A stretch of 64,000 nt of DNA from Gloeobacter violaceus PCC 7421 (GTDB taxonomy: Bacteria > Cyanobacteriota > Cyanobacteriia > Gloeobacterales > Gloeobacteraceae): contig NC_005125.1 in assembly GCF_000011385.1 (NCBI RefSeq), forward strand, positions 1,550,001 through 1,614,000, written 5' to 3'. Under the pieces are notes generated by a model, which was given only the letters and a program-made list of their open reading frames with translations, was not told the origin of the DNA and did no database searches. A program made the position numbers and the translations under genes. Shown here one piece after another: positions 1 through 64,000 of the stretch (its first letter is position 1; each line of letters starts with the position of its first letter).

Positions 1-2
1 CC

Positions 3-161
3 GTCGTTTCCACCGAGGGCATGATTGCCCGCGAGTTGCGCAACGCTGCCGATCGCTACATCGACCTCAACGATCTGAGGCCCTTCATCGAAAAGACGAT
101 CGAAAGCCGGGTGCTTTCTTCCAGTTCGATCAGCGCCGCCTCGCTGCCCAACGGCGGCTGA
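3..161 (+). CDS. C-terminal fragment of an unidentified protein
   Basis: An open frame enters from the left edge and stops at TGA 159-161, giving the last 52 residues of a protein. It contains the stretch GMIARELRNAADRYIDL, rich in Ala, Arg and Asp, followed by a Ser-rich tail. GC-rich third positions match the neighbouring genes, so it is probably a real gene end. No family could be recognised from this fragment. It converges on the RNase-R-like gene at 178, with only 16 bases between the two stops. Confidence 0.55.
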   Translation, partial: VVSTEGMIARELRNAADRYIDLNDLRPFIEKTIESRVLSSSSISAASLPNGG

Positions 162-177
162 GGGGCAACGCCGCCGT

Positions 178-2286
178 TCACGCTTCCGGTGCGGCAAGCA
201 GCGGCGCTTCGGTACCCTCCTCCGTGGGTGGTTCCGACTCGTCGCGCACCACCATCAAGTCCACTTGTTGGCGGTAGTAGTCTATCCCCTTGACTTTGAC
301 GGTGACCGTGTCGCCAATTTGAAAGCGGCGGCGGCTGCGTCTGCCGATCAAGGCGGGTTCGCGCGCCTGGAAGGTGTACCAGTCGTCTTTGAGACCGCTG
401 ACGTGCACCAGGCCCTCGACGAAGGGTTCTTCGACGGCGACGAAAAATCCGTAGGATTGCACACCGGTAATCAGCCCCCTGAGGGGTTCGGTCTGGGTGC
501 CGAGCCGGCCGATGCGCTCGAAGCCCTCCAGGTCCGCCTGGGCCTGGTGCACCTGCTGCAGCCGCGCGCTGAGGTGGCTTACCGAGCCTGGCAGCGCCTC
601 CTCCCAGTCTTTTTGGACTTTGGGTTTGAGCACCGGCCAGTCGATGAGCCCATGGCAGTTCGAAGAGTGCAGATCGACGCTCACCTTGCTGCGCGGCGTC
701 TTGCGATCGCGGCCGTCGGTGTGCACCTGCTGGAGTAAGCGCTGCACCAACAGGTCGCCGTAGTGTTCGAGCGGACGGCCAAAAGGGGCGACCGCCATGC
801 TGTCGCGCCCGAAGTGGTGCCGGGGCTCCGCCGCGAATTGTTCCACCGGCAGGGTGGTCAGCAGCAGCTCGCGCAGGGCGCGGTTGGCCCCCTCGGGCTG
901 CTCCAGAAGCCAGGTGCGGTACTGCCGCACGGTGAGTTCCACCGAAGCGTCCGCCTCGGGCACCTCCAGGCCGCAGGCGCGCGCCAGGCGCAGCCAGTCG
1001 ACCACCTCGCCGCCCTGCGGCCCCGGCTCGAACAAAAAGGGTGCCCCCAGGTGCAGGTGGGCCAGATGCTGCCCGATGAGCGATTCGAGCAGTTCGATAA
1101 AAATGCGCGGATCCGAAGCGCCGAGCAGCGGGCCTGTCCCCTGGGCGGCCAGGGCGGCGGCGACGGCGGCGTAGGGTTCACTCAGGCTCTCCAGGCGGCC
1201 GCGGGCGCGCACCAGCGAGGGTGTCCAGCGAAAGGCGCGCACCTGGCCCGTGGTGTCGAGGTTTACCAGCACCGACCAGGCGGAACGGCCGGTGTCGGGC
1301 AGCAGAGCGCAACGCTCCAGCAGCGCGTCGGGCCACAGTCTGAGGCTGCGATCGCGCAGGCGCGCCGCCAGGCCGCGCCGGTAGGCCTCGGCGTCGAGGG
1401 TCGAACCCGCCTCCACCAGCACCGCCACATCGCTCACGTGCAAACCCAGTTCCCAACCGCCCTCCGTCGGTACCAACGAGAGGGCCGTCTGGAGCAATTC
1501 CCCCGGCAGCGCCCACACTTCGAGCGCCTGCAGATCCTCGCGCCCCTCCGGCGCCGCGGATGCGGCAAGCTGTGCAGCCGCATCGAGCACCGCCTGGGGA
1601 AACTCGAGCGGCAACTGATAGCGGCTGGCCACCAGGTCGAGATCCACCAGCGGATCGTTGGCGTGGCCGAGCACGCGCAGCAATCGGCATTTGGCCGGCC
1701 GCCGCCCTAGAGGATAGCGGGTGATCTCCACCTCGACAATCAAGTCGGCCGCCACGTCCGGAATTTCGGCATCGACCAACTCCAGAACGCTGCCCAGCCG
1801 GTCGTCCAGGGGAGCGACCTGCAGGAGTTTGGGCTTGTCTTCGCCCGCGTCCGCTTCGGCGAGGCGGCCCACCAGGGCGGTGTGCGCCCGCTCGGTCACC
1901 AGCACCACTTCTCCTTCGGGTTTGCGGCGGCGCGAAGCTTTTTTGAGCAGGCGCACCAGCACCCGATCGCCATTCCAGGCATTTTTGAGGCTACCTTCGA
2001 CGACAAAAATTTCCTCCGCCTCCGGCTGCTCGGGGGTCACAAAGCAGAAGCCTTTTGAGCTGCAGCGCAGGCGTCCGCCGACGATTTCTTCGTTGGCAAC
2101 CAGGCGGTAGCGGCCCTGCATTTTCTCGATCAGGCCGACTTTCTCGAGGGCGTCGAGCACCAGTTGCAGCTGGGCAAGCGCCGCGCCGTCATCGAGGGAA
2201 AGCTTTTGCTGAAGCACCTTCGGCGCCACCGAGCGTTCCGGTGAGAGTAGACCCAGCAAGTCGTGTACAGAAAATTGCATGCCCAT
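178..2286 (-). CDS. RNase II/R-family protein, probably catalytically inactive
   Basis: The 702-residue protein has the RNase R/II layout: N-terminal winged-helix and OB cold-shock-like regions (about 1-190), a central RNB-like domain (about 240-590) and a C-terminal S1 domain (about 610-690, RGLITGVQSYGFFVAVEE). RNB landmarks remain, such as LGLHVSDVAVLV and EAYRRGLAARLRDR. The catalytic block, normally TIDxxDAxDFDDA, reads VWALPGELLQTAL, with no aspartate. The later SPIRRYPDL block reads FGRPLEHYGDL. It may therefore bind RNA without hydrolysing it. Cyanobacteria also carry the related Zam protein, and this could be that paralogue. Start: ATG at 2286 with GGAAG about 8 bases upstream; a second ATG follows 6 bases later. 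It is divergent from the helicase-like gene, 100 bases away. Confidence 0.8.
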   Translation of the reverse strand: MGMQFSVHDLLGLLSPERSVAPKVLQQKLSLDDGAALAQLQLVLDALEKVGLIEKMQGRYRLVANEEIVGGRLRCSSKGFCFVTPEQPEAEEIFVVEGSLKNAWNGDRVLVRLLKKASRRRKPEGEVVLVTERAHTALVGRLAEADAGEDKPKLLQVAPLDDRLGSVLELVDAEIPDVAADLIVEVEITRYPLGRRPAKCRLLRVLGHANDPLVDLDLVASRYQLPLEFPQAVLDAAAQLAASAAPEGREDLQALEVWALPGELLQTALSLVPTEGGWELGLHVSDVAVLVEAGSTLDAEAYRRGLAARLRDRSLRLWPDALLERCALLPDTGRSAWSVLVNLDTTGQVRAFRWTPSLVRARGRLESLSEPYAAVAAALAAQGTGPLLGASDPRIFIELLESLIGQHLAHLHLGAPFLFEPGPQGGEVVDWLRLARACGLEVPEADASVELTVRQYRTWLLEQPEGANRALRELLLTTLPVEQFAAEPRHHFGRDSMAVAPFGRPLEHYGDLLVQRLLQQVHTDGRDRKTPRSKVSVDLHSSNCHGLIDWPVLKPKVQKDWEEALPGSVSHLSARLQQVHQAQADLEGFERIGRLGTQTEPLRGLITGVQSYGFFVAVEEPFVEGLVHVSGLKDDWYTFQAREPALIGRRSRRRFQIGDTVTVKVKGIDYYRQQVDLMVVRDESEPPTEEGTEAPLLAAPEA

Positions 2287-2386
2287 ACCCCGCTTCCATA
2301 GATCTTGTTTAGTGAGCTTGCCCGATTAGCGTTCATGGTAACGTTTAGGCCCTGTTGTTCGCACGGGGAGTCTTACACTGGGTGCC

Positions 2387-3844
2387 ATGGGCATTGAGGT
2401 TCAGGTCCATCGCCAGCTGTTGCAGTTGCTGCGCTCGGAGCAACTGCCCACCGTCTGGCCCCACCAGTTGACGATGGGGCGGCTGGTGGCCCGCGCCCTT
2501 TCCCAGGGCCGATCGACCCTGGTGCAGGTGAGCGGTTCGGGAGAGCACCGCCTCAGCTACCTGTTGCCGGCCCTGAGCGCCCCGGAGCCGGTGATCCTCT
2601 GCGCGAGTGAAACCATCCAGCAGCAATTGCTCGATGTCGATTTGCCGCTGTTGCGCCGCAACCTGGCTACCGAAAAACCGATCGGTTTGGGCGATCGCTG
2701 GCCCGGTACCGGGTGGCAGGGGGTGCTCATCACCGACCCGCTCACTTTTTTGCGCGACCGTCTGCGGGGAGGGAGTCACTTTCCCGAGGGCGTCGCTGTG
2801 ATCTTCGACGGTGCCCACGGCCTGGAGCAGTGGGCCATCCAGGCGCTCTGCGAGCGCATCGAGCCGGCCGACTGGGACGATCTGCGCGAGGGCGACTTTG
2901 AGCGGGCCGAATTCTGGCTCGACTGGCAGGTCGGACTCAGCCGCGCCCTCTCCAGCCAGCCCCATCACCGCGCGGCCCTGAGTCCCGGCCGCCAGGCCGA
3001 ACTGGCGAGCGCTCTGGGTGAATCTCCCCCCAGCGAGGCCTGGCGGCGCTTTCGCGCCGCCCTGGGCGCACCCGAGCGCGCCCACTGGGTGCAGTACTAC
3101 CGCCAGAGCAACCAGTTCAGCCTGGTCAGTTCCCCGATCGCCGTGGCGGGCGATTTGGCGCGCGCGCTCTGGCCCCGCCAGCCCGCCGTCGTCATCGGCG
3201 AAGCGCTCGACCCGGCGCGCGAAGCGCGCACTTTCCGGTCCTGGGTGGGCCTGGAGGAGGTGACCTGTCTGCGCTTTCCCGCCGACCCGCGCGAGCAGGA
3301 GGTGCAGCTCTACCTGCCTACGCAACTGAGCGATCCCACGTCTTCTCAGTACCGGCAGCAGATTGAACCGGTGCTGGTGGAACTGGCGGCCCTTGCCGCC
3401 GGGCCGCTGGTGATCTTGTTGCCCGAAGGTCCGTTGCGCTCCCACCTGGGCACCTTTCTCGCCTCGCAGTTCGGCTCGCGCGTCGGCATTCATCGCCTGC
3501 AGCCGCCCCCCAACGGCATCACCCTGGCCAGTTGGGAATTTTGGGAAGCCAACCACCATCACCTGGGGGCTCCCACGACCCTGGCAGTCTGCGCGCTGCC
3601 TTTTCCGCGCCTCGACGACCCGCTCGTGGCTGCGCGGGTGCAGTGGCTCAAAGACCGCCGCCGCGATTGGTTTCGCGAGTACCTGCTGCCCGTCGCCATT
3701 GGCCGGCTGCAGCGGGGCATCAGTCCTCTGCGCCAGACCCAAGGTCTGGTGGCACTGCTCGATAACCGCATCAACCACCGCAGTTACGGCGGCCAACTGC
3801 TGGATGCCCTCACCCCCGCCCGTCGGCTGCGCTACCTGGAGTAA
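2387..3844 (+). CDS. DinG/XPD-type helicase-like protein with degenerate motifs
   Basis: The 485-residue protein follows the DinG/XPD superfamily-2 helicase template from end to end. It has a Q-motif-like WPHQLTMGRLVARAL (about residue 24), a Walker A position, a DEAH position, LPFPRLDDPL, and a C-terminal GLVALLDNRINHRSYG resembling the motif VI region. The key residues are changed. Walker A GTGTGKS reads VSGSGEHR, DEAH reads DGAH, and the QGxGRxIR arginine motif reads RGISPLRQ. The four cysteines of the XPD/DinG iron-sulfur cluster are not visible. ATP hydrolysis is therefore doubtful. The fold assignment is confident; loss of activity is inference. Confidence 0.75.
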   Translation: MGIEVQVHRQLLQLLRSEQLPTVWPHQLTMGRLVARALSQGRSTLVQVSGSGEHRLSYLLPALSAPEPVILCASETIQQQLLDVDLPLLRRNLATEKPIGLGDRWPGTGWQGVLITDPLTFLRDRLRGGSHFPEGVAVIFDGAHGLEQWAIQALCERIEPADWDDLREGDFERAEFWLDWQVGLSRALSSQPHHRAALSPGRQAELASALGESPPSEAWRRFRAALGAPERAHWVQYYRQSNQFSLVSSPIAVAGDLARALWPRQPAVVIGEALDPAREARTFRSWVGLEEVTCLRFPADPREQEVQLYLPTQLSDPTSSQYRQQIEPVLVELAALAAGPLVILLPEGPLRSHLGTFLASQFGSRVGIHRLQPPPNGITLASWEFWEANHHHLGAPTTLAVCALPFPRLDDPLVAARVQWLKDRRRDWFREYLLPVAIGRLQRGISPLRQTQGLVALLDNRINHRSYGGQLLDALTPARRLRYLE

Positions 3845-3935
3845 CTTATTGGCATCCCAGGTTCAGCAAACTTTCTGGAGATGCACAGTACAACCCAATC
3901 GATTCGCATAAAACAAGGCCGTTCCTCGTTCGCCT

Positions 3936-6172
3936 TTACGGAGTGGGAGAGGGCCGCGCTGGCTGGGAGGGAGAGCTTGGCGTGATGTTGCGCAGTACCG
4001 TGACGGTGGCGGCTGAGTAGATGGCGGTGGTGAGGTCGTTGTCGAGGTCGCCGTCAAGGTCCGCCAATGCCACCGAAAAGGGAGGACCCCCAACCTTGAA
4101 CGCTTGGGCGGGGGCGAAGCTGCCGCCGCCGGTGTTCAACAACACATATACACTGCCATAAGAATAGTTACCACTGACAGCGGCAATATCGAGGTCACCG
4201 TCGCCGTCCAGGTCCCCCAACGCCACCGAGATGGGAGAGCCTCCGGCAAAAAACGACTGGGGGGGGCCAAAGCTGCCGCCGCCGGTGTTTTGAAGCACCG
4301 TCACATTGTTGGGGCGTGCTGTGGCGGTGGCGAGGTCGAGGTCGCCGTCGCCATCGAGATCCCCCAACGCCACCGACTCAGGTGAGTCCCCGACCGCAAA
4401 CGATTGGGCAGGGGCGAAGCTGCCGCCGCCGCTGTTCGACAACACAGACACGTCGTCGGATGCGCCGTTGGCGGTGACGAGGTCGAGGTCGCCGTCGCCA
4501 TCGAGATCCCCCAACGCCACCGATTGGGGATCATCCCCAACCTTGAACGCTTGGGCGGGGGCAAAGCTGCCACCGCCGGTATTCAGCAACACAGACGCGT
4601 CGTCGGATTCTCTGTTGGCGGTAGCGAGATCCAGATCGCCGTCGCCATCGAGATCCCCCGACGCCACCGAGTAGGGGCGGAACCCGGCCGCGAAGTTGCG
4701 GGCGGGGGCGAAGTTGCCGCTGCCGGTGTTCAACAAAACCGTTACGCTGCCGGGGTAGTCGGGAAATGAGCCGCCATTGGCGGTGGCGATGTCGAGGTCG
4801 CCGTCGCCGTCTACGTCCCCCAACGCCACAGACTTGGGATTGAACCCGACCGCGAAGGAGCGGAAGCGGACGAAGTTGCCACCTCCAGTGTTCTGAAGCA
4901 CCGTCACATTGCTAGAGGCTGAATTGGCGGTGGTGAGGTCGAGGTCGCCGTCGCCGTCGAAATCTCCCAGCGCCACAGTTTCGCCGCCAGCCGCAAAGGA
5001 GCGGGCGGCCGCAAAGCTGCCGCCGCCGGTGTTCGACAACACAGACACGTCATTGGATTGGCCATTGGCGGTGGCGAGGTCGAAGTCGCCGTCGCCATCG
5101 AGATCTCCCAGCGCCACCGAGTAGGGGCGGAACCCGGCCACGAAGTTGCGGGCGGGGGCGAAGTTGCCGCCGCCGGTGTTCAACAAAACCGTTACGCTGC
5201 CGGTGACTTGGTAAACCGAGCCGCTGTTGGCGGTGGCGATGTCGAGGTCCCCGTCGCCGTCTACGTCCCCCAACACCGCCGAACTGGGAGAGTCCCCGTT
5301 CCTGAAGAAACGGGTGTTGGCGAGGGTGCCGTTGCCGGTGTTCAGCAGCACCAAGACCCTTTGGCCAGAGGCGGTGACGAGATCGAGGTCGCCGTCGCCG
5401 TCTACGTCCCCCAACGCTACTGTGGTGGGACGGTCCCCGGCCACGAAGTTGCGGGCGGGGGCGAAGCTGCCGCTGCCGCTGTTCGACAACACAGACACGT
5501 CGTCGGAGTAATTATTGGCAGTGGCCAGATCCAGATCGCCGTCGCCATCGAGATCCCCCAACGCCACCGAAAGGGGAGAGTTCCCGGCTGCAAAGGAGCG
5601 GGGGGGGGCAAAGCTGCCACCGCCGGTGTTCAGCAGCACCGACACGTCGTCGGATTCTCTGTTGGCGGGACGATGTCGAGGTCGCCGTCGCCATCGAGAT
5701 CTCCCAACGCCACCGAGTAGGGGCGGGACCCGACCGCGAACGCTTGGGCGGGGGCAAAGCTGCCACCGCCGGTGTTCAGCAGCACCGACACGTCGTTGGA
5801 TTCCCTGTTAGCGGTGGCGATGTCGAGGTCGCCGTCGCCGTCGATATCCCCCAGCGCCACCGACTTAGGTAAGTCCCCGACTGCAAAGGAGCGGGGGGGG
5901 GCAAACCCGCCACCACCGGCGTTCAGCAGCACCGACACATTGCCGGGGTCGGCATAGTCGCCGCTGGCAGTGGCAATGTCGAGGTCGCCGTCGCCGTCGA
6001 TATCCCCCAACGCCACCGAGGTGGGACGCTCCCCGGCCGCAAAGGAGCGGGCGACCCGGAAGTTTACCTGTGCCCCCGCAGCCGACGGCCACGCCCCTAA
6101 CACCGCCGCTAGCGCCAGACCCCACCACCACGGCGGGCGGCGGCGGCGGTCTCTTTCACTTCCCTGTCCCAT
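3936..6172 (-). pseudogene. Secreted FG-GAP/VCBS repeat protein, frame broken near 5669
   Basis: Two minus-strand frames, 5630-6172 and 3936-5645, together encode one protein. It begins with an Arg-rich signal peptide (GLALAAVLGAWPSAAGAQ) and continues as about 14 tandem repeats of 46-54 residues of the form SVALGDLDGDGDLDLATAN...SVLLNTGGGSFAPARSF. The DxDGDGDxD loops are calcium-binding FG-GAP/VCBS beta-propeller blades. The third repeat breaks frame near 5669: this unit reads gttggcgggacgatg where sister units read gttggcggtggcgatg, a one-base loss. Such proteins are usually exported and act in adhesion or carbohydrate binding. It may be a true pseudogene, a phase-variable gene or a sequencing error. 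Start: ATG 6172, preceded by AGGT 5 bases upstream. Confidence 0.85.
3970..6060 (-). repeat. Tandem coding repeats of about 140-165 bases (VCBS blades)
   Basis: About 14 imperfect direct repeats sit inside the FG-GAP gene. Each carries the block encoding DGDGDLD and a second block encoding NTGGGSFAP. The unit length varies because the loop between the blocks varies. Near-identical units make the array prone to slippage and unequal recombination, and also to assembly error. Confidence 0.9.
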
Positions 6173-6306
6173 GTTTTACCTAGAACTTTTCTTATAAAGG
6201 ATCGTCCCCACGATACCAGTAGCGTTCACTAATCACTGGTGCTTAGTCCGACGGCGTTGCACACAAAAATGATGATATCGGATCGGGTTTATTTGCAAAA
6301 GCGGTG

Positions 6307-6324
6307 CACTTCATTCTTGAAGTG
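6307..6324 (-). terminator. Small hairpin after the TonB receptor gene
   Basis: CACTTCA at 6307-6313 pairs with TGAAGTG at 6318-6324 over a 4-base loop, 16 bases past the stop codon of the receptor gene. The tail on the minus strand contains only a short T run (CTTTTG), so termination is plausible but weakly supported. Confidence 0.4.
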
Positions 6325-6339
6325 GCGTAGTAGATAGGC

Positions 6340-8673
6340 TCAAAAGGCGGCCTTGAGCCCCAGGCGAAAGTTAACGGGCGGCGCGCCGTTGCCGTAGTTG
6401 CGCTCGTAGCGGGTGTTGGTAAGGTTGTCGAGGTAGCCCAGCACCGAGAGGTTTTCGGTGACGGGCACCCGGAAGGAAAAGTCTAGCGTCGTGTAACCGG
6501 GCAACAGCGCCCCCGGCGGCAGGGCAAAGGCGTTGGCGATGGGCAGCCCCGCCGGGCTGTTCAGTTCGGCGAAGCCCGGGCCGATGTGCAGCGGGTCGCT
6601 GGAGCGTAGGCCCTGGAAATTGACAAACAGCGCCCCGCGAAAACCGCCGGGGCTGTCGTAGGAAAAACCGGCCCGACCGCTGTGGAAGGGTACCAGCGGG
6701 TACTGGGTCTGGGTGTAGGCGGGTTTAAAAGCTTGCTCCACCCGCGAGTCGGTGTAGGTCTCGGTCGCAAACAGCGTCCAGTACGGGGCAAACTGCCAGC
6801 TTGCCGCCAACTCGAAGCCGCTGGAGCGCACCCTCGGGAAATTGACTCGCACGCGCTCATTCAGTTCGTAGCCGAACTTGTCGATGAGCAACTGATCTTC
6901 CGGCGAATTTTCTTCGATCAGGTTGTAGCCCTGGAGGTTGTCGATGTCGTTGAGAAAGTAGCTGAAGCGGATAAGGCTGGTCGGGCTGGGCTGCCAGTCA
7001 ATGCCTGCATCGAAAGTCGAACCGCTCTCCGCCAAGAGATCCGGGTTGCCCAGGATCTCGCCGCGGCCGAACAGGTCGTTAAAATTGGGAGTCTTGTAGA
7101 CGCGGCTGAAGGTGCTGCGCAGGGCCAGTTGGGGGATCACCTGCCAGCGCACTCCGACGCTCGGGGTGAGGGCGCCGTTAAAGTCGCGGTTAAATTCGCG
7201 GCTGGTGGCGCGGGTGCCGAAGATACCACGCAAACCGAGCGTCACCGTCACGTCGTCGGCGGGTTTGTAGCTTGCCAGGGCAAACAGCGACGGCTGCGAG
7301 ATGGCCGCCTCGTAAATGAGCGGGTTTTCGCTGCCGAAGGAGTTGCCGCCCTCGCGCAAAAAGTCGAAGCCGTAGCTCAAGTTGAGGGCCGGGGCCACCT
7401 GCCAGGTATGCAGCACGCGGGTGCCGAAGATGCCGATGTCGTTGGTGGCAAATTCGGTCTCCCCTTCTTCGACTTCCTGCTCGGTGGTGCGGCCCCGGTC
7501 GTAAGAAAGCCGCACCTGCAAATTCGAGTCGTCGGCTTCCCCCAGGCGGGTATTGGAAGTGACGGCAAAGCCGTAGTAGTCGATCAATATGCGAGGAAAG
7601 AGCGCCCCGTTAAGGCCCAGTTCGTCGGCGGAAAGGTTGACGACGTTGCCTGCTTCGTCCCTGGCCGGGATTGACGTGCGCGGATCGCGAATGGCGAAAA
7701 GCGAAATGCCCCGGCTGCCCTGGCGGTAGTAACTGGTGAAATTGAGCGTCGTGCGCGGCATGATCTCCCAGTCAAGGTCGAAGCCGTAGTTGGTGCTGGT
7801 AAACGCCCCGTTGATGCGCTTGTCTTCGAAGACCGGCACCGGCCCGCCCGGCCGCTCCACCCGGTAGAAAAAGTCGTTGTTGGTGTTGAAGTAGGTGGCG
7901 TAGAGGTTGAAGCGCACACTCTCACCCAACGGCCCGCCCACGTAGGCGCGGTAGTCGCTGTAGCCGTAGCTGCCGTAGGTCACCTCGACGTTGCCCTCGA
8001 AAACCTTGGGGGGACGCTTCGTGATCACGTTGATCACCCCGCCCACCGCTGTCGAACCGTAGAGGGTGGTTGCCCCGCCGGTGAGCACCTCGATGCGGTC
8101 GATCCCCGCCACCGGCAACTCGTTGAGATCGACGTGCTCCTGGTTGAGGTTGTTGAGCGAGCGGCCGTCGATGAGCAAGGCGGTGCTGGTGGTGGGCAGC
8201 CCCCGGATGAAGTAGGTGCTGTGCACATCTGCCCCCGCCCCGGACAGATTGCTCACTACCCCCGGCACGCCCCGCAGGGCGTCGCCCACCGTGCGCGCCC
8301 CTTTTTGTTCGATTTCTTTTTGATCGATGACGTAGACGCTCCCCGGAATGTCGCGCACCCGCTGGCGACGGAAGCTGCCGGTCACCGTCACATCGTCCAG
8401 TTCAAAGGTCTCGGAGCCAACCGCTGCAGGCGGCACTGGGTCTGAAGCGACAGGCTCAACGGGAACGGCGGGTTCTGGGGCGGGGGACGCGGCCGGGGAG
8501 GGCTCCTGGACCAACAAATCCGCAGCCCGACCGCCCGTGGCGGCCAGATCGCTCACCGTCGGCACCGCGCCTGCATCTTGAACAACCGCAAGCGTCCCGG
8601 CAAACCCGCAACCGAGTGCCAGAAGCAAGCGGCTTGCCCGATGCAGCCCATAAAAATTCCAGATCGGCACCAC
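6340..8673 (-). CDS. TonB-dependent outer-membrane receptor (siderophore/cobalamin type)
   Basis: The 777-residue protein has a hydrophobic signal sequence (LLLALGCGFAGTLAVV), a Pro/Ala-rich linker, a plug domain (about 95-215, DVTVTGSFRRQRVRDIPGSV and GIDRIEVLTGGATTLYG), and a long beta-barrel ending in the aromatic RLGLKAAF. It should import a chelated metal or similar ligand across the outer membrane using TonB-ExbBD, which are not nearby. It has no N-terminal AMIN or STN signalling domain. Start: GTG 8673 behind AGGAG with about 6 bases spacing. A Fur-box-like sequence sits about 45 bases upstream, so iron control is likely. The substrate cannot be told from sequence; BtuB-like and catecholate receptors are both possible. 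Confidence 0.9.
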   Translation of the reverse strand: MVPIWNFYGLHRASRLLLALGCGFAGTLAVVQDAGAVPTVSDLAATGGRAADLLVQEPSPAASPAPEPAVPVEPVASDPVPPAAVGSETFELDDVTVTGSFRRQRVRDIPGSVYVIDQKEIEQKGARTVGDALRGVPGVVSNLSGAGADVHSTYFIRGLPTTSTALLIDGRSLNNLNQEHVDLNELPVAGIDRIEVLTGGATTLYGSTAVGGVINVITKRPPKVFEGNVEVTYGSYGYSDYRAYVGGPLGESVRFNLYATYFNTNNDFFYRVERPGGPVPVFEDKRINGAFTSTNYGFDLDWEIMPRTTLNFTSYYRQGSRGISLFAIRDPRTSIPARDEAGNVVNLSADELGLNGALFPRILIDYYGFAVTSNTRLGEADDSNLQVRLSYDRGRTTEQEVEEGETEFATNDIGIFGTRVLHTWQVAPALNLSYGFDFLREGGNSFGSENPLIYEAAISQPSLFALASYKPADDVTVTLGLRGIFGTRATSREFNRDFNGALTPSVGVRWQVIPQLALRSTFSRVYKTPNFNDLFGRGEILGNPDLLAESGSTFDAGIDWQPSPTSLIRFSYFLNDIDNLQGYNLIEENSPEDQLLIDKFGYELNERVRVNFPRVRSSGFELAASWQFAPYWTLFATETYTDSRVEQAFKPAYTQTQYPLVPFHSGRAGFSYDSPGGFRGALFVNFQGLRSSDPLHIGPGFAELNSPAGLPIANAFALPPGALLPGYTTLDFSFRVPVTENLSVLGYLDNLTNTRYERNYGNGAPPVNFRLGLKAAF

Positions 8674-8716
8674 CGCTCACTCCTCGCTCAACCATCGTGG
8701 CGATGATAGCAGGAGC

Positions 8717-8729
8717 GATTATCATTATC
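8717..8729 (-). promoter_or_regulatory. Fur-box-like operator upstream of the TonB receptor
   Basis: On the minus strand the sequence reads GATAATGATAATC, which matches the first 13 positions of the 19-base Fur consensus GATAATGATAATCATTATC exactly. It lies in the 58-base gap between the tRNA nucleotidyltransferase stop and the receptor start. The right half of the consensus is not conserved (gctcct), so it fits the tandem-hexamer view of Fur sites. Confidence 0.65.
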
Positions 8730-8731
8730 AA

Positions 8732-10417
8732 TTAATTCTCGTAGGCGCGATTTCCCGGTTGGGCGCGGTCTTGCAGCCAGGCAAGCGCTCCTTCGCGGTC
8801 GACGAGCTTGCCGGCAAGTTGGGCCGTTGTGGCGTCATCGAGAATTTTGCGAAAGTCCGGACCGGGCTTGAGACCCAGGGCTTTCAGGTCGTCGCCGCCC
8901 ACCAGCGGCGGTTCCCGGCGGCGCTGCAGATAATCAGCGATCGACTGGCGCCGTTCGGTCTGCCCGATCGCACTTGCCAGCAGCAGACTCTCCTCCGGCC
9001 CAAGGCCCGCCAGGTGCCGGTGGAGCGCGGCGGCGGACCAATCGGTCTGTTTGGCGAGGACGAGGAGCGCGGCGCGCACTTTGCGCTGCCGGGTACGGGC
9101 GTGGCCGTCGAGGGGGAGGCTCTCGGCCGCCTGCGGCCCCACGGCGAGCAGCAGCCGATCCAGCCGCAACTGAGGGAGGGTCGCCCGCAAAGGCGCAAAC
9201 GCTCCATACCCACCCTCCAGCCACACCAACGCCGCTGCCAAGGCCTCCGTCAGTCGCAGATCCGGGTGCACGCAGCGCAGCGCCCCGAGCCGGTCGAGCA
9301 GTTGCAGCCCTTCCAACCAAAAAGGGGCCGCAAGCAAGTAGCCGAGTTCCGTCTTCAGGCGTTCCCCGCCGTAAAGATCGTGCAGACCGCCCGAAACGCT
9401 GCGCACAATAAACGCCTCGGTCTGGGGGGCGATCGCGAAGCCGAGCCGTAGCGCAAAGCGCACCGCCCGAAAGATCCGGGTCGGGTCTTCGATGAAGCTG
9501 TTGGGGTGCAGCACCCGCACGATGCGCTCGCGCAGATCGACAAATCCGCCGAAAAAGTCAATCAGTTGCCAGGCGCGTGGGCCGTTGAGGCAGACGGCCA
9601 TCGCGTTGATCGTAAAATCCCGACGGTACAGATCGAGGCGGATCGAGGCGCTCTCGACTTCGGGGTTGGCCCCCGGTCTGGGATAGAACTCGGTCCTGGC
9701 GGTGGCCAGATCCAGCACGAAGCCATCGGGCCAGATCAGCGCGGCGGTCTGGTACTTCTCGAAGCACTCCAGGCGCAAAGTTGCGTCCTCTGCGGCGATG
9801 GCGCGCGCCAGGGCCGGGGCGGCCCCGGCTTCGCCCCCGCGGCCTTCGACCACGACATCGAGATCGCTGCTGGTTTCACCCAGCAGCAAGTCGCGCACCG
9901 CACCGCCCACCAGATATGCCACCTGATCGAGCGCCTCGGCGGTGGCGGCCACCCGGGCGAGGCGCTCGATGGCCACCGCTTCGAGTTTGGCTTCAAGACG
10001 CTCCTGCAAAGGCAGGAACAGCGGCAGCCCGCCGGTGCGCTGCTGGTGGTGCTGGCGCAGCAGGTCGGTGCGGGTGATGATGCCCACCAGTTGCCCCGCC
10101 TCCAGTACCGGCACCCGGCCGATGTCGTAGGTGACCATCAGCGCTTCGATCTCATCGAGCGGGGCGTCCGAGGGCACCGTGAGCACCGTCGCGGTCATGA
10201 ACCGCTCCACCGGATCCTCGGCGAATCCGTGATAAAGAGCAATATCGAGATCGCGACGCGAGATGATTCCCATCAGACCGCCCTGCGCGTTCACCACCGG
10301 CATCGCCCCGTGCCCGTAGCGGGTCAGGCGCTGCCGGGCCGCCATCAAAGCGATCTCCGGGCGCAGTGTGCGCACGGGCGCGGACATCACGTCGCGGGCC
10401 AGCACCACCGCGCTCAC
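8732..10417 (-). CDS. CBS-domain tRNA nucleotidyltransferase / poly(A) polymerase family
   Basis: The protein joins two N-terminal CBS domains (about 1-125; [12 protein letters not shown] and [12 protein letters not shown]) to a class II nucleotidyltransferase. The second part has [20 protein letters not shown] (GGxVRD plus the DxD metal site), the [10 protein letters not shown] block and an RNA-binding C-terminus. It should add A or CCA to tRNA 3' ends. Many cyanobacterial and Aquifex-type homologues carry an extra N-terminal DHH domain, which is absent here. The chosen start is GTG 10415-10417, which overlaps the TGA of the CDF gene (GTGA) and implies translational coupling; an ATG at 10480 would need a 67-base overlap. 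Whether it adds A only or full CCA cannot be read directly. Confidence 0.88.
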
Positions 10418-11373
10418 CGCCGTTTTTCTTTCGGGGAATCGCCCGAGCGGGGGGTGCGGTCGAGTTCGGCGTCCGCCCACGAGAGCGGATCTTCAAGCGG
10501 TTCGAGGTGGGTGGTGACATAACTCTGGGGCAAGGCCGCCTCGACGGCGCGCTCGATTTCCTCGCACAGATCGTGGCCGCGCTGGACGGTCCAGGCGCCC
10601 GGCACCAGTACGTGCAGCGAAATGAACCGGCGCGAGGCGGCCTGGCGGGTGCGCAGGGCATGAAACTGCAGGCCGCCCTCTGCGTAACCGGCCAGAATCC
10701 GCTCGATGCTGCGGGTGTCTTCGTCGCTGAGGGCGCTGTCCATCAGCCCGTCCGCCGACTCGCGCAACAGCCTGAGGGCGGCCCAGACGATGTTGACGGC
10801 CACCGCCAGGGCAATCAGCGGGTCGAGGATGAGCCAACCGGTCAGTTGCACCAGTACCAGCCCAACCACCACCCCGGCGGAGGTCCAGACGTCGGTGAGC
10901 AGATGCTGGGCGTCGGCCTGCAGGGCGAGGGAGCGCAGGCGCTTGCCCGCCGCCGTCAGCACCGCCGCCACCCCGCCGTTGAGGGCGGTGGCGACCAGCG
11001 AGAGCACCATGCCCAAGCCCAACTGCTCCAGCGGCTGCGGATCGAAAAGCCGCCCCACGGCGGTCACGGCGATCCCCACCGCCGCGAGCAGAATCAGCGC
11101 CCCCTCCAGGCCGCTGGAGAAGTATTCCGCCTTCGAGTGGCCGAACGGGTGGGTCTGGTCGGGAGCTCTTGCCGCCACCGTCAGCGCCCAAAAAGTGACC
11201 AGGGCGGTCACCAGGTTGATTCCCGATTCGGCCGCGTCGGAGAGCAGCCCGACCGAACCGGTCAGGACGTAGGCACCGAATTTGATGGCGATCGTGCCCA
11301 CCGCCGCCGCGATCGAAAGCAGCGCATAAGGCCGCGTGGCGTGCGCAGATGAAACGTTCATAGCTGCCACCAC
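10414..11373 (-). CDS. Cation diffusion facilitator (CDF) metal exporter
   Basis: The 319-residue protein has about six membrane helices and a C-terminal cytoplasmic domain. CDF landmarks are [14 protein letters not shown] in helix 2, [17 protein letters not shown] in the 2-3 loop region, and HLLTDVWTS (HxxxD) in helix 5. These fit a proton-driven exporter of divalent metals such as Zn, Fe or Mn. The helix 2 site is D-A-A-E-S rather than the DxxxD of FieF, a pattern seen in one CDF subgroup. The first codon is GTG 11373; an ATG at 11361 is an alternative. The gene is translationally coupled to the following nucleotidyltransferase gene. The exact metal is unknown. Confidence 0.9.
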
Positions 11374-11400
11374 AGTAGCAGGCCGCCCTCCGGGCTCCCG

Positions 11401-11811
11401 TCAGGGCACCACCAGCACCGGGCAGGGGGAGAGGTTGATCACCCGGCTGCTGGTGCTGTGGTGTTTGCCTTCTTCGATAAGACCGAGTCCGCGGCTGCCC
11501 ATGACGATCAGCCCCGCCCCGACTTCATCGGCCACATCGCAGATCACAAAGGCGGCTTTGCCCGCGTCGATGCGCGCGTCGGTCGGATACCCTTCGCCCT
11601 GCAGCCGGTCGCGCACGGTCTGGGCAAGGGCCTGGGCCTTGGCGCGCACTTCGGCCAGGTGGGCTTCGCGCTCGGGCATCTCCTCGGGTAAATCGACCAC
11701 CGACAGCAACAGCAGTTTGCTGCTGTACTGGCGGGCGAGGCTCAAAGCCACCTGCAGCGCCCTTTCGCTTTCCGGCGAACTGTCCAGGGGCAACAGAATC
11801 AGTTCAAACAT
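11401..11811 (-). CDS. Universal stress protein (UspA family)
   Basis: The 136-residue single Usp domain begins MFELILLPLDSSPESERAL and ends in SPCPVLVVP, the usual UspA strand pattern. The ATP-binding loop begins GSRGLG, but the second half reads HHSTS rather than a clear G-S/T, so nucleotide binding is uncertain. An upstream in-frame GTG (11829) and ATG (11817) exist; the ATG at 11811 is preferred because GGAGG lies 6 bases before it. It follows the GldA-like gene closely on the same strand and is probably cotranscribed with it. Confidence 0.85.
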   Translation of the reverse strand: MFELILLPLDSSPESERALQVALSLARQYSSKLLLLSVVDLPEEMPEREAHLAEVRAKAQALAQTVRDRLQGEGYPTDARIDAGKAAFVICDVADEVGAGLIVMGSRGLGLIEEGKHHSTSSRVINLSPCPVLVVP

Positions 11812-11832
11812 CGCCATCCTCCGCTCCACCCA

Positions 11833-12939
11833 TCAGCTTAGACGAGCGGCGCGCGGCCGGGCGCTCTCGCGCAGCACCCGCGCCAACTGCTCGGGTTCGA
11901 CGGCAAAAGGCAAGTAATGGATGTCGGATTGCGGCTGGCAGCACAGCCGGGCAACCGCCAGCAACTGCTCGTCGTCCAGCGCAGCGAGGTGCAGATCCTC
12001 AAGGCTCAAAGGCAGACCCACACGGCGGTAGAACTGTTCGAGCTGCTCGCGGGCGATGCTTGCCAGGCGCTGGCGGCCGACGGTTTCTTCGAGCCTAAGT
12101 TGAACCAGAACACCCAGGGCGACTTTTTCGCCGTGCAACGAGCGGCGGGTGGCACCCAGGCTGGTGAGGCCGTTGTGGACGGCGTGGGCGGCGACGGTGC
12201 GGCAGCGCGCCCCCCCAAGGCCCCCCACCATCCCCGCCAGGCAAATGCTTGCATCGACCATCTGCTCCCAGGCCCGGCCGCCGGGTTCGCCCACGGCCGC
12301 TTCTCCCAACTGCAAAATCAAGTCGCGCAGCACCCGGGCCTGCTGCACGGCGCTAATCACCAGCACATCGTCCGAGTCGCCGGAGCTGATGGACGCTTCG
12401 TACCACTTGGCGAGGGCGTCCCCCATGCCGCTCACCAGCGTGCGCACCGGGGCGGTGGCAATCAAGTCGTAATCGACGATGAGCCCTTCAGGTGCGTGGT
12501 CGAGTTCGACGCCGTAGAGCCACTGGCCCGCTTCGGAGTAAATATTCGACAAAGCCGCCCAAGCCGCACAGGTGGCCGCCGAGGTGGGCAGCGCGATCAT
12601 CGGCAGGCCGCGGCGCGCCGCGACCAGTTTGGCCATGTCGAGGGCTTTACCGCCCCCGACGCCGATCACCACGTCGTGCCCGGACGCCTTGTCCACCAGT
12701 CGCGCCAAGTTCGCTTCGGTACAGTCGATACCGTAATCGGCAAAGACTGCTTCAAGCCCCGCTTCCTGTAAAATCTTCTCCAGCGTCGGTCGCCAGCGCG
12801 CCAGGGTATTTTGGCCACCGACGATCAGCGGTCGGCTTCCGAGCCGCCGGGTCCATTCCCCCAAGATTTCGATAGTGCCGTGACCGCGCCGTACTTGCTG
12901 CGGGGCCACCAGAGTTTGCAGCGCTATAGTTTCGTTCAA
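11833..12939 (-). CDS. Iron-containing alcohol dehydrogenase family (GldA-like)
   Basis: The 368-residue protein is a GldA-like dehydrogenase. It has a nucleotide-binding VVIGVGGGKALDMAKLVA (about residues 90-107) and likely metal ligands at the aspartate of GMGDALAKWYEA, the histidine of AAHAVHNGL and the histidine of LHGEKVALG. Family members oxidise glycerol or other polyols with NAD, or act on phosphorylated glycerols. The substrate here is not determined. The frame starts at TTG 12939 (MNETIALQTL), with no strong ribosome-binding site. The divergent neighbour is the aspartase gene at 13061; the 121-base gap presumably holds both promoters, but none stands out. Confidence 0.85.
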   Translation of the reverse strand: MNETIALQTLVAPQQVRRGHGTIEILGEWTRRLGSRPLIVGGQNTLARWRPTLEKILQEAGLEAVFADYGIDCTEANLARLVDKASGHDVVIGVGGGKALDMAKLVAARRGLPMIALPTSAATCAAWAALSNIYSEAGQWLYGVELDHAPEGLIVDYDLIATAPVRTLVSGMGDALAKWYEASISSGDSDDVLVISAVQQARVLRDLILQLGEAAVGEPGGRAWEQMVDASICLAGMVGGLGGARCRTVAAHAVHNGLTSLGATRRSLHGEKVALGVLVQLRLEETVGRQRLASIAREQLEQFYRRVGLPLSLEDLHLAALDDEQLLAVARLCCQPQSDIHYLPFAVEPEQLARVLRESARPRAARLS

Positions 12940-13060
12940 CGCTCGGCTCGCTCAAAGGTCCATCTCTCATTAGTAACTTTTTTATGCCCATCCGCAAAGA
13001 CGGGTCGGACAGGTTCCGATTCGTGGCACGATCGGCAAGTCTTCCTGCTCACTGACCGCC

Positions 13061-14470
13061 ATGCAACCAAGAACCGAGCGCGACTCGATGGGCGAGCGCA
13101 CCCTGGAGGCCGGAGCCTATTACGGCATCCAGACCCTGCGCGCCGTCGAGAATTTCCCGATTAGCGGCATCGGCCCGCTGCCCGACTTCGTGCGCGCCTG
13201 CACCCTCATCAAACGGGCCGCCGCCCGGGTGAACGCCGAGCTTGAATGCATCCCCAAAGACGTGGCCCAGGCGATCATTGGCGCCTCGGACGAGGTGCTG
13301 GCGGGCCAGTGGAGCGATCAGTTCGTGGTCGATATCTTTCAGGCGGGCGCCGGCACCTCCCACCACATGAATATCAACGAGGTGCTCGCCAACCGCGCCC
13401 TCGAGCTGCTGGGTTACGCGCGGGGCGACTACAAGCAGGTCAACCCCAACGATCACGTCAACTACGGCCAGTCCACCAACGACGTGATCCCCACTGCCAT
13501 CCGTCTGGGAGCGCTCTTTGCAAGCGCGCCGCTGTTGGAGGCGCTAAGCACCCTGCAACAAAGTTTCGAGGCCAAGGGCAACGAGTTTTTGCCCATCGTC
13601 AAATCCGGGCGCACCCACCTGCAGGACGCGGTGCCCATAAGGCTTGGGGATGAATTTCTGGCCTATGCCCAGATCGTCGGCGAGCACCGCGCCCGCATCG
13701 AAACCGCCTGCCGCGAGCTATTGGTGCTGGGCCTGGGGGGCAGCGCCGCCGGTACCGGCCTCAACACCCATCCCCAGTACCGGGTGCGCGTCGTCGCCGA
13801 ACTGGCCCGGCTGACAGGGCACCCCCTCACCCCCGCCCCCCGACCGATGGCGGCAATGCAGAGCATGGCGCCCTTCGTGGCCGTCTCCGGCAGCCTGCGC
13901 AATCTGGCCCAGGATCTGGTCAAGATCGCGGGCGATCTGCGCCTGATGGATTCCGGCCCCAAGACGGGCCTGCGTGAGATCGAACTGCCGCCGGTGCAGC
14001 CGGGTTCGTCGATCATGCCCGGCAAGTACAACCCGGTGCTGTGCGAGATGCTCACGATGGTCGCCTTTCAGGTGATGGGCTACGACCAGGCGATTGCCTT
14101 GGCCGCCCAGGCGGGCCAACTGGAATTGAACGTGATGATGCCGCTGATCGCCTACGACTTGCTCCACAGCTTCACGATCCTCACCAACGCCCTCACGGTC
14201 TTTCGAGCGCGCTGCATCGACGGCATCCAGGCCCAACCCGAGCGCTGCCTGGCCTACGCCGAGGGCTCGATCGCCCTGGTGACCGCTCTCAATCCCCACA
14301 TCGGCTATCTCAACGCCGCCGCCGTCGCCAAAGAATCGCTCGCGACCGGCCGCTCCCTGCGCGAGATCGTTCTCGAGCGGGGGCTACTGACCGAAGCGCA
14401 ACTCGCCGAGATCCTCGACCTTGAAGCGATGAGCCGGTTGCCGGAGACGCAGGCCGCCTCAGACCGGTAG
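13061..14470 (+). CDS. aspA: Aspartate ammonia-lyase (fumarase/aspartase superfamily)
   Basis: The 469-residue protein starts with the aspartase-type RTERDSMGERTLEAGAYYGI. It carries the three superfamily blocks: GTSHHMNINEVLANRALE (about 108-125), GRTHLQDAVPIRLGDEF (about 185-201) and the mobile loop GSSIMPGKYNPV (about 315). It should deaminate aspartate to fumarate and ammonia in the cytoplasm. The first block is unusual: family members normally have GTSxNMN, and here both positions after GTS are His. The mobile loop has Tyr where Val is common. Aspartase is preferred over fumarase from the N-terminal block, but substrate specificity should be treated as likely rather than certain. Start ATG 13061. 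Confidence 0.85.
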   Translation: MQPRTERDSMGERTLEAGAYYGIQTLRAVENFPISGIGPLPDFVRACTLIKRAAARVNAELECIPKDVAQAIIGASDEVLAGQWSDQFVVDIFQAGAGTSHHMNINEVLANRALELLGYARGDYKQVNPNDHVNYGQSTNDVIPTAIRLGALFASAPLLEALSTLQQSFEAKGNEFLPIVKSGRTHLQDAVPIRLGDEFLAYAQIVGEHRARIETACRELLVLGLGGSAAGTGLNTHPQYRVRVVAELARLTGHPLTPAPRPMAAMQSMAPFVAVSGSLRNLAQDLVKIAGDLRLMDSGPKTGLREIELPPVQPGSSIMPGKYNPVLCEMLTMVAFQVMGYDQAIALAAQAGQLELNVMMPLIAYDLLHSFTILTNALTVFRARCIDGIQAQPERCLAYAEGSIALVTALNPHIGYLNAAAVAKESLATGRSLREIVLERGLLTEAQLAEILDLEAMSRLPETQAASDR

Positions 14471-14878
14471 GCGGATGCGCTGCAATGCCTCGGAAGCCGC
14501 AACCGCCTTGTTGATTTCGAGGTTCAGCATGACGACGTGGACGACAGCCCGGGCACAAAGTTCTCCTTTGGCGTTCGCGAGCGTCTGATCGAAAATAAGC
14601 CGTGCCAGTTTCAGCTCCGTCAAGCGGGTGCGCACGGTGGCCATGGCCGGGTCGCGGCCCCGGATAAAGGCCCGCAGATAGTCGAGTTCGAGGCGCACCA
14701 CCGCCGGGGCAAAGGTGGACTGAAACAAATCGAGGCGGTTGCGCTCCGCCCAGTCCATCCGCCCCGCCTCTAAAAATTCAACATAAACGGCGTTGTTGAG
14801 GTAGGCCGCGTAGTCATAATCATTGGGCCGAATCGGTAGGACAATCTCGCTCTCGGCGTAGGCACTGGCGTCGGACAC
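14459..14878 (-). CDS. Hotdog-fold acyl-CoA thioesterase (YbgC/4HBT-like)
   Basis: The 139-residue protein has the hotdog signature IRPNDYDYAAYLNNAVYVEF, where the Asp and the buried helix match YbgC and 4-hydroxybenzoyl-CoA thioesterases. It should hydrolyse an acyl-CoA or acyl-ACP thioester; the acyl group is unknown. In some cyanobacteria such an enzyme cleaves DHNA-CoA in phylloquinone synthesis, and this is one possibility. Start: GTG 14878, because AGGAG lies 8 bases upstream; the longer frame to 14929 has no such site. Its end overlaps the convergent aspartase stop by 12 bases. Confidence 0.8.
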   Translation of the reverse strand: MSDASAYAESEIVLPIRPNDYDYAAYLNNAVYVEFLEAGRMDWAERNRLDLFQSTFAPAVVRLELDYLRAFIRGRDPAMATVRTRLTELKLARLIFDQTLANAKGELCARAVVHVVMLNLEINKAVAASEALQRIRLPV

Positions 14879-14919
14879 GCAACACTCTCCTGGGCGGCGC
14901 AAAGCCGGTCGGCAGGTCC

Positions 14920-14950
14920 AATTTTGCACCGTGGGTGCTAATTTTGCACC
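14920..14950 (+). repeat. AATTTTGCACC direct repeat with alternative pairing, before the Ntn hydrolase start
   Basis: AATTTTGCACC occurs at 14920-14930 and again at 14940-14950, with a 20-base period, and the second copy ends exactly at the ATG. GGTGC at 14934-14938 could pair with GCACC of either copy. No Shine-Dalgarno sequence is visible for the gene. The repeat could be an operator or an RNA switch element; this is inference. Confidence 0.5.
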
Positions 14951-15727
14951 ATGACAATCATCGTGGCCCTTAAAGTATCCTCCGGCGTCGTGCTCGCAGC
15001 CGATTCACGCCTGACTATTCAGGAGAACGGCCAGTTGGTGTTCTTGTCCGACAGCAACCTGAAACTGTTCGGCGTCCAGGGTCACGCCCTCGGCATCCTC
15101 ACCTGCGGCAGCAGCTTTCTGGAGGGACGGGCAGTCGCAAGCTGGCTGGAGGACTTTGCCACGCGGGTGGCCCCGACCCTCGCGGACATGCCGACCGTAA
15201 TCAGTGCCCTCACCGAGAACCTGCCTCCTCCCGATCAGGGCTCGATCACCTATCTGCTCGCCGGATTTGCCCGCCCGAGCGGCGGGCACCGGGCAACCTT
15301 TGGCGATACCCTCCAGACTCCGGATATCCTTGCCAGCCGGGGGGCCGACGCCCAGATTTTCAAGGTCAACCACTTCAGTTCCGGCGAGACCCAGCGCTTC
15401 GACCTGAGCAGCTCGGCCATTTTCTGGGATGGCGAGTTCGAGGCGCTCACGCGGCTGGTGCTTGGGTTTGCCCCGGCCTACGCCGGACTGGTGACCGAGA
15501 GCCTCATCGACGGCCAAGGCCAAGCCCGGGTGCCTTACTACGCCTTCAGCCTGCAGGAAGGCGTCGAGTACGTCGAGTTTCTAGCCACCACCCAAGTGCA
15601 TTTTCAGCGCTTCGCAAGCGGCCCCCAGACTTGTGGCGGCCCCATCGATATTGCAGTAGTAACCCCGGAAAGTGGGTTTCAGTGGGTGCGCCGAAAAGAC
15701 ATCCCCCCCTACAACTATTTGGGCTAG
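14951..15727 (+). CDS. Proteasome-beta-like Ntn hydrolase
   Basis: The 258-residue protein begins MTIIVALKVSSGVVLAADSR. Counting from Thr2 as residue 1, an Asp sits at position 17, as in proteasome beta subunits. Lys37 in SNLKLF aligns with the catalytic Lys33 (followed by Leu-Phe, as in the Thermoplasma beta subunit) after a 4-residue insertion. The end GGPIDIAVVTPESGF matches the beta-subunit GGxIDVAVIT block. Removal of Met would expose the Thr nucleophile. It resembles the bacterial proteasome homologues Anbu and BPH, but assignment to either is uncertain. Expected role: a self-compartmentalised cytoplasmic protease. The N-terminus fixes the start at ATG 14951. It is flanked by unrelated genes, with no alpha subunit or unfoldase nearby. 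Confidence 0.75.
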   Translation: MTIIVALKVSSGVVLAADSRLTIQENGQLVFLSDSNLKLFGVQGHALGILTCGSSFLEGRAVASWLEDFATRVAPTLADMPTVISALTENLPPPDQGSITYLLAGFARPSGGHRATFGDTLQTPDILASRGADAQIFKVNHFSSGETQRFDLSSSAIFWDGEFEALTRLVLGFAPAYAGLVTESLIDGQGQARVPYYAFSLQEGVEYVEFLATTQVHFQRFASGPQTCGGPIDIAVVTPESGFQWVRRKDIPPYNYLG

Positions 15728-15782
15728 CATTTCGGTAATTCTTCCGGTTCTGACCAGCGGAAGGGCGACAAAGGGGCGCAGT

Positions 15783-16661
15783 ATGTTCTTGGTCACAGGA
15801 GCCACGGGCGATCTCGGTCGGCGAATTGTCCGGTCTTTGCGCGGGCGCGGCCAACCGGTCAGGGCCTTCGTGCGCTTGGAAGCCCGCTACGCCGACCTCG
15901 AACAGATGGGTGCAGAAATCTTCATCGGCGATCTTCGCCGCCGCGATCTGATCGAGCGGGCCGTCCGCGGCGCGCGCTACGTCATCAGCGCCCACGGCAC
16001 CCGGCCCGGCCAGAGCATCGCCGAGGTCGAATACCAGGCCAACATCGACCTCATCGAAGCGGCCCAAACACAAGGAGTCGAACGCTTCGTCTACATTTCG
16101 GTCCTCGGGGCCGATCGCCACTACGACGACGCCCCTGTCTTCAAGGCCAAGCGCGAAGTCGAGAAATACCTGACCCGTACCCCGATCCCGTACACCGTTT
16201 TGCGACCGGCAGGTTTTGCCTCCAACTTGCTCACACTTGCACGCAATTTTGAGCGCACCGGGTTCTATTTTTTGATCGGTCGGCGCGAAAACCGTACATC
16301 GCTGGTCAGTACCGACGACCTGAGCGAGATCGCTATCCAGGCAGCGAGCCTGCCGGAAGCCCGCAATCGAACTTTTGCCATCGGCGGCCCCGAATCGCTC
16401 CGCCGCGACGAGATCCCCAAAATCTTCGAAAAGCTATTCAACCGCGCCGGCCAGATTCTGCAACTTCCTATCGAAGCCTTCGATGCGGCCCGCACGTTGA
16501 TCGGTCTGGTCAATCCGGTCATCAGCCGGGATCTCGGCACCTTGCGGGTGTTGCTGGCCAACGAATACACTTGCGACCCCCACGAGGTCCAGCAGGTCTT
16601 CCAGATCGAACTGGAGTCTTTGCACCACTTTTTGCGCCGCAACCTCCTGTACTCCACCTAA
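15783..16661 (+). CDS. NAD(P)-binding NmrA-like atypical SDR protein
   Basis: The 292-residue protein starts MFLVTGATGDLGRRIV, a Rossmann TGxxGxxG motif, and continues with NmrA/Ycf39-like blocks (VERFVYISVLGAD, YTVLRPAGFASNLL). Such proteins bind NAD(P)H and act as reductases, sensors or assembly factors. The tail after about residue 220 is not informative, and Ycf39 identity is not claimed. Start: ATG 15783 begins at the Rossmann strand; the longer frame from 15672 would run inside the previous gene. The alkyltransferase-like gene follows with no gap (TAA then ATG), so the two are probably cotranscribed. Confidence 0.82.
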   Translation: MFLVTGATGDLGRRIVRSLRGRGQPVRAFVRLEARYADLEQMGAEIFIGDLRRRDLIERAVRGARYVISAHGTRPGQSIAEVEYQANIDLIEAAQTQGVERFVYISVLGADRHYDDAPVFKAKREVEKYLTRTPIPYTVLRPAGFASNLLTLARNFERTGFYFLIGRRENRTSLVSTDDLSEIAIQAASLPEARNRTFAIGGPESLRRDEIPKIFEKLFNRAGQILQLPIEAFDAARTLIGLVNPVISRDLGTLRVLLANEYTCDPHEVQQVFQIELESLHHFLRRNLLYST

Positions 16662-17048
16662 ATGGCCAATTCGCCCGTCTACGAACGCATCTACGCTGTA
16701 GTCCGCCGTATCCCCGCGGGCAAAGTGGCCACCTACGGCCAGGTGGCACTTTGGGCAGGCTTGCCCGGTCGGGCCAGGCAGGTGGGTTATGCCCTGTTTC
16801 GGGTCGCCCCGGACGCAGACGTCCCCTGGCAGCGCGTGATCAACGCAAAAGGCGAAATTTCCGCATCTCCCCACCGCCTCGGTAACGACGATTACCAACA
16901 GGTTCTGCTGAAGGCGGAGGGGGTCACTTTTGATTGCTCTGGGCGGATCGATCTGGGGGAGTTTGGCTGGCAGCCAGGTGCTTGCGCTCAGCCACCCGCA
17001 GAATTTGAGCCGCCAGCATCGCCGCCCCAAAACCGTTGTCAATGTTGA
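16662..17048 (+). CDS. Alkyltransferase-like protein (ATL, MGMT DNA-binding fold)
   Basis: The 128-residue protein has the MGMT C-terminal domain: a helix-turn-helix IPAGKVATYGQVALWAGLP with a downstream ARQVGYAL, and the active-site position VPWQRVINAKG. In true O6-methylguanine transferases this motif is PCHR. Here the Cys is Trp, as in ATL proteins, which bind alkylated guanine and recruit nucleotide excision repair without repairing it themselves. It follows the SDR gene immediately. Its last 125 bases overlap the convergent larB gene, and residues after about 105 (Pro-rich, ending NRCQC) look like an extension forced by the overlap. Confidence 0.88.
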   Translation: MANSPVYERIYAVVRRIPAGKVATYGQVALWAGLPGRARQVGYALFRVAPDADVPWQRVINAKGEISASPHRLGNDDYQQVLLKAEGVTFDCSGRIDLGEFGWQPGACAQPPAEFEPPASPPQNRCQC

Positions 17049-17742
17049 CCACCCCGATACCGGGAGCACAACTATTGAGCATCGCCAATAAAGCTGCCAG
17101 CCCGCCAAAGTGGGCACCGTAACCGACGCTGGTTGGAACGGCAATCACCGGAACTCGTGCCAGTCCGCCGACCACGCTGGCGAGCGCCCCTTCCATCCCC
17201 GCGACCACAACGAGCACATCCGCCTGTTCCAGAGCCGACAGATTGCTTAGCAGCCGGTGAATACCCGCCACCCCTACATCCCAAAGCCGCAGCACTTCAG
17301 CGCCGCACAGCTCGGCTGTCACCGCCGCCTCATCCGCCACAGGCAAATCGGCAGTACCGGCGCTCACTACCCCTACACATCCGGCTATTTGGTTGGGCGG
17401 CAACCGAGGGTTGAATACTGCACAAATGCGCGCCTGCGAGTAATACCGGACCTCGGGCAGCCGCCCGCGCACCTGCTCAAAAGTCGCCGGGTCGATCCGC
17501 GTCGCCATCGCCACCGAGTTGTGTTCCGACAGACGCGCCAGGATAGCGGCAATTTGCTCAAAAGTCTTGCCCGGTCCCCAGACCACCTCTGGAAAGCCCG
17601 TGCGCAGGGCGCGGTGGTGGTCGAGCTTTGCAAAATCGAGGGACTCTACTTGAAATGTACGCAGTTTCTCTAAAGCCTCGGTTACTTGCAGATTTCCATC
17701 CGCCACGCTTTGCAACAGTTGTTTGAGCAGTTCGGCGTTCAT
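16924..17742 (-). CDS. larB: LarB, pyridinium biscarboxylate mononucleotide synthase
   Basis: The 272-residue protein matches LarB, which carboxylates and hydrolyses nicotinic acid adenine dinucleotide to start synthesis of the nickel-pincer cofactor of lactate racemase. Visible blocks are GFPEVVWGPGKTFEQI, VVSAGTADLPVADEAAVTAE, DVGVAGIHRLL and AVPTSVGYGAHFGGLAALLA. The last is shared with PurE-like carboxylases. LarC, LarE and the racemase are not in this window. Start: ATG 17742 (MNAELLKQLL). A longer start at 17769 would lie inside the rRNA terminator. It lies directly downstream of the rRNA operon on the same strand, so some transcription by readthrough is possible. Confidence 0.9.
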   Translation of the reverse strand: MNAELLKQLLQSVADGNLQVTEALEKLRTFQVESLDFAKLDHHRALRTGFPEVVWGPGKTFEQIAAILARLSEHNSVAMATRIDPATFEQVRGRLPEVRYYSQARICAVFNPRLPPNQIAGCVGVVSAGTADLPVADEAAVTAELCGAEVLRLWDVGVAGIHRLLSNLSALEQADVLVVVAGMEGALASVVGGLARVPVIAVPTSVGYGAHFGGLAALLAMLNSCAPGIGVVNIDNGFGAAMLAAQILRVAERKHLAASQTPPDRSAQSNQK

Positions 17743-17750
17743 AATTTCAA

Positions 17751-17784
17751 CCCAAAACAAAAGCCCCAATCTCTAGACTGGGGC
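17751..17784 (-). terminator. Intrinsic terminator of the rRNA operon
   Basis: On the minus strand, GCCCCA (17784-17779) pairs with TGGGGC (17768-17763) over a 10-base loop and is followed by TTTTGTTTTGGG. It lies about 15 bases past the 5S rRNA end and immediately before larB. Confidence 0.85.
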
Positions 17785-17798
17785 CTCTTTGATTATTT

Positions 17799-17915
17799 CC
17801 CTGGCACCGGGCTATTTTCCCAGGAAGCTGCCCTCCAAGTATCTTCGCTGCTGCAGCGTTTAACGTCCGAGTTCGGGATGGATCGGCGTGGTTCCACTGC
17901 GCCTGAGCACCAGGA
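17799..17915 (-). rRNA. rrf: 5S ribosomal RNA
   Basis: The minus strand begins TCCTGGTGCTCAGGCGCAG, contains CCGATCCATCCCGAACTCGG in the conserved loop region, and ends with the complementary GCCCGGTGCCAGGG. The roughly 117-base length and the terminal stem fit 5S rRNA. It is the last gene of the rRNA operon. Ends are approximate by a few bases. Confidence 0.93.
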
Positions 17916-17992
17916 AAACTTACAGCGTTGCATAAAAGCAACACCTTGAAAACTGCACAGTGACGTATTTCAACAAGTAACACCAACAAGTA

Positions 17993-20777
<2,785 letters not shown>

Positions 20778-20927
20778 ACTTGGTCGATTACGTTGCATTC
20801 GTAGTCGACCCATTGGTGGTCTACTCGTTGTTACGTCACTATGCAGTTTTCAAGGTGCTGATTTCTCGCAGAGTCTCAACGTAGCACAATGCCATTTTGA
20901 GACGCAAGAGTTAGACATCGGCTCGGG

Positions 20928-21003
20928 TGGTGGAGGCAAGCGGGTTCGAACCGCTGACCTCCTGCGTGCAAAGCAGGCGCTCTACCAGCTGAGCTATGCC
21001 CCC
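20928..21003 (-). tRNA. trnA: tRNA-Ala (anticodon TGC), 3' CCA encoded
   Basis: The minus strand reads GGGGGCATAGCTCAGCTGG at the 5' end, has TTTGCACG around the anticodon TGC, a GGTTCGAACCC T arm, and ends GCCTCCA followed by a genome-encoded CCA (20928-20930). It sits in the 16S-23S spacer, as usual. The CCA could be coincidental. Confidence 0.95.
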
Positions 21004-21015
21004 AGAATTTGGATG

Positions 21016-21089
<74 letters not shown>

Positions 21090-21227
21090 AAAATCCGCAG
21101 CCAACCGGCTGCTAAAACCCGAACCAGTGAATAGTTTGAAAGCCACAAACTCGTCGACCTAGGATACCGGACAACCTCGACCACATACACATCCGTAAGG
21201 TGGTTCAGGAGGTGCCGGGGGTCTCCC

Positions 21228-22716
<1,489 letters not shown>

Positions 22717-22732
22717 GTTTGTTTGAGTTGGC

Positions 22733-22751
22733 TCCGGAGCATTGCTCCGGA
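22733..22751 (-). other. Hairpin in the rRNA leader
   Basis: TCCGGAGC (22733-22740) and GCTCCGGA (22744-22751) form a perfect 8-base stem with a 3-base loop, about 17 bases upstream of mature 16S. It lies in the transcribed leader and may serve processing or antitermination. Confidence 0.6.
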
Positions 22752-22876
22752 AAAATGGTCCGTTCCGAAGAACTGACCGAGTTGTTCTACGAGCTTGCTT
22801 GCTTGGCTTCCAAACTATTCAGCTTTCAAGGTTCGGCGTCTTGCGGCTCGCTTGGGAGCGCGTTTCGACAATCACG

Positions 22877-22906
22877 ACTATACCCAGGTTTATCCCGAGA
22901 CGTCAA
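22877..22906 (-). promoter_or_regulatory. rRNA operon promoter
   Basis: The minus strand holds TTGACG (22906-22901), an 18-base spacer and TATAGT (22882-22877). This is a near-consensus sigma-70 promoter, placing the start near 22870 and giving a leader of about 155 bases. It lies between the thrC stop and 16S. Confidence 0.8.
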
Positions 22907-22925
22907 CCCTTCTAGCAAAGTTTTT

Positions 22926-24014
22926 CTAGAAACCCATCGCCTTTGCTACCGCCGAAGCAGTGGGATCTGCTCCAGGAGCGATTTCCACGGCTGAGACGGC
23001 GATGGCCCGGTCCGGATCTTTGAGGCCATTGCCCGTGAGCACGCAGACCACCTGCCCACCGGCAGGCGCTTCGTGGCCGTACTTGAGCAGTCCTGCCACC
23101 GCGGCGGCACTAGCAGGTTCGCAGAAGATCCCTTCCTCGCAGGCGAGTATCCGGTACGCTTCGAGAATCTCCGGATCGCTCACCACCCGGATGGCCCCTG
23201 CGCTCGCGCGCACCGCGGCAAGGGCGCGCACGCCACTTGCCGGGTTGCCGATGCGGATGGCGGTGGCTACTGTCTCCGGATGGGCCACCGGTTCGACTTT
23301 GCCCCCCACCAGTGCTGCTGCACCGCTCGCCTCAAAACCCTGCAAAATCGGGCGCCCGGCAATCCGGCCGCGCTGGGCGTACTCGCAAAAACCCATCCAG
23401 TAGGCCGTAATATTGCCGGCGTTGCCGACTGGAATGCAAAGCCAGTCGGGGGCGGTGCCAAGTTGATCGCACACTTCGAAAGCGGCCGTTTTCTGGCCCT
23501 GCAATCGAAACGGATTGACCGAATTAACCAGGGTGATGGGGTAGTGTTCGGCTATCGTGCGCACAATCGCCAGCGCTTGGTCGAAGTTGCCGCGAATGGC
23601 GATCACTTCGGCACCGTAGACCAACGCCTGGGCGAGTTTACCCAGGGCGACGTAGCCTTCGGGAATGAGCACGTAGGCGCGCAGGCCTGCCCGGGCCGCG
23701 TAGGCGGCAGCGGCAGCGGAAGTATTGCCGGTACTCGCGCACAGCACCGCCTGCGCCCCGGCTTCTTTGGCCTTGGACACAGCTATCGTCATCCCACGAT
23801 CTTTGAAGCTGCCGGTCGGGTTGAGGCCGTCGAATTTTGCCCAAACTCGCAAGCCGCGGCCAAGCCGACGGCCAATCGATTCGAGGGGAATCAAAGGCGT
23901 GTTGCCCTCCCGGAGCGTCACCACCGGCGTACGCTCGTCCACGGGCAAATATTCGCGGTAGTGCTCGATGAGTCCGGGCCAGTTTGCCCCGCTGCGCGGG
24001 AGGATAGCAGTCAT
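22926..24014 (-). CDS. thrC: Threonine synthase
   Basis: The 362-residue PLP enzyme converts O-phosphohomoserine to threonine. The lysine that binds PLP is in [11 protein letters not shown] (about residue 72). [19 protein letters not shown] is the phosphate-binding region, and [11 protein letters not shown] the glycine-rich PLP phosphate loop. The short form without an N-terminal SAM-binding extension is normal for bacteria. Start ATG 24014 ([16 protein letters not shown]). It reads toward the rRNA operon promoter and stops 20 bases before the -35 element. Its upstream neighbour queG lies 37 bases away on the same strand. Confidence 0.95.
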
Positions 24015-24051
24015 AGCGTTTCAGCGAAAGACGCCCTTATTGTGCCCAATT

Positions 24052-25011
24052 TCAATGGGCCTGGGCTAGTGAATCGCCGGAGGCTCCCAGAGCACTGCGG
24101 GCATTGCGGCGCAAACCGCTTGCCTTGACGCGCCGGATGGCGCTCCCTTCGCTCCAGCGCTCGAATTCGGCGTCGCTAAGGTCGGCGAGTTGATCGAGAG
24201 TGATCTCATTCCAGGGATCACGCGGTGCAAAGTCGGCCACCTCGCTGTATCGGCCCCACCGCTCAGCGCGCAGGTTGAACGGACAGCAAGTCTGGCACAG
24301 GTCGCAACCCACCACCCAGCCGTGTTGGTGCTCGGCGATCGCTTCCGGTAACTCCGGAGCGCGATTCTCGATGGTGTGATAGGCCAGGCACTTGCGGGCG
24401 TCGACCACGGCGGGTTCGACAAGGGCCGCGGTCGGGCAGGCCGAAAGACAGCGCGTACAAGTGCCGCAGTAATTGGGGTGGGGATCGTTCGCTTCGAGGT
24501 CGAGGGTGGTGAGGATCTCGCCCAGGAAAACCCAGGAGCCGTACTCAAGGGTAATCAAACAGGCGTTCTTGCCGATCCAGCCGAGCCCGGCCGCCTCGGC
24601 CCAGGCTTTTTCCTGGACGGGGCCGGTGTCGACATAGGCGACGGCTCGGCAGCCGGGATCGCTTGCTTCTATCCAGCGGGCAAGCTCCTTGAGCGGCTTG
24701 CCGAGCACCTTGTGGTAATCGCGCCCGAGGGCGTAGCGCGAGATGCGCGCCTGGCCGGGAGCGGGCTCGCCCTGGGCAGTGTTGTAGCTGAGGGCCACGC
24801 AAATCACCGAGCGCACCCCAGGCAATACTTGCTGGATGTCTCGGCGGCGCGGGTCGTGCATCCAGCGCATCTCGCCGGCGTATCCGGCGGCGAGCCACCC
24901 GCCAAGCCGCTCCGCCGCTTCGCCGTCGAGCGCGTCGGCACGAGCAATTCCAACTTTGTGAAAGCCGAGAGCCCTGGCTCTCGATTTGATTTGCGCCGCC
25001 GTCGGTGCCAT
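24052..25011 (-). CDS. queG: Epoxyqueuosine reductase QueG
   Basis: The 319-residue protein reduces epoxyqueuosine to queuosine in tRNA using cobalamin and iron-sulfur clusters. It carries the two ferredoxin motifs CGTCTRCLSACP and CDLCQTCCPFN, plus the QueG blocks RISRYALGRDYHKVLG, VDTGPVQEKAWAEAAGLGW and GKNACLI. Start: ATG 25011 (MAPTAAQIKSRARALGF). An upstream in-frame start at 25071 would overlap the divergent dut gene. The 37-base gap between queG and dut must hold both start regions. Confidence 0.95.
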   Translation of the reverse strand: MAPTAAQIKSRARALGFHKVGIARADALDGEAAERLGGWLAAGYAGEMRWMHDPRRRDIQQVLPGVRSVICVALSYNTAQGEPAPGQARISRYALGRDYHKVLGKPLKELARWIEASDPGCRAVAYVDTGPVQEKAWAEAAGLGWIGKNACLITLEYGSWVFLGEILTTLDLEANDPHPNYCGTCTRCLSACPTAALVEPAVVDARKCLAYHTIENRAPELPEAIAEHQHGWVVGCDLCQTCCPFNLRAERWGRYSEVADFAPRDPWNEITLDQLADLSDAEFERWSEGSAIRRVKASGLRRNARSALGASGDSLAQAH

Positions 25012-25048
25012 TGTGTGGGAGATCCGTTTGCCGCTATTTCTATTGTCG

Positions 25049-25492
25049 ATGGACCCGGTCCGTGTTGCCATCCAGCGCCTTGCTCACTGCTTTGCGCTTC
25101 CTACCTGCGCCCATCCCGGCGACGCCGGGCTCGACCTGTTCGCCGCCCATGCAGTCCCCTTGAGTATCGCTCCCGGCCGCTTCACGCGCGTGCCCACGGG
25201 GATCGCTCTCGGTCTACCTGCAGGGTACATGGCCTTTGTCCAACCGCGCTCGGGCCTCGCGGCGCGCCACGGCATCAGCGTGCTCAATACCCCGGGCCTT
25301 ATCGACTGCGGCTACCGCGGCGAGATTCAGGTATTGCTCATCAACCACGGCGAGGTTCCCGTCGTCGTCTCGCGTGGGGATCGCATCGCCCAACTGGTCG
25401 TGCTGCCGGTGCCGCAGGTGCAGTTTGTCGAAGTCAGCACACTCGAAAGCTCCGAACGTCAGACCGGGAGCTTCGGCAGCAGCGGCTACTAA
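25049..25492 (+). CDS. dut: dUTPase (dUTP diphosphatase)
   Basis: The 147-residue protein contains all five dUTPase motifs: PGDAGLDLFAA, PRSGLAARHGI, NTPGLIDCGYRGEIQVLLIN, GDRIAQLVVLP and the C-terminal RQTGSFGSSGY. It hydrolyses dUTP to dUMP as a trimer, limiting uracil in DNA and supplying the dTMP pathway. Start ATG 25049 (MDPVRVAIQRL); the longer frame from 24986 runs into queG on the other strand. A 7-base inverted repeat (25492-25498 and 25512-25518) follows the stop but lacks a T tail. Confidence 0.95.
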   Translation: MDPVRVAIQRLAHCFALPTCAHPGDAGLDLFAAHAVPLSIAPGRFTRVPTGIALGLPAGYMAFVQPRSGLAARHGISVLNTPGLIDCGYRGEIQVLLINHGEVPVVVSRGDRIAQLVVLPVPQVQFVEVSTLESSERQTGSFGSSGY

Positions 25493-25636
25493 GAGGCCAC
25501 CCAAATAGAACGGCCTCTACGATGGTTGTAGAACGTTAAATATTGTGTGGTTTCGAAACAGATGTAAACCGATATTTTCATTAGGTATTACACCTTAACG
25601 TATAACCACGATTCCTGCAGAAAGGGGAGGCCGGAA

Positions 25637-25858
25637 ATGGTGATGTCCCTGGTTAGAAACTCGAGTATTCGATTGGGCAGGCATGTGCAATGTCCGCGCT
25701 GCGGCTCGCTCGGTTGGTGGATGTTCGCAGGCGACATTTTACGGGGTGAGTGTACTGCCTGTGCCCGGCGCGTGTACGGCTCCAGCCGGGTACGCGGGCG
25801 GCTTTGGGAAATTTATGTTCCGGAGGAAGATTATTTTTTGTGCGCGCGCGGTTGCTGA
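25637..25858 (+). CDS. Small CxxC zinc-ribbon-like protein
   Basis: The 73-residue protein has two CxxC pairs, CPRCGSLGWW and CTACARRVYG, spaced like a zinc ribbon, then YVPEEDYFLCARGC with two more Cys. The ATG at 25637 follows GGGGAGG with about 7 bases spacing, the strongest ribosome-binding site in this area, so a real gene is likely. The 144 bases before it are AT-rich and contain an inverted repeat, ACGTTAA (25533) and TTAACGT (about 25592). Function is unknown; it precedes mreB on the same strand by 129 bases. No family was recognised. Confidence 0.6.
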   Translation: MVMSLVRNSSIRLGRHVQCPRCGSLGWWMFAGDILRGECTACARRVYGSSRVRGRLWEIYVPEEDYFLCARGC

Positions 25859-25987
25859 TCTAGAACGTTGCGGCGAAGCCTGCTATTCTCGTTGTGCCCG
25901 CGGGGCCTGGCTGGTGGAAATTTTTGAGCTGTTTCCACCGACGATTGGTGCCCTCTACACAGGCGAACAGCAGAGGTGCAGGGGTTT

Positions 25988-27019
<1,032 letters not shown>

Positions 27020-27026
27020 CGCGCTT

Positions 27027-28712
27027 CTACGCCCGGCGTCCGAAGACCAACCCGAAGCCCAATAAACCGCCCAGCACCAGCAGGATGCTGCCGAGCCAAA
27101 CCGCATGGCCGGTGGTATCCAGGGTGAAGGCAAGCGTTCCCGACAGCACCAGCGAGGCGGAGAGCAGCCCCGTCGAGATCCGCCTGCCGGCCTCCTGGAG
27201 ACTCGATTGCACGGGTTCCCAGCCGTTCAGCTGGACGCGCAGCTGGAGAGTTTCTCCGGTCAAGCCCTGCAGCAGCAGGTCAAGACGGCGCGGGAACTTC
27301 AGGAGCAATTCGCGCAAATCGAGGGCGGAGCGCAGCGCCTCCTGCAGCGGTGCCGTGCCGAACAGCCGGCGGCGAAACAGCTCGGTAATCAAAGGCTTGA
27401 CGGTCTCGACCATGTTGAAATCGGGATCGAGGGAGCGGGCCACCCCTTCGAGGTTGGCCAGGGCCTTGACGTAGAGCCCGATATTGCCCGGCAGGCGAAT
27501 GCCGTTTTCGCGCAATACCCGCAGCATGTCGTAGAGCAGGGCGCCGAAGTTGATCTCCGCCAACGAACGGTTGTAGTACTGGCGCAGCAGGCGGTCGAAT
27601 TCGCCCTGGAGCCGGGCGAAATTGACGTTGTCGACCGCCTGGCCCAGGTCCAGGGTGAGCTGGGCGAAGCGCTGGGGGTCTTCCTGAACGATGGCGAGCA
27701 ATTGCTCGGTAAGCAGTTGCTGCGTGCGCGGATCGAGGGTGCCGACCATGCCGCAGTCGAGCAAGGCGAGACGCAGGGGCGCTCCGTCCGGCGGCTGCAG
27801 GCGAAAGAGGTTGCCGGGGTGCGGATCGGCGTGAAAAAAGCCGTCGACGTAAATCTGCTGAAAGAAAGTCCGCACCGTCAGATCCGCCAGTTCCGGGGCT
27901 TTTTCAGGTAGAGGCAGTCCCAGGATGGGCTTGCCTTCTATCCACTCGAGTACCAGAACCCGCTGGGTGGTGTGTTCCCAGTAGACGCTAGGCACAACCA
28001 CCCGGTTGGAATCGAACCAGGGGCTGCCCTTCAGGCTCGCGCGCAGCGAATCGGTATTTTTGCCCTCGCGGGTAAAGTCGAGTTCTCCAAGAAGGCTGGC
28101 GGCGAATTCTTCGGCGAGGGCCTTCGCGTCGTAGTACTTGCCCCAGCTCGACTGGGAGGAGAACCAATCGGCCAGTCCTTTAAGTATGCGGATGTCGCTC
28201 TCGACGGTGCGTTCGATGCCGGGGCGCTGAACTTTGACTGCCACCACATCGCCGCTCATCAGACGCGCCCGGTAGGTCATGGCGAGAGAACCGGCGGCCA
28301 CCGGTACCGGATTGAACTCCCGAAACACGCTCTCCATCGGGGTGGTTAACTCGGAACGCAATACCTGCTGTACCGCCTCCCAGGGTGCAGGGGGCACATC
28401 CGCCTGCAACTCGGACAGCTCTTTGATGTACTCGGGCGGCAGCAGGTCGGGTCGGGTGCTGAGCAGTTGGCCCAGCTTGATGAAGGTCGGCCCAAGGTCA
28501 ATCAGGATCTCTTTGAAAACTTTGGGAAGGGGCAGGCGGGGTTCTTCGCCGGAACCGTCTTCTTTGTTTTGCAGGGCATTGGTCATGTAGCCCCAGCCAT
28601 AGCGGGAAAAAATGCCCAAAATCTCGCGCTGGCGTGTCCAATCGGGTGCGAAGTTGGCAAGCATGGGCAAATAGCTTTGGGTGGGGACGCCTTCTATTGT
28701 CGATCGGGGCAC
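27027..28712 (-). CDS. ABC1/UbiB-family atypical kinase
   Basis: The 561-residue protein has the ABC1 (ADCK/UbiB) layout. The signature KxGQ helix reads FIKLGQLLSTRPDLLP (about 77-92). The Ala-rich loop reads PVAAGSLAMTYRAR, where AAAS is more common. VVAVKVQRPGI provides the ATP lysine, and FFHADPHPGNLF and LLDCGMVG the catalytic and metal loops. Two hydrophobic helices at the C-terminus (about 515-555) suggest membrane anchoring. Plant and cyanobacterial members support quinone and lipid metabolism. The substrate is unknown, and the changed Ala-rich loop may alter nucleotide handling. It is convergent with mreB. Confidence 0.9.
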   Translation of the reverse strand: MPRSTIEGVPTQSYLPMLANFAPDWTRQREILGIFSRYGWGYMTNALQNKEDGSGEEPRLPLPKVFKEILIDLGPTFIKLGQLLSTRPDLLPPEYIKELSELQADVPPAPWEAVQQVLRSELTTPMESVFREFNPVPVAAGSLAMTYRARLMSGDVVAVKVQRPGIERTVESDIRILKGLADWFSSQSSWGKYYDAKALAEEFAASLLGELDFTREGKNTDSLRASLKGSPWFDSNRVVVPSVYWEHTTQRVLVLEWIEGKPILGLPLPEKAPELADLTVRTFFQQIYVDGFFHADPHPGNLFRLQPPDGAPLRLALLDCGMVGTLDPRTQQLLTEQLLAIVQEDPQRFAQLTLDLGQAVDNVNFARLQGEFDRLLRQYYNRSLAEINFGALLYDMLRVLRENGIRLPGNIGLYVKALANLEGVARSLDPDFNMVETVKPLITELFRRRLFGTAPLQEALRSALDLRELLLKFPRRLDLLLQGLTGETLQLRVQLNGWEPVQSSLQEAGRRISTGLLSASLVLSGTLAFTLDTTGHAVWLGSILLVLGGLLGFGLVFGRRA

Positions 28713-28760
28713 GGTTAGATGGGTCCGCCTTTGAGCGGGAATATTGCTTTTCCAATCACA

Positions 28761-28784
28761 AAGGGCATCCTTTTGGATGCCCTT
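28761..28784 (-). terminator. Hairpin after the 95-residue protein gene
   Basis: AAGGGCATCC (28761-28770) and GGATGCCCTT (28775-28784) form a perfect 10-base stem with a TTTT loop. It lies between the 28812 gene and the ABC1 gene, both on the minus strand. The tail on the minus strand is TGTGATTGG, with few T residues, so efficient termination is uncertain. Confidence 0.6.
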
Positions 28785-28811
28785 GTAAAGATGATCAGGT
28801 TTTAACTCAAG

Positions 28812-29099
28812 CTACCACCAGATGCGGTTGCCATTCTCGTCGCAGCGGGCCGCCCGGATCATATTGCTGATCTTGCTCGCATCGTGCACGTGGTGCAGAG
28901 CTATCTTGCGGCCGTCGGGCAGCGTCCAGTGAAAGTATTTGGGATGCACTTCCTTGTAGACCACTTTTTGGTCGACGTTGCCAGTCTTCTCAAGCAACGT
29001 CTGATCGTCGTGGTTGAAGTTTGCGTAGCCCTCATCCGGATCGCTCACTCCATCCCTACGCGACTGGCCGAGAGGACCAAAACGTTCCGACTTAACCAT
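28812..29099 (-). CDS. Small hypothetical protein, 95 residues
   Basis: The protein is hydrophilic, His- and Asp-rich, with the central stretch HPKYFHWTLPDGRKIALHHV and the C-terminal RCDENGNRIWW. GAGG lies 7 bases before ATG 29099 and a strong hairpin follows the stop, which together support a real transcription unit. There is no signal peptide or membrane segment, and no family was recognised. Codon use is less GC-biased than the flanking genes. The 196 bases upstream (29100-29295) contain no gene and no clear promoter. Confidence 0.6.
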   Translation of the reverse strand: MVKSERFGPLGQSRRDGVSDPDEGYANFNHDDQTLLEKTGNVDQKVVYKEVHPKYFHWTLPDGRKIALHHVHDASKISNMIRAARCDENGNRIWW

Positions 29100-29295
29100 T
29101 GGAAAACCTCAGCTACTAAATGGACAAAACGTTTGCAAAAGAACTACGTCCTGTTGTTTTCATCATAGGTCCATAAACCCTCAGCGCTCTCCCCCCGGCG
29201 ACCGAATTGAGATCGACAGCAGGGTATAGTTTTATGTTCTTCCGGGTATAGAGAAAAGCTAATCCCGATTCCTGCGACTGGCTCCAGACGGGCGT

Positions 29296-31212
29296 TCAGC
29301 CTTGAAGATTGTCGATGGGTACCGGTTCGATGCCATCGGCCGGCTCAAATCCGAAGATGTGGGCAAAAAAGTAGAATTCGGCTTCTAGAGCCCGCTTGAT
29401 GTTCTCGGCGCGGCGAAAACCGTGCTGTTCGCCCTCGAAGGCTAGATAGGCAACCGGCAAACCCTTGACGCGCAAAGCTTCGACCATCGCTTCGGCCTGG
29501 TTCGGCGGTACGACCTTGTCTTCGAGTCCCTGCAGAAATATGACTGGGCAGGCAAGCTGGTCCAGGGAGTGAATCGGAGAGCGGGCGATATAGAGAGCCC
29601 GGCATTCGGGGTAGGGACCGATCAGTCCGTCAAAGTAGCGCGCCTCGAATTTGTGGGTGTCGCGGGCCAGGGATTCCAGGTCGCTGACGCCGTAGTAGCT
29701 CGCTCCCGCTTTGAAGACATTCCGAAACGCGAGGGCACACAGGGTGGTGTAGCCCCCGGCCGAACCCCCATCGATGGCCAGCCGCCAGCCGTCGACATCG
29801 CCCCGAGCCACCAGAAACAAAGCCCCCTGCACGCAGTCGTCCACATCGACAATTCCCCAGCGGCCCTTGAGTTGCTCGCGGTAGGCGCGGCCGTAGCCAG
29901 TGCTGCCCCGGTAGTTGACATCGAGCACGGCAAAACCCCGGCTGGTCCAGTACTGAATTTTCAGATTCAAAGCGCTGGAGGTGGCGGCAGTGGGACCGCC
30001 GTGGCTTTTGACCAGCAAAGGCGGCTTTTCCCCCGGCAGACCGATAAAATCTTGGTTGCAGGGAGGGTAGTAGTAGCCGTAGGCTTTCTGGCTGTCGGTT
30101 GTCGTGAAAGTGAGTGGTTCGGGCCGGGAAAGATACCCCGCATCCACCGGCAAATGGCTCGAAGTGCGCAGCACCCTGTGTTCGCCGCTTTCGAGATCAA
30201 GCTTGATAACCGCCGCAGACTGCGTGGGTGAAGCAGCGACCAGGACGGCACCGCCGGGTACAATCGCCGGGCCGGACAATTCGGTGTAGGGCAGCTCGAT
30301 TGTTCGAAATGCGGTGCTGTGTTTATCGAGTACCCCCAGCCGGGTCAGACCATTTTCTCTGTAAGTACAGAGAATTTGCCGCTCCGAGATAAAAGCGTAG
30401 GTGGACATGCCGAAAACCCACTGGGGCAAGCCGAACTCCGCCTCCCGCGGGTAGAGTGCCTGAACCTCGTTGTCCTCCCAGGCATAAAGATTCCACCAAC
30501 CGCTGCGGTCGGAGATAAAGTGTAGCGTCCCGCCTGGGGACCACTCAGGTTGGAAGATCGATTCTTGCGCACCTCCGGCGACAAGCATTGGCTGACCCAC
30601 GCCGCCATCGGCAAGAACCTCGGCAACCCACAGTTCAGTGCCGTCCCAGGGCATATTCGGATGATTCCAGCTCAGCCAGGCAAGGCAGTTGCCGCCCGGA
30701 CTGAAACGAGGCGAGGCATAGAAATCGGCACCGCTCACCAGTACGGTTGCATTGTCCAGTTCAATGCGGACCAAGGCATTGATGACCTCGTCCTCTCGGT
30801 GTTCTTCGCGCACACAAATCAAATAGCGTTGCCGGGGATCGATGGCCAAGTCGGCATAGGAGGAGCCGGAGACCATCGCGACGCTTTGTTCTGCCTGCTC
30901 AAGCCGGTAGAGAACTTGATCTGAAAAGTTCACAAAATAGACAACCCCGTCTTTGACCGCGTAGGCTCCGCCGCCGTACTCGTGCACGCGGCTGCGGACG
31001 TTCGACCCGGACGGAGAGATGTCCTCAATCGCCCCCCGAGCACCCATGCGGACCAACACGGTGCGGCCACCCTCGGTGGGCCGCGACTCCAGCCAGTAGA
31101 CGTCGCTACCATCGGCCCTCACCATACCCAGGCCGATGGTGCCCGAAACGATCAGATCCGCAGTGATGGGTGACTTCCAGGAGCCGTAGGGGGCGCGTTG
31201 CACATTATTCAT
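29296..31212 (-). CDS. S9-family prolyl oligopeptidase-like peptidase
   Basis: The 638-residue protein has an N-terminal beta-propeller (about 1-370) and a C-terminal alpha/beta hydrolase. The nucleophile is in GGSAGGYTTLCAL, the acid in LEDKVVPPNQAEAM and the His in EQHGFRRAENIK. LKSHGG-like oxyanion residues appear in LLVKSHGGPTAATSS. It is expected to cleave short peptides or acyl-peptides in the cytoplasm, as no signal peptide is seen. Start: ATG 31212 with GAGG 8 bases upstream. It begins 22 bases after the murJ stop on the same strand, so the two are probably cotranscribed. Confidence 0.92.
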   Translation of the reverse strand: MNNVQRAPYGSWKSPITADLIVSGTIGLGMVRADGSDVYWLESRPTEGGRTVLVRMGARGAIEDISPSGSNVRSRVHEYGGGAYAVKDGVVYFVNFSDQVLYRLEQAEQSVAMVSGSSYADLAIDPRQRYLICVREEHREDEVINALVRIELDNATVLVSGADFYASPRFSPGGNCLAWLSWNHPNMPWDGTELWVAEVLADGGVGQPMLVAGGAQESIFQPEWSPGGTLHFISDRSGWWNLYAWEDNEVQALYPREAEFGLPQWVFGMSTYAFISERQILCTYRENGLTRLGVLDKHSTAFRTIELPYTELSGPAIVPGGAVLVAASPTQSAAVIKLDLESGEHRVLRTSSHLPVDAGYLSRPEPLTFTTTDSQKAYGYYYPPCNQDFIGLPGEKPPLLVKSHGGPTAATSSALNLKIQYWTSRGFAVLDVNYRGSTGYGRAYREQLKGRWGIVDVDDCVQGALFLVARGDVDGWRLAIDGGSAGGYTTLCALAFRNVFKAGASYYGVSDLESLARDTHKFEARYFDGLIGPYPECRALYIARSPIHSLDQLACPVIFLQGLEDKVVPPNQAEAMVEALRVKGLPVAYLAFEGEQHGFRRAENIKRALEAEFYFFAHIFGFEPADGIEPVPIDNLQG

Positions 31213-31234
31213 TCGGTTTGCCTCGTGGGTAAAT

Positions 31235-32803
31235 TCAGGAGCGACGGCGCAGTCGGCGGGTCAAAGGTCCAAGCAGCGTCATCACTTCCGGGATACGCCA
31301 CAGCCGCAGCCAGAGGACCTGGATGAGCACTCCGGCAGCCCCGGCGACCGTGAGGCGAACCAATTGTTCAACAATCCCTCCGGCCGTCCATAGCCCCGCC
31401 AGGACCGTGTTCACTCCCCAGGCGGCGGCCCCGGCGAGGAGCGCTCCGGCCAGCAGGTTGGTGGCCGTCCAGCCCAATCCCCCCCAACCGAGTCCGCCCA
31501 TCTGGGTGCGTAGGGCGAAGACGAGCAGAATGCAGGCGAAGGCGCTTACAAAGCTGGTCGAAAGGGCCAGCCCCAAAGCCCCCAGAGTAGCGCTGAGCAG
31601 CCAGGCGGCGAGCAGATTGACGACGATGCCGACGGCACTGATGCGCAGGGGCACGCGCGCCTCGCCCAGGGCGTAGAAGACGCGGATGAGCAGGTCGCGC
31701 ACCAGGTAAAAAGCCATGCCCACCGCCTGGCCCGCAAAGACCGTCGCCACCAGCAGGGTCGCTCGATTGTCGAACTGGCCGCGCTCGTAGACGACACTTA
31801 CCAGCGGACCGGCCAGTACAGTAGCAAGCACGCTCATCGGCAGCACGACGATGAGCACCGACACCACCGCCTGGCGCACCCGCAAACGCAACTCGGGCCG
31901 ATCCGCCTCGGCGCTCAGCCGCGCAAACAGCGGCAGCGTCGGCACCAACAAGATATTGGAGAAGATGCCCAAGGGCGTCTGCACGAGCAAATTGGCGTAG
32001 TTGAGGGCGCTTGGCACCCCCACCGGCAACTGGGAGGCGAAGAACAAATTGGTGTAGACGTTGAGATTCGACAGCAGCGAACTGCCGGTCGCCGGACCCA
32101 TAATGTCGATCACTTCGCGCACCTCGGGGCGGTTCCACTGAAAGCGCGGGCGCAGGCCCCCCAGACCCAATTGCCACTGCAGGGGGATCTGCACCAGCCA
32201 CTGCAAAATTGCCCCCGCCAGGCTCCCCCAGGCGAGTACCTCCGGGCCAAGCCCAAACACCCAGTAGCCCGCCCCAATCGCCGCGATCACCGCACCGCTG
32301 GAGAGGATCGGGCTCAAGGACGGAAAGGCGAAGCGGTCCGCCGCCGTGAGCACCCCGAAACCCAGTCCGATAAGCCCCGCAAACAGCGCCATCGGCGCCA
32401 TGATCCGCAGTTGCTCGACGGCCATCTGCTTGAGCGGTTCCGCCGCACCCGCCGCCACCAGGCCGATAAACCAGGGCGCTCCCAGCCACAGCAGCGCCGT
32501 GGCTCCACCCAGGGCGATGGCCACCAGCGTCTGAACATTCTCAATCAACGGCGCCACCTTCGAGCGGTCCTGCTTCGAGACGACGCTCAGCACGGCGCTG
32601 TAGAACGGCCCGTTGACCCCCCCGAGCAAGGTGAGCAGGAACCCCGGCAGCTTGTAGGCGTAGTTGTAGGCGTCCACCCCGGCGGACACCCCGAAGCTCG
32701 CGGCGATAAATTGCTCGCGAAACAGGGCGATGAACTTGCTGAGGACCGTTGCCGCACCGACGAGCCCCGCCACTCCCAGCAACGATCGTCGAGTCGTACC
32801 CAC
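31235..32803 (-). CDS. murJ: Lipid II flippase MurJ
   Basis: The 522-residue polytopic protein has about 14 helices and MurJ/MviN landmarks: VLSKFIALFREQFIAASFGV, AYNYAYKLPGFLLTLLGG and SVVYERGQFD. It moves lipid-linked peptidoglycan precursor across the inner membrane. Start GTG 32803 (MGTTRRSLLG); no strong ribosome-binding site is visible. It is divergent from ygfZ (88 bases) and followed closely by the S9 peptidase gene. Confidence 0.95.
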   Translation of the reverse strand: MGTTRRSLLGVAGLVGAATVLSKFIALFREQFIAASFGVSAGVDAYNYAYKLPGFLLTLLGGVNGPFYSAVLSVVSKQDRSKVAPLIENVQTLVAIALGGATALLWLGAPWFIGLVAAGAAEPLKQMAVEQLRIMAPMALFAGLIGLGFGVLTAADRFAFPSLSPILSSGAVIAAIGAGYWVFGLGPEVLAWGSLAGAILQWLVQIPLQWQLGLGGLRPRFQWNRPEVREVIDIMGPATGSSLLSNLNVYTNLFFASQLPVGVPSALNYANLLVQTPLGIFSNILLVPTLPLFARLSAEADRPELRLRVRQAVVSVLIVVLPMSVLATVLAGPLVSVVYERGQFDNRATLLVATVFAGQAVGMAFYLVRDLLIRVFYALGEARVPLRISAVGIVVNLLAAWLLSATLGALGLALSTSFVSAFACILLVFALRTQMGGLGWGGLGWTATNLLAGALLAGAAAWGVNTVLAGLWTAGGIVEQLVRLTVAGAAGVLIQVLWLRLWRIPEVMTLLGPLTRRLRRRS

Positions 32804-32891
32804 CGCGCCCCAAATCGCAACCAGCCAATTTTACGGTCTGCCGTGCCGGGGCAAGCGCTGCTAGCCTGAAAGAAAACCAGGCCGTAACGCA

Positions 32892-33758
32892 ATGTCTCTC
32901 GAAGGCTATTTTCTAAGTGATCGTGAGCTACTGAGCGTCCGGGGCAAGGACGCCGCCGACTACCTGCAGCGGGTGCTCACCTGCAACCTTAAGACCCTGC
33001 AGCCGGGAAAATTCATCCCCGGGGCACTACTGACTGGACAGGGCAAACTCGTCGCCTTTTTTGATCTGTATCAGCAAGCGGACGGCGGTTACACCCTCGC
33101 GGTGCCGTCGGGCTGCGCCGAGGCGCTCGCGGCGCGCCTGGAGCGCTATGTCTTCAGCGAGGATGTGGTATTAGAGCCGCGCGAAGCGATCGTCCTCGAA
33201 TTGCTCAGCTCGGCACCACCGTTCGAGCCGATCCCTGAACCCGGCCGATACCGCGACTTTGCACTGGACGGGCTGCCCGCCCGCCTGAGCACCCTGGCAC
33301 CGGGTCACTACCGGCTGGAACTCGTGCGGATGCCCTCCGAGTTTGCGCCGGCACCCCTGGAGGCGGAGCGCTTCGAGGCCTGGCGCATCGAGCAGGGCCT
33401 TCCCGCCTGGGACAAAGAACTCAACGACAATCTGATCCCGCTCAATCTGGGCATCGACGGCGCCATCTCCCACGACAAAGGCTGCTACACAGGCCAGGAA
33501 GTGATCTCACGGGCCACCTTCGTGGGCCACCCCGCCCAGGAGCTGGTCGGACTGCTGGCCGAAGAACCGCTGGAAGCTGGAACCGAGCTGACCCTGGAGG
33601 GCGATTACGTGGGCGTGGTGACCAGCACCGGTTATAGCGAGACAAAAAAGGCGCACATTGCCCTCGCCCGAACCCGCTGGCAGAAAGCCAAACCGAGCGG
33701 GCGTGTGCAGGCGGGGGAGCGGGAAGTTGCCGTCGTCGCTTTGCCGTTTGCACCGTAG
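32892..33758 (+). CDS. ygfZ: YgfZ/GcvT-like folate-binding iron-sulfur maturation protein
   Basis: The 288-residue protein carries the YgfZ signature KGCYTGQEVISR (about residue 196), with the conserved redox-active Cys. It also has the N-terminal folate-binding GcvT-like fold (GKDAADYLQRVLTCNL and PGALLTGQGKLVAFF). YgfZ proteins use folate to help assemble or repair certain iron-sulfur enzymes such as MiaB. Start ATG 32892. It ends exactly where the convergent dnaA ends (stops at 33756-33758 and 33759-33761), leaving no spacer. Confidence 0.93.
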   Translation: MSLEGYFLSDRELLSVRGKDAADYLQRVLTCNLKTLQPGKFIPGALLTGQGKLVAFFDLYQQADGGYTLAVPSGCAEALAARLERYVFSEDVVLEPREAIVLELLSSAPPFEPIPEPGRYRDFALDGLPARLSTLAPGHYRLELVRMPSEFAPAPLEAERFEAWRIEQGLPAWDKELNDNLIPLNLGIDGAISHDKGCYTGQEVISRATFVGHPAQELVGLLAEEPLEAGTELTLEGDYVGVVTSTGYSETKKAHIALARTRWQKAKPSGRVQAGEREVAVVALPFAP

Positions 33759-35090
33759 CTAGTGGCGGGCGTCCGCCTCCAGGCGGTTGCCCAGCCTCTG
33801 CAGGAGGCGCTGCACCTCGGGGTCGCGGATCTTCGATTGCTCAATTTTGTCGATGGCGTACAGAACGGTGGTATGGTCCTTGCCGCCCAGGGCCTGGCCG
33901 ATCTTGGGCAGGCTCAAATCGGTGTACTTTCTGAGCAGATACATGCACAGCTGCCGCGCCTGGGAAATATCCCGGCGGCGGGAGTCGCTGCGCATGTCCT
34001 CGGCGCTCACCTTCAGTTCGTCGCAGACCAGTTCGAGGATCGCTTCGTCGGTGATTTCGCCGCGGGTGCGCGGTGGCGAGAGAATTGGACTAATCGTCTC
34101 GACGGTCATCGGCAGCCCCGAAATCGACACGTAGGCAACCGCCCGGATGAGCGCCCCCTCCAGTTCGCGAATGTTGGTGGTGTAGGCGGAGGCGATGTGG
34201 TGGATGACATCCTGCGGAACGAACATGTTCTCGTACTCGGCCTTTTTTTGAAGGATCGCCATGCGCGTCTCGATATCGGGCTGCTGAATGTCCGTAATCA
34301 GTCCCATCGAAAAGCGAGAAGACAAACGCTCCTGCAGACGCGGGATCAGCTGGGGAGGGCGATCGGAGGCGATCACTATCTGCTTGCCCGACTCGTAGAG
34401 GGCGTTGAAGGTGTGGAAAAACTCTTCCTGGGTGTACTCTTTGCCTTCGATGAACTGAATATCGTCGATCATCAACAGATCGACGCGGCGATAATGCTCG
34501 CGAAAGGTTTGCATTGCATCGCGCCGGATAGCTTCGATAAGTTCATTGGCGAATCTTTCGGTACTGACATAAGCAATTTTGGTCCTTGTATCGATATCGA
34601 GCCGATAATGACCAATTGCCTGCATCAAGTGGGTTTTCCCCAATCCAACGCCACCGCACAAAAACAGGGGGTTATAGTTGCAACCCGGCATCTCCGCCAC
34701 GGCAAGAGCCGCCACGTGGGCCATGCGATTGTTCGCCCCAACCACGAAGCGCGAAAAAGTGTATTTGGAATTGAGCGAAGCGACATTGGCAGGCGGAGCA
34801 GCCGGGGCAGGCTCTCGCTCTATGACAGGCTTTAACGCCTCCTCGGACTGCTCGGAAACGATGAAATCAACTTGAATGGGTCGGCCGATTACCTGTTCAC
34901 CTGCCTGGGCAATCGCGCCGGCGTAATGCTGTTGTAACCAACTGCGTGCAAAAGGGTTCGGCGTGCGAATGATCAGACAGTCTTGCTCGAATTGTTGGGC
35001 CGTTGCCGGCTTTATCCATGTTTCAAAGGTGGGACGGCTGAGCCGGCCCTTCAGGTGACTTAGGATACCATCCCAGAGCGTTTCCACCAA
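33759..35090 (-). CDS. dnaA: Chromosomal replication initiator DnaA
   Basis: The 443-residue protein has all DnaA parts: an N-terminal domain I ([13 protein letters not shown]), Walker [11 protein letters not shown], Walker [11 protein letters not shown], and the DNA-binding domain IV signature [17 protein letters not shown] with [12 protein letters not shown]. It binds oriC and opens it in the ATP form. Start: TTG 35090 or GTG 35087, with AGGTG 7 or 10 bases upstream; no ATG is suitably placed. It is divergent from rpmH, the arrangement typical of the ancestral origin region in many bacteria. Confidence 0.96.
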
Positions 35091-35293
35091 TGTTTACACC
35101 TAAATATATCTATGCCGGACGCCGACGCTTTAGTGTGCAATCTTATCCAAAGATCCGCCATCCGTCCATCCTCAATTTGCGATTTGCACGCGTGTCCGCC
35201 CATCGGCAAAACGTGGTCAAGCGGCCACGTCGCTGCGATGTTTTGTCCTGTTCGATACGGACCCGGCGCAGGCGAAAACTTGGTCAAGGCGCT

Positions 35294-35322
35294 TTGCCAG
35301 CGCGGCACCACTCAGTTATAAT
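35294..35322 (+). promoter_or_regulatory. rpmH promoter
   Basis: TTGCCA (35294-35299), a 17-base spacer and a perfect TATAAT (35317-35322) lie 27 bases before the rpmH ATG. The rest of the 258-base dnaA-rpmH gap is moderately AT-rich next to dnaA and contains one near-match to a DnaA box (TTATCCAAA, 35143-35151). Confidence 0.8.
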
Positions 35323-35348
35323 GCGAAACGCTGCGTTTATAGATATCG

Positions 35349-35483
35349 ATGAAAAGAACGCTGGGTGGCACCACCCGCAAGCGCCAGAAGACTTCCGGCT
35401 TCCGGGCGCGCATGCGGACGGCAAGCGGACGGCGCGTGCTGTCGGCCCGTCGCCGCAGAGGTCGCCATCGCCTGGCCGTCTAG
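35349..35483 (+). CDS. rpmH: Ribosomal protein L34
   Basis: This 44-residue basic protein, [13 protein letters not shown] then [18 protein letters not shown], is L34 of the large ribosomal subunit, with the usual length and the RLAV end. It is too short for standard frame lists. It has a strong promoter close upstream and is followed 3 bases later by rnpA, the normal cyanobacterial and bacterial order. Confidence 0.96.
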
Positions 35484-35486
35484 TCT

Positions 35487-35861
35487 TTGCTGCCCGGCGA
35501 GCACCGCCTGCGCGCCCGGCGCGACTTCGAATTGGTGCATCGTCGCGCCAAACGCTATACGAGTAGCCATCTGCAATTGCTGGTGCTGAAGGCCGCTCCT
35601 GCCCCAACCCGGATTGGCATTACCACCAGCCGCAAAGTCGGCAACGCCGTGCGCCGCAACCGCTACCGGCGACTGATTCGCGAATCTTTGCGCCGGGTGC
35701 TTCTGAAACTGGCGTCTGGATACAAAATTGTAATAGTGGTCCGCCCCCAGCCGGAGGGTGCCTTCGTGCCGTCCTACGGGGAGATATGCGAGCAGGTCAA
35801 TCGTCTGCTTGTCCTTGCAGGGCTACTGCCGAGCGGAACCAATACGCGGGATGCCGATTAG
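35487..35861 (+). CDS. rnpA: Ribonuclease P protein component
   Basis: The 124-residue basic protein has the RnpA blocks HRLRARRDFELVHRRAKRY, GITTSRKVGNAVRRNRYRRL and LIRESLRR, where RNR is the RNA-binding signature. It assists the catalytic RNA in tRNA 5' maturation. The frame starts at TTG 35487, 3 bases after the rpmH stop, so coupling is likely. The following PH-domain gene starts 10 bases after its stop. Confidence 0.95.
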   Translation: MLPGEHRLRARRDFELVHRRAKRYTSSHLQLLVLKAAPAPTRIGITTSRKVGNAVRRNRYRRLIRESLRRVLLKLASGYKIVIVVRPQPEGAFVPSYGEICEQVNRLLVLAGLLPSGTNTRDAD

Positions 35862-35871
35862 GAGAAGGTGC

Positions 35872-36270
35872 ATGGCGATTCAAGAAGAGGTGCAGTTCGA
35901 GGGGCGGCCCCACATCGTGGACTTTATCGTCAATACGCTGCTTCTGGTCACGATTATCTGGCTGCCCCTCTGGGTTGGAAGTCTGGTGCGCCAACTGTTC
36001 GTGCGCTACCGGATTACCAACCGCCGGATCACCATCGAAAGCGGCTGGATGGGCCAGAAGCGCTACGACATTGTTTACCGCGAGATTCGATCAGTACGGG
36101 TGATCCCCAACTCGATCGTGGGCGGTCTGTTTAACTACGGCGTGGTGCTCGTGAACACCAAAGACGGCACCCAGATCGAAATGAAAGCTTTGCCCCGTTT
36201 TCGTGAACTGGCGGACTACATCGAAGAGCGCCTCGATCGCCGCCAACCGAGCCCCGCCACCCGCAGCTAG
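35872..36270 (+). CDS. Bacterial PH-domain membrane protein
   Basis: The 132-residue protein has a hydrophobic segment (VDFIVNTLLLVTIIWLPLWV) followed by a bacterial PH domain (RYRITNRRITIESG, EIRSVRVIPNSIVGG, VVLVNTKDGTQIEM). ATG 35872 follows AGGAGAAGG. In many cyanobacteria a gene of this type sits between rnpA and yidC. Here yidC does not follow, because the next gene is convergent after 2 bases. The role is unknown; proximity suggests a link to membrane protein insertion. Confidence 0.85.
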   Translation: MAIQEEVQFEGRPHIVDFIVNTLLLVTIIWLPLWVGSLVRQLFVRYRITNRRITIESGWMGQKRYDIVYREIRSVRVIPNSIVGGLFNYGVVLVNTKDGTQIEMKALPRFRELADYIEERLDRRQPSPATRS

Positions 36271-36272
36271 CT

Positions 36273-37277
36273 TCAAAACGGCTGCACTTCGAGCGTCTGC
36301 ACCTGCACCATCGGCGTGGGCACCGGGTAGCCGAAGTAGTAGTTGTGGATGTGGTCGCCGATCAAGTTCAGTTCGCTCTCTTTTTGGAGAAGATAGGGCA
36401 CCACTGCAGCGCGCTCGATCTCTTCAAGGGTGCTGTAGACCAGTTCGTTGGCCAACCGGCCGCTCAGCCGCTCGGCTTCGCTGGTGTAGGAGCCGGGCTG
36501 GCTTGCAGCAAGCAGGCCGAGGATGTTGCTCACCTGGGAAGTGGCAAAGCGCAACGAGCGCGGGAAGCGCGGGTTGAGCACCAGCAGTTCGGCCACCGAG
36601 CGCGGAGCGACCGTGGCCCGGTAGAGCTTGCTGTAAATTTCCGATCCGCTCACCGAGCGCAGCAGCGACAGCCACTGCTGTACCTCGATGGGCCGCTCCG
36701 CCAGGGCCGACTGGGGATTGATGAGGCGGTAGCGCACCTGCAAAATCCGCGCGGTCTGCAAAGCCCGCTCGAAGAAGCGGCCCAGCCGCAAAAACCGCCA
36801 GCCCGTGTCGTGGAGAATCGTGCTGTCGATCAGGCTGTCGATCAGTCCTGACTGCTCTTTGACCTTTTCGTAGAACCCGAGTGCCTCGGCGTCGACATCT
36901 CCTTCCCAGCGCGCACCGCGCAATTCAAGGTAGAGCCGGTTGAGCGCCAGCCACAGTTCCGATGAAATTTGATCGCGGATGCCGCGGGCGTTCTCGCGCG
37001 CCTGGGTGACACAGCTGAGGATCGAACTGGGATTGGTGCGGACGAAGGTGACGAACTGCTCGACCTGGGCGGGCTGCACGGCCGGGTAACGCCCCTGGTA
37101 AGCGTCCATCTCACCCACCACTTCGAGGACCATCTCCCAGCGCTGGCTCGCATGGTTGGCCTGCTCGCCGATATCGAGCAAGGTCTGGTAGTAATCGGCG
37201 ACGACGCGGGCAGTGTTCTCGGCGCGCTCGATGTAGCGCCCCAACCAGTAGTGGTACTCGGCGATACGGCTCAACAT
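36273..37277 (-). CDS. Alpha-E domain protein (DUF403)
   Basis: The 334-residue, mostly helical protein begins MLSRIAEYHYWLGRYIERAE, the hallmark of alpha-E (DUF403) proteins, and continues with RFLRLGRFFERALQTARILQ. Such proteins usually travel with a circularly permuted ATP-grasp protein and a transglutaminase-like protease, and in some genomes with the proteasome-like Anbu; a peptide-ligase or protein-modification role has been proposed. None of the ATP-grasp or transglutaminase partners is adjacent here. The gene is divergent from padR, and the 166-base gap contains the padR promoter and operator. Confidence 0.85.
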   Translation of the reverse strand: MLSRIAEYHYWLGRYIERAENTARVVADYYQTLLDIGEQANHASQRWEMVLEVVGEMDAYQGRYPAVQPAQVEQFVTFVRTNPSSILSCVTQARENARGIRDQISSELWLALNRLYLELRGARWEGDVDAEALGFYEKVKEQSGLIDSLIDSTILHDTGWRFLRLGRFFERALQTARILQVRYRLINPQSALAERPIEVQQWLSLLRSVSGSEIYSKLYRATVAPRSVAELLVLNPRFPRSLRFATSQVSNILGLLAASQPGSYTSEAERLSGRLANELVYSTLEEIERAAVVPYLLQKESELNLIGDHIHNYYFGYPVPTPMVQVQTLEVQPF

Positions 37278-37350
37278 GGGGACAGATTAACCCATAGGCC
37301 GCCTGGAGCACAGCGTCCTCCTGCCGACAAAGCTGAGCGCACGAGCAACC

Positions 37351-37380
37351 TTGACAGACCGATTGGCCAATCGCTAACAT
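37351..37380 (+). promoter_or_regulatory. Promoter of the padR-permease unit
   Basis: A perfect -35 TTGACA (37351-37356), an 18-base spacer and TAACAT (37375-37380) precede padR. The spacer contains the perfect 12-base palindrome GATTGGCCAATC (37361-37372). The -10 overlaps the first operator half, so bound repressor should block RNA polymerase. Confidence 0.75.
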
Positions 37381-37425
37381 ATGCACGTCGCATATATCCA
37401 TAACAGACATATGCGACGTGCATAT
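37379..37425 (+). promoter_or_regulatory. Nested palindromic operator, probably for PadR
   Basis: ATATGCACGTCGCATAT (37379-37395) and its exact reverse complement ATATGCGACGTGCATAT (37409-37425) form a 17-base inverted repeat with a 13-base gap. Each arm is itself an ATATGC-5-GCATAT dyad. Arm centres are 30 bases apart, about three helical turns. The position over the -10 and downstream region suggests autorepression. Confidence 0.75.
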
Positions 37426-37443
37426 AAGCGTGACAAGCGAGCG

Positions 37444-37809
37444 ATGTTCTTTCCACCCAAAGATTCAGATTCCCTGGCGCTCACTGCGGCGATGTTTCAC
37501 ATTTTGTTGTCGCTGGCGGACGGCGATAGCCATGGTTACGCCATCTCAAAAGACATCGAGCGGCGCACAGACGGCCATCTGCGCCTGGGTACCGGGGCAT
37601 TCTACCGGATCGTCAAGCAGATGTTGGCGGCAGGGTGGGTGGAGGAGGCAGGTGAGCAGGAGGCGCTCCAGACCGACGGGTTGCGCCGTCGCTTCTACCG
37701 CTTGACGCCGCTTGGACGGGAGGTCGGCCGGGCCGAGGCGGGGCGTCTTGCGGCCCTGGTGGAACTGGCCCGTCAGAAGCATTTTCTGCCCGGTCTGGAG
37801 GGCTCGTGA
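37444..37809 (+). CDS. PadR-family transcriptional regulator
   Basis: The 121-residue winged-helix protein has the PadR pattern HILLSLADGDSHGYAISKDI, GTGAFYRIVKQMLAAGWVEE and RRRFYRLTPLGREV. It most resembles the PadR branch paired with ADOP permeases in Acidobacteria. Start ATG 37444 (MFFPPKDSDSL); an upstream ATG at 37381 lies inside the operator and is unlikely. Its TGA (37807-37809) overlaps the GTGATG start of the permease gene, so the two are coupled. Confidence 0.9.
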   Translation: MFFPPKDSDSLALTAAMFHILLSLADGDSHGYAISKDIERRTDGHLRLGTGAFYRIVKQMLAAGWVEEAGEQEALQTDGLRRRFYRLTPLGREVGRAEAGRLAALVELARQKHFLPGLEGS

Positions 37810-40493
37810 TGCGTTCTCATTCCGGGCATCTGGCTCCTTACCAACGAATTTACGCGCAGATGTTGATGGTGCTGCCGGGGGATTTTCGCCGGGAGTACGG
37901 CGAGCCGATGTTGCAGATGTTTAGTGAGCGTTATGTCGAGGAGTGCAGGGTTCGGGGGCAACCGGGCGCCACCTGGTTCTGGGTGGAGGCATTGTTTGAT
38001 CTGGTGCGCGTCGCCGTATTCGAGCACTTCGGTATGCTTTTGCAGGATCTGACCTATGCCGTCCGGATGCTGCGGTCCAACCCGCTGGTAACTGGGATCA
38101 TGCTGCTGGTGCTGGCGTTGGGCATCGGCGCCAACACGGCGATATTCAGCGTGATCAACGCCGTGCTGCTCAGGCCCTTTCCCTACGCGCAGCCGGAGCG
38201 GCTAGTGTTCGTCTGGGAGAAGTCCGCCGACTGGGAGAAAACGACCGGAATGGCCAGGATGAAATCTACGGTCGTCTCAGTGGCCAATTACCTTGATTGG
38301 CGCGCTCAAAACCAGGTGTTTACCGACATGGCCATTTTCAACATCTGGTCCGGTAGTCTCACGGGAGCAGGTGAGCCGGAAGTCATCGACGGAGCGATCG
38401 TATCGGCCAACTTCTTTTCGGTTCTGGGTATCCAGCCACAGCTGGGTCGCTCGTTCCTGCCGGAGGAGGACTCCCCCGAAGCCGACGGCCAGGTGATTGT
38501 GATCAGCGATGGCCTCTGGAAGCGGCGCTTCGCCGCCGATCTGGGGATCATCGGCCGCAAAGTCGCGATCGACGCAAGAAGCTATACCGTTGTCGGGGTG
38601 ATGCCCTCTCAGTTTCAGCAGCCCGAATCGGGCTTTTCCCGCTTCCAGAGAGCCCAGATCTGGCGTCCGCTGGCGAACCGGCGCAAATATTTCACAGACG
38701 CGCAACAGTGCAATCGCGCCTGCCGCAATTTTCGGGTGATTGCCAGACTCAAAAGCGGTGGCTCGCTTGCCGAAGCGCAAACCCAGATGGACACCATCGC
38801 CCGCAGGCTTGAACGCACCTATCCCGAGACCAATACGGGTTACGGCGTTACTGTCATTGCGCTAGCCGAGCAATTCGTGGGCAACCTTCGCCCCATCCTG
38901 CTGCTGCTCACCGCGGCAGTCGGCTGTGTACTGCTGATTGCCTGCGCCAACGTTGCCAACCTGCTGCTGGTTCGGGCTTCGGCGCGCCGAAAGGAGATTG
39001 CCCTGCGCCTGGCTCTGGGGGCCAACCGCGCCCGCCTGCTGCGCCAGTTGCTTACCGAGAGCCTGCTGCTGTCGCTGTTGGGTGGAGTATTCGGGGTAGG
39101 TTTGGCCTGGTGGAGCGTACCTGTCCTGTTGGCCCTACGACCGGAGAACCTGCCCCGCTTCGATCGCATCGAAATCGACGGAACGGTCCTTGCCTTTGGC
39201 CTTGGGCTGTCGCTGCTCACCGGACTCATTTTCGGCCTGCTACCCGCTTTGCAGGCCACCCGAACCACCCCCAACGCGGTCCTTAAAGAAGGCAGCACCA
39301 CCTCTGCCCCCCGCTCGCAAGCGCGATGGCTGGGAGCCCTGGTCATCGTCGAAATAGCTCTGTCGCTGGCGTTGCTTGCCGGGGCGGGGCTGTTGGTGCA
39401 GAATCTGCTGCGTTTGCAAAGCATCGATCCTGGATTTACGACCCGCAATGTCGTGAGCTTCTGGCTTGCGCTCCCCAAACTGCGTTATTCCACCGACGAG
39501 CGTATTGTCGCCTTTGAAGAGCAACTGCTCAGCCGCTTGCAAACCCTTCCGGGTGTCGAAGCAGCCGGGCGAGTATCGAGTCTGCCGCTAACGGGTTTGA
39601 ACAACTGGGGTATAGAAGTAACCATCGCGGGACGCCCTCGCCCGGCCCCCGGTCAGGAACTGAACGCCGACAACCGCATCGTCAGCTCGGGCTACTTCGA
39701 AACGCTGGGAATCGCCCTGGTGCGAGGCCGATTGTTGAACGACCGTGACCGCAGCAACACACCTAAAGTGGTGCTCATCAACGAAACCATGGCAAAGCGT
39801 TACTGGCCCGGGCAAGATCCGATCGGGCAGCGCATCAGCCTCGGAGACGAACGGCTCTGGCAGATTGTTGGGATTGTCAAAGATATCTACCACTTCGACT
39901 TGTTTCAGCTGCCTTACCCTGAGGTGTACACGTCGTATCGGCAGTACATCTTCGGCGGTCCCGGGCTGGTGGTGCGAGGGCAAGTTGACCCGGCCTCGCT
40001 CGTCCAGACCATACAACAGACCGTTCACTCCCTCGATAAGAACTTGCCGCTTAACGACGTGCAAACCCTCGACGAACGGCTTGCCCGCTCTCTGGCTGCC
40101 CAGCGGTTTTACACATTGCTGCTGGTGCTGATGGCGGTGATCGCAGCGGTGTTGGCCGGATCCGGCCTCTACGGAGTCATGTCCTACTCGGTCACCCGAC
40201 GCACCCGCGAGTTGGGCATCCGCGTAGCACTCGGGGCAAGACCGGCCGACGTGCTTCGGCTGGTGGTCGGACAGGGGATCGCCTTGGTGCTTGCGGGGAT
40301 CGGCTGCGGGTTAATCCTGGTCCTTGGAGCTGCAAATATGCTTACAGGAATCCTTTACGAGCCTCGACCGCAGGACTGGTTGGCGCTGCTGCCAGTGACC
40401 CTGGGTCTTTTTGTCGTTGGGCTTTTGGCTTGCTACGTCCCTGCGCGACGGGCCACCAGGGTCGATTCTGCGATTGCCCTGCGCTGCGAATAA
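37806..40493 (+). CDS. ADOP-type duplicated orphan ABC permease (MacB/FtsX-like)
   Basis: The 895-residue protein has an N-terminal ADOP-specific region (LPGDFRREYGEPMLQMF, about 24-40), then two MacB/FtsX permease halves. Each has a leading helix, a periplasmic core domain and three further helices (ALGIGANTAIFSVINAVLL; LRLALGANRARLLRQLLTES; LGIRVALGARPADVLRLVVG). The family, described from Acidobacteria, has no attached ATPase, and none is found nearby. A role in efflux or lipoprotein handling is plausible. Start GTG 37806 or ATG 37809. The PadR pairing and family distribution suggest acquisition from another phylum, although base composition matches the host. Confidence 0.88.
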   Translation: MMRSHSGHLAPYQRIYAQMLMVLPGDFRREYGEPMLQMFSERYVEECRVRGQPGATWFWVEALFDLVRVAVFEHFGMLLQDLTYAVRMLRSNPLVTGIMLLVLALGIGANTAIFSVINAVLLRPFPYAQPERLVFVWEKSADWEKTTGMARMKSTVVSVANYLDWRAQNQVFTDMAIFNIWSGSLTGAGEPEVIDGAIVSANFFSVLGIQPQLGRSFLPEEDSPEADGQVIVISDGLWKRRFAADLGIIGRKVAIDARSYTVVGVMPSQFQQPESGFSRFQRAQIWRPLANRRKYFTDAQQCNRACRNFRVIARLKSGGSLAEAQTQMDTIARRLERTYPETNTGYGVTVIALAEQFVGNLRPILLLLTAAVGCVLLIACANVANLLLVRASARRKEIALRLALGANRARLLRQLLTESLLLSLLGGVFGVGLAWWSVPVLLALRPENLPRFDRIEIDGTVLAFGLGLSLLTGLIFGLLPALQATRTTPNAVLKEGSTTSAPRSQARWLGALVIVEIALSLALLAGAGLLVQNLLRLQSIDPGFTTRNVVSFWLALPKLRYSTDERIVAFEEQLLSRLQTLPGVEAAGRVSSLPLTGLNNWGIEVTIAGRPRPAPGQELNADNRIVSSGYFETLGIALVRGRLLNDRDRSNTPKVVLINETMAKRYWPGQDPIGQRISLGDERLWQIVGIVKDIYHFDLFQLPYPEVYTSYRQYIFGGPGLVVRGQVDPASLVQTIQQTVHSLDKNLPLNDVQTLDERLARSLAAQRFYTLLLVLMAVIAAVLAGSGLYGVMSYSVTRRTRELGIRVALGARPADVLRLVVGQGIALVLAGIGCGLILVLGAANMLTGILYEPRPQDWLALLPVTLGLFVVGLLACYVPARRATRVDSAIALRCE

Positions 40494-40586
40494 GCAGGCT
40501 TCGGGAGCGGGAGGCCGCCTGTACTATGCTGAAGGGGAACTACGCCGGTGGGCTTTTGCCCTGGCTCTTTACCCATGATGGGCACC

Positions 40587-41660
40587 ATGCAGCGCATTAT
40601 CCAGCAAGAAGAAATTCTGAATGTCCTCAAGCCTGTGCAGGATCCGGAACTGCGCCGCTCGCTGGTCGAACTGGGCATGATCCGCAACGTCGACATTCAA
40701 GGGGGCAACGTCAGCTTCACGCTGGTGCTCACCACCCCCGCCTGTCCGCTGCGCGAGATGATCGTGGGCGACTGCAAGAAGGCTGTCTTTGCCATCGACG
40801 GCGTCCAGAGCGTCGAAGTGGAAGTGACCGCCGAGACGCCCAAGGCCAAGGCTTTGCCCGACCGGCAGGGTATCCCGGGGGTCAAGAACATCATTGCTGT
40901 CTCCAGCGGCAAGGGCGGTGTGGGCAAGACGACCGTTTCGGTCAACGTCGCCGTGTCGCTGGCCCAATCCGGCGCCCAGGTGGGCATTCTCGACGCCGAT
41001 ATCTACGGGCCGAACGTGCCTTTGATGCTCGGTTTGCAAGGCCAGAAGATGCCCGTGCGCCACAACGAGAACGGCGGTGAAATATTCGAGCCGCTGTTTA
41101 ATTACGGCGTCAAAGTGGTCTCGATGGGCTTCTGGGTCGGTGAGGATCAGCCGCTCATCTGGCGCGGGCCGATGCTCAACTCCGCTATTCGCCAGTTTCT
41201 CTACCAGGTGGACTGGGGCGAACTCGATTATCTGATCATCGACCTGCCGCCGGGTACCGGGGACGCCCAGCTTACCCTCTGCCAGTCGGTGCCCCTGGCG
41301 GGGGCGGTGATCGTCACCACTCCCCAGACCGTGGCCCTGCTCGACTCGCGCAAGGGTCTGCGCATGTTCCAGCAACTCGGGGTGCCGGTGCTCGGGATCG
41401 TCGAGAACATGAGCTACTTTATTCCGCCCGACGCTCCTGAAAAAAAATACGACATCTTCAGCAGCGGCGGCGGCGAGCGCACCGCCCGCGAGCTGGGTCT
41501 GCCGCTGTTGGGCATGCTGCCTTTGGAGATGCCCGTGCGCGAAGGGGGCGACCGGGGGGTGCCCATCGCCATGGCCCGGCCCGATTCAGCCTCCGCCCAG
41601 GCCTTTCGCAAGCTCGCCCAGGTGATCGCGGGCAAAGTCTCGGTGGCGGCCCTGACCTAG
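40587..41660 (+). CDS. mrp: Mrp/ApbC iron-sulfur carrier ATPase
   Basis: The 357-residue protein joins an N-terminal MIP18 (DUF59) domain (VQDPELRRSLVELGMI, about 14-29) to an Mrp-type P-loop ATPase with deviant Walker A AVSSGKGGVGKTTVSVN and the switch block YLIIDLPPGTGDAQL. Mrp proteins carry and transfer [4Fe-4S] clusters to apoproteins. The C-terminal CxxC found in many homologues is not visible. Start: ATG 40587 (MQRIIQQEEILNVL), with ATGs at 40575 and 40578 as alternatives. It follows the permease with a 93-base gap. Confidence 0.93.
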   Translation: MQRIIQQEEILNVLKPVQDPELRRSLVELGMIRNVDIQGGNVSFTLVLTTPACPLREMIVGDCKKAVFAIDGVQSVEVEVTAETPKAKALPDRQGIPGVKNIIAVSSGKGGVGKTTVSVNVAVSLAQSGAQVGILDADIYGPNVPLMLGLQGQKMPVRHNENGGEIFEPLFNYGVKVVSMGFWVGEDQPLIWRGPMLNSAIRQFLYQVDWGELDYLIIDLPPGTGDAQLTLCQSVPLAGAVIVTTPQTVALLDSRKGLRMFQQLGVPVLGIVENMSYFIPPDAPEKKYDIFSSGGGERTARELGLPLLGMLPLEMPVREGGDRGVPIAMARPDSASAQAFRKLAQVIAGKVSVAALT

Positions 41661-41685
41661 GCGACGTGGCGGGTACACTGAACCC

Positions 41686-42129
41686 ATGGACGCCCGGACG
41701 CTCTATACGCAAGACTTTTACCGCTGGACCTTCGAGCAGGCGCAGCTGGTGCGCGAGCGCCGCTGGGATGCGCTGGATGTCGAGCATGTGGCAGAGGAGT
41801 TGGAAGCTTTGGGACGCTCGGAACGGCGCGAGCTGCGTAGCCGCCTGGAGATTTTGACGGGGCATCTGCTCAAGTGGCAATTTCAGCCCGATGAGCGCTC
41901 CGACAGCTGGCTCGACACTATCCGAGAGCAACGATCCCGTATCCGCCTGCTCCTGGAAGATAGCCCCAGCTTGAAGCCGGAGCTGGACAACCTGCTGGAG
42001 CGGGCCTATTTGGACGGCTTGCGCCTGGCGCTCAAGGAGACGGGACTGGAACCCGCGCTGTTGCCGCCCGACTGCCCATACACCCTCGATCAGCTTTTTG
42101 ACAGCGGCTATTTGCCCTCCGCGCGCTGA
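41686..42129 (+). CDS. DUF29-family protein
   Basis: The 147-residue protein begins MDARTLYTQDFYRWTFEQAQ and has DVEHVAEELEALGRSERREL and HLLKWQFQPDERSDSW, the pattern of DUF29, a helical family abundant in cyanobacteria. The final part is less conserved. It has no signal or membrane segment. Function is unknown; some family members show a toxin-antitoxin-like genomic context, but no partner is seen here. Start ATG 41686, 25 bases after mrp. Confidence 0.85.
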   Translation: MDARTLYTQDFYRWTFEQAQLVRERRWDALDVEHVAEELEALGRSERRELRSRLEILTGHLLKWQFQPDERSDSWLDTIREQRSRIRLLLEDSPSLKPELDNLLERAYLDGLRLALKETGLEPALLPPDCPYTLDQLFDSGYLPSAR

Positions 42130-42224
42130 CCACGACTGCGGTGCGCTTGCAGGCAGATCCAATCCACTCCAGGGAGATTGCCCCTTAATATGGGCAAGAA
42201 ACATCTGGCGGTTGTACAAGCGCG

Positions 42225-43655
42225 ATGAGTTCGAGCGATCTGTCCCAACTGGCCGGCGGAATCCCTGCAGAGCACACCCTGCCGAAGGTGGGACTGCTCA
42301 CGATGTTCCGGCTCGGTTTATTTCAGATGGGTCTGGGGATCATGTCGATCCTCACCCTCGGGGTGCTCAACCGCATCTTGATCGACGTCAATCTACTCGC
42401 CATCCCGGCAACCCTCGCGGGCGGGGTGCTCGCCATGTACCAGTTCGTCGCCCCGGCGCGCGTCTGGTTCGGCCAGCGCTCGGACGCCAGACCGCTCTTC
42501 GGATACCACCGCACCGGTTATGTATGGCTTGGGGCGGCGCTGTTTTGCCTCACTTCGTATCTAGCGGTGCAGGTGATCTGGGAACTCTCAGACAGCCTGC
42601 GTGCCACGGGTTGGTCGGGGGCGACCTACGGCTGGGTGGCGCTGCTGGCGCTCGCCTTTGCCGGGTACGGGCTTTGCATCAGTTGCAGTTCGACGCCCTT
42701 CGCCGCACTGTTGGTCGATGTCTCCGACGAGGACGATCGCTCCAAGCTGGTGGGGATAGTCTGGACGATGCTGATGGTCGGGATCGTGACGGGGGCCATC
42801 ACCAGCGCCAGTTTGCTTAAGGGTCTCACCGCGGAGACGCTGCGCGAGTCGATCAATTATTTGTTTACCGTCGTGCCCGCCGCCGTCTTCGGCCTGGCCC
42901 TGATGGCCCTGACCGGAGTGGAAGCCCGCTATTCGCGCTTCAGCCGCCGGACGGTAACCGTCCTGCGTGAGGACCGCATCACCCTCACTTCCGCCCTGCG
43001 CATCCTGACGGCAAGCCGCCAGACCGGGGTGTTCTTTGCCTTCTTGCTTGCCATGACCGTGAGCCTCTTTATGCAGCAGCCGATACTCGAACCCTACGGC
43101 GGCGAGGTCTTCGGCATGAGCGTCGCCGAGAGCACCCGGCTCAATGCCTTCTGGGGAACCGGCACCCTGGTGGGCATTCCACTTGCAGGATTTTTGATTG
43201 TGCCGCGGCTGGGCAAAAAGCGCACCGCCCGCCTCGGCTGCCTGCTGGTGGGAGCCTGCTTCGGGCTGGTCATCCTCGCAGGCTTTACCGCAATGCCGGC
43301 AGTCCTGCAGGGGGCGGTCACCGTCCTGGGACTCGGCTTCGGGATCACCACCAACGCCGCGGTGAGCCTGATGCTGGATCTCACCGCCGCCGAGACGGCA
43401 GGCACGTTCATCGGCGCCTGGGGTCTCGCCCAAGCCATGTCCCAGGCGTTTGCCACCGTGGCGGGAGGCATTGTGCTCGATATTGCCCGGGGTGTGTTCG
43501 GGGTGCCGGTGCTCGCCTACGGCGCGGTATTCGCCCTCGAAAGCCTCGGGATGCTGGTGGCAGTCTGGTTGCTGTCGCGGGTGGATGTCGAGGAATTTCG
43601 CTCGGACACCGGTCGGGCAGTCGCTAAGGTGCTCGCAAGCGAAATGGACTCCTGA
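42225..43655 (+). CDS. BCD-family (PucC-like) pigment/MFS transporter
   Basis: The 476-residue protein has 12 predicted helices and BCD/PucC blocks: LFQMGLGIMSILTLGVLNRI, RTGYVWLGAALFC and SCSSTPFAALLVDVSDEDDR. Family members are tied to bacteriochlorophyll or chlorophyll delivery to light-harvesting complexes. In a thylakoid-free cyanobacterium it would act in the cytoplasmic membrane. Start ATG 42225, 95 bases after the DUF29 gene. No photosynthesis genes are adjacent, so the function is inferred from family only. Confidence 0.9.
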   Translation: MSSSDLSQLAGGIPAEHTLPKVGLLTMFRLGLFQMGLGIMSILTLGVLNRILIDVNLLAIPATLAGGVLAMYQFVAPARVWFGQRSDARPLFGYHRTGYVWLGAALFCLTSYLAVQVIWELSDSLRATGWSGATYGWVALLALAFAGYGLCISCSSTPFAALLVDVSDEDDRSKLVGIVWTMLMVGIVTGAITSASLLKGLTAETLRESINYLFTVVPAAVFGLALMALTGVEARYSRFSRRTVTVLREDRITLTSALRILTASRQTGVFFAFLLAMTVSLFMQQPILEPYGGEVFGMSVAESTRLNAFWGTGTLVGIPLAGFLIVPRLGKKRTARLGCLLVGACFGLVILAGFTAMPAVLQGAVTVLGLGFGITTNAAVSLMLDLTAAETAGTFIGAWGLAQAMSQAFATVAGGIVLDIARGVFGVPVLAYGAVFALESLGMLVAVWLLSRVDVEEFRSDTGRAVAKVLASEMDS

Positions 43656-43686
43656 GCAATCTGGCTAGCCCGGCTCCTTCCATAAC

Positions 43687-44340
43687 TCACGGTTTGCGGG
43701 CCTGCACCGTCTGCAGACTGCCTCCGGCCAATAGTTGCTGCTCGAGGGTGCTAAAGCCGCACTCGGCCAGCAGTCCCGGCAAGTCTGTGGCGAGCAGTTC
43801 CCAGGCGGTGTGGGTTTCGAACACCCATAAAAACAGCGCCAGCCCCGGCCAGTAGAGCGGGTTGGTCGGCCGGTGATAGTCGATCAGCGCAAAGGTGCCG
43901 CCGGGTTTGAGCACCCGCAGTACCTCGCGAATAATCGTCCGCCGCTGGGTAGGCTCCATCTCGTGCAGGGCGACGCTCGTATGCACCAGATCGAAGCTTG
44001 CCCCGGCAAAGGGCATCGCCTCGGCGCGGCCCTGCACGAAATGCGCCCCAGGTACACGCGCTCGGGCGTGGCGCAGGCTGCCCTCGGACCGATCGAGCCC
44101 TGTCACCCGCGCGCCGGTGGCCGCCAGATAGCGCGTGGCTCCGCCCGGCCCGCAACAGAGATCCAGCACGCTGCTGGCGGCGCTCAGAGAAACGTTTTGC
44201 CAGGCAGCCTGCCGGAAGTGGCGCTCGCCCCCGGCAAGCACCGCCGCCCCCGAGGTAATCGCCTCGTACAGCGGCGCGCAGGCAAAACTCCAATCGCGCA
44301 AGATCGTCGCCAGGGCGTTATTCCATGCGGGTGCCTCCAT
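43687..44340 (-). CDS. Class I SAM-dependent methyltransferase
   Basis: The 217-residue protein has SAM motif I VLDLCCGPGGATRYLA (about 60-75), motif II VTGLDRSEGSL, and DLVHTSVALHEME, VLRVLKPGGTFALIDYH. This is a UbiE/Methyltransf_11-like fold. The last part resembles quinone or lipid methyltransferases, but the substrate is unknown. Start: ATG 44340 (MEAPAWNNAL), since the longer frame lies opposite the YlqD gene. It is divergent from the YlqD-type gene with 81 bases between. Confidence 0.85.
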   Translation of the reverse strand: MEAPAWNNALATILRDWSFACAPLYEAITSGAAVLAGGERHFRQAAWQNVSLSAASSVLDLCCGPGGATRYLAATGARVTGLDRSEGSLRHARARVPGAHFVQGRAEAMPFAGASFDLVHTSVALHEMEPTQRRTIIREVLRVLKPGGTFALIDYHRPTNPLYWPGLALFLWVFETHTAWELLATDLPGLLAECGFSTLEQQLLAGGSLQTVQARKP

Positions 44341-44421
44341 TATTGACCGGGATCGAGGCCGATCGACATTGCCCAGGTGACGGCGTACAATACGCAAGCA
44401 TCTTTCACCGACGCGGATTCC

Positions 44422-44856
44422 ATGAAGCTCAACATCAAGCGCAACGTGACCATCAAGGCAATCGTGACTCCCCGGCTGAAGGAGGAGATGATGGCCCAGT
44501 TGCAGGGTTTTCTTTCCCAGGCGGACCGCCAGCTTGAACAACTCGAGTTCCAGGGCAAGCGCGCTATTGCCGAAATCGAGCGCACCAACATCAAGCCCCT
44601 CGGTCCAGAGGCCAAAAACCAGATCGAAAACATTCGTACCCAGGTCAACGAGCAGAAAAACCAGCTGTTGCAGCAAAAAAACCAGTTTCTCCAGCAACTG
44701 TCGCAGGTGACCGGCTGGGAACTCGCCCAGGAAGTCGTTCAAGGTCAGGTCGAGAGCTACTGCGACATCCAGGCCGGGGACAACCTGGTCGAAAAAATGA
44801 ACGTCGAAGTGCTCATCGAAGACGGCATCGTCAAGGAAATCCGGGGGGAGCCCTGA
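44422..44856 (+). CDS. YlqD-family protein
   Basis: The 144-residue protein starts MKLNIKRNVTIKAIVT, followed by a long charged coiled coil rich in Gln (NQIENIRTQVNEQKNQLL) and a beta C-terminus DGIVKEIRGEP. This matches the YlqD family found in cyanobacteria and Firmicutes. The function is unknown. It opens a rightward run (YlqD, ferredoxin, RodA, FolB) with short gaps, suggesting shared transcription. Confidence 0.85.
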   Translation: MKLNIKRNVTIKAIVTPRLKEEMMAQLQGFLSQADRQLEQLEFQGKRAIAEIERTNIKPLGPEAKNQIENIRTQVNEQKNQLLQQKNQFLQQLSQVTGWELAQEVVQGQVESYCDIQAGDNLVEKMNVEVLIEDGIVKEIRGEP

Positions 44857-44900
44857 AGCCCACCTATACTGAATTGAGCGAGAGCGAGAGAGGAACTGTC

Positions 44901-45128
44901 ATGCCGCACACGATTGTCACCGACGTATGCGAGGGCATCGCCGATTGCGTCGATGCCTGTCCGGTTTCCTGTATCGATCAGGGTCCCGGCAAAAATGCCA
45001 AGGGAACCAACTGGTACTGGATTGATTTTGCTACCTGTATCGATTGCGGTATTTGTCTGCAGGTTTGCCCGGTCAATGGTGCGATCCTGCCCGAAGAAAA
45101 ACCGGAGCTTCAGAAGACGCCCACCTGA
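44901..45128 (+). CDS. Bacterial-type ferredoxin (two cluster sites)
   Basis: The 75-residue protein has CEGIADCVDACPVSC at the N-terminus and CIDCGICLQVCP near residues 46-57. The second motif gives three ligands of one [4Fe-4S] cluster, with the Cys of ACPV as the fourth. The first site has C-x5-C and no CxxC, so it may hold a [3Fe-4S] or a variant cluster, as in 7Fe ferredoxins. It would act as a low-potential soluble electron carrier. Start: ATG 44901 behind AGAGGA. The next gene, rodA, begins 21 bases after its stop. Confidence 0.92.
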   Translation: MPHTIVTDVCEGIADCVDACPVSCIDQGPGKNAKGTNWYWIDFATCIDCGICLQVCPVNGAILPEEKPELQKTPT

Positions 45129-45149
45129 TTTGTCGCTGCTTGAGGTGCT

Positions 45150-46406
45150 ATGGAGCTGGCCAAACTTTCCTGGAACAGCTGGCTGAATTCGCTCTACAAG
45201 TTGTTTCGCGGCTTCGACGGCTGGCTGCTGCTCTTTGCGGTGCTGTTGTTGTCGACGGGGGTGCTGACCATCTTCAGCACCCGCCCGGAAGGCATCGAAT
45301 GGAAAGCCCAGTTGGGCACGGGCCTGGTGGGCATCGCCTGGGCGCTGTTTTTGTCGCGGCTTACCTACGGCTGGCTGCAGCGCTGGAGCTGGCTGATTTA
45401 TAGCTCCGCCTGCGCAATGCTTTTAGGGGTGCTCTTCACCGGAAACTCGGTCAAGGGCGCCCAGCGCTGGATCGAATTTGGGGGCATCCAGCTGCAGCCG
45501 AGCGAATTTGCCAAATTGGGGGTGATCATCGCCCTCGCCGCCCTCATCCAGCGCTATCCCATCCGCAGCTTCGGCCAGATCTGGGTGGTGCTTGGGGTGC
45601 TGGCGGTGCCCTTTTTGCTGGTCTTCAAACAACCCGACCTGGGGACCGCCCTCGTCTTCGGCGCCATCAGCCTCGGCATGCTCTACTGGGGCGGGGCGCG
45701 GCTGGGCTGGCTGGCATTGGTCGTCTCGCCGCTCATGGCCGCGATTCTATACGCCATCTGGATCCCGGCCTGGATTGTCTGGGTAGCGGCCATGGCGGTG
45801 GTCGCCTGGCGGGAGTTGGACTGGCGGTGGTGGGGGGCGATCGGCGCCGGGGCGATCAACCTGGTGGCGGGGGGACTGGGGCAGGTCTTCTGGCATCTGC
45901 TCAAGCCTTATCAGCAGCAGCGCCTCGTCGTCTTTCTCGATCCGAGCGGCGACCCGCTGGGCTCCGGTTACCACATTCTGCAATCGGAAATTGCCATCGG
46001 AGCGGGGGGGCTCTGGGGGCGCGGCATATTCCAGGGCACCCAGACCCAGCTCAACTTCATCCCCGAGCAACATACCGACTTTATCTTCTCGGCCCTGGGC
46101 GAAGAGTGGGGATTTCTGGGGGCGGTGGTGCTGTTGGGTTTGTTCTTTTGTTTGTTTGCCCGCCTGCTGCTCATCGCCCAGAACTCCGCCGACGACTTCG
46201 GTTCGCTTTTGACTATCGGCGTGTTCACGATGCTGCTGTTCCAGACGGTGGTCAACATCGGCATGACGATCGGCCTGGCGCCGGTGACGGGCATTCCGCT
46301 GCCGTTTGTCACCTTCGGGCGCTCGTTTTTGATTACTTGCTTTACGGCGATCGGATTGGTGGAGTCGGTGGCGCTGCACCGCACCAAGATGGTCTTTCCG
46401 AACTAA
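45150..46406 (+). CDS. rodA: RodA peptidoglycan glycosyltransferase (SEDS)
   Basis: The 418-residue SEDS protein has about 10 helices and the blocks GAQRWIEFGGIQLQPSEFAK, VFLDPSGDPLGSGYHILQS, IPEQHTDFIFSALGEEWGFL and GIPLPFVTFGRS. It polymerises lipid II for the lateral wall with a class B PBP and the MreB elongasome. FtsW identity is less likely because the sequence has the RodA-type PEQHTDFIFS with the cyanobacterial FGRS end. Start ATG 45150. FolB follows 5 bases later. Confidence 0.93.
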   Translation: MELAKLSWNSWLNSLYKLFRGFDGWLLLFAVLLLSTGVLTIFSTRPEGIEWKAQLGTGLVGIAWALFLSRLTYGWLQRWSWLIYSSACAMLLGVLFTGNSVKGAQRWIEFGGIQLQPSEFAKLGVIIALAALIQRYPIRSFGQIWVVLGVLAVPFLLVFKQPDLGTALVFGAISLGMLYWGGARLGWLALVVSPLMAAILYAIWIPAWIVWVAAMAVVAWRELDWRWWGAIGAGAINLVAGGLGQVFWHLLKPYQQQRLVVFLDPSGDPLGSGYHILQSEIAIGAGGLWGRGIFQGTQTQLNFIPEQHTDFIFSALGEEWGFLGAVVLLGLFFCLFARLLLIAQNSADDFGSLLTIGVFTMLLFQTVVNIGMTIGLAPVTGIPLPFVTFGRSFLITCFTAIGLVESVALHRTKMVFPN

Positions 46407-46411
46407 TTCCC

Positions 46412-46765
46412 ATGGCTGATTGCATCCGTTTGCGGGAGATCGTCTGCTACGGCTACAGCGGTGTGTATGCCGAGGAGCGCCGCCTCGGCCAGCGCTTCAT
46501 CGTCGACGCCGATCTGCACATCGATCTGCGTACCGCCGGTGGCAGCGATCGCCTCGAAGACAGCCTCGACTACGGCGCTCTGGTGACGGCGGTGCGGCAG
46601 ATCGTCGAAGAGCGCCAGTTTTCGCTCCTCGAAGCACTGGCCGAGGCGATTGCCCGGCGCCTGCGCCAGGATGCGCGCGTGCAGCAGGTACGCGTCGTCG
46701 TCGCCAAACCCCAGCCGCCCATCCCCGGCTTTACCGGCAGCGTCGCCGTCGAGATCTGGCGCTGA
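46412..46765 (+). CDS. folB: Dihydroneopterin aldolase
   Basis: The 117-residue protein has the FolB pattern IRLREIVCYGYSGVYAEERR, SLDYGALVTAVRQIV and FSLLEALAEAIARRL, and a C-terminal strand VRVVVAKPQPPIPGF with the catalytic-type Lys. It cleaves dihydroneopterin to 6-hydroxymethyldihydropterin in folate synthesis. Start ATG 46412, 5 bases after rodA, so it is likely coupled to it. Confidence 0.93.
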   Translation: MADCIRLREIVCYGYSGVYAEERRLGQRFIVDADLHIDLRTAGGSDRLEDSLDYGALVTAVRQIVEERQFSLLEALAEAIARRLRQDARVQQVRVVVAKPQPPIPGFTGSVAVEIWR

Positions 46766-46823
46766 GGGTCCGCTGCACCTGCCGCTCAAGCCACAATGGT
46801 CGGGGCGTCGCGGAGCAACACCT

Positions 46824-49244
46824 GTGCGCTGGATCTGTTTTTCGTTATCTCTGAGCGCCGCCTGGGGACTCACCGCTGCCCCAACCCTCGCCCACACCGC
46901 CCAGGATTTGCGCGAAACGGCCAGCCTGAGTGCTATGGACCTGGCCGCTCCACTCCCGGAGGCCGCCCTCGCCCAGGCCGGTGAACCGCAAAGCGCCCCC
47001 CCCGAGGCGGACTTGCTCGATGAGGTGACGGTGAGCGCCACCCGCCGCCCGACCCGCGAGCGCGACACCACCGCCACCACCTACACCGTCAAGCGTGAGG
47101 ACTTCCAGGCCCTGGGGGCCAGGACGGTCCCGGACGCCCTGGCCCTCATTCCCGCCTTCGAGACCCAACCGGCCCTGGGCGGGGTGCGCAACGCCCGGGG
47201 TCTGTTTTTGCGCGGTTTCGACGACGCCCGCTTCCAGGTGCTCAAGGACGGCCTGTCGCTCACCCGGCCCTCCAACGGCCGCAACGATCTTTCGCGCCTC
47301 CCGCTGGCGGACATCGAGCGCATCGAAGTCCTCACCGGCGGCGCCACGCTGCGCTACGGCGCCGGGGCGGTGGGAGGGGTGATTAATCTGATCACCGAGA
47401 CGCCCGCAGGAGCGCCCAAGCTTACCCTGGCCTACGAAGCGGGCTCCTACGGCAACAGCACCGCCACCGCCAAATACGGCGGCGGCGACAGCACCTTCAA
47501 TTACCTGTTCACTTACACCGGCCTGGTCGCCTTCAACAACTACCCGTTTCGCTTCACCCTGCCCAACACGGCCCTGTTCTATGGTCCCGAAGCGATCACC
47601 CCCGACGGCACCAGCCTCTTTGGCTTTTTGCGCCCCGAAGTCGGTCCGCCGCTCACGCTCACCGGTGTGGCCGATTCGGCCTTTAACGCGAGCGACACCT
47701 ACACCGGCAAACTGGTCTGGCGGCCCTCCGCCGAACATCGCCTCACCCTGCGCGCCAGCCACCAGAACAGCAAAAACGCCGGCAACGGCCCCGGTCTCTA
47801 CGCCGCAGGCGCCTGCTTCGGCGGACCCGGCAGCGGCAACGCCACCCTCGAAAGTCAAACCCGCTTCCTTCCCCTCGATGCGGCTGGCCGGGAGTTGTCC
47901 TGCGACACCCAGCGCTATCTGGTGAGTACCCCGAGTGCCGCCGTCGCCATCCCCTACGCCTTCAAGCGCTCTGCGGACGGCACGGTCACCTTTGCACCCG
48001 GCCAATCCTACCCGGCCGCCGAGAGCGCCATCGGCACCATCGACTTTTACATCACCACCTTCCAGTCGCAGACTGAGACGGCCTTTTTCTGGGACTACGA
48101 CTTGAGCCCAACCGCATCGATCAACAGCTACGCCGCCTACTACCGTTTCACTAGCCCCCGCACCCGCCCCGCCCGCTTCGCGGTGAACACCGACGTGCTC
48201 GGGGGCGAGACGGCCTTTGCCCTGGGCCAGTTGGGATCGCCCTTTACCGAGGACAGCAAACTGGAACTACAAAGCGCCCTCAACACCCAAATTTCCCCCG
48301 GCCAGACCCTTTCTTTTGGGGTGAATTTCATCGAGGACCGCTCGTTTCAGCAGCAACAGCGCGGCAGCACCTTTGTGGACCGGGCGATTGCGCGCACATC
48401 GCTGTTTTTGATCGACGACATCCGCTTTGGCGACCAGCTCGCGGCCAATCTGGGAGTGCGCTACACCGATTCGACCCAGTTCGGCGCGGTGCTCACCCCG
48501 GCAGCGGGCATCCGCTTCAGCCCCAGCCGCGCCTTTTCGCTCAGGGCCAACTGGTCGCAGGTCTTCAACGCCCCGAACATCTCGGATCTCTACACCGCCG
48601 GGGGCGTCTTTGTTCCCAACCCGGACCTCAGGCCCGAGACCGGCATCACCTACGATCTGGGCTTCGACTTCACGCCCGCGTCCAACCTGGGCTTGCGCTT
48701 CACCTACTTCAACACCACCCTGGACGGGGCAATCGCCACGGTCTTTTTTCGCAACCCCGACTCCGGCGATCCCAATCTGTTTTTGCAGCAGCAGCGCAAC
48801 CTCGACACCCGCTACGCCTCGGGTCTCGAAGTGGTGGGCGACTGGCAAGTTGCCGACCAGTGGCGTCTGCGTCTCACCTGGACCAATACCGACGCGCGCT
48901 TCGTCGGAGCAGTCGATTCGAACGACACGCGCCTGTTTTTTGCCCAGTATCAAGATCCGAACATCCCCTTCAACCGGGTGGCCCTCGCCGCCACCTACGC
49001 CCACCGCGGCTGGAGCGCGACGCTGTTGGGCCGCTATGCAGGCGGACGCCGCCGGGGCGAGGATCCTTTCGGCGTACCGGCCTACGCGAGCGTGGATCTT
49101 AACTTCGAGCTCCCGGTCGCCCCCCGATTCACCCTCACCGGCAATCTGTTCAATCTCACCGATACCCAGTACGAATACGCCGCCGGTATCCCGGCCCCCG
49201 GATTCACCTTCCGCCTGGGCGGGCGTGTTGAGTTGGGCGGTTAA
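46824..49244 (+). CDS. TonB-dependent outer-membrane receptor
   Basis: The 806-residue protein starts at GTG 46824 behind GGAG, with a signal peptide (FSLSLSAAWGLTAAPTLA). The plug domain carries DEVTVSATRRPTRERDTTAT and RIEVLTGGATLRYGAGAVGG. The beta-barrel ends FRLGGRVELGG. A large extracellular loop near 330-375 holds two Cys (ACFGGPGSG and LSCDTQRY), possibly disulfide-bonded. It should import a siderophore, cobalamin or similar ligand. No Fur-like box is visible upstream, unlike the other receptor in the window. A longer upstream frame overlaps folB and is rejected. Confidence 0.9.
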   Translation: MRWICFSLSLSAAWGLTAAPTLAHTAQDLRETASLSAMDLAAPLPEAALAQAGEPQSAPPEADLLDEVTVSATRRPTRERDTTATTYTVKREDFQALGARTVPDALALIPAFETQPALGGVRNARGLFLRGFDDARFQVLKDGLSLTRPSNGRNDLSRLPLADIERIEVLTGGATLRYGAGAVGGVINLITETPAGAPKLTLAYEAGSYGNSTATAKYGGGDSTFNYLFTYTGLVAFNNYPFRFTLPNTALFYGPEAITPDGTSLFGFLRPEVGPPLTLTGVADSAFNASDTYTGKLVWRPSAEHRLTLRASHQNSKNAGNGPGLYAAGACFGGPGSGNATLESQTRFLPLDAAGRELSCDTQRYLVSTPSAAVAIPYAFKRSADGTVTFAPGQSYPAAESAIGTIDFYITTFQSQTETAFFWDYDLSPTASINSYAAYYRFTSPRTRPARFAVNTDVLGGETAFALGQLGSPFTEDSKLELQSALNTQISPGQTLSFGVNFIEDRSFQQQQRGSTFVDRAIARTSLFLIDDIRFGDQLAANLGVRYTDSTQFGAVLTPAAGIRFSPSRAFSLRANWSQVFNAPNISDLYTAGGVFVPNPDLRPETGITYDLGFDFTPASNLGLRFTYFNTTLDGAIATVFFRNPDSGDPNLFLQQQRNLDTRYASGLEVVGDWQVADQWRLRLTWTNTDARFVGAVDSNDTRLFFAQYQDPNIPFNRVALAATYAHRGWSATLLGRYAGGRRRGEDPFGVPAYASVDLNFELPVAPRFTLTGNLFNLTDTQYEYAAGIPAPGFTFRLGGRVELGG

Positions 49245-49295
49245 TCAACTTATTTCATACACACAGCCATTTACAAAATGAATTTCTCAATATTC

Positions 49296-49892
49296 TCATG
49301 ATTGCCATTGTTTGAATTCTGTACGTAGCTCTTGAAGTAGTTTGCCCAATGAGTTGTCAACTACTTCCATGCGCTGTAGGTCCATTGCATCAACAATCGC
49401 AGCGGCGTGTTCAACGCCCCCAAGCAGAGGCGTGATGTTGGCTTCAACTACCGCTTGCAATAATAGTTTCTTGTAACGATCACGGTCACATTTGAGGTCC
49501 GGAGCCTGACACCCCTTACCAAGGGCTTGTTTGAAGGCAGACGAGTCCAGTAAGAGCCATCTTTCAATGTGTGGATCAGGTATGGCACACACTATCCGCT
49601 CTCCAGATTCCTCAGTAACTCTATCTATCTCCCTTTTTCGCTCGATATATCCTTTGCAGTTAGCATCAATAGCCACAATCAACAGATCTGCACGTACAAG
49701 TCTATGTACACGTACATCCCGGATGTACTGCCTTAGCTCAGTAATCGCCTTACCATAGCCACCGCGCACACTGAAGGGTCTAAGTATTGCTTCGATAGCA
49801 TAATCATCCGAGAAGCGTTTAAGTAACGCACTGATAAATATTTCATGAGCACTATCTTCGGCAAAAAGGTTGATACTACGAATCAAAGTCAC
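49296..49892 (-). CDS. TOPRIM-like (DUF4276/RloB-type) partner of the ATPase
   Basis: The 198-residue protein begins LIRSINLFAEDSAHEIFISA, where Glu of FAED fits the conserved TOPRIM acid. It continues with ADLLIVAIDANCKGYIE (an Asp-x-Asn metal site) and CAIPDPHIERWLLLDSS, the pattern shared by DUF4276 and RloB-type proteins. Such proteins are probable nucleases paired with ABC-type ATPases. It starts at GTG 49892 and overlaps the ATPase gene by 17 bases, so the two are translationally coupled. The region is clearly AT-richer than its surroundings. The family match is by motif only and is moderately certain. Confidence 0.75.
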   Translation of the reverse strand: MTLIRSINLFAEDSAHEIFISALLKRFSDDYAIEAILRPFSVRGGYGKAITELRQYIRDVRVHRLVRADLLIVAIDANCKGYIERKREIDRVTEESGERIVCAIPDPHIERWLLLDSSAFKQALGKGCQAPDLKCDRDRYKKLLLQAVVEANITPLLGGVEHAAAIVDAMDLQRMEVVDNSLGKLLQELRTEFKQWQS

Positions 49893-51189
49893 CTCTCATG
49901 ATGCGCTCAGAAGCAGATAGATCTTCCTCTTCATTCAAAGCTTTATCTTTGTCGTTATCGTACCAAAGACCACCCAGTGAATACTTTGTAAACGGGATGA
50001 TATCCGTAGAACCTTTTACTTTCCGAAAGACATACAACGAATCGACAGGTATTAGATCTGCAAGAACAGGCGAATGGGTAGTTGCCATCAGCTGTGTGCT
50101 ACCCAGCTCTACGCGCGTTCTCAACAACTGTGCAATTAATTTAATGCGCCGAGGATGTATACCGTTTTCAGGCTCTTCAAAACCGATGAGAGCGGGTGGT
50201 TCCTTCGCGCCGCCAAGAGCCAGCAAACCTAAGATCCTCAAAGTACCCTCTGAAAGAACACGTGCGGGTACCGGCTTTTCTCCTTCAATCAACAGCAGTT
50301 CCACTTCGCCTAAAGCATTCACGTGTACATCAATACCAGTTACCGAAGGAATAATAGTATGGAGTGTTCTTTCAACAGCTCGAAACTGCGGCTCATCCAG
50401 GGCCCTAAGTGTATTCAAGAAGGAAGCTAATTCTTCGCCCATAAGACCGATATGGCGAACTTCTTTCACTGGGTTAGGAGTGCGCATGCGTTCGCGCGGC
50501 TCGAAGTAAAAAAAGAACCAATTTGCAAGTTCTTGACGAACTGCAACTAGGTGAGGATAGTGAGGAGGGTAAAGTGGAAGAGAAAGTATACTGTGATCGA
50601 GGTACTGTTCATAGTAAGTTGGGTGTGACTGTCCTTCCATACGCAGATGCAAACGATCATTTCTGCGCTCAAGAAAGGCGGTTCTCTTTCCCGTAGGCTC
50701 GCCTTTAGTATTCAATGCAGCTAGATATTCATCAGCAACTCGCAATATTCCTGATTTTGGCAACACCTCAACTTCGATTCTATAACGGAGGTTTTTTTCT
50801 CGTACTGATGCTTGGGCTTTGCTCTGGGATGAAGACGGGCTATCTGGAGTTCTTTTCTTCATCTCCCTAATTTGATTATTCACACTTTCGATCACGATCG
50901 GCGATAGCTCAACATCGACTTCAATCATGAATGTCGCTGTTTCTTTTGTGAGTAAGCCCTGCAGACCACGGGCACCAAATGTAAATGATTCTAGAGGAGT
51001 ACCACGGTAGGGGGGATCGAAAGCCTGCTTTAAATTTTTACTATTTACGATTCTCGACAAAAGCTGAAGGGCATCCAAAAAATTGCTCTTTCCAGCAGCA
51101 TTTGGTCCAAAAAAAACACTTAAAGGCTTAAGATCGACCTCTAGATTTTCAAGAGATTTATACCCCTTTATTTTGACTCTTTTGAGCAT
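49876..51189 (-). CDS. AAA/ABC-type ATPase (RecF/OLD-like), putative defence ATPase
   Basis: The 437-residue protein has Walker A FFGPNAAGKSNFLDAL (about 27-42), an ABC signature VLSEGTLRILGLLAL, Walker B IGFEEPENGIHPRR and the H-loop LMATTHSPVLADL. This is the AAA_21/OLD-like SMC-type ATPase. The middle (about 110-260) is an insertion with no recognisable domain, and no TOPRIM is fused at the C-terminus; instead the adjacent gene supplies one. This is a split version of OLD-type nucleases. Start: ATG 51189 with GGAG 6 bases upstream. A plausible promoter precedes it (TTACTA, 17 bases, TATACT). Confidence 0.88.
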   Translation of the reverse strand: MLKRVKIKGYKSLENLEVDLKPLSVFFGPNAAGKSNFLDALQLLSRIVNSKNLKQAFDPPYRGTPLESFTFGARGLQGLLTKETATFMIEVDVELSPIVIESVNNQIREMKKRTPDSPSSSQSKAQASVREKNLRYRIEVEVLPKSGILRVADEYLAALNTKGEPTGKRTAFLERRNDRLHLRMEGQSHPTYYEQYLDHSILSLPLYPPHYPHLVAVRQELANWFFFYFEPRERMRTPNPVKEVRHIGLMGEELASFLNTLRALDEPQFRAVERTLHTIIPSVTGIDVHVNALGEVELLLIEGEKPVPARVLSEGTLRILGLLALGGAKEPPALIGFEEPENGIHPRRIKLIAQLLRTRVELGSTQLMATTHSPVLADLIPVDSLYVFRKVKGSTDIIPFTKYSLGGLWYDNDKDKALNEEEDLSASERIMRGDFDS

Positions 51190-51220
51190 CTGCTACTCCA
51201 ACCAAAATGGCTGCCGTTAA

Positions 51221-51249
51221 AGTATAAGGTTAACTTTAGGACATAGTAA
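51221..51249 (-). promoter_or_regulatory. Possible promoter of the ATPase-TOPRIM pair
   Basis: On the minus strand TTACTA (51249-51244), 17 bases and TATACT (51226-51221) precede the ATPase start by about 31 bases. The -35 is weak, so the assignment is tentative. Confidence 0.35.
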
Positions 51250-51296
51250 CATTCGAGTAAAATATACAAAGGAATTGCTAGACCAAAAATGAATAT

Positions 51297-52487
51297 TTAC
51301 TTGAAAGGCGATGGAGCGGATTGCTGTCGCCGCAAGTTGGCATAGACAAAACCCACCGCCGCGAGCATCACCAGCGCGCCGCCCCAGAAGGGCACCAGCC
51401 GCCCCAGGTAGTCGTAGCAGACACTCGCAGCCAGGGGGCCGATCACCTGCGCCAGGCTCACCAGCGATTGGCTGCCCCCCAGCACGCGGCCCTGCTCGTT
51501 GTCGGCGACACTGTTGGAAATCAGTCCGCGCAGCGACGGGGTGGCCAGCCCCACCCCCAGAGCCAGCACCGCCTGGGTGAGGTAGAGCCAGTCTCCCGAG
51601 GGAATGGCCGCCACCAGCCCAAAGGCCAACGCCACCAGCGCCAACCCCCACAGCGCCAGGCGCGCTTCGCCGAAGCGCGGCACCAGCTTGCGGATAAGCC
51701 CGCCCTGGACGACGGTGGCGATCACCCCGATGAAGACGAACAGCCAGACCACCAGTTGCGGTCCCCAGCCGAAGCGATCGCGGATCGACAGCGCAAAGAT
51801 GCTCGTAAAACCGGCAAAGACCGCGTTGAAGGTAAAAAAACCGGCCAGCAAACCGCGGATCTTGGTGTCGAGCGCCAGCCGCACCAGTTGCCCGAGCGGA
51901 TTGAGTTCCTGCCAGCCCACGGCCCGGCGCCGCTCAGGCGGCAGCGATTCGGCCAAAGTGAAATATCCCAATACCGTATTGGCCAGAGCCAGGAACCCAG
52001 CGCAGTAAACCGGTGCGTTGAGATCGATGGTCAGCAACGCTCCTCCCAGGGCCGGTCCCAGGATGAACCCGAGACCAAAGGCCGCCCCGATCAGGCCGAA
52101 CGCCTGGGTGCGCTTCTCGGGGGGAGTGACATCGGCGATATAGGCCTGGGCGGTGGCGATCACCCCGCCGGTGGCTCCCGCAATGATCCGCGCCACAAAC
52201 ATCAGCCACAAATTGCCCGCCAGGGCAAACAGAAAATAACTGACCGCGGTGCCGAACACGCAGGCAATCAGCACCGGCCGTCGTCCGAAGCGGTCGGAGA
52301 GACTGCCCAGAACCGGGGTGGCCAGAAACTGGGCCACCGAGAACACCGAGGAGAGCAGACCGATGGTGAGGGCGTCGGATCGGAAGCGCTCCACCAGATA
52401 GGGCAGCACCGGCACCAGCAAGCTGCCCCCGGCCAGATCGATAAAGACCGTCAACAGCACGAACAACAAAGGTGATGGCTTGGGCAC
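51297..52487 (-). CDS. MFS efflux protein (TetA-like)
   Basis: The 396-residue protein has 12 helices and MFS landmarks: [39 protein letters not shown] (the motif A loop) and [20 protein letters not shown], matching the TetA(G)/drug-antiporter branch. It would export a small molecule in exchange for protons; tetracycline itself cannot be assumed. It lies between the ATPase island and PBP1A, divergent from the latter. Start 52487. Confidence 0.9.
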
Positions 52488-52510
52488 GCGCGCACGGCTA
52501 GAGAGGCCAC

Positions 52511-54703
52511 GTGTCGATAGTACGCCCTGGCGGTGCGGGCCACAGAAGCGATCCCGCTTCCCCGAAGCGGTGCAGGCGCGCCCCAGGCTGCAGAAGTATA
52601 ATCAATAGGCTTTTGCATCACGACCGGGCATTGACTACGGAAACGAATCCTTCCGCCAATGTGCAGCACCCACGCAAGTCGCCTGTGAACTGGCGCCTGG
52701 TGGGTTGGATATTGATGGCCCTGGCACTGTCGGTCGGAGCGCTCGCCACCGGCGCGCTGGTGGGTCTGGCTTTGAGCTTCCGCAACCTGCCCGAGGTGCA
52801 GCAGTTGAAGGCGTACGTGCCCACCGGCGCCACCCGCATCACCGACATCAACGGCCAACCGATCGCGATTATCCGCAGCGAGTACAACCGCAAGGTGGTC
52901 CCCCTGGGACAGATTTCCAAGCACCTGCAGCGGGCGGTGCTCGCCATCGAGGACGACCGCTTCTACGAACACCCCGGCATCCGCATCGACACTCTGGCGC
53001 GCGCCGCCCTCGCCAACTTTCAGGAGGGCCGCACCGTCCAGGGCGGTTCGACCATCACCCAGCAGCTCATCAAGAATTTGTTTTTGACCCCCGAGCGCTC
53101 GTTGGAGCGCAAAGTGGCCGAGGCGGTCCTCGCGCTGCGCATCGAGCAGGCCTTCGGCAAAGACCAGATCCTGGAGATGTACCTCAATCAGGTCTACTGG
53201 GGCAACAACCGCTACGGCATCGAGACCGCGAGCCGCGCCTACTTCAACAAACCCGCCAAGAGCCTCAACCTTGCCGAATCGGCGATGCTCGCCGGTATGC
53301 TGCGCGCCCCCGAAATCTATTCGCCCCAGCGCAACCGCGCAAAGACCGTCGAGCGCCAGCGGGTGGTGATCGCCCGGATGCTGGAGTTGGGCTGGATCAC
53401 CCAGGCGGAAGCCGACCAAGCCCGCTCGAGCGCTCTGGTCTTCAAAGGTGGCGACGCCGATTTTATGATCACCCGGGCGCCCTACTTCTCCAGTTACGTC
53501 GTGCGCGAATTGATCCGCAAGTACGGGCGCGACGCCGTGCTCAAGGGCGGCCTGCGGGTGCAGACCAGCATCGACCTGAAGATCCAGAAGCTGGCGGAAC
53601 AGACCGTCGCCCGGGCGGCCAAAAACATCCGCTACCGCCGGGCGGAGCAGCTGGCCCTGGTGGCGATGGACCCGCGCACCGGCTATATCAAGGCGATGGT
53701 GGGGGGCGTCGATTACCAAAAAAGCCAGTACAACCGCGCTTCCCAGGCTTCGCGCCAACCGGGTTCGACCTTCAAACCCTTCGTCTACTACGCCGCGCTT
53801 GCCACCGGCCGCTATACCCCCGAAACACCCATCACCGACTCGCCCGCCTGCTTCGGCGGCTACTGCCCCAAAAACTACGACCTGCGCTACTCCGGCGGGA
53901 TGTCTTTGCGGCAGGCCATGGCCGTCTCGCGCAACGTTCCGGTCGTCAAGCTCGCCAACACCATCGGCATGAATCAGGTGATCCTGGCGGCCCGCCGCGC
54001 CGGGATCACCGCCCCCCTGCAGCCCAACCTCGCCACCTCAATCGGCGCCGGCGGCATCTCGCCGCTGGAATTGGCGCGCGGCTTCTCGGCCTTCGCCAAC
54101 GGCGGTTACCGCGTCGATGCCACCGCCATCCTCCAGGTCACCGACCAACAGGGCAACATCCTGGAGCAGAACCTGCCCGTGCGCGAGCGCACCCTCAAAT
54201 CCGCACCGGTCAAGATGATCAATTCGATGATGATGAGCGTGGTGAGCGGCGGCACCGGTACGCGGGCGCAACTGCCCGACGGCAGGCCGGTGGCGGGCAA
54301 GACCGGCACCACCCAGGATTTTCGCGACGCCTGGTTCGTGGGCTACGTGCCCCAACTGGTGTCGGTCGTCTGGATCGGCAACGACGACTACCGCCGACCG
54401 ATGGCCCGCTCGACCGCGGGCGGCACCTACGTGGCCCCCATCTGGCGCTCGTTTATGGCCTCGGCGCTGCGCGGCCAGCCGGTGCTGCCCTTCCCGGGCT
54501 TCGAGCCCAGCGAGAAACCCGCCGACGCCAAGGGCAAAGGCGCCCAACTTGACGAAGCGGCGGCAGAGGCGAAGCCCAAACCGCGCCGCCGCCGTCGCCG
54601 CCGCCCCGCCCCCGAAACGGACGCTCCCCAGCCACGGGAAGCAGCCCTTCCCCTCAAAGCCGCCGAGCCGGCCCCGGCGGAGCCCGCTCCAGCCGATCCC
54701 TAA
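52511..54703 (+). CDS. Class A penicillin-binding protein 1A
   Basis: The 730-residue bifunctional enzyme has one N-terminal helix (about 65-88), a GT51 glycosyltransferase (AIEDDRFYEHPGI and GGSTITQQLIKN), and a transpeptidase with the catalytic Ser419 in GSTFKPF, the SRN motif and KTGTTQD. The Pro/Arg/Ala-rich tail (PRRRRRRRPAPE) is disordered. It polymerises and cross-links peptidoglycan in the periplasm. Start: GTG 52511 with AGAGG 4 bases upstream; internal TTG 52631 and GTG 52661 are alternatives that would shorten an uninformative N-terminal tail. It is divergent from the MFS gene. Confidence 0.93.
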   Translation: MSIVRPGGAGHRSDPASPKRCRRAPGCRSIINRLLHHDRALTTETNPSANVQHPRKSPVNWRLVGWILMALALSVGALATGALVGLALSFRNLPEVQQLKAYVPTGATRITDINGQPIAIIRSEYNRKVVPLGQISKHLQRAVLAIEDDRFYEHPGIRIDTLARAALANFQEGRTVQGGSTITQQLIKNLFLTPERSLERKVAEAVLALRIEQAFGKDQILEMYLNQVYWGNNRYGIETASRAYFNKPAKSLNLAESAMLAGMLRAPEIYSPQRNRAKTVERQRVVIARMLELGWITQAEADQARSSALVFKGGDADFMITRAPYFSSYVVRELIRKYGRDAVLKGGLRVQTSIDLKIQKLAEQTVARAAKNIRYRRAEQLALVAMDPRTGYIKAMVGGVDYQKSQYNRASQASRQPGSTFKPFVYYAALATGRYTPETPITDSPACFGGYCPKNYDLRYSGGMSLRQAMAVSRNVPVVKLANTIGMNQVILAARRAGITAPLQPNLATSIGAGGISPLELARGFSAFANGGYRVDATAILQVTDQQGNILEQNLPVRERTLKSAPVKMINSMMMSVVSGGTGTRAQLPDGRPVAGKTGTTQDFRDAWFVGYVPQLVSVVWIGNDDYRRPMARSTAGGTYVAPIWRSFMASALRGQPVLPFPGFEPSEKPADAKGKGAQLDEAAAEAKPKPRRRRRRRPAPETDAPQPREAALPLKAAEPAPAEPAPADP

Positions 54704-54825
54704 CACGGTCTTCAGTCGCCCAGACACCCGTAGGCTGGCCAACAACCGGGTGGTCCACCCCTGCCTGTGACCGACAATCGATGGGCAAAATCGGTAATAT
54801 AGAACGGCTCAATATCCGGCAGTCT

Positions 54826-55566
54826 ATGCATCGCCGATCGATTGCGGTTTTGCTGGCCGGCTTGCTCGTCGCCCCAGGCGCGATTGCCGCCGAGCCTGCC
54901 GCCGTACCCCCAGCCGACCTTGAAAAACAGGTGCTCGAAATCATCCAGCGCCACCCCGAAGTGGTATACAACGCTCTGCGGGCCTACCAGAGCCAGGCCG
55001 TCCGCGCCCAACGCCGCGCCGAGTGGCAGCGACAGCTTGAAAACCCCGTCAAAGTCGACCTCCAGGGTGCCCCCACCCTCGGTCCGGCGGATGCCGCGTT
55101 GACGCTGGTCGAATTTTCTGATTTTCAATGCCCCTACTGCAGCCGGGCCCAATCGACCGTCAAGGCTCTGCTTGAAAAGTACAAAGGCCGCATTCGGCTC
55201 GTCTACCTGCACCTGCCGCTGCCTGTCCATTCCCAGGCCAAAGCCGCCGCCCTTGCGGCCTTCGCCGCGGGTGAGCAGGGCAAATTCTTCGCGTACCACG
55301 ATCGGCTGTTCGCCCTGGGCGAGCAACTGGTGCCTGAGAGTTTCGAGCAGATCGCCCGGGAGTTGAACCTTGATGTCGCCCGCTTCAACCGCGACCGCGA
55401 GAGCCCCCAGGCCCTGGCCCGCCTCGAAGCGGACCTCGCCCAGGCCCGCCGGCTCGAACTCGACGCCACGCCGAGCTTTGTGCTCAACGGCATCGTACTC
55501 AAGGGCGCTTTGCCCATCGAAGAATTCGAAGAAGCGATCAAACTGCTCCAGTCCAAATCCGGCTAG
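54826..55566 (+). CDS. DsbA-family thioredoxin-fold oxidoreductase (secreted)
   Basis: The 246-residue protein has a signal peptide (MHRRSIAVLLAGLLVAPGA, ending near AIAA), the active site FSDFQCPYCSR, and a cis-Pro loop ATPSFVLNG. It resembles DsbA-like proteins such as BdbD and periplasmic disulfide oxidases or isomerases. Start ATG 54826 at the signal peptide; the longer frame from 54781 adds a non-signal leader. It lies downstream of PBP1A by 122 bases. Its partner, a VKOR or DsbB type protein, is not in the window. Confidence 0.88.
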   Translation: MHRRSIAVLLAGLLVAPGAIAAEPAAVPPADLEKQVLEIIQRHPEVVYNALRAYQSQAVRAQRRAEWQRQLENPVKVDLQGAPTLGPADAALTLVEFSDFQCPYCSRAQSTVKALLEKYKGRIRLVYLHLPLPVHSQAKAAALAAFAAGEQGKFFAYHDRLFALGEQLVPESFEQIARELNLDVARFNRDRESPQALARLEADLAQARRLELDATPSFVLNGIVLKGALPIEEFEEAIKLLQSKSG

Positions 55567-55575
55567 CCGCGTTTT

Positions 55576-57384
55576 TTAAGGTGCTAGCGGCAGCGACACC
55601 ACAAAAGTCGCCCCCTGGTTGGGTCCGGCGCTGTGGGCTTCGACACTGCCGCCGTGCAATTCGACCAGATGGCGGACGATGGCGAGCCCCAGCCCCAGAC
55701 CGCCGAAGGTGCGGGTACTGGAGCTGTCGGCCTGGCGAAAGCGGTCGAATACGAAGGGCAAAAACTCTGCCGCAATGCCCATGCCGGAGTCGGCGACCGC
55801 GATGTGCACCTGCCCGGCTCGACGCTCGACACTCACCCGAATCCGGCCGCCGACGGGGGTGAATTTGATGGCGTTGGAAAGCAAATTCCAGATCACCTGC
55901 TGCAACCGGTTGGAATCGGCCTGGAGGGTGCAGGGAGCCTCCGGATAGATTGCGCTCAGGGCAATATTTTTGGCCTCGGCGGCGGTGCGCATCGTCTCGA
56001 TGGCCGCATCGACCAGGGCGTTTACCCGTACCGGCTGGATGGTGAGCTTTAATTTGCCGGTGATGATCCGCGACACATCGAGCAAATCTTCGGTGAGGCG
56101 GGCCTGGGCCTTGGCGTTGCGCTCGATGGCATCGAGGGCGACGGCCAGCCGCTCAGGGTCGCCCGCATGGCGCCTGAGCAACTGCGTAAAGCCCAAAATC
56201 GAATTGAGCGGGGTGCGCAATTCGTGGGAGACCGTCGCCAGAAATTCGTCCTTGGCGCGATTGGCCACCTCCGCCCGGTTGCGCTCGCGCTGCTCAGCCG
56301 CGTAGAGCCGGGCGTTGTCGAAGGCGAGGGCGGCGCGCCCGGCCAGATCCTCCGCCAGCGACAGGTCCGACGGACCGTAGCGGCGGTCGGACTCCGCGAG
56401 CACAAAGGTGAGCGTCCCCAGGGTCTGGCCGCGCGCCACCAGCGGCACCACCATCGCCGAGCGATAGCTTCCCCCGCGCAGCAGCTCCAGGTGTTCCGGG
56501 CTGCCGGCGCAGGCGGACAGCAGTGCCTCGGAGAATGCAGAGTACAGTTGCGGACAACCGGTGCGAATTACCTGGGCGCTGCCCCAGGCCGCGGCCGGAT
56601 CGCTCGGCTCGCGTTCGCGCAGCCGACGCGCCCAGCCCACCTTCTCGGCATCGGCGCGGGCAAGGACCAGACAGCGCAACGCCCCGTCCGGCTCGACCAG
56701 ATCGACGGCGAACCCATCGGCCACCTGGGGAACCACCAGCCGCGCAAGGTCGGCAAAGGTGGTCTCCGCATCGAGGGAACTGGACAGCACCACACTCGCC
56801 CGCGCCAAAAAGCGGTGGCGGCGCTCGCTGTGCTCGATGGCCCGGTGCAGTCCCTGCTCGCGCTGCAACAGGGCGGCGAACGCTTCCTCGGAGCGCTTGC
56901 GCTCGGTGATGTCGCTGAAGACGGCGATCAACGAGGTGAGTTGCCCTTGGTGGGCTACCGGCCCGACGCTGGCCCGGTACCAGAACACCCGGCCGTGGTC
57001 ATCGGGTGCGGCCACCTCACAGCTTTCGGCCTCGCCGGTGGCTGTGACCCGGGCAAAAACCTCGCCCATCCGCTCGGCATGCTCCGGCAGCAAGTAATCG
57101 CCCAGATTCTGTCCGATCATCCGCTCAAGACAAAGACCGGACAGGGCGCGATTGGCAAACAAGATACATCCCCGTCGATCGACGGCGGCGATCGTATCCG
57201 GCACGTACTGGACCAGCGAACGCCAGCTTTCTTCGAGGACGCCGGTCACCTGGACGGACGCTTTGCCGTTGGTCCTGGCCAGGTCCGATTGGAGCTGTCT
57301 GCAGGTTTCTTCGAGTTGGGCAATGCGCTTGCGGGCCGCTTGCATGTCCTTTTCCGCCCGCAGGGAGTTGCTGATCTCTGTCAT
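55576..57384 (-). CDS. Sensor histidine kinase with PAS and GAF domains
   Basis: The 602-residue protein has a short coiled coil (about 10-40), a PAS/PAC domain (about 53-170, ending SDITERKRSEEAF), a GAF domain (about 190-365), HisKA with the phosphoacceptor His387 in VSHELRTPL, and HATPase (N-box NLLSNAIKFTP, G1 DSGMGIA, G2 GGLGLGLAIV). No transmembrane segment is seen, so it is a soluble sensor. The signal is unknown, and no cognate response regulator is adjacent. Its end is convergent with the DsbA-like gene, with stops 10 bases apart. Confidence 0.93.
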   Translation of the reverse strand: MTEISNSLRAEKDMQAARKRIAQLEETCRQLQSDLARTNGKASVQVTGVLEESWRSLVQYVPDTIAAVDRRGCILFANRALSGLCLERMIGQNLGDYLLPEHAERMGEVFARVTATGEAESCEVAAPDDHGRVFWYRASVGPVAHQGQLTSLIAVFSDITERKRSEEAFAALLQREQGLHRAIEHSERRHRFLARASVVLSSSLDAETTFADLARLVVPQVADGFAVDLVEPDGALRCLVLARADAEKVGWARRLREREPSDPAAAWGSAQVIRTGCPQLYSAFSEALLSACAGSPEHLELLRGGSYRSAMVVPLVARGQTLGTLTFVLAESDRRYGPSDLSLAEDLAGRAALAFDNARLYAAEQRERNRAEVANRAKDEFLATVSHELRTPLNSILGFTQLLRRHAGDPERLAVALDAIERNAKAQARLTEDLLDVSRIITGKLKLTIQPVRVNALVDAAIETMRTAAEAKNIALSAIYPEAPCTLQADSNRLQQVIWNLLSNAIKFTPVGGRIRVSVERRAGQVHIAVADSGMGIAAEFLPFVFDRFRQADSSSTRTFGGLGLGLAIVRHLVELHGGSVEAHSAGPNQGATFVVSLPLAP

Positions 57385-57519
57385 TGGCGATTCCGAAAAC
57401 GGGGGATCCAGGGCAACACCGGTGTCTGCGCAGGCAATACCAAAACCACAATCAGCTGCATTCTATCTTACCGGCAAAAGCCCGAAGCCCAAGTGGCCAC
57501 CGTCCGCAGATAGGGGCCG

Positions 57520-57978
57520 TCAGCGCCGCATGGCCCGCTCGATGTCGCGCTTGGTCTCCCGTTTTTTGATGTCTTCGCGCTTGTCGTAGAGCTTTTTGCC
57601 CCGGGCGAGGCCGAGGTCAAGTTTTACCCAACTGCCTTCGAGATAGAGCTTGAGGGGAATCAGGGTCAGACCTTTTTCCTCGACCCGGCCGGTCAGTTTG
57701 TGGATTTCGCGGCGTTTGAGCAGCAGTTTGCGGGTGCGCAGCGGATCGTGGGCGAAGGCACCGGCGGTCTGCAACGGCGAGATATTCATGTTGTACAAAA
57801 GCACCTCGCCGTGGTGGATTCGGGCGAAGGCGTCGTTCAGGTTCGCCCGGCCGGCGCGGATCGCCTTGACCTCGGTACCCAACAGGGCGAGCCCCGCTGA
57901 ATAGGTCTCCAGAATCTCGTACTCGAAGCGGGCCTTGCGGTTGTCGACTAGTATTTTGCGGGTCTTCTCGCCGGCCAT
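57520..57978 (-). CDS. smpB: SmpB, tmRNA-binding protein
   Basis: The 152-residue protein has the SmpB blocks [37 protein letters not shown] and [18 protein letters not shown], with the C-terminal basic tail that follows the mRNA path. It binds tmRNA for rescue of stalled ribosomes. Start: ATG 57978 ([13 protein letters not shown]); the longer frame adds a non-conserved leader through an upstream hairpin region. The ssrA RNA is not seen in the window. Confidence 0.95.
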
Positions 57979-58039
57979 GGACGTGGGGATGGGTTGATCC
58001 TCCCAGACTATCCCAGTCGTGGGGGCAATCGACAAGAAA

Positions 58040-58063
58040 GGTGAGACCCACCAGGGCCTCACC
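58040..58063 (-). terminator. Hairpin terminator after the 112-residue secreted protein gene
   Basis: GGTGAG (58040-58045) pairs with CTCACC (58058-58063), and the stem extends through CCC/GGG after one mismatch. On the minus strand it is followed by TTTCTTGT. It lies between the 58188 gene and smpB, both on the minus strand, and may separate them. Confidence 0.6.
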
Positions 58064-58135
58064 CATTACCTTTCAGCGCTGGACCCGCCGCGTCCGGCAG
58101 GAAAACTCTATCGCCCGGCCGCGCTGCTCAGCCGA

Positions 58136-58174
58136 CGGGTCAACCGACACCCGCTTGCGATGTTGGTTGACCCG
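58136..58174. other. Ten-base inverted repeat in the 58188 gene-smpB gap
   Basis: CGGGTCAACC (58136-58145) and GGTTGACCCG (58165-58174) are perfect inverted repeats around a 19-base loop. They lie just past the stop codon of the secreted protein gene and 72 bases above the separate hairpin at 58040. No T run follows, so it may be an RNA stability or regulatory element rather than a terminator. Confidence 0.5.
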
Positions 58175-58187
58175 GGCCGCTTGACTC

Positions 58188-58526
58188 TTAGCGGCAGTTG
58201 GCGCTCGCCAGGGCGGTCGCGGTGCCCGCGTAGGGCGTCGAATCGGTGTACGGCTCCGAAGCGCGCGGACCGCTCTCGTCGTTGTCCGGGTTGAAACGCG
58301 GGTTGTCGATGCACTGCTCGGCGCCGGGGCTGAAGACCACCCCACCGAGGCGGCCGCCCTCGGCGCTCAGGGTAGGAGCGACGGTCTTGCCGGCCTGGAT
58401 GTCTTTGATTTGCTGGACGCTCAGGCCGGGGTACTGCGAGCGCAGACCTTTGTCGACGGCCAAAGCGGGAACGCAGAAGGCGACGAGGGCAAAAGCGGCG
58501 AGGACGGGGGCAAAGCGACGGTGCAT
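58188..58526 (-). CDS. Small secreted protein, 112 residues
   Basis: The protein has a clear signal peptide (MHRRFAPVLAAFALVAFCV, cleaved near PALA), then a short mature part with two Cys (EQCIDNPRF and the C-terminal ANCR). ATG 58526 follows AGGAGA with about 8 bases. Mature segments such as YPGLSVQQIKDIQAGKT are not recognised. It is probably exported and possibly disulfide-bonded. It has its own downstream hairpins. The 222 bases between it and murI (58527-58748) contain no gene. Confidence 0.7.
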   Translation of the reverse strand: MHRRFAPVLAAFALVAFCVPALAVDKGLRSQYPGLSVQQIKDIQAGKTVAPTLSAEGGRLGGVVFSPGAEQCIDNPRFNPDNDESGPRASEPYTDSTPYAGTATALASANCR

Positions 58527-58748
58527 GGCGGTGTCTCCTGGGCTGAAAGTGTGTTTTTGAGCGCTCTGGGCTCATGACTTCATACTCAGGGACGGCAATG
58601 AGCGCTTTGTGAAGTTTTGATGAGAAGCCCCTTAGGCAAGGGTTCGGCGAGACTGGAGCGGTTTTTTGGTTGCCCAGACACCGGCAGGCTGACTGTAAAC
58701 CCCAGTGGACAACGGTTGCAATCCTGACACCTGACACCTGAAAGCGCT

Positions 58749-59546
58749 CTAGTTTGTCTGAGCGGCCGGCAGCGGCGGCAGGGCGACCGCCTGCACCTGC
58801 GGATAGTAGTCGAGCCAGGGGTAGGCCGCCTGCGCAAAGCGCACCGGATCGCCGGAGACGAAAAAGTGACAGGCAGCCCGGGTCTCCAACCGCCGTGAGG
58901 GCGGCAGTGCCGCCGCCAGTTCGGCCACCGCCGCCACCGCCGGGTCGACGCACCGCACACTGGCCGGGAGCAGATCGCCAATCACCGGAGCCAGGTACGG
59001 ATAGTGGGTGCAGCCATAGACGAGGGTGTCGATGCGCTGTTCTACCAGCGGCGCCAGGTAGCGGCGGGCCACCGAGCGCACCTCCTCGCCCAGCAGCCGG
59101 CCGCCTTCGACGAGCGGCACAAATTCTGGGCAGGCAACTTCCCATACTTGCGCCCGGGGGGTGAGCGCCTGGATGGCGCGGGTGTAGGCATGGCTTTGAA
59201 CCGTGGCGGCGGTGGCGATCACACCGATGCGCCGGCCTCGGCGGGCGGCGGCGCGGGCGGCCGGGGCGATTAGCCCACCGACTTTCAGGGCATATTCCGA
59301 CGCGACCACCGGCAACGCGAGGGCCGAACTGGTGTTGCAGGCCATCAGCACGCGCTGGACTCCCTGCTGTTCGAACCAGTGCAAGATCTCGCGCACGTAC
59401 CGGCAGATTTCGGCCGGGGTGCGAGAGCCGTAGGGCAGGCGGGCCGTGTCGGCAAAGTAGATCACCGGCTGTGCGGGCAGCCTACGGGCGATTTCCCGCA
59501 GCACCGTCAGACCACCCAGCCCGCTGTCAAATAGGCCCAAAACCAT
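58749..59546 (-). CDS. murI: Glutamate racemase
   Basis: The 265-residue protein has the racemase blocks GLFDSGLGGLTVLREI, DTARLPYGSR, the first catalytic Cys in MACNTSSALAL and the second in YGCTHYPYL. It makes D-glutamate for peptidoglycan. Start at 59546 (MVLGLFDSGLGG). It is a single gene between small hypotheticals, with 64 bases to the upstream 59611 gene. Confidence 0.95.
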   Translation of the reverse strand: MVLGLFDSGLGGLTVLREIARRLPAQPVIYFADTARLPYGSRTPAEICRYVREILHWFEQQGVQRVLMACNTSSALALPVVASEYALKVGGLIAPAARAAARRGRRIGVIATAATVQSHAYTRAIQALTPRAQVWEVACPEFVPLVEGGRLLGEEVRSVARRYLAPLVEQRIDTLVYGCTHYPYLAPVIGDLLPASVRCVDPAVAAVAELAAALPPSRRLETRAACHFFVSGDPVRFAQAAYPWLDYYPQVQAVALPPLPAAQTN

Positions 59547-59610
59547 ACCCTACGCACTCGTCACACTGTTTTCGAGTGTCCCATGGAAGGGCACCGGACT
59601 AGAACTGTCC

Positions 59611-60075
59611 TCAAGAGCGCAGGTCGATGAGGGTGCACTCCCCAGGTTGATCGATCTGCTCGTACAGCGAATCGACGAGTTGCTCCTGCGAAGGCGGAGC
59701 CACCGAGTCGAGCAAGATCACCCAGTGGCGCTGGATACCCAGAGCCGAGCGCACCGCCCGAAAATTCTGGGATTTGACTAGCCCCAGTTCGTTGAGGGCG
59801 TGGCGGTCGCGGGTGGTGACCAGGACCGCCACCCGGATAGCTGCGCCGTCGATATTTTCCAGGCTCACCACCGCATCGATGAGCACCAGATCGAGCCAGG
59901 TGGCGGGATCTTGCAGGTCCTCTCCGCGCCGGGAAGCTTCCTCGACGCGGTCGGATAATCGCGAGCGGATGGCCGGCCTGAGGGTGGCGACAGTGATAGT
60001 TCTCAAGAACTCCTTATCGACGATCTTGAGCTCGCGGGCGATCCGTTGGAACCACAACTTGCTTTGGTATGACAT
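59611..60075 (-). CDS. Hypothetical protein, 154 residues
   Basis: The soluble protein starts MSYQSKLWFQRIARELKIVD. It has a helical first part (RLSDRVEEASRRGEDLQDP) and a beta-rich second part (IRVAVLVTTRDRHAL and RHWVILLDSVAPPS). No known motif was recognised. Codon use matches the host, and it is flanked on the same strand by murI and the DUF4079-like gene. It is probably real but of unknown role. Confidence 0.65.
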   Translation of the reverse strand: MSYQSKLWFQRIARELKIVDKEFLRTITVATLRPAIRSRLSDRVEEASRRGEDLQDPATWLDLVLIDAVVSLENIDGAAIRVAVLVTTRDRHALNELGLVKSQNFRAVRSALGIQRHWVILLDSVAPPSQEQLVDSLYEQIDQPGECTLIDLRS

Positions 60076-60184
60076 GCAGAAGCCCCCCAGAACTGCTCCG
60101 ACCGCCGGGGCAGCCGCTGAGAGATACTGGGCCGAGACGTCTCGATCATCCTACCATTTGCGGCTGATCCCAGGCCGGGGAGGT

Positions 60185-60625
60185 TCAGCTGCGCAGCAGT
60201 TGACGAATCATCCAGCCGCCGCTGAGAAACTGGATGACCAGCATCGCCATCACCGTGCCGTTCAGAATTGAGTGGACCAGCCGCGCCCACTTTCGGCGCT
60301 TGAGGGAGCGCACCGTCACCAGCGCCGTCGAGACGACCAGCAACAGCACGACCACCAGCGCGCCCAAACCGTGCCAGTCGGTATCGATCGCTTCGGGCAG
60401 GCTCTTGCTCGCGAAGCCTCCCACCGTCGCCACCAGCACCAGCGAGATCAAAAAAGCGATGCCGTTGGCGATGTGGCGGTCGCGCGCAAGTTTTGGCGAT
60501 ACCTTGCGCCGCGAGCGCTCGGCGCGGACCTGCTGCAATTCGATACCGAAGGCGGCGGCGGCAAAACCGACCGGAAAGACGATGAGCAACATCAGCGCCG
60601 GGTGCAAATAGGCGGTCCAGGTCAC
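60185..60625 (-). CDS. DUF4079-like small membrane protein
   Basis: The 146-residue protein has four predicted membrane helices: YLHPALMLLIVFPVGFAAAA, IANGIAFLISLVLVATVGG, LGALVVVLLLVVSTALVTV and ILNGTVMAMLVIQFLSGGW. This layout, with histidines near the membrane, matches the DUF4079 family common in cyanobacteria, possibly cytochrome b561-like. The function is unknown. Start ATG 60625, 53 bases from the upstream repeat protein on the same strand. Confidence 0.75.
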   Translation of the reverse strand: MTWTAYLHPALMLLIVFPVGFAAAAFGIELQQVRAERSRRKVSPKLARDRHIANGIAFLISLVLVATVGGFASKSLPEAIDTDWHGLGALVVVLLLVVSTALVTVRSLKRRKWARLVHSILNGTVMAMLVIQFLSGGWMIRQLLRS

Positions 60626-60678
60626 AAAAGTTTACCCTCAAGGCCACCTTCAGGATAAAACCCCCTGGAGTGCACCGG

Positions 60679-62019
60679 TTACTGCTGGATCAAGATCAAT
60701 TTTTGCTGGCGGGTCTTGCCGTCTTTGACGGCGCTCAAGTTGACCTCGTAGCGGGTACCGGCGGCGGTCACAGGCGAGCTGAACTGGAAGGAGAAGTTGC
60801 CCTGGGCGTCGGCCTGGACGGTGCCCTTGTAGACGTTCTGGTTGACGCCGAACAGACCGATGACCGACGTGGTCGCCTGCACATCGGCACTGACGCTCGC
60901 CCCGGCAGCGGTCTTGCCGGTCACGGTAACCGGTCCTCCCGGCACCTGGCTGTTGTTGGCAGGGCTGGTGACGGTGAGGACGAACGGTTCTGGACGGGTG
61001 GCCGCACTCGCCCGGCCGACATCGAACGACCAGGTACCGCGCCCGACGTTGCCCGAGAGGTCTTTGAGGTCCACCTCCACGCGGTATTCGCCCGGCGGCA
61101 GGTCGCGTTTGGGTTGAAAGTTAAAAAAGTTGGCGGTGATGGTCGCGTCTTTGGTCACATCCCGGCCGTCGAAGCGCACCCGCACCGACTTTGAATCGAC
61201 CCCCGAGCCGCGTCCGTCGTCGAAGACCGCCGAAACCAGCGGCCGGGGCGATTCGGCGGCGGTGCGGTCGGCCGGCGTCACATTCTGGACCGTGGGCGCT
61301 TCTTTGTCGTTGATGAGGCCCTGCTCCAGCCGCGAGCGCGCCGTGCGCCCCCGGTTTTCGAGCAGAGCGGTGATCGCCACGCCGGGCGGGAAGTTGTCGT
61401 CGCGGCGAATAGTATAGCGCCCCTCGTAGCTGCCGGGGGTGGTCTGCTCCATCGGCCGGTCGCGCACGACATCGCCGATGGTAAAAGAAGCGCGCGAGTC
61501 GGGGGTGCCGGTGAGCCTAAAAACCAGTTCGGCTCCCGGTTCGAGCCGCTCGACCGGGTCGACCGCAAAGCGCTCGATGCGCACCGCACTGTCGGCACCG
61601 CCGCCTGCAGCGAGCGGTTGGGCCAACTGCAGCGAGGTGGAGCGCCTGCCCTGGGCGAGGGTGGCACGCACAACGGTCTTCCCGGTGATCCGGTCGTTGC
61701 GCTTGATGGTATAGCGGCCCTCGTAGACACCGGGCTCGACTTCGCGCAGGGACAATCGGGAAGCCACCCCGGCGATCGAGATGGTCGCTTTTGCTTTGGG
61801 GGAGCCTTCGACGGTGAAGACCAGTTCGGTGCCGGGGCTAAGATCGTCGACCTCCCCGGCGGTAAAGCTGTCGATGGCGGGGGCGCTCTGGGCGATGGTT
61901 ATCCCTGCCGGCGGCAGAGGTGCAGCCACCGTACCCAAAACGGTCCCCGTCCACGCCAGGGTGGTCAGCACCGCCACCAGAGTCCTCGCACCGTGCACTC
62001 GACTGTCCATACGCTCCAC
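60679..62019 (-). CDS. Secreted Ig-like repeat protein, 446 residues
   Basis: The protein has a signal-like N-terminus (TLVAVLTTLAWTGTVLGTVA), then two homologous domains. Each carries a PGVYEGRYTIKRND-like motif (about 95-108 and 193-206), preceded by LSPGTELVFTVEGSP / LEPGAELVFRLTGTP. A third Ig-like part (about 240-330) and a C-terminal domain with TVTSPANNSQVPGGPVTVTG follow. It resembles cyanobacterial proteins of unknown role that may bind the cell surface. No catalytic motif was seen. Start 62019; a second Met lies 3 codons in. It is divergent from the cyclophilin gene, with about 70 bases between. Confidence 0.8.
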   Translation of the reverse strand: MERMDSRVHGARTLVAVLTTLAWTGTVLGTVAAPLPPAGITIAQSAPAIDSFTAGEVDDLSPGTELVFTVEGSPKAKATISIAGVASRLSLREVEPGVYEGRYTIKRNDRITGKTVVRATLAQGRRSTSLQLAQPLAAGGGADSAVRIERFAVDPVERLEPGAELVFRLTGTPDSRASFTIGDVVRDRPMEQTTPGSYEGRYTIRRDDNFPPGVAITALLENRGRTARSRLEQGLINDKEAPTVQNVTPADRTAAESPRPLVSAVFDDGRGSGVDSKSVRVRFDGRDVTKDATITANFFNFQPKRDLPPGEYRVEVDLKDLSGNVGRGTWSFDVGRASAATRPEPFVLTVTSPANNSQVPGGPVTVTGKTAAGASVSADVQATTSVIGLFGVNQNVYKGTVQADAQGNFSFQFSSPVTAAGTRYEVNLSAVKDGKTRQQKLILIQQ

Positions 62020-62089
62020 CCGAAAAGCCCACGATCGAAAGTATAATTGGGCACCGTGCGTTCCGATTCAGTCTCTGGCGAGAACCGAA

Positions 62090-62812
62090 GTGAGATTGTT
62101 GAAGTTGTGTTTGGGCTTTACCCTGCTTGCCGCCCTGGGCGGCTGCACCGGCGCCCCCCCAAAATCCGACCGGGCCGGAGCCGAACCGGTTGCCGTTCCT
62201 GCCGAATACGCCAATTTTCCCCGGTTGACGGGTAAAGCCCTGGTCGAATTGACCACCACCCAGGGGCCGATCACCATCGTCCTCGACGGCGACCGCGCCC
62301 CGATCAACGCCGGCAACTTTATCGATCTGGTGCAAAAGGGCGTCTACACGGGCACGGCCTTCAATCGCTTCGAAAAGGGTTACCTGGTGCAGGTGAGCGA
62401 TCCCCAGGGCAAAAACGACGGCGGCTACCTCGATCCGGCCACCGGCAAGATCCGGCGGGTGCCCATCGAGATCATTCCTGAGGGTGCCTCCCAGCCGGTT
62501 TACGGCAAGACCCTCCGCCAGGCGGGGATCCCCGAGAAGATTTTCCCGGTGATGCGCCACTTGCCCGGAGCGGTCGGTCTGGCGCACACCGAAAAAGACC
62601 CCAACTCCGGTTCGACCCAGTTTTATATCACCTACGCCAACAACGAAATGGTCAACCCGCGCGGCAACTTCCTGGATGGGCGCTACACGGTCTTCGGTTA
62701 CGTGGTGGATGGTCTGACCAACGCCGAGAAACTGCGCATCGGCGATAAGATCCTCTCTGCAAAGGTGGTTCTGGGGACCGAAAAGTTCCAGCCCTCCGCT
62801 GCCGGTAAATAA
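62090..62812 (+). CDS. Lipoprotein peptidyl-prolyl cis-trans isomerase (cyclophilin type)
   Basis: The 240-residue protein starts at GTG 62090 with a lipoprotein signal: LCLGFTLLAALGGC, where LGGC is the lipobox. The cyclophilin domain has INAGNFIDLVQKGVYTGTAF, GAVGLAHTEKDPNSGSTQFY and GYVVDGLTNAEKL. It would act on periplasmic proteins or on the lumen-equivalent side of the membrane. TATAAT at 62042-62047 may be its -10, although no good -35 is present. It ends 3 bases before the convergent ppk stop. Confidence 0.88.
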   Translation: MRLLKLCLGFTLLAALGGCTGAPPKSDRAGAEPVAVPAEYANFPRLTGKALVELTTTQGPITIVLDGDRAPINAGNFIDLVQKGVYTGTAFNRFEKGYLVQVSDPQGKNDGGYLDPATGKIRRVPIEIIPEGASQPVYGKTLRQAGIPEKIFPVMRHLPGAVGLAHTEKDPNSGSTQFYITYANNEMVNPRGNFLDGRYTVFGYVVDGLTNAEKLRIGDKILSAKVVLGTEKFQPSAAGK

Positions 62813-62815
62813 TCC

Positions 62816-64000
62816 TCAGCGGCTGAGCGCCCGGTCGATGAGCACCTGCTGGGAGCTGATTTCGATTTCACCGGGCAACGCCTGACGGCGGGCGTAGGCG
62901 CCGTTGGTCTGCAACTCCCAGCTCTGGCGGTTGTCGCTGAGCAGCAGATTCAAAAAAGCGACCAGTTCCTCGCGCAGGCGCGGCTCTTCGACAGGGGTCA
63001 TCACCTCGACGCGCCGATCGAGATTGCGGGGCATCCAGTCAGCAGAGCCGATGTAGACTTCGCTGTTGCCGGCGTTGCCGAAGTAGAACACCCGCGAATG
63101 TTCGAGCAGGCGGCCCACGATGCTGATGACGCGAATATTTTCGCTCACCTCGGCATAGCCCGGCCGCAGACAGCAGATGCCGCGCACAATCAGATCGATG
63201 TGCACCCCGGCCTGGGAAGCCCGGCACAGCGCCCGGATCAAAATCGGGTCGACCAGGGAATTCATCTTGGCGATGATCCGCCCGGGAGCCTCGGGGGAGC
63301 GCGCGGCAATCTCGCGGTCGATCAGTTCGACAAATTGGTCGCGCATGCGGGCAGGAGCGACCAGCAGCTTGCGGTAATGGGTCTGGTGGGAGTAGCCGGT
63401 CAGATAGTTGAACAAATCGGTGACGTCGGCCCCCAGATCCGGCCTGCAGCTAAATAGACCGTAGTCGGTGTAGAGATTGGCGGTTTTGGAGTTGTAGTTG
63501 CCGGTGGCCAGATGCACGTAGCGACGGATGTGGCCTTTTTCGCGGCGGACCACCAACAGCGCCTTGGCGTGGGTCTTAAGACCCACCAGGCCGTAGACGA
63601 CGTGCACCCCGGCGCGCTCCAGGGCTCGCGCCCAGTTGATGTTGTTCTCTTCGTCGAAGCGGGCTTTGAGTTCCACCAGCACCGCCACCTGCTTGCCGTT
63701 TTCAGCGGCGCGAATCAAGGCGCGCACGATAGGCGAGTCGCCGGAGGTGCGGTACAGGGTCTGCTTGATGGTGAGCACGTCCGGATCGTCCGCCGCCGCC
63801 GAGACGAAGCGCTCGACGGTGGCGGCAAACGAATCGTAGGGGTGGTGCACCAGCCGGTCGCCCTGGCGGATGAGCTGAAAGATATCGAGTTGAGGGTTGC
63901 GAAAATCGGGCGGCACCTGGGCGCTAAAGGGCCGGTGCTTGAGATCGGGCCTCTCCAGCCCGGCCAGTTGCCAAAGACAGCGCAAATCGAGCAAGCCGTT
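62816..64000 (-). CDS. ppk: Polyphosphate kinase, C-terminal part (truncated by window edge)
   Basis: The last 394 residues of PPK1 are present; the frame runs off the right edge. Visible are the HHPYDSF motif, the DDPDVLTIKQTLYRTSGDSP helix region, and the catalytic histidine region GLKTHAKALLVVRREKG, followed by the second phospholipase-D-like domain (GSADWMPRNLDRRVEVM). It makes polyphosphate from ATP. It is convergent with the cyclophilin gene. Confidence 0.95.
   Translation of the reverse strand, partial: NGLLDLRCLWQLAGLERPDLKHRPFSAQVPPDFRNPQLDIFQLIRQGDRLVHHPYDSFAATVERFVSAAADDPDVLTIKQTLYRTSGDSPIVRALIRAAENGKQVAVLVELKARFDEENNINWARALERAGVHVVYGLVGLKTHAKALLVVRREKGHIRRYVHLATGNYNSKTANLYTDYGLFSCRPDLGADVTDLFNYLTGYSHQTHYRKLLVAPARMRDQFVELIDREIAARSPEAPGRIIAKMNSLVDPILIRALCRASQAGVHIDLIVRGICCLRPGYAEVSENIRVISIVGRLLEHSRVFYFGNAGNSEVYIGSADWMPRNLDRRVEVMTPVEEPRLREELVAFLNLLLSDNRQSWELQTNGAYARRQALPGEIEISSQQVLIDRALSR

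Follow-up and report, generated by a model that had tools for sequence, protein, structure and literature searches.

An overlapping ABC-type ATPase and DUF4276 gene pair in Gloeobacter violaceus, a member of the candidate anti-phage type HEC-01

The window analysed here is a stretch of 64,000 nt from the genome of Gloeobacter violaceus, a single contig of 4,659,019 bases. It contains two overlapping genes, hereafter A and B, which occupy nearly the whole of an AT-rich insert. The features of the locus are as follows:

49876-51189, minus strand: gene A, an ABC-type (OLD/SMC/RecF-like) ATPase of 437 aa, PADLOC HEC-01A, proposed sensor/holder subunit (from Pfam, PADLOC, structure model and motifs)
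49296-49892, minus strand: gene B, a DUF4276 protein of 198 aa with a GTG start, PADLOC HEC-01B, predicted TOPRIM-fold nuclease effector (from Pfam, PADLOC, structure model and residues)
49876-49892, minus strand: overlap of 17 nt between the end of A and the start of B, the GTG start of B lying within the A codons for Gly-Asp
49276-51292, no strand: AT-rich insert, absent beside either flank in the congeners G386 and G388

The first-pass annotation had reported a 17-base overlap between the ATPase gene and that of the small protein, and the overlap (49876-49892) and both open reading frames are as claimed; its GC counts are likewise exact, with 25 of 60 bases at 50581 and 39 of 60 at 48601. 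GC content across the pair is 44.8% versus 62.0% for the window, and same-length windows clear of the pair average 62.5% (SD 3.3, minimum 53.6%). The AT-rich patch extends from about 49.2 to 51.3 kb and is barely longer than the pair itself (1.9 kb). Overlap of the two genes likely brings about translational coupling. Most relatives of B begin with an ATG that gives an 8-nt overlap with A. The codon at this common start position, 9 bases further in, is ATT in the window (49881-49892), and the upstream GTG with its 17-nt overlap is the likely start here. Both frames are kept as proteins across phyla, and this protein-level conservation rules out an artefact.

Gene A bears the motifs of an SMC/RecF-type ATPase that had been read from the sequence, namely Walker A (GPNAAGKSN, residues 28-36), the signature (LSEGTLR, 312-318), Walker B (GFEEPENG, 336-343), and the H-loop (TTHS, 370-373), and nearly all of its catalytic-motif residues are invariant among 78 relatives. 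The protein belongs to Pfam AAA_21 (E 8e-31) and matches PADLOC HEC-01A over residues 1-377 (E 3.2e-58, 195.9 bits), with weaker matches to the AriA, AbiLi, mad3, and OLD models. Its predicted structure (pLDDT 88.6) resembles the ABC heads of SMC, Rad50, and PtuA-type proteins with Z scores of 19-23. An insertion in the ATPase previously described as unusual proved to be normal in the family, since PADLOC HEC-01A and 77 relatives align across it. The C-terminal end of A, a near-invariant RGDFDA-like segment, comes after a low-confidence linker in the model, and its conservation is high at S427 (63 of 78), R429 (65 of 78), R432 (76 of 78), and G433 (77 of 78). Since R432 and G433 are encoded beyond the A/B overlap or at its margin, the constraint acts on the A protein. 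The conserved tail may dock B.

Gene B contains the three motifs noted at first pass (FAED at residues 10-13, DAN at 76-78, and PDPHIERWLL at 105-114) and is assigned to Pfam DUF4276 with 33.2 bits against a cut-off of 30.2; the same family is matched by all 74 relatives of B. The match of B to PADLOC HEC-01B is weak and distant (E 1.2e-6, 26.4 bits), and the best single HEC-01B model recovers 52 of the 74 relatives at E <= 0.001. At only 26 bits, the match means that the clade of B is poorly represented in the HEC-01B models. The predicted structure of B (pLDDT 96.9) aligns with PH0156 (2p62) at Z 10.8, with the Toprim domain of TsOLD (6p74, residues 371-525) at Z 8.3 over 134 residues and 3.8 A, and with XcOLD at Z 7.3. 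Unrelated lumazine synthases score up to Z 7.8, so the fold of B taken alone is suggestive, not decisive. A Foldseek search with the B model returned no match at E < 0.001, and comparison of the B profile with sequences of solved structures gave nothing meaningful. Profile-profile comparison of B with OLD-TOPRIM and DUF4435 aligned the Glu, Gly, and Asp positions without reaching significance (Prob 2-3%). Together, the modest fold match and the motif layout fit a TOPRIM-like protein.

Three features define a Toprim domain: a Glu following strand 1, a Gly following strand 2, and a DxD following strand 3 (PMC6755086). In OLD nucleases, metal A is bound by the Glu and the DxD, and metal B by the residue at Glu+4 together with a [T/S/D]-x-E motif on the following helix, corresponding to E404, T506, and E508 in BpOLD and to D381, S478, and E480 in TsOLD (PMC6755086, PMC7049728). 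The Glu/Gly/Asp/helix-Glu layout of B is that described for Toprim and OLD in these two studies. With secondary structure taken from the model, E12 follows the strand at residues 5-11, G45 the strand at 35-40, and D76, the first Asp of the DxD, the strand at 70-74; all three are found in 74 of 74 relatives, as are H108 and E110, which form an HxE where the helix that follows strand 4 begins. At the second DxD position, N78, Asn is found in 73 of the 74 relatives and Asp in one, and at the Glu+4 position, H16, His is found in 68 and Gln in the others. The alignment of other DUF4276 proteins often has Glu at position 16 and at position 108, and position 110 is Glu in every row with a clear motif. 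With regard to the proposed check, a TOPRIM hit with catalytic Glu and Asp, E12, G45, and D76 are kept and the OLD Toprim domains are matched modestly at Z 7-8; the second Asp is Asn.

Judged by alignment and secondary structure, acidic ligands appear to have been replaced in the B clade by His, Asn, and His. The metal-B ligands of OLD proteins are acidic, Thr, or Ser, and those of other DUF4276 proteins mostly acidic, whereas the B clade would have two His and one carboxylate. Because DxN stands in place of DxD, the catalytic competence of B is presumptive, and the Asn found there in 73 of the 74 relatives could mean that B is an inactive nuclease or one of reduced activity. We tentatively raise the possibility that the clade consists of TOPRIM nucleases with a remodelled two-metal site, in which H16, H108, and E110 would form metal B and the DxN would contribute to metal A. 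If so, the site would suggest another metal (Mn, Fe, Zn, or Co), or else a chemistry or substrate unlike those of OLD and AriB, and metal or redox state might control the effector.

A scan of one genome per species yielded 80 loci with a B homologue of 37-56% identity, spread over about 19 phyla. Conserved co-occurrence, suggested earlier as a check on the pair, is pronounced: an A homologue lies directly upstream of B on the same strand at 78 of the 80 loci, two of these A frames being truncated, and the exceptions are one locus at a contig edge and one with a separation of 7 kb. The overlap is 8, 11, 17, or 20 nt in 71 of the 80, with B starts picked by script. Pairwise distances of A and B are strongly correlated (Mantel r 0.85; top of 2000 permutations 0.30), indicating that the two genes have diverged together. 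The tree of A mixes phyla, requiring 32 changes versus a minimum of 18, and well-supported branches force six changes each for Pseudomonadota and Chloroflexota; some of the mixing can come from paralogy and mis-binned contigs. Among the 386 cyanobacterial genomes sampled there were two matches, the window copy included. No relative of the pair was found in plasmid, phage, or viral contig records.

The flanks of the pair point to mobility. Sequence matching the window at 93-94% identity is present in G388 and G386 for both the left flank, which ends at about 49275-49295, and the right flank, which begins at about 51269-51293. In G388 a long distance separates the two flanks, in G386 they are on separate contigs, and neither end has the pair. 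The neighbour common to G386 and G388 beyond the right flank is found elsewhere in the genome of the window. Given that the flanks are separate and the pair is missing in these congeners, the position of the pair coincides exactly with a rearrangement break of about 2 kb. The insert showed neither an integrase nor terminal repeats, and no clean empty site with the two flanks joined turned up; as the flanks are far apart in the congeners, a simple empty site could not be demonstrated. Repeats, promoters, and terminators around the insert occur at chance level only. To the left of the pair, at 46650-49244, lies a TonB-receptor-like gene whose family has many copies in the congeners, and this multicopy family may have helped the rearrangement at the break. 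The source genome also holds at least four DUF4276 matches outside the window (G000:C1: 1230300-1231603, 1961841-1963620, 4058358-4060252, and 2049864-2050304). Three of these four adjoin A-like ATPase matches, so the genome has several related modules.

This distribution bears on whether the pair might serve DNA repair or housekeeping, as an ATPase whose partner is non-catalytic, and have no part in defence. The SMC/Rad50/RecF-like head of A, the replacement of the second TOPRIM Asp by Asn, and the cell-cycle role of an archaeal OLD-family protein (PMC12796447) would all suit such a function. However, the pair is patchily distributed over about 19 phyla; two close congeners lack it, as do 384 of the 386 cyanobacterial genomes sampled; it lies on an AT-rich insert, and it has relatives embedded in defence operons. 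We regard a housekeeping role as very improbable.

The neighbourhoods of relatives bear out the defence-island context that had been proposed as a further check, as they include Hma, DISARM, and restriction-modification (R-M) genes. Clustering of the flanking reading frames brought out three recurrent neighbours, which correspond to HmaB (a DUF1156 methylase), HmaA (a helicase), and HmaC (an ATPase with DUF499). These HmaA/B/C genes surround 14 of the 80 pairs, among them that of Tepidimonas (L019), all on the same strand, and in several of the 14 B overlaps HmaB by about 12 nt. Going by raw counts, chance is a poor explanation for this repeated collinear and overlapping placement within Hma operons. 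Seven further pairs are near type I or type III R-M methylase genes. In the congener G387, a pair with a 49% identical ATPase is found between DrmMI and DrmA in a DISARM locus, and another pair, with a 67% identical ATPase, lies a few genes past dnaA. The latter is the closest cyanobacterial pair (L099, 3856-5779 of G387 positions 1-12000), and its site near dnaA is unusual for a defence module. In about three-quarters of relatives, the flanks examined contain no recognised defence gene of the counted kinds, and the window copy stands alone with no Hma genes around it.

Embedding in Hma and DISARM operons suggests a back-up role when restriction fails, much as TOPRIM-linked OLD ATPases have been proposed to act as back-up effectors for BREX and systems related to it (PMC12839542). 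On a stricter version of this idea, A and B would be accessory subunits of a host restriction system (Hma, DISARM, or R-M), acting for instance as a back-up effector when that system is inhibited, and the window copy would work in trans or be a relic. The short gene overlaps within these operons and the BREX precedent fit such a role. Against it, most relatives, the window copy among them, lack such a system in the flanks examined, and neither window gene is disrupted or has lost a motif. We consider accessory status doubtful on balance.

ATPase-TOPRIM pairs recur in immune systems, as in OLD, Gabija, retrons, AbiL, MADS, and PARIS. The earlier statement that neither protein matches a named system did not hold, because the pair corresponds to the PADLOC candidate type HEC-01 (AAA_21 plus DUF4276). 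HEC is short for Hma-embedded candidate, and antiviral activity has been reported for several HECs, including HEC-06 (PMC12988326). Our literature search found no published test of HEC-01 itself, and searching for DUF4276 and HEC-01 by name returned no paper. With HEC-01 the pair shares both gene families, their adjacency, and their co-orientation, and 14 of 80 relatives lie among Hma genes; it differs in that the window copy is outside Hma.

Resemblance to other systems is partial. A aligns over its full length with MAD3, and three relatives of B match the mad4 model. MADS membership is nonetheless ruled out, as A scores 158 bits versus a curated MAD3 cut-off of 420 (NCBIfam), and no other MADS genes lie beside the pair. 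Like PARIS, the pair has an ABC ATPase and a TOPRIM protein as separate subunits, and A reaches 105 bits against AriA models. AriB, however, is a DUF4435 protein, whereas B of the window matches DUF4276 only, and DUF4435 is weakly matched by 4 of 74 relatives (best E 0.0025); B is thus not of the AriB family, and PARIS is ruled out. AbiL and RloA-RloB likewise combine an ATPase with an OLD_TOPRIM-related partner, and A scores 77 bits against AbiLi. RloB, however, is matched by one of the 74 B relatives at E 0.16, so B is not of the RloB family, which rules out these systems also. Class 1 and 2 OLD proteins (TsOLD, GajA) share the ATPase head, the predicted TOPRIM fold, and the corresponding Glu, first Asp, and helix Glu. 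The pair departs from them in having two separate proteins, encoded in different frames, DxN in place of DxD, and His at two predicted metal-B positions. Single-chain OLD membership is ruled out because ATPase and TOPRIM are on separate polypeptides.

The first-pass reading of an acquired two-gene defence module combining an ABC ATPase with a TOPRIM-type protein is supported by the pairing of the genes, the Hma, DISARM, and R-M contexts of relatives, the patchy spread over phyla, the absence beside the same flanks in two close congeners, and the fold and motif layout of B. The genes are linked, relatives occur in variable islands, and the fold of B is TOPRIM-like, with a modest match (Z about 8). 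We think it probable that the pair was acquired horizontally and is an anti-phage module of type HEC-01 with two components, in which A restrains the nuclease B, infection frees B, and the outcome is abortive. We hypothesize that A oligomerises and keeps B inactive, that B, encoded by the overlapping gene, is a small nuclease of TOPRIM fold, and that the overlap would cause both proteins to be produced together. An infection cue would bind A, upon which B would be freed or switched on. B would then cut nucleic acid; the most plausible substrate is host tRNA or another RNA, with DNA as the alternative, and this cleavage would probably halt phage growth through abortive infection. There are two precedents: in PARIS, AriA restrains the Toprim tRNase AriB until a trigger arrives (PMC12409363), and AAA partners neutralise the TOPRIM_OLD toxins with which they are paired (PMC10440598).

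The TOPRIM_OLD toxins and their AAA neutralisers are validated toxin-antitoxin pairs (PMC10440598), and the pair might itself be a toxin-antitoxin or selfish stabilisation module. In that case B would be a toxin and A its neutraliser, loss of the pair would be harmful, and phage defence would be secondary or absent. The gene overlap and strict pairing fit co-production of toxin and neutraliser, and the pair is able to stand alone, as the window copy does. However, the 14 relatives in Hma operons, the congener copy in DISARM, and others near R-M genes point to defence, and no relative was found on plasmid or phage records, which is unusual for plasmid-stabilising modules. Selfish stabilisation of this kind seems unlikely to us.

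As for the anti-phage module, HEC-01 is already a listed candidate anti-phage type and the pair is one member of it. The clade is compact and occurs both alone and within Hma and DISARM operons, which makes sensor, effector, and embedding separately testable. Worth testing is the clade-specific His/Asn variation in the active site of B, as these conserved changes pose a sharp biochemical question on TOPRIM metal use. Beside the DISARM-embedded pair of G387 lies a divergent second two-gene unit (L100, 4777-5346 and 5343-5936, minus strand). Its 189-aa protein is a weak HEC-01B match with a canonical DxD (VVMDADTND), which puts two TOPRIM-like units in one DISARM locus.
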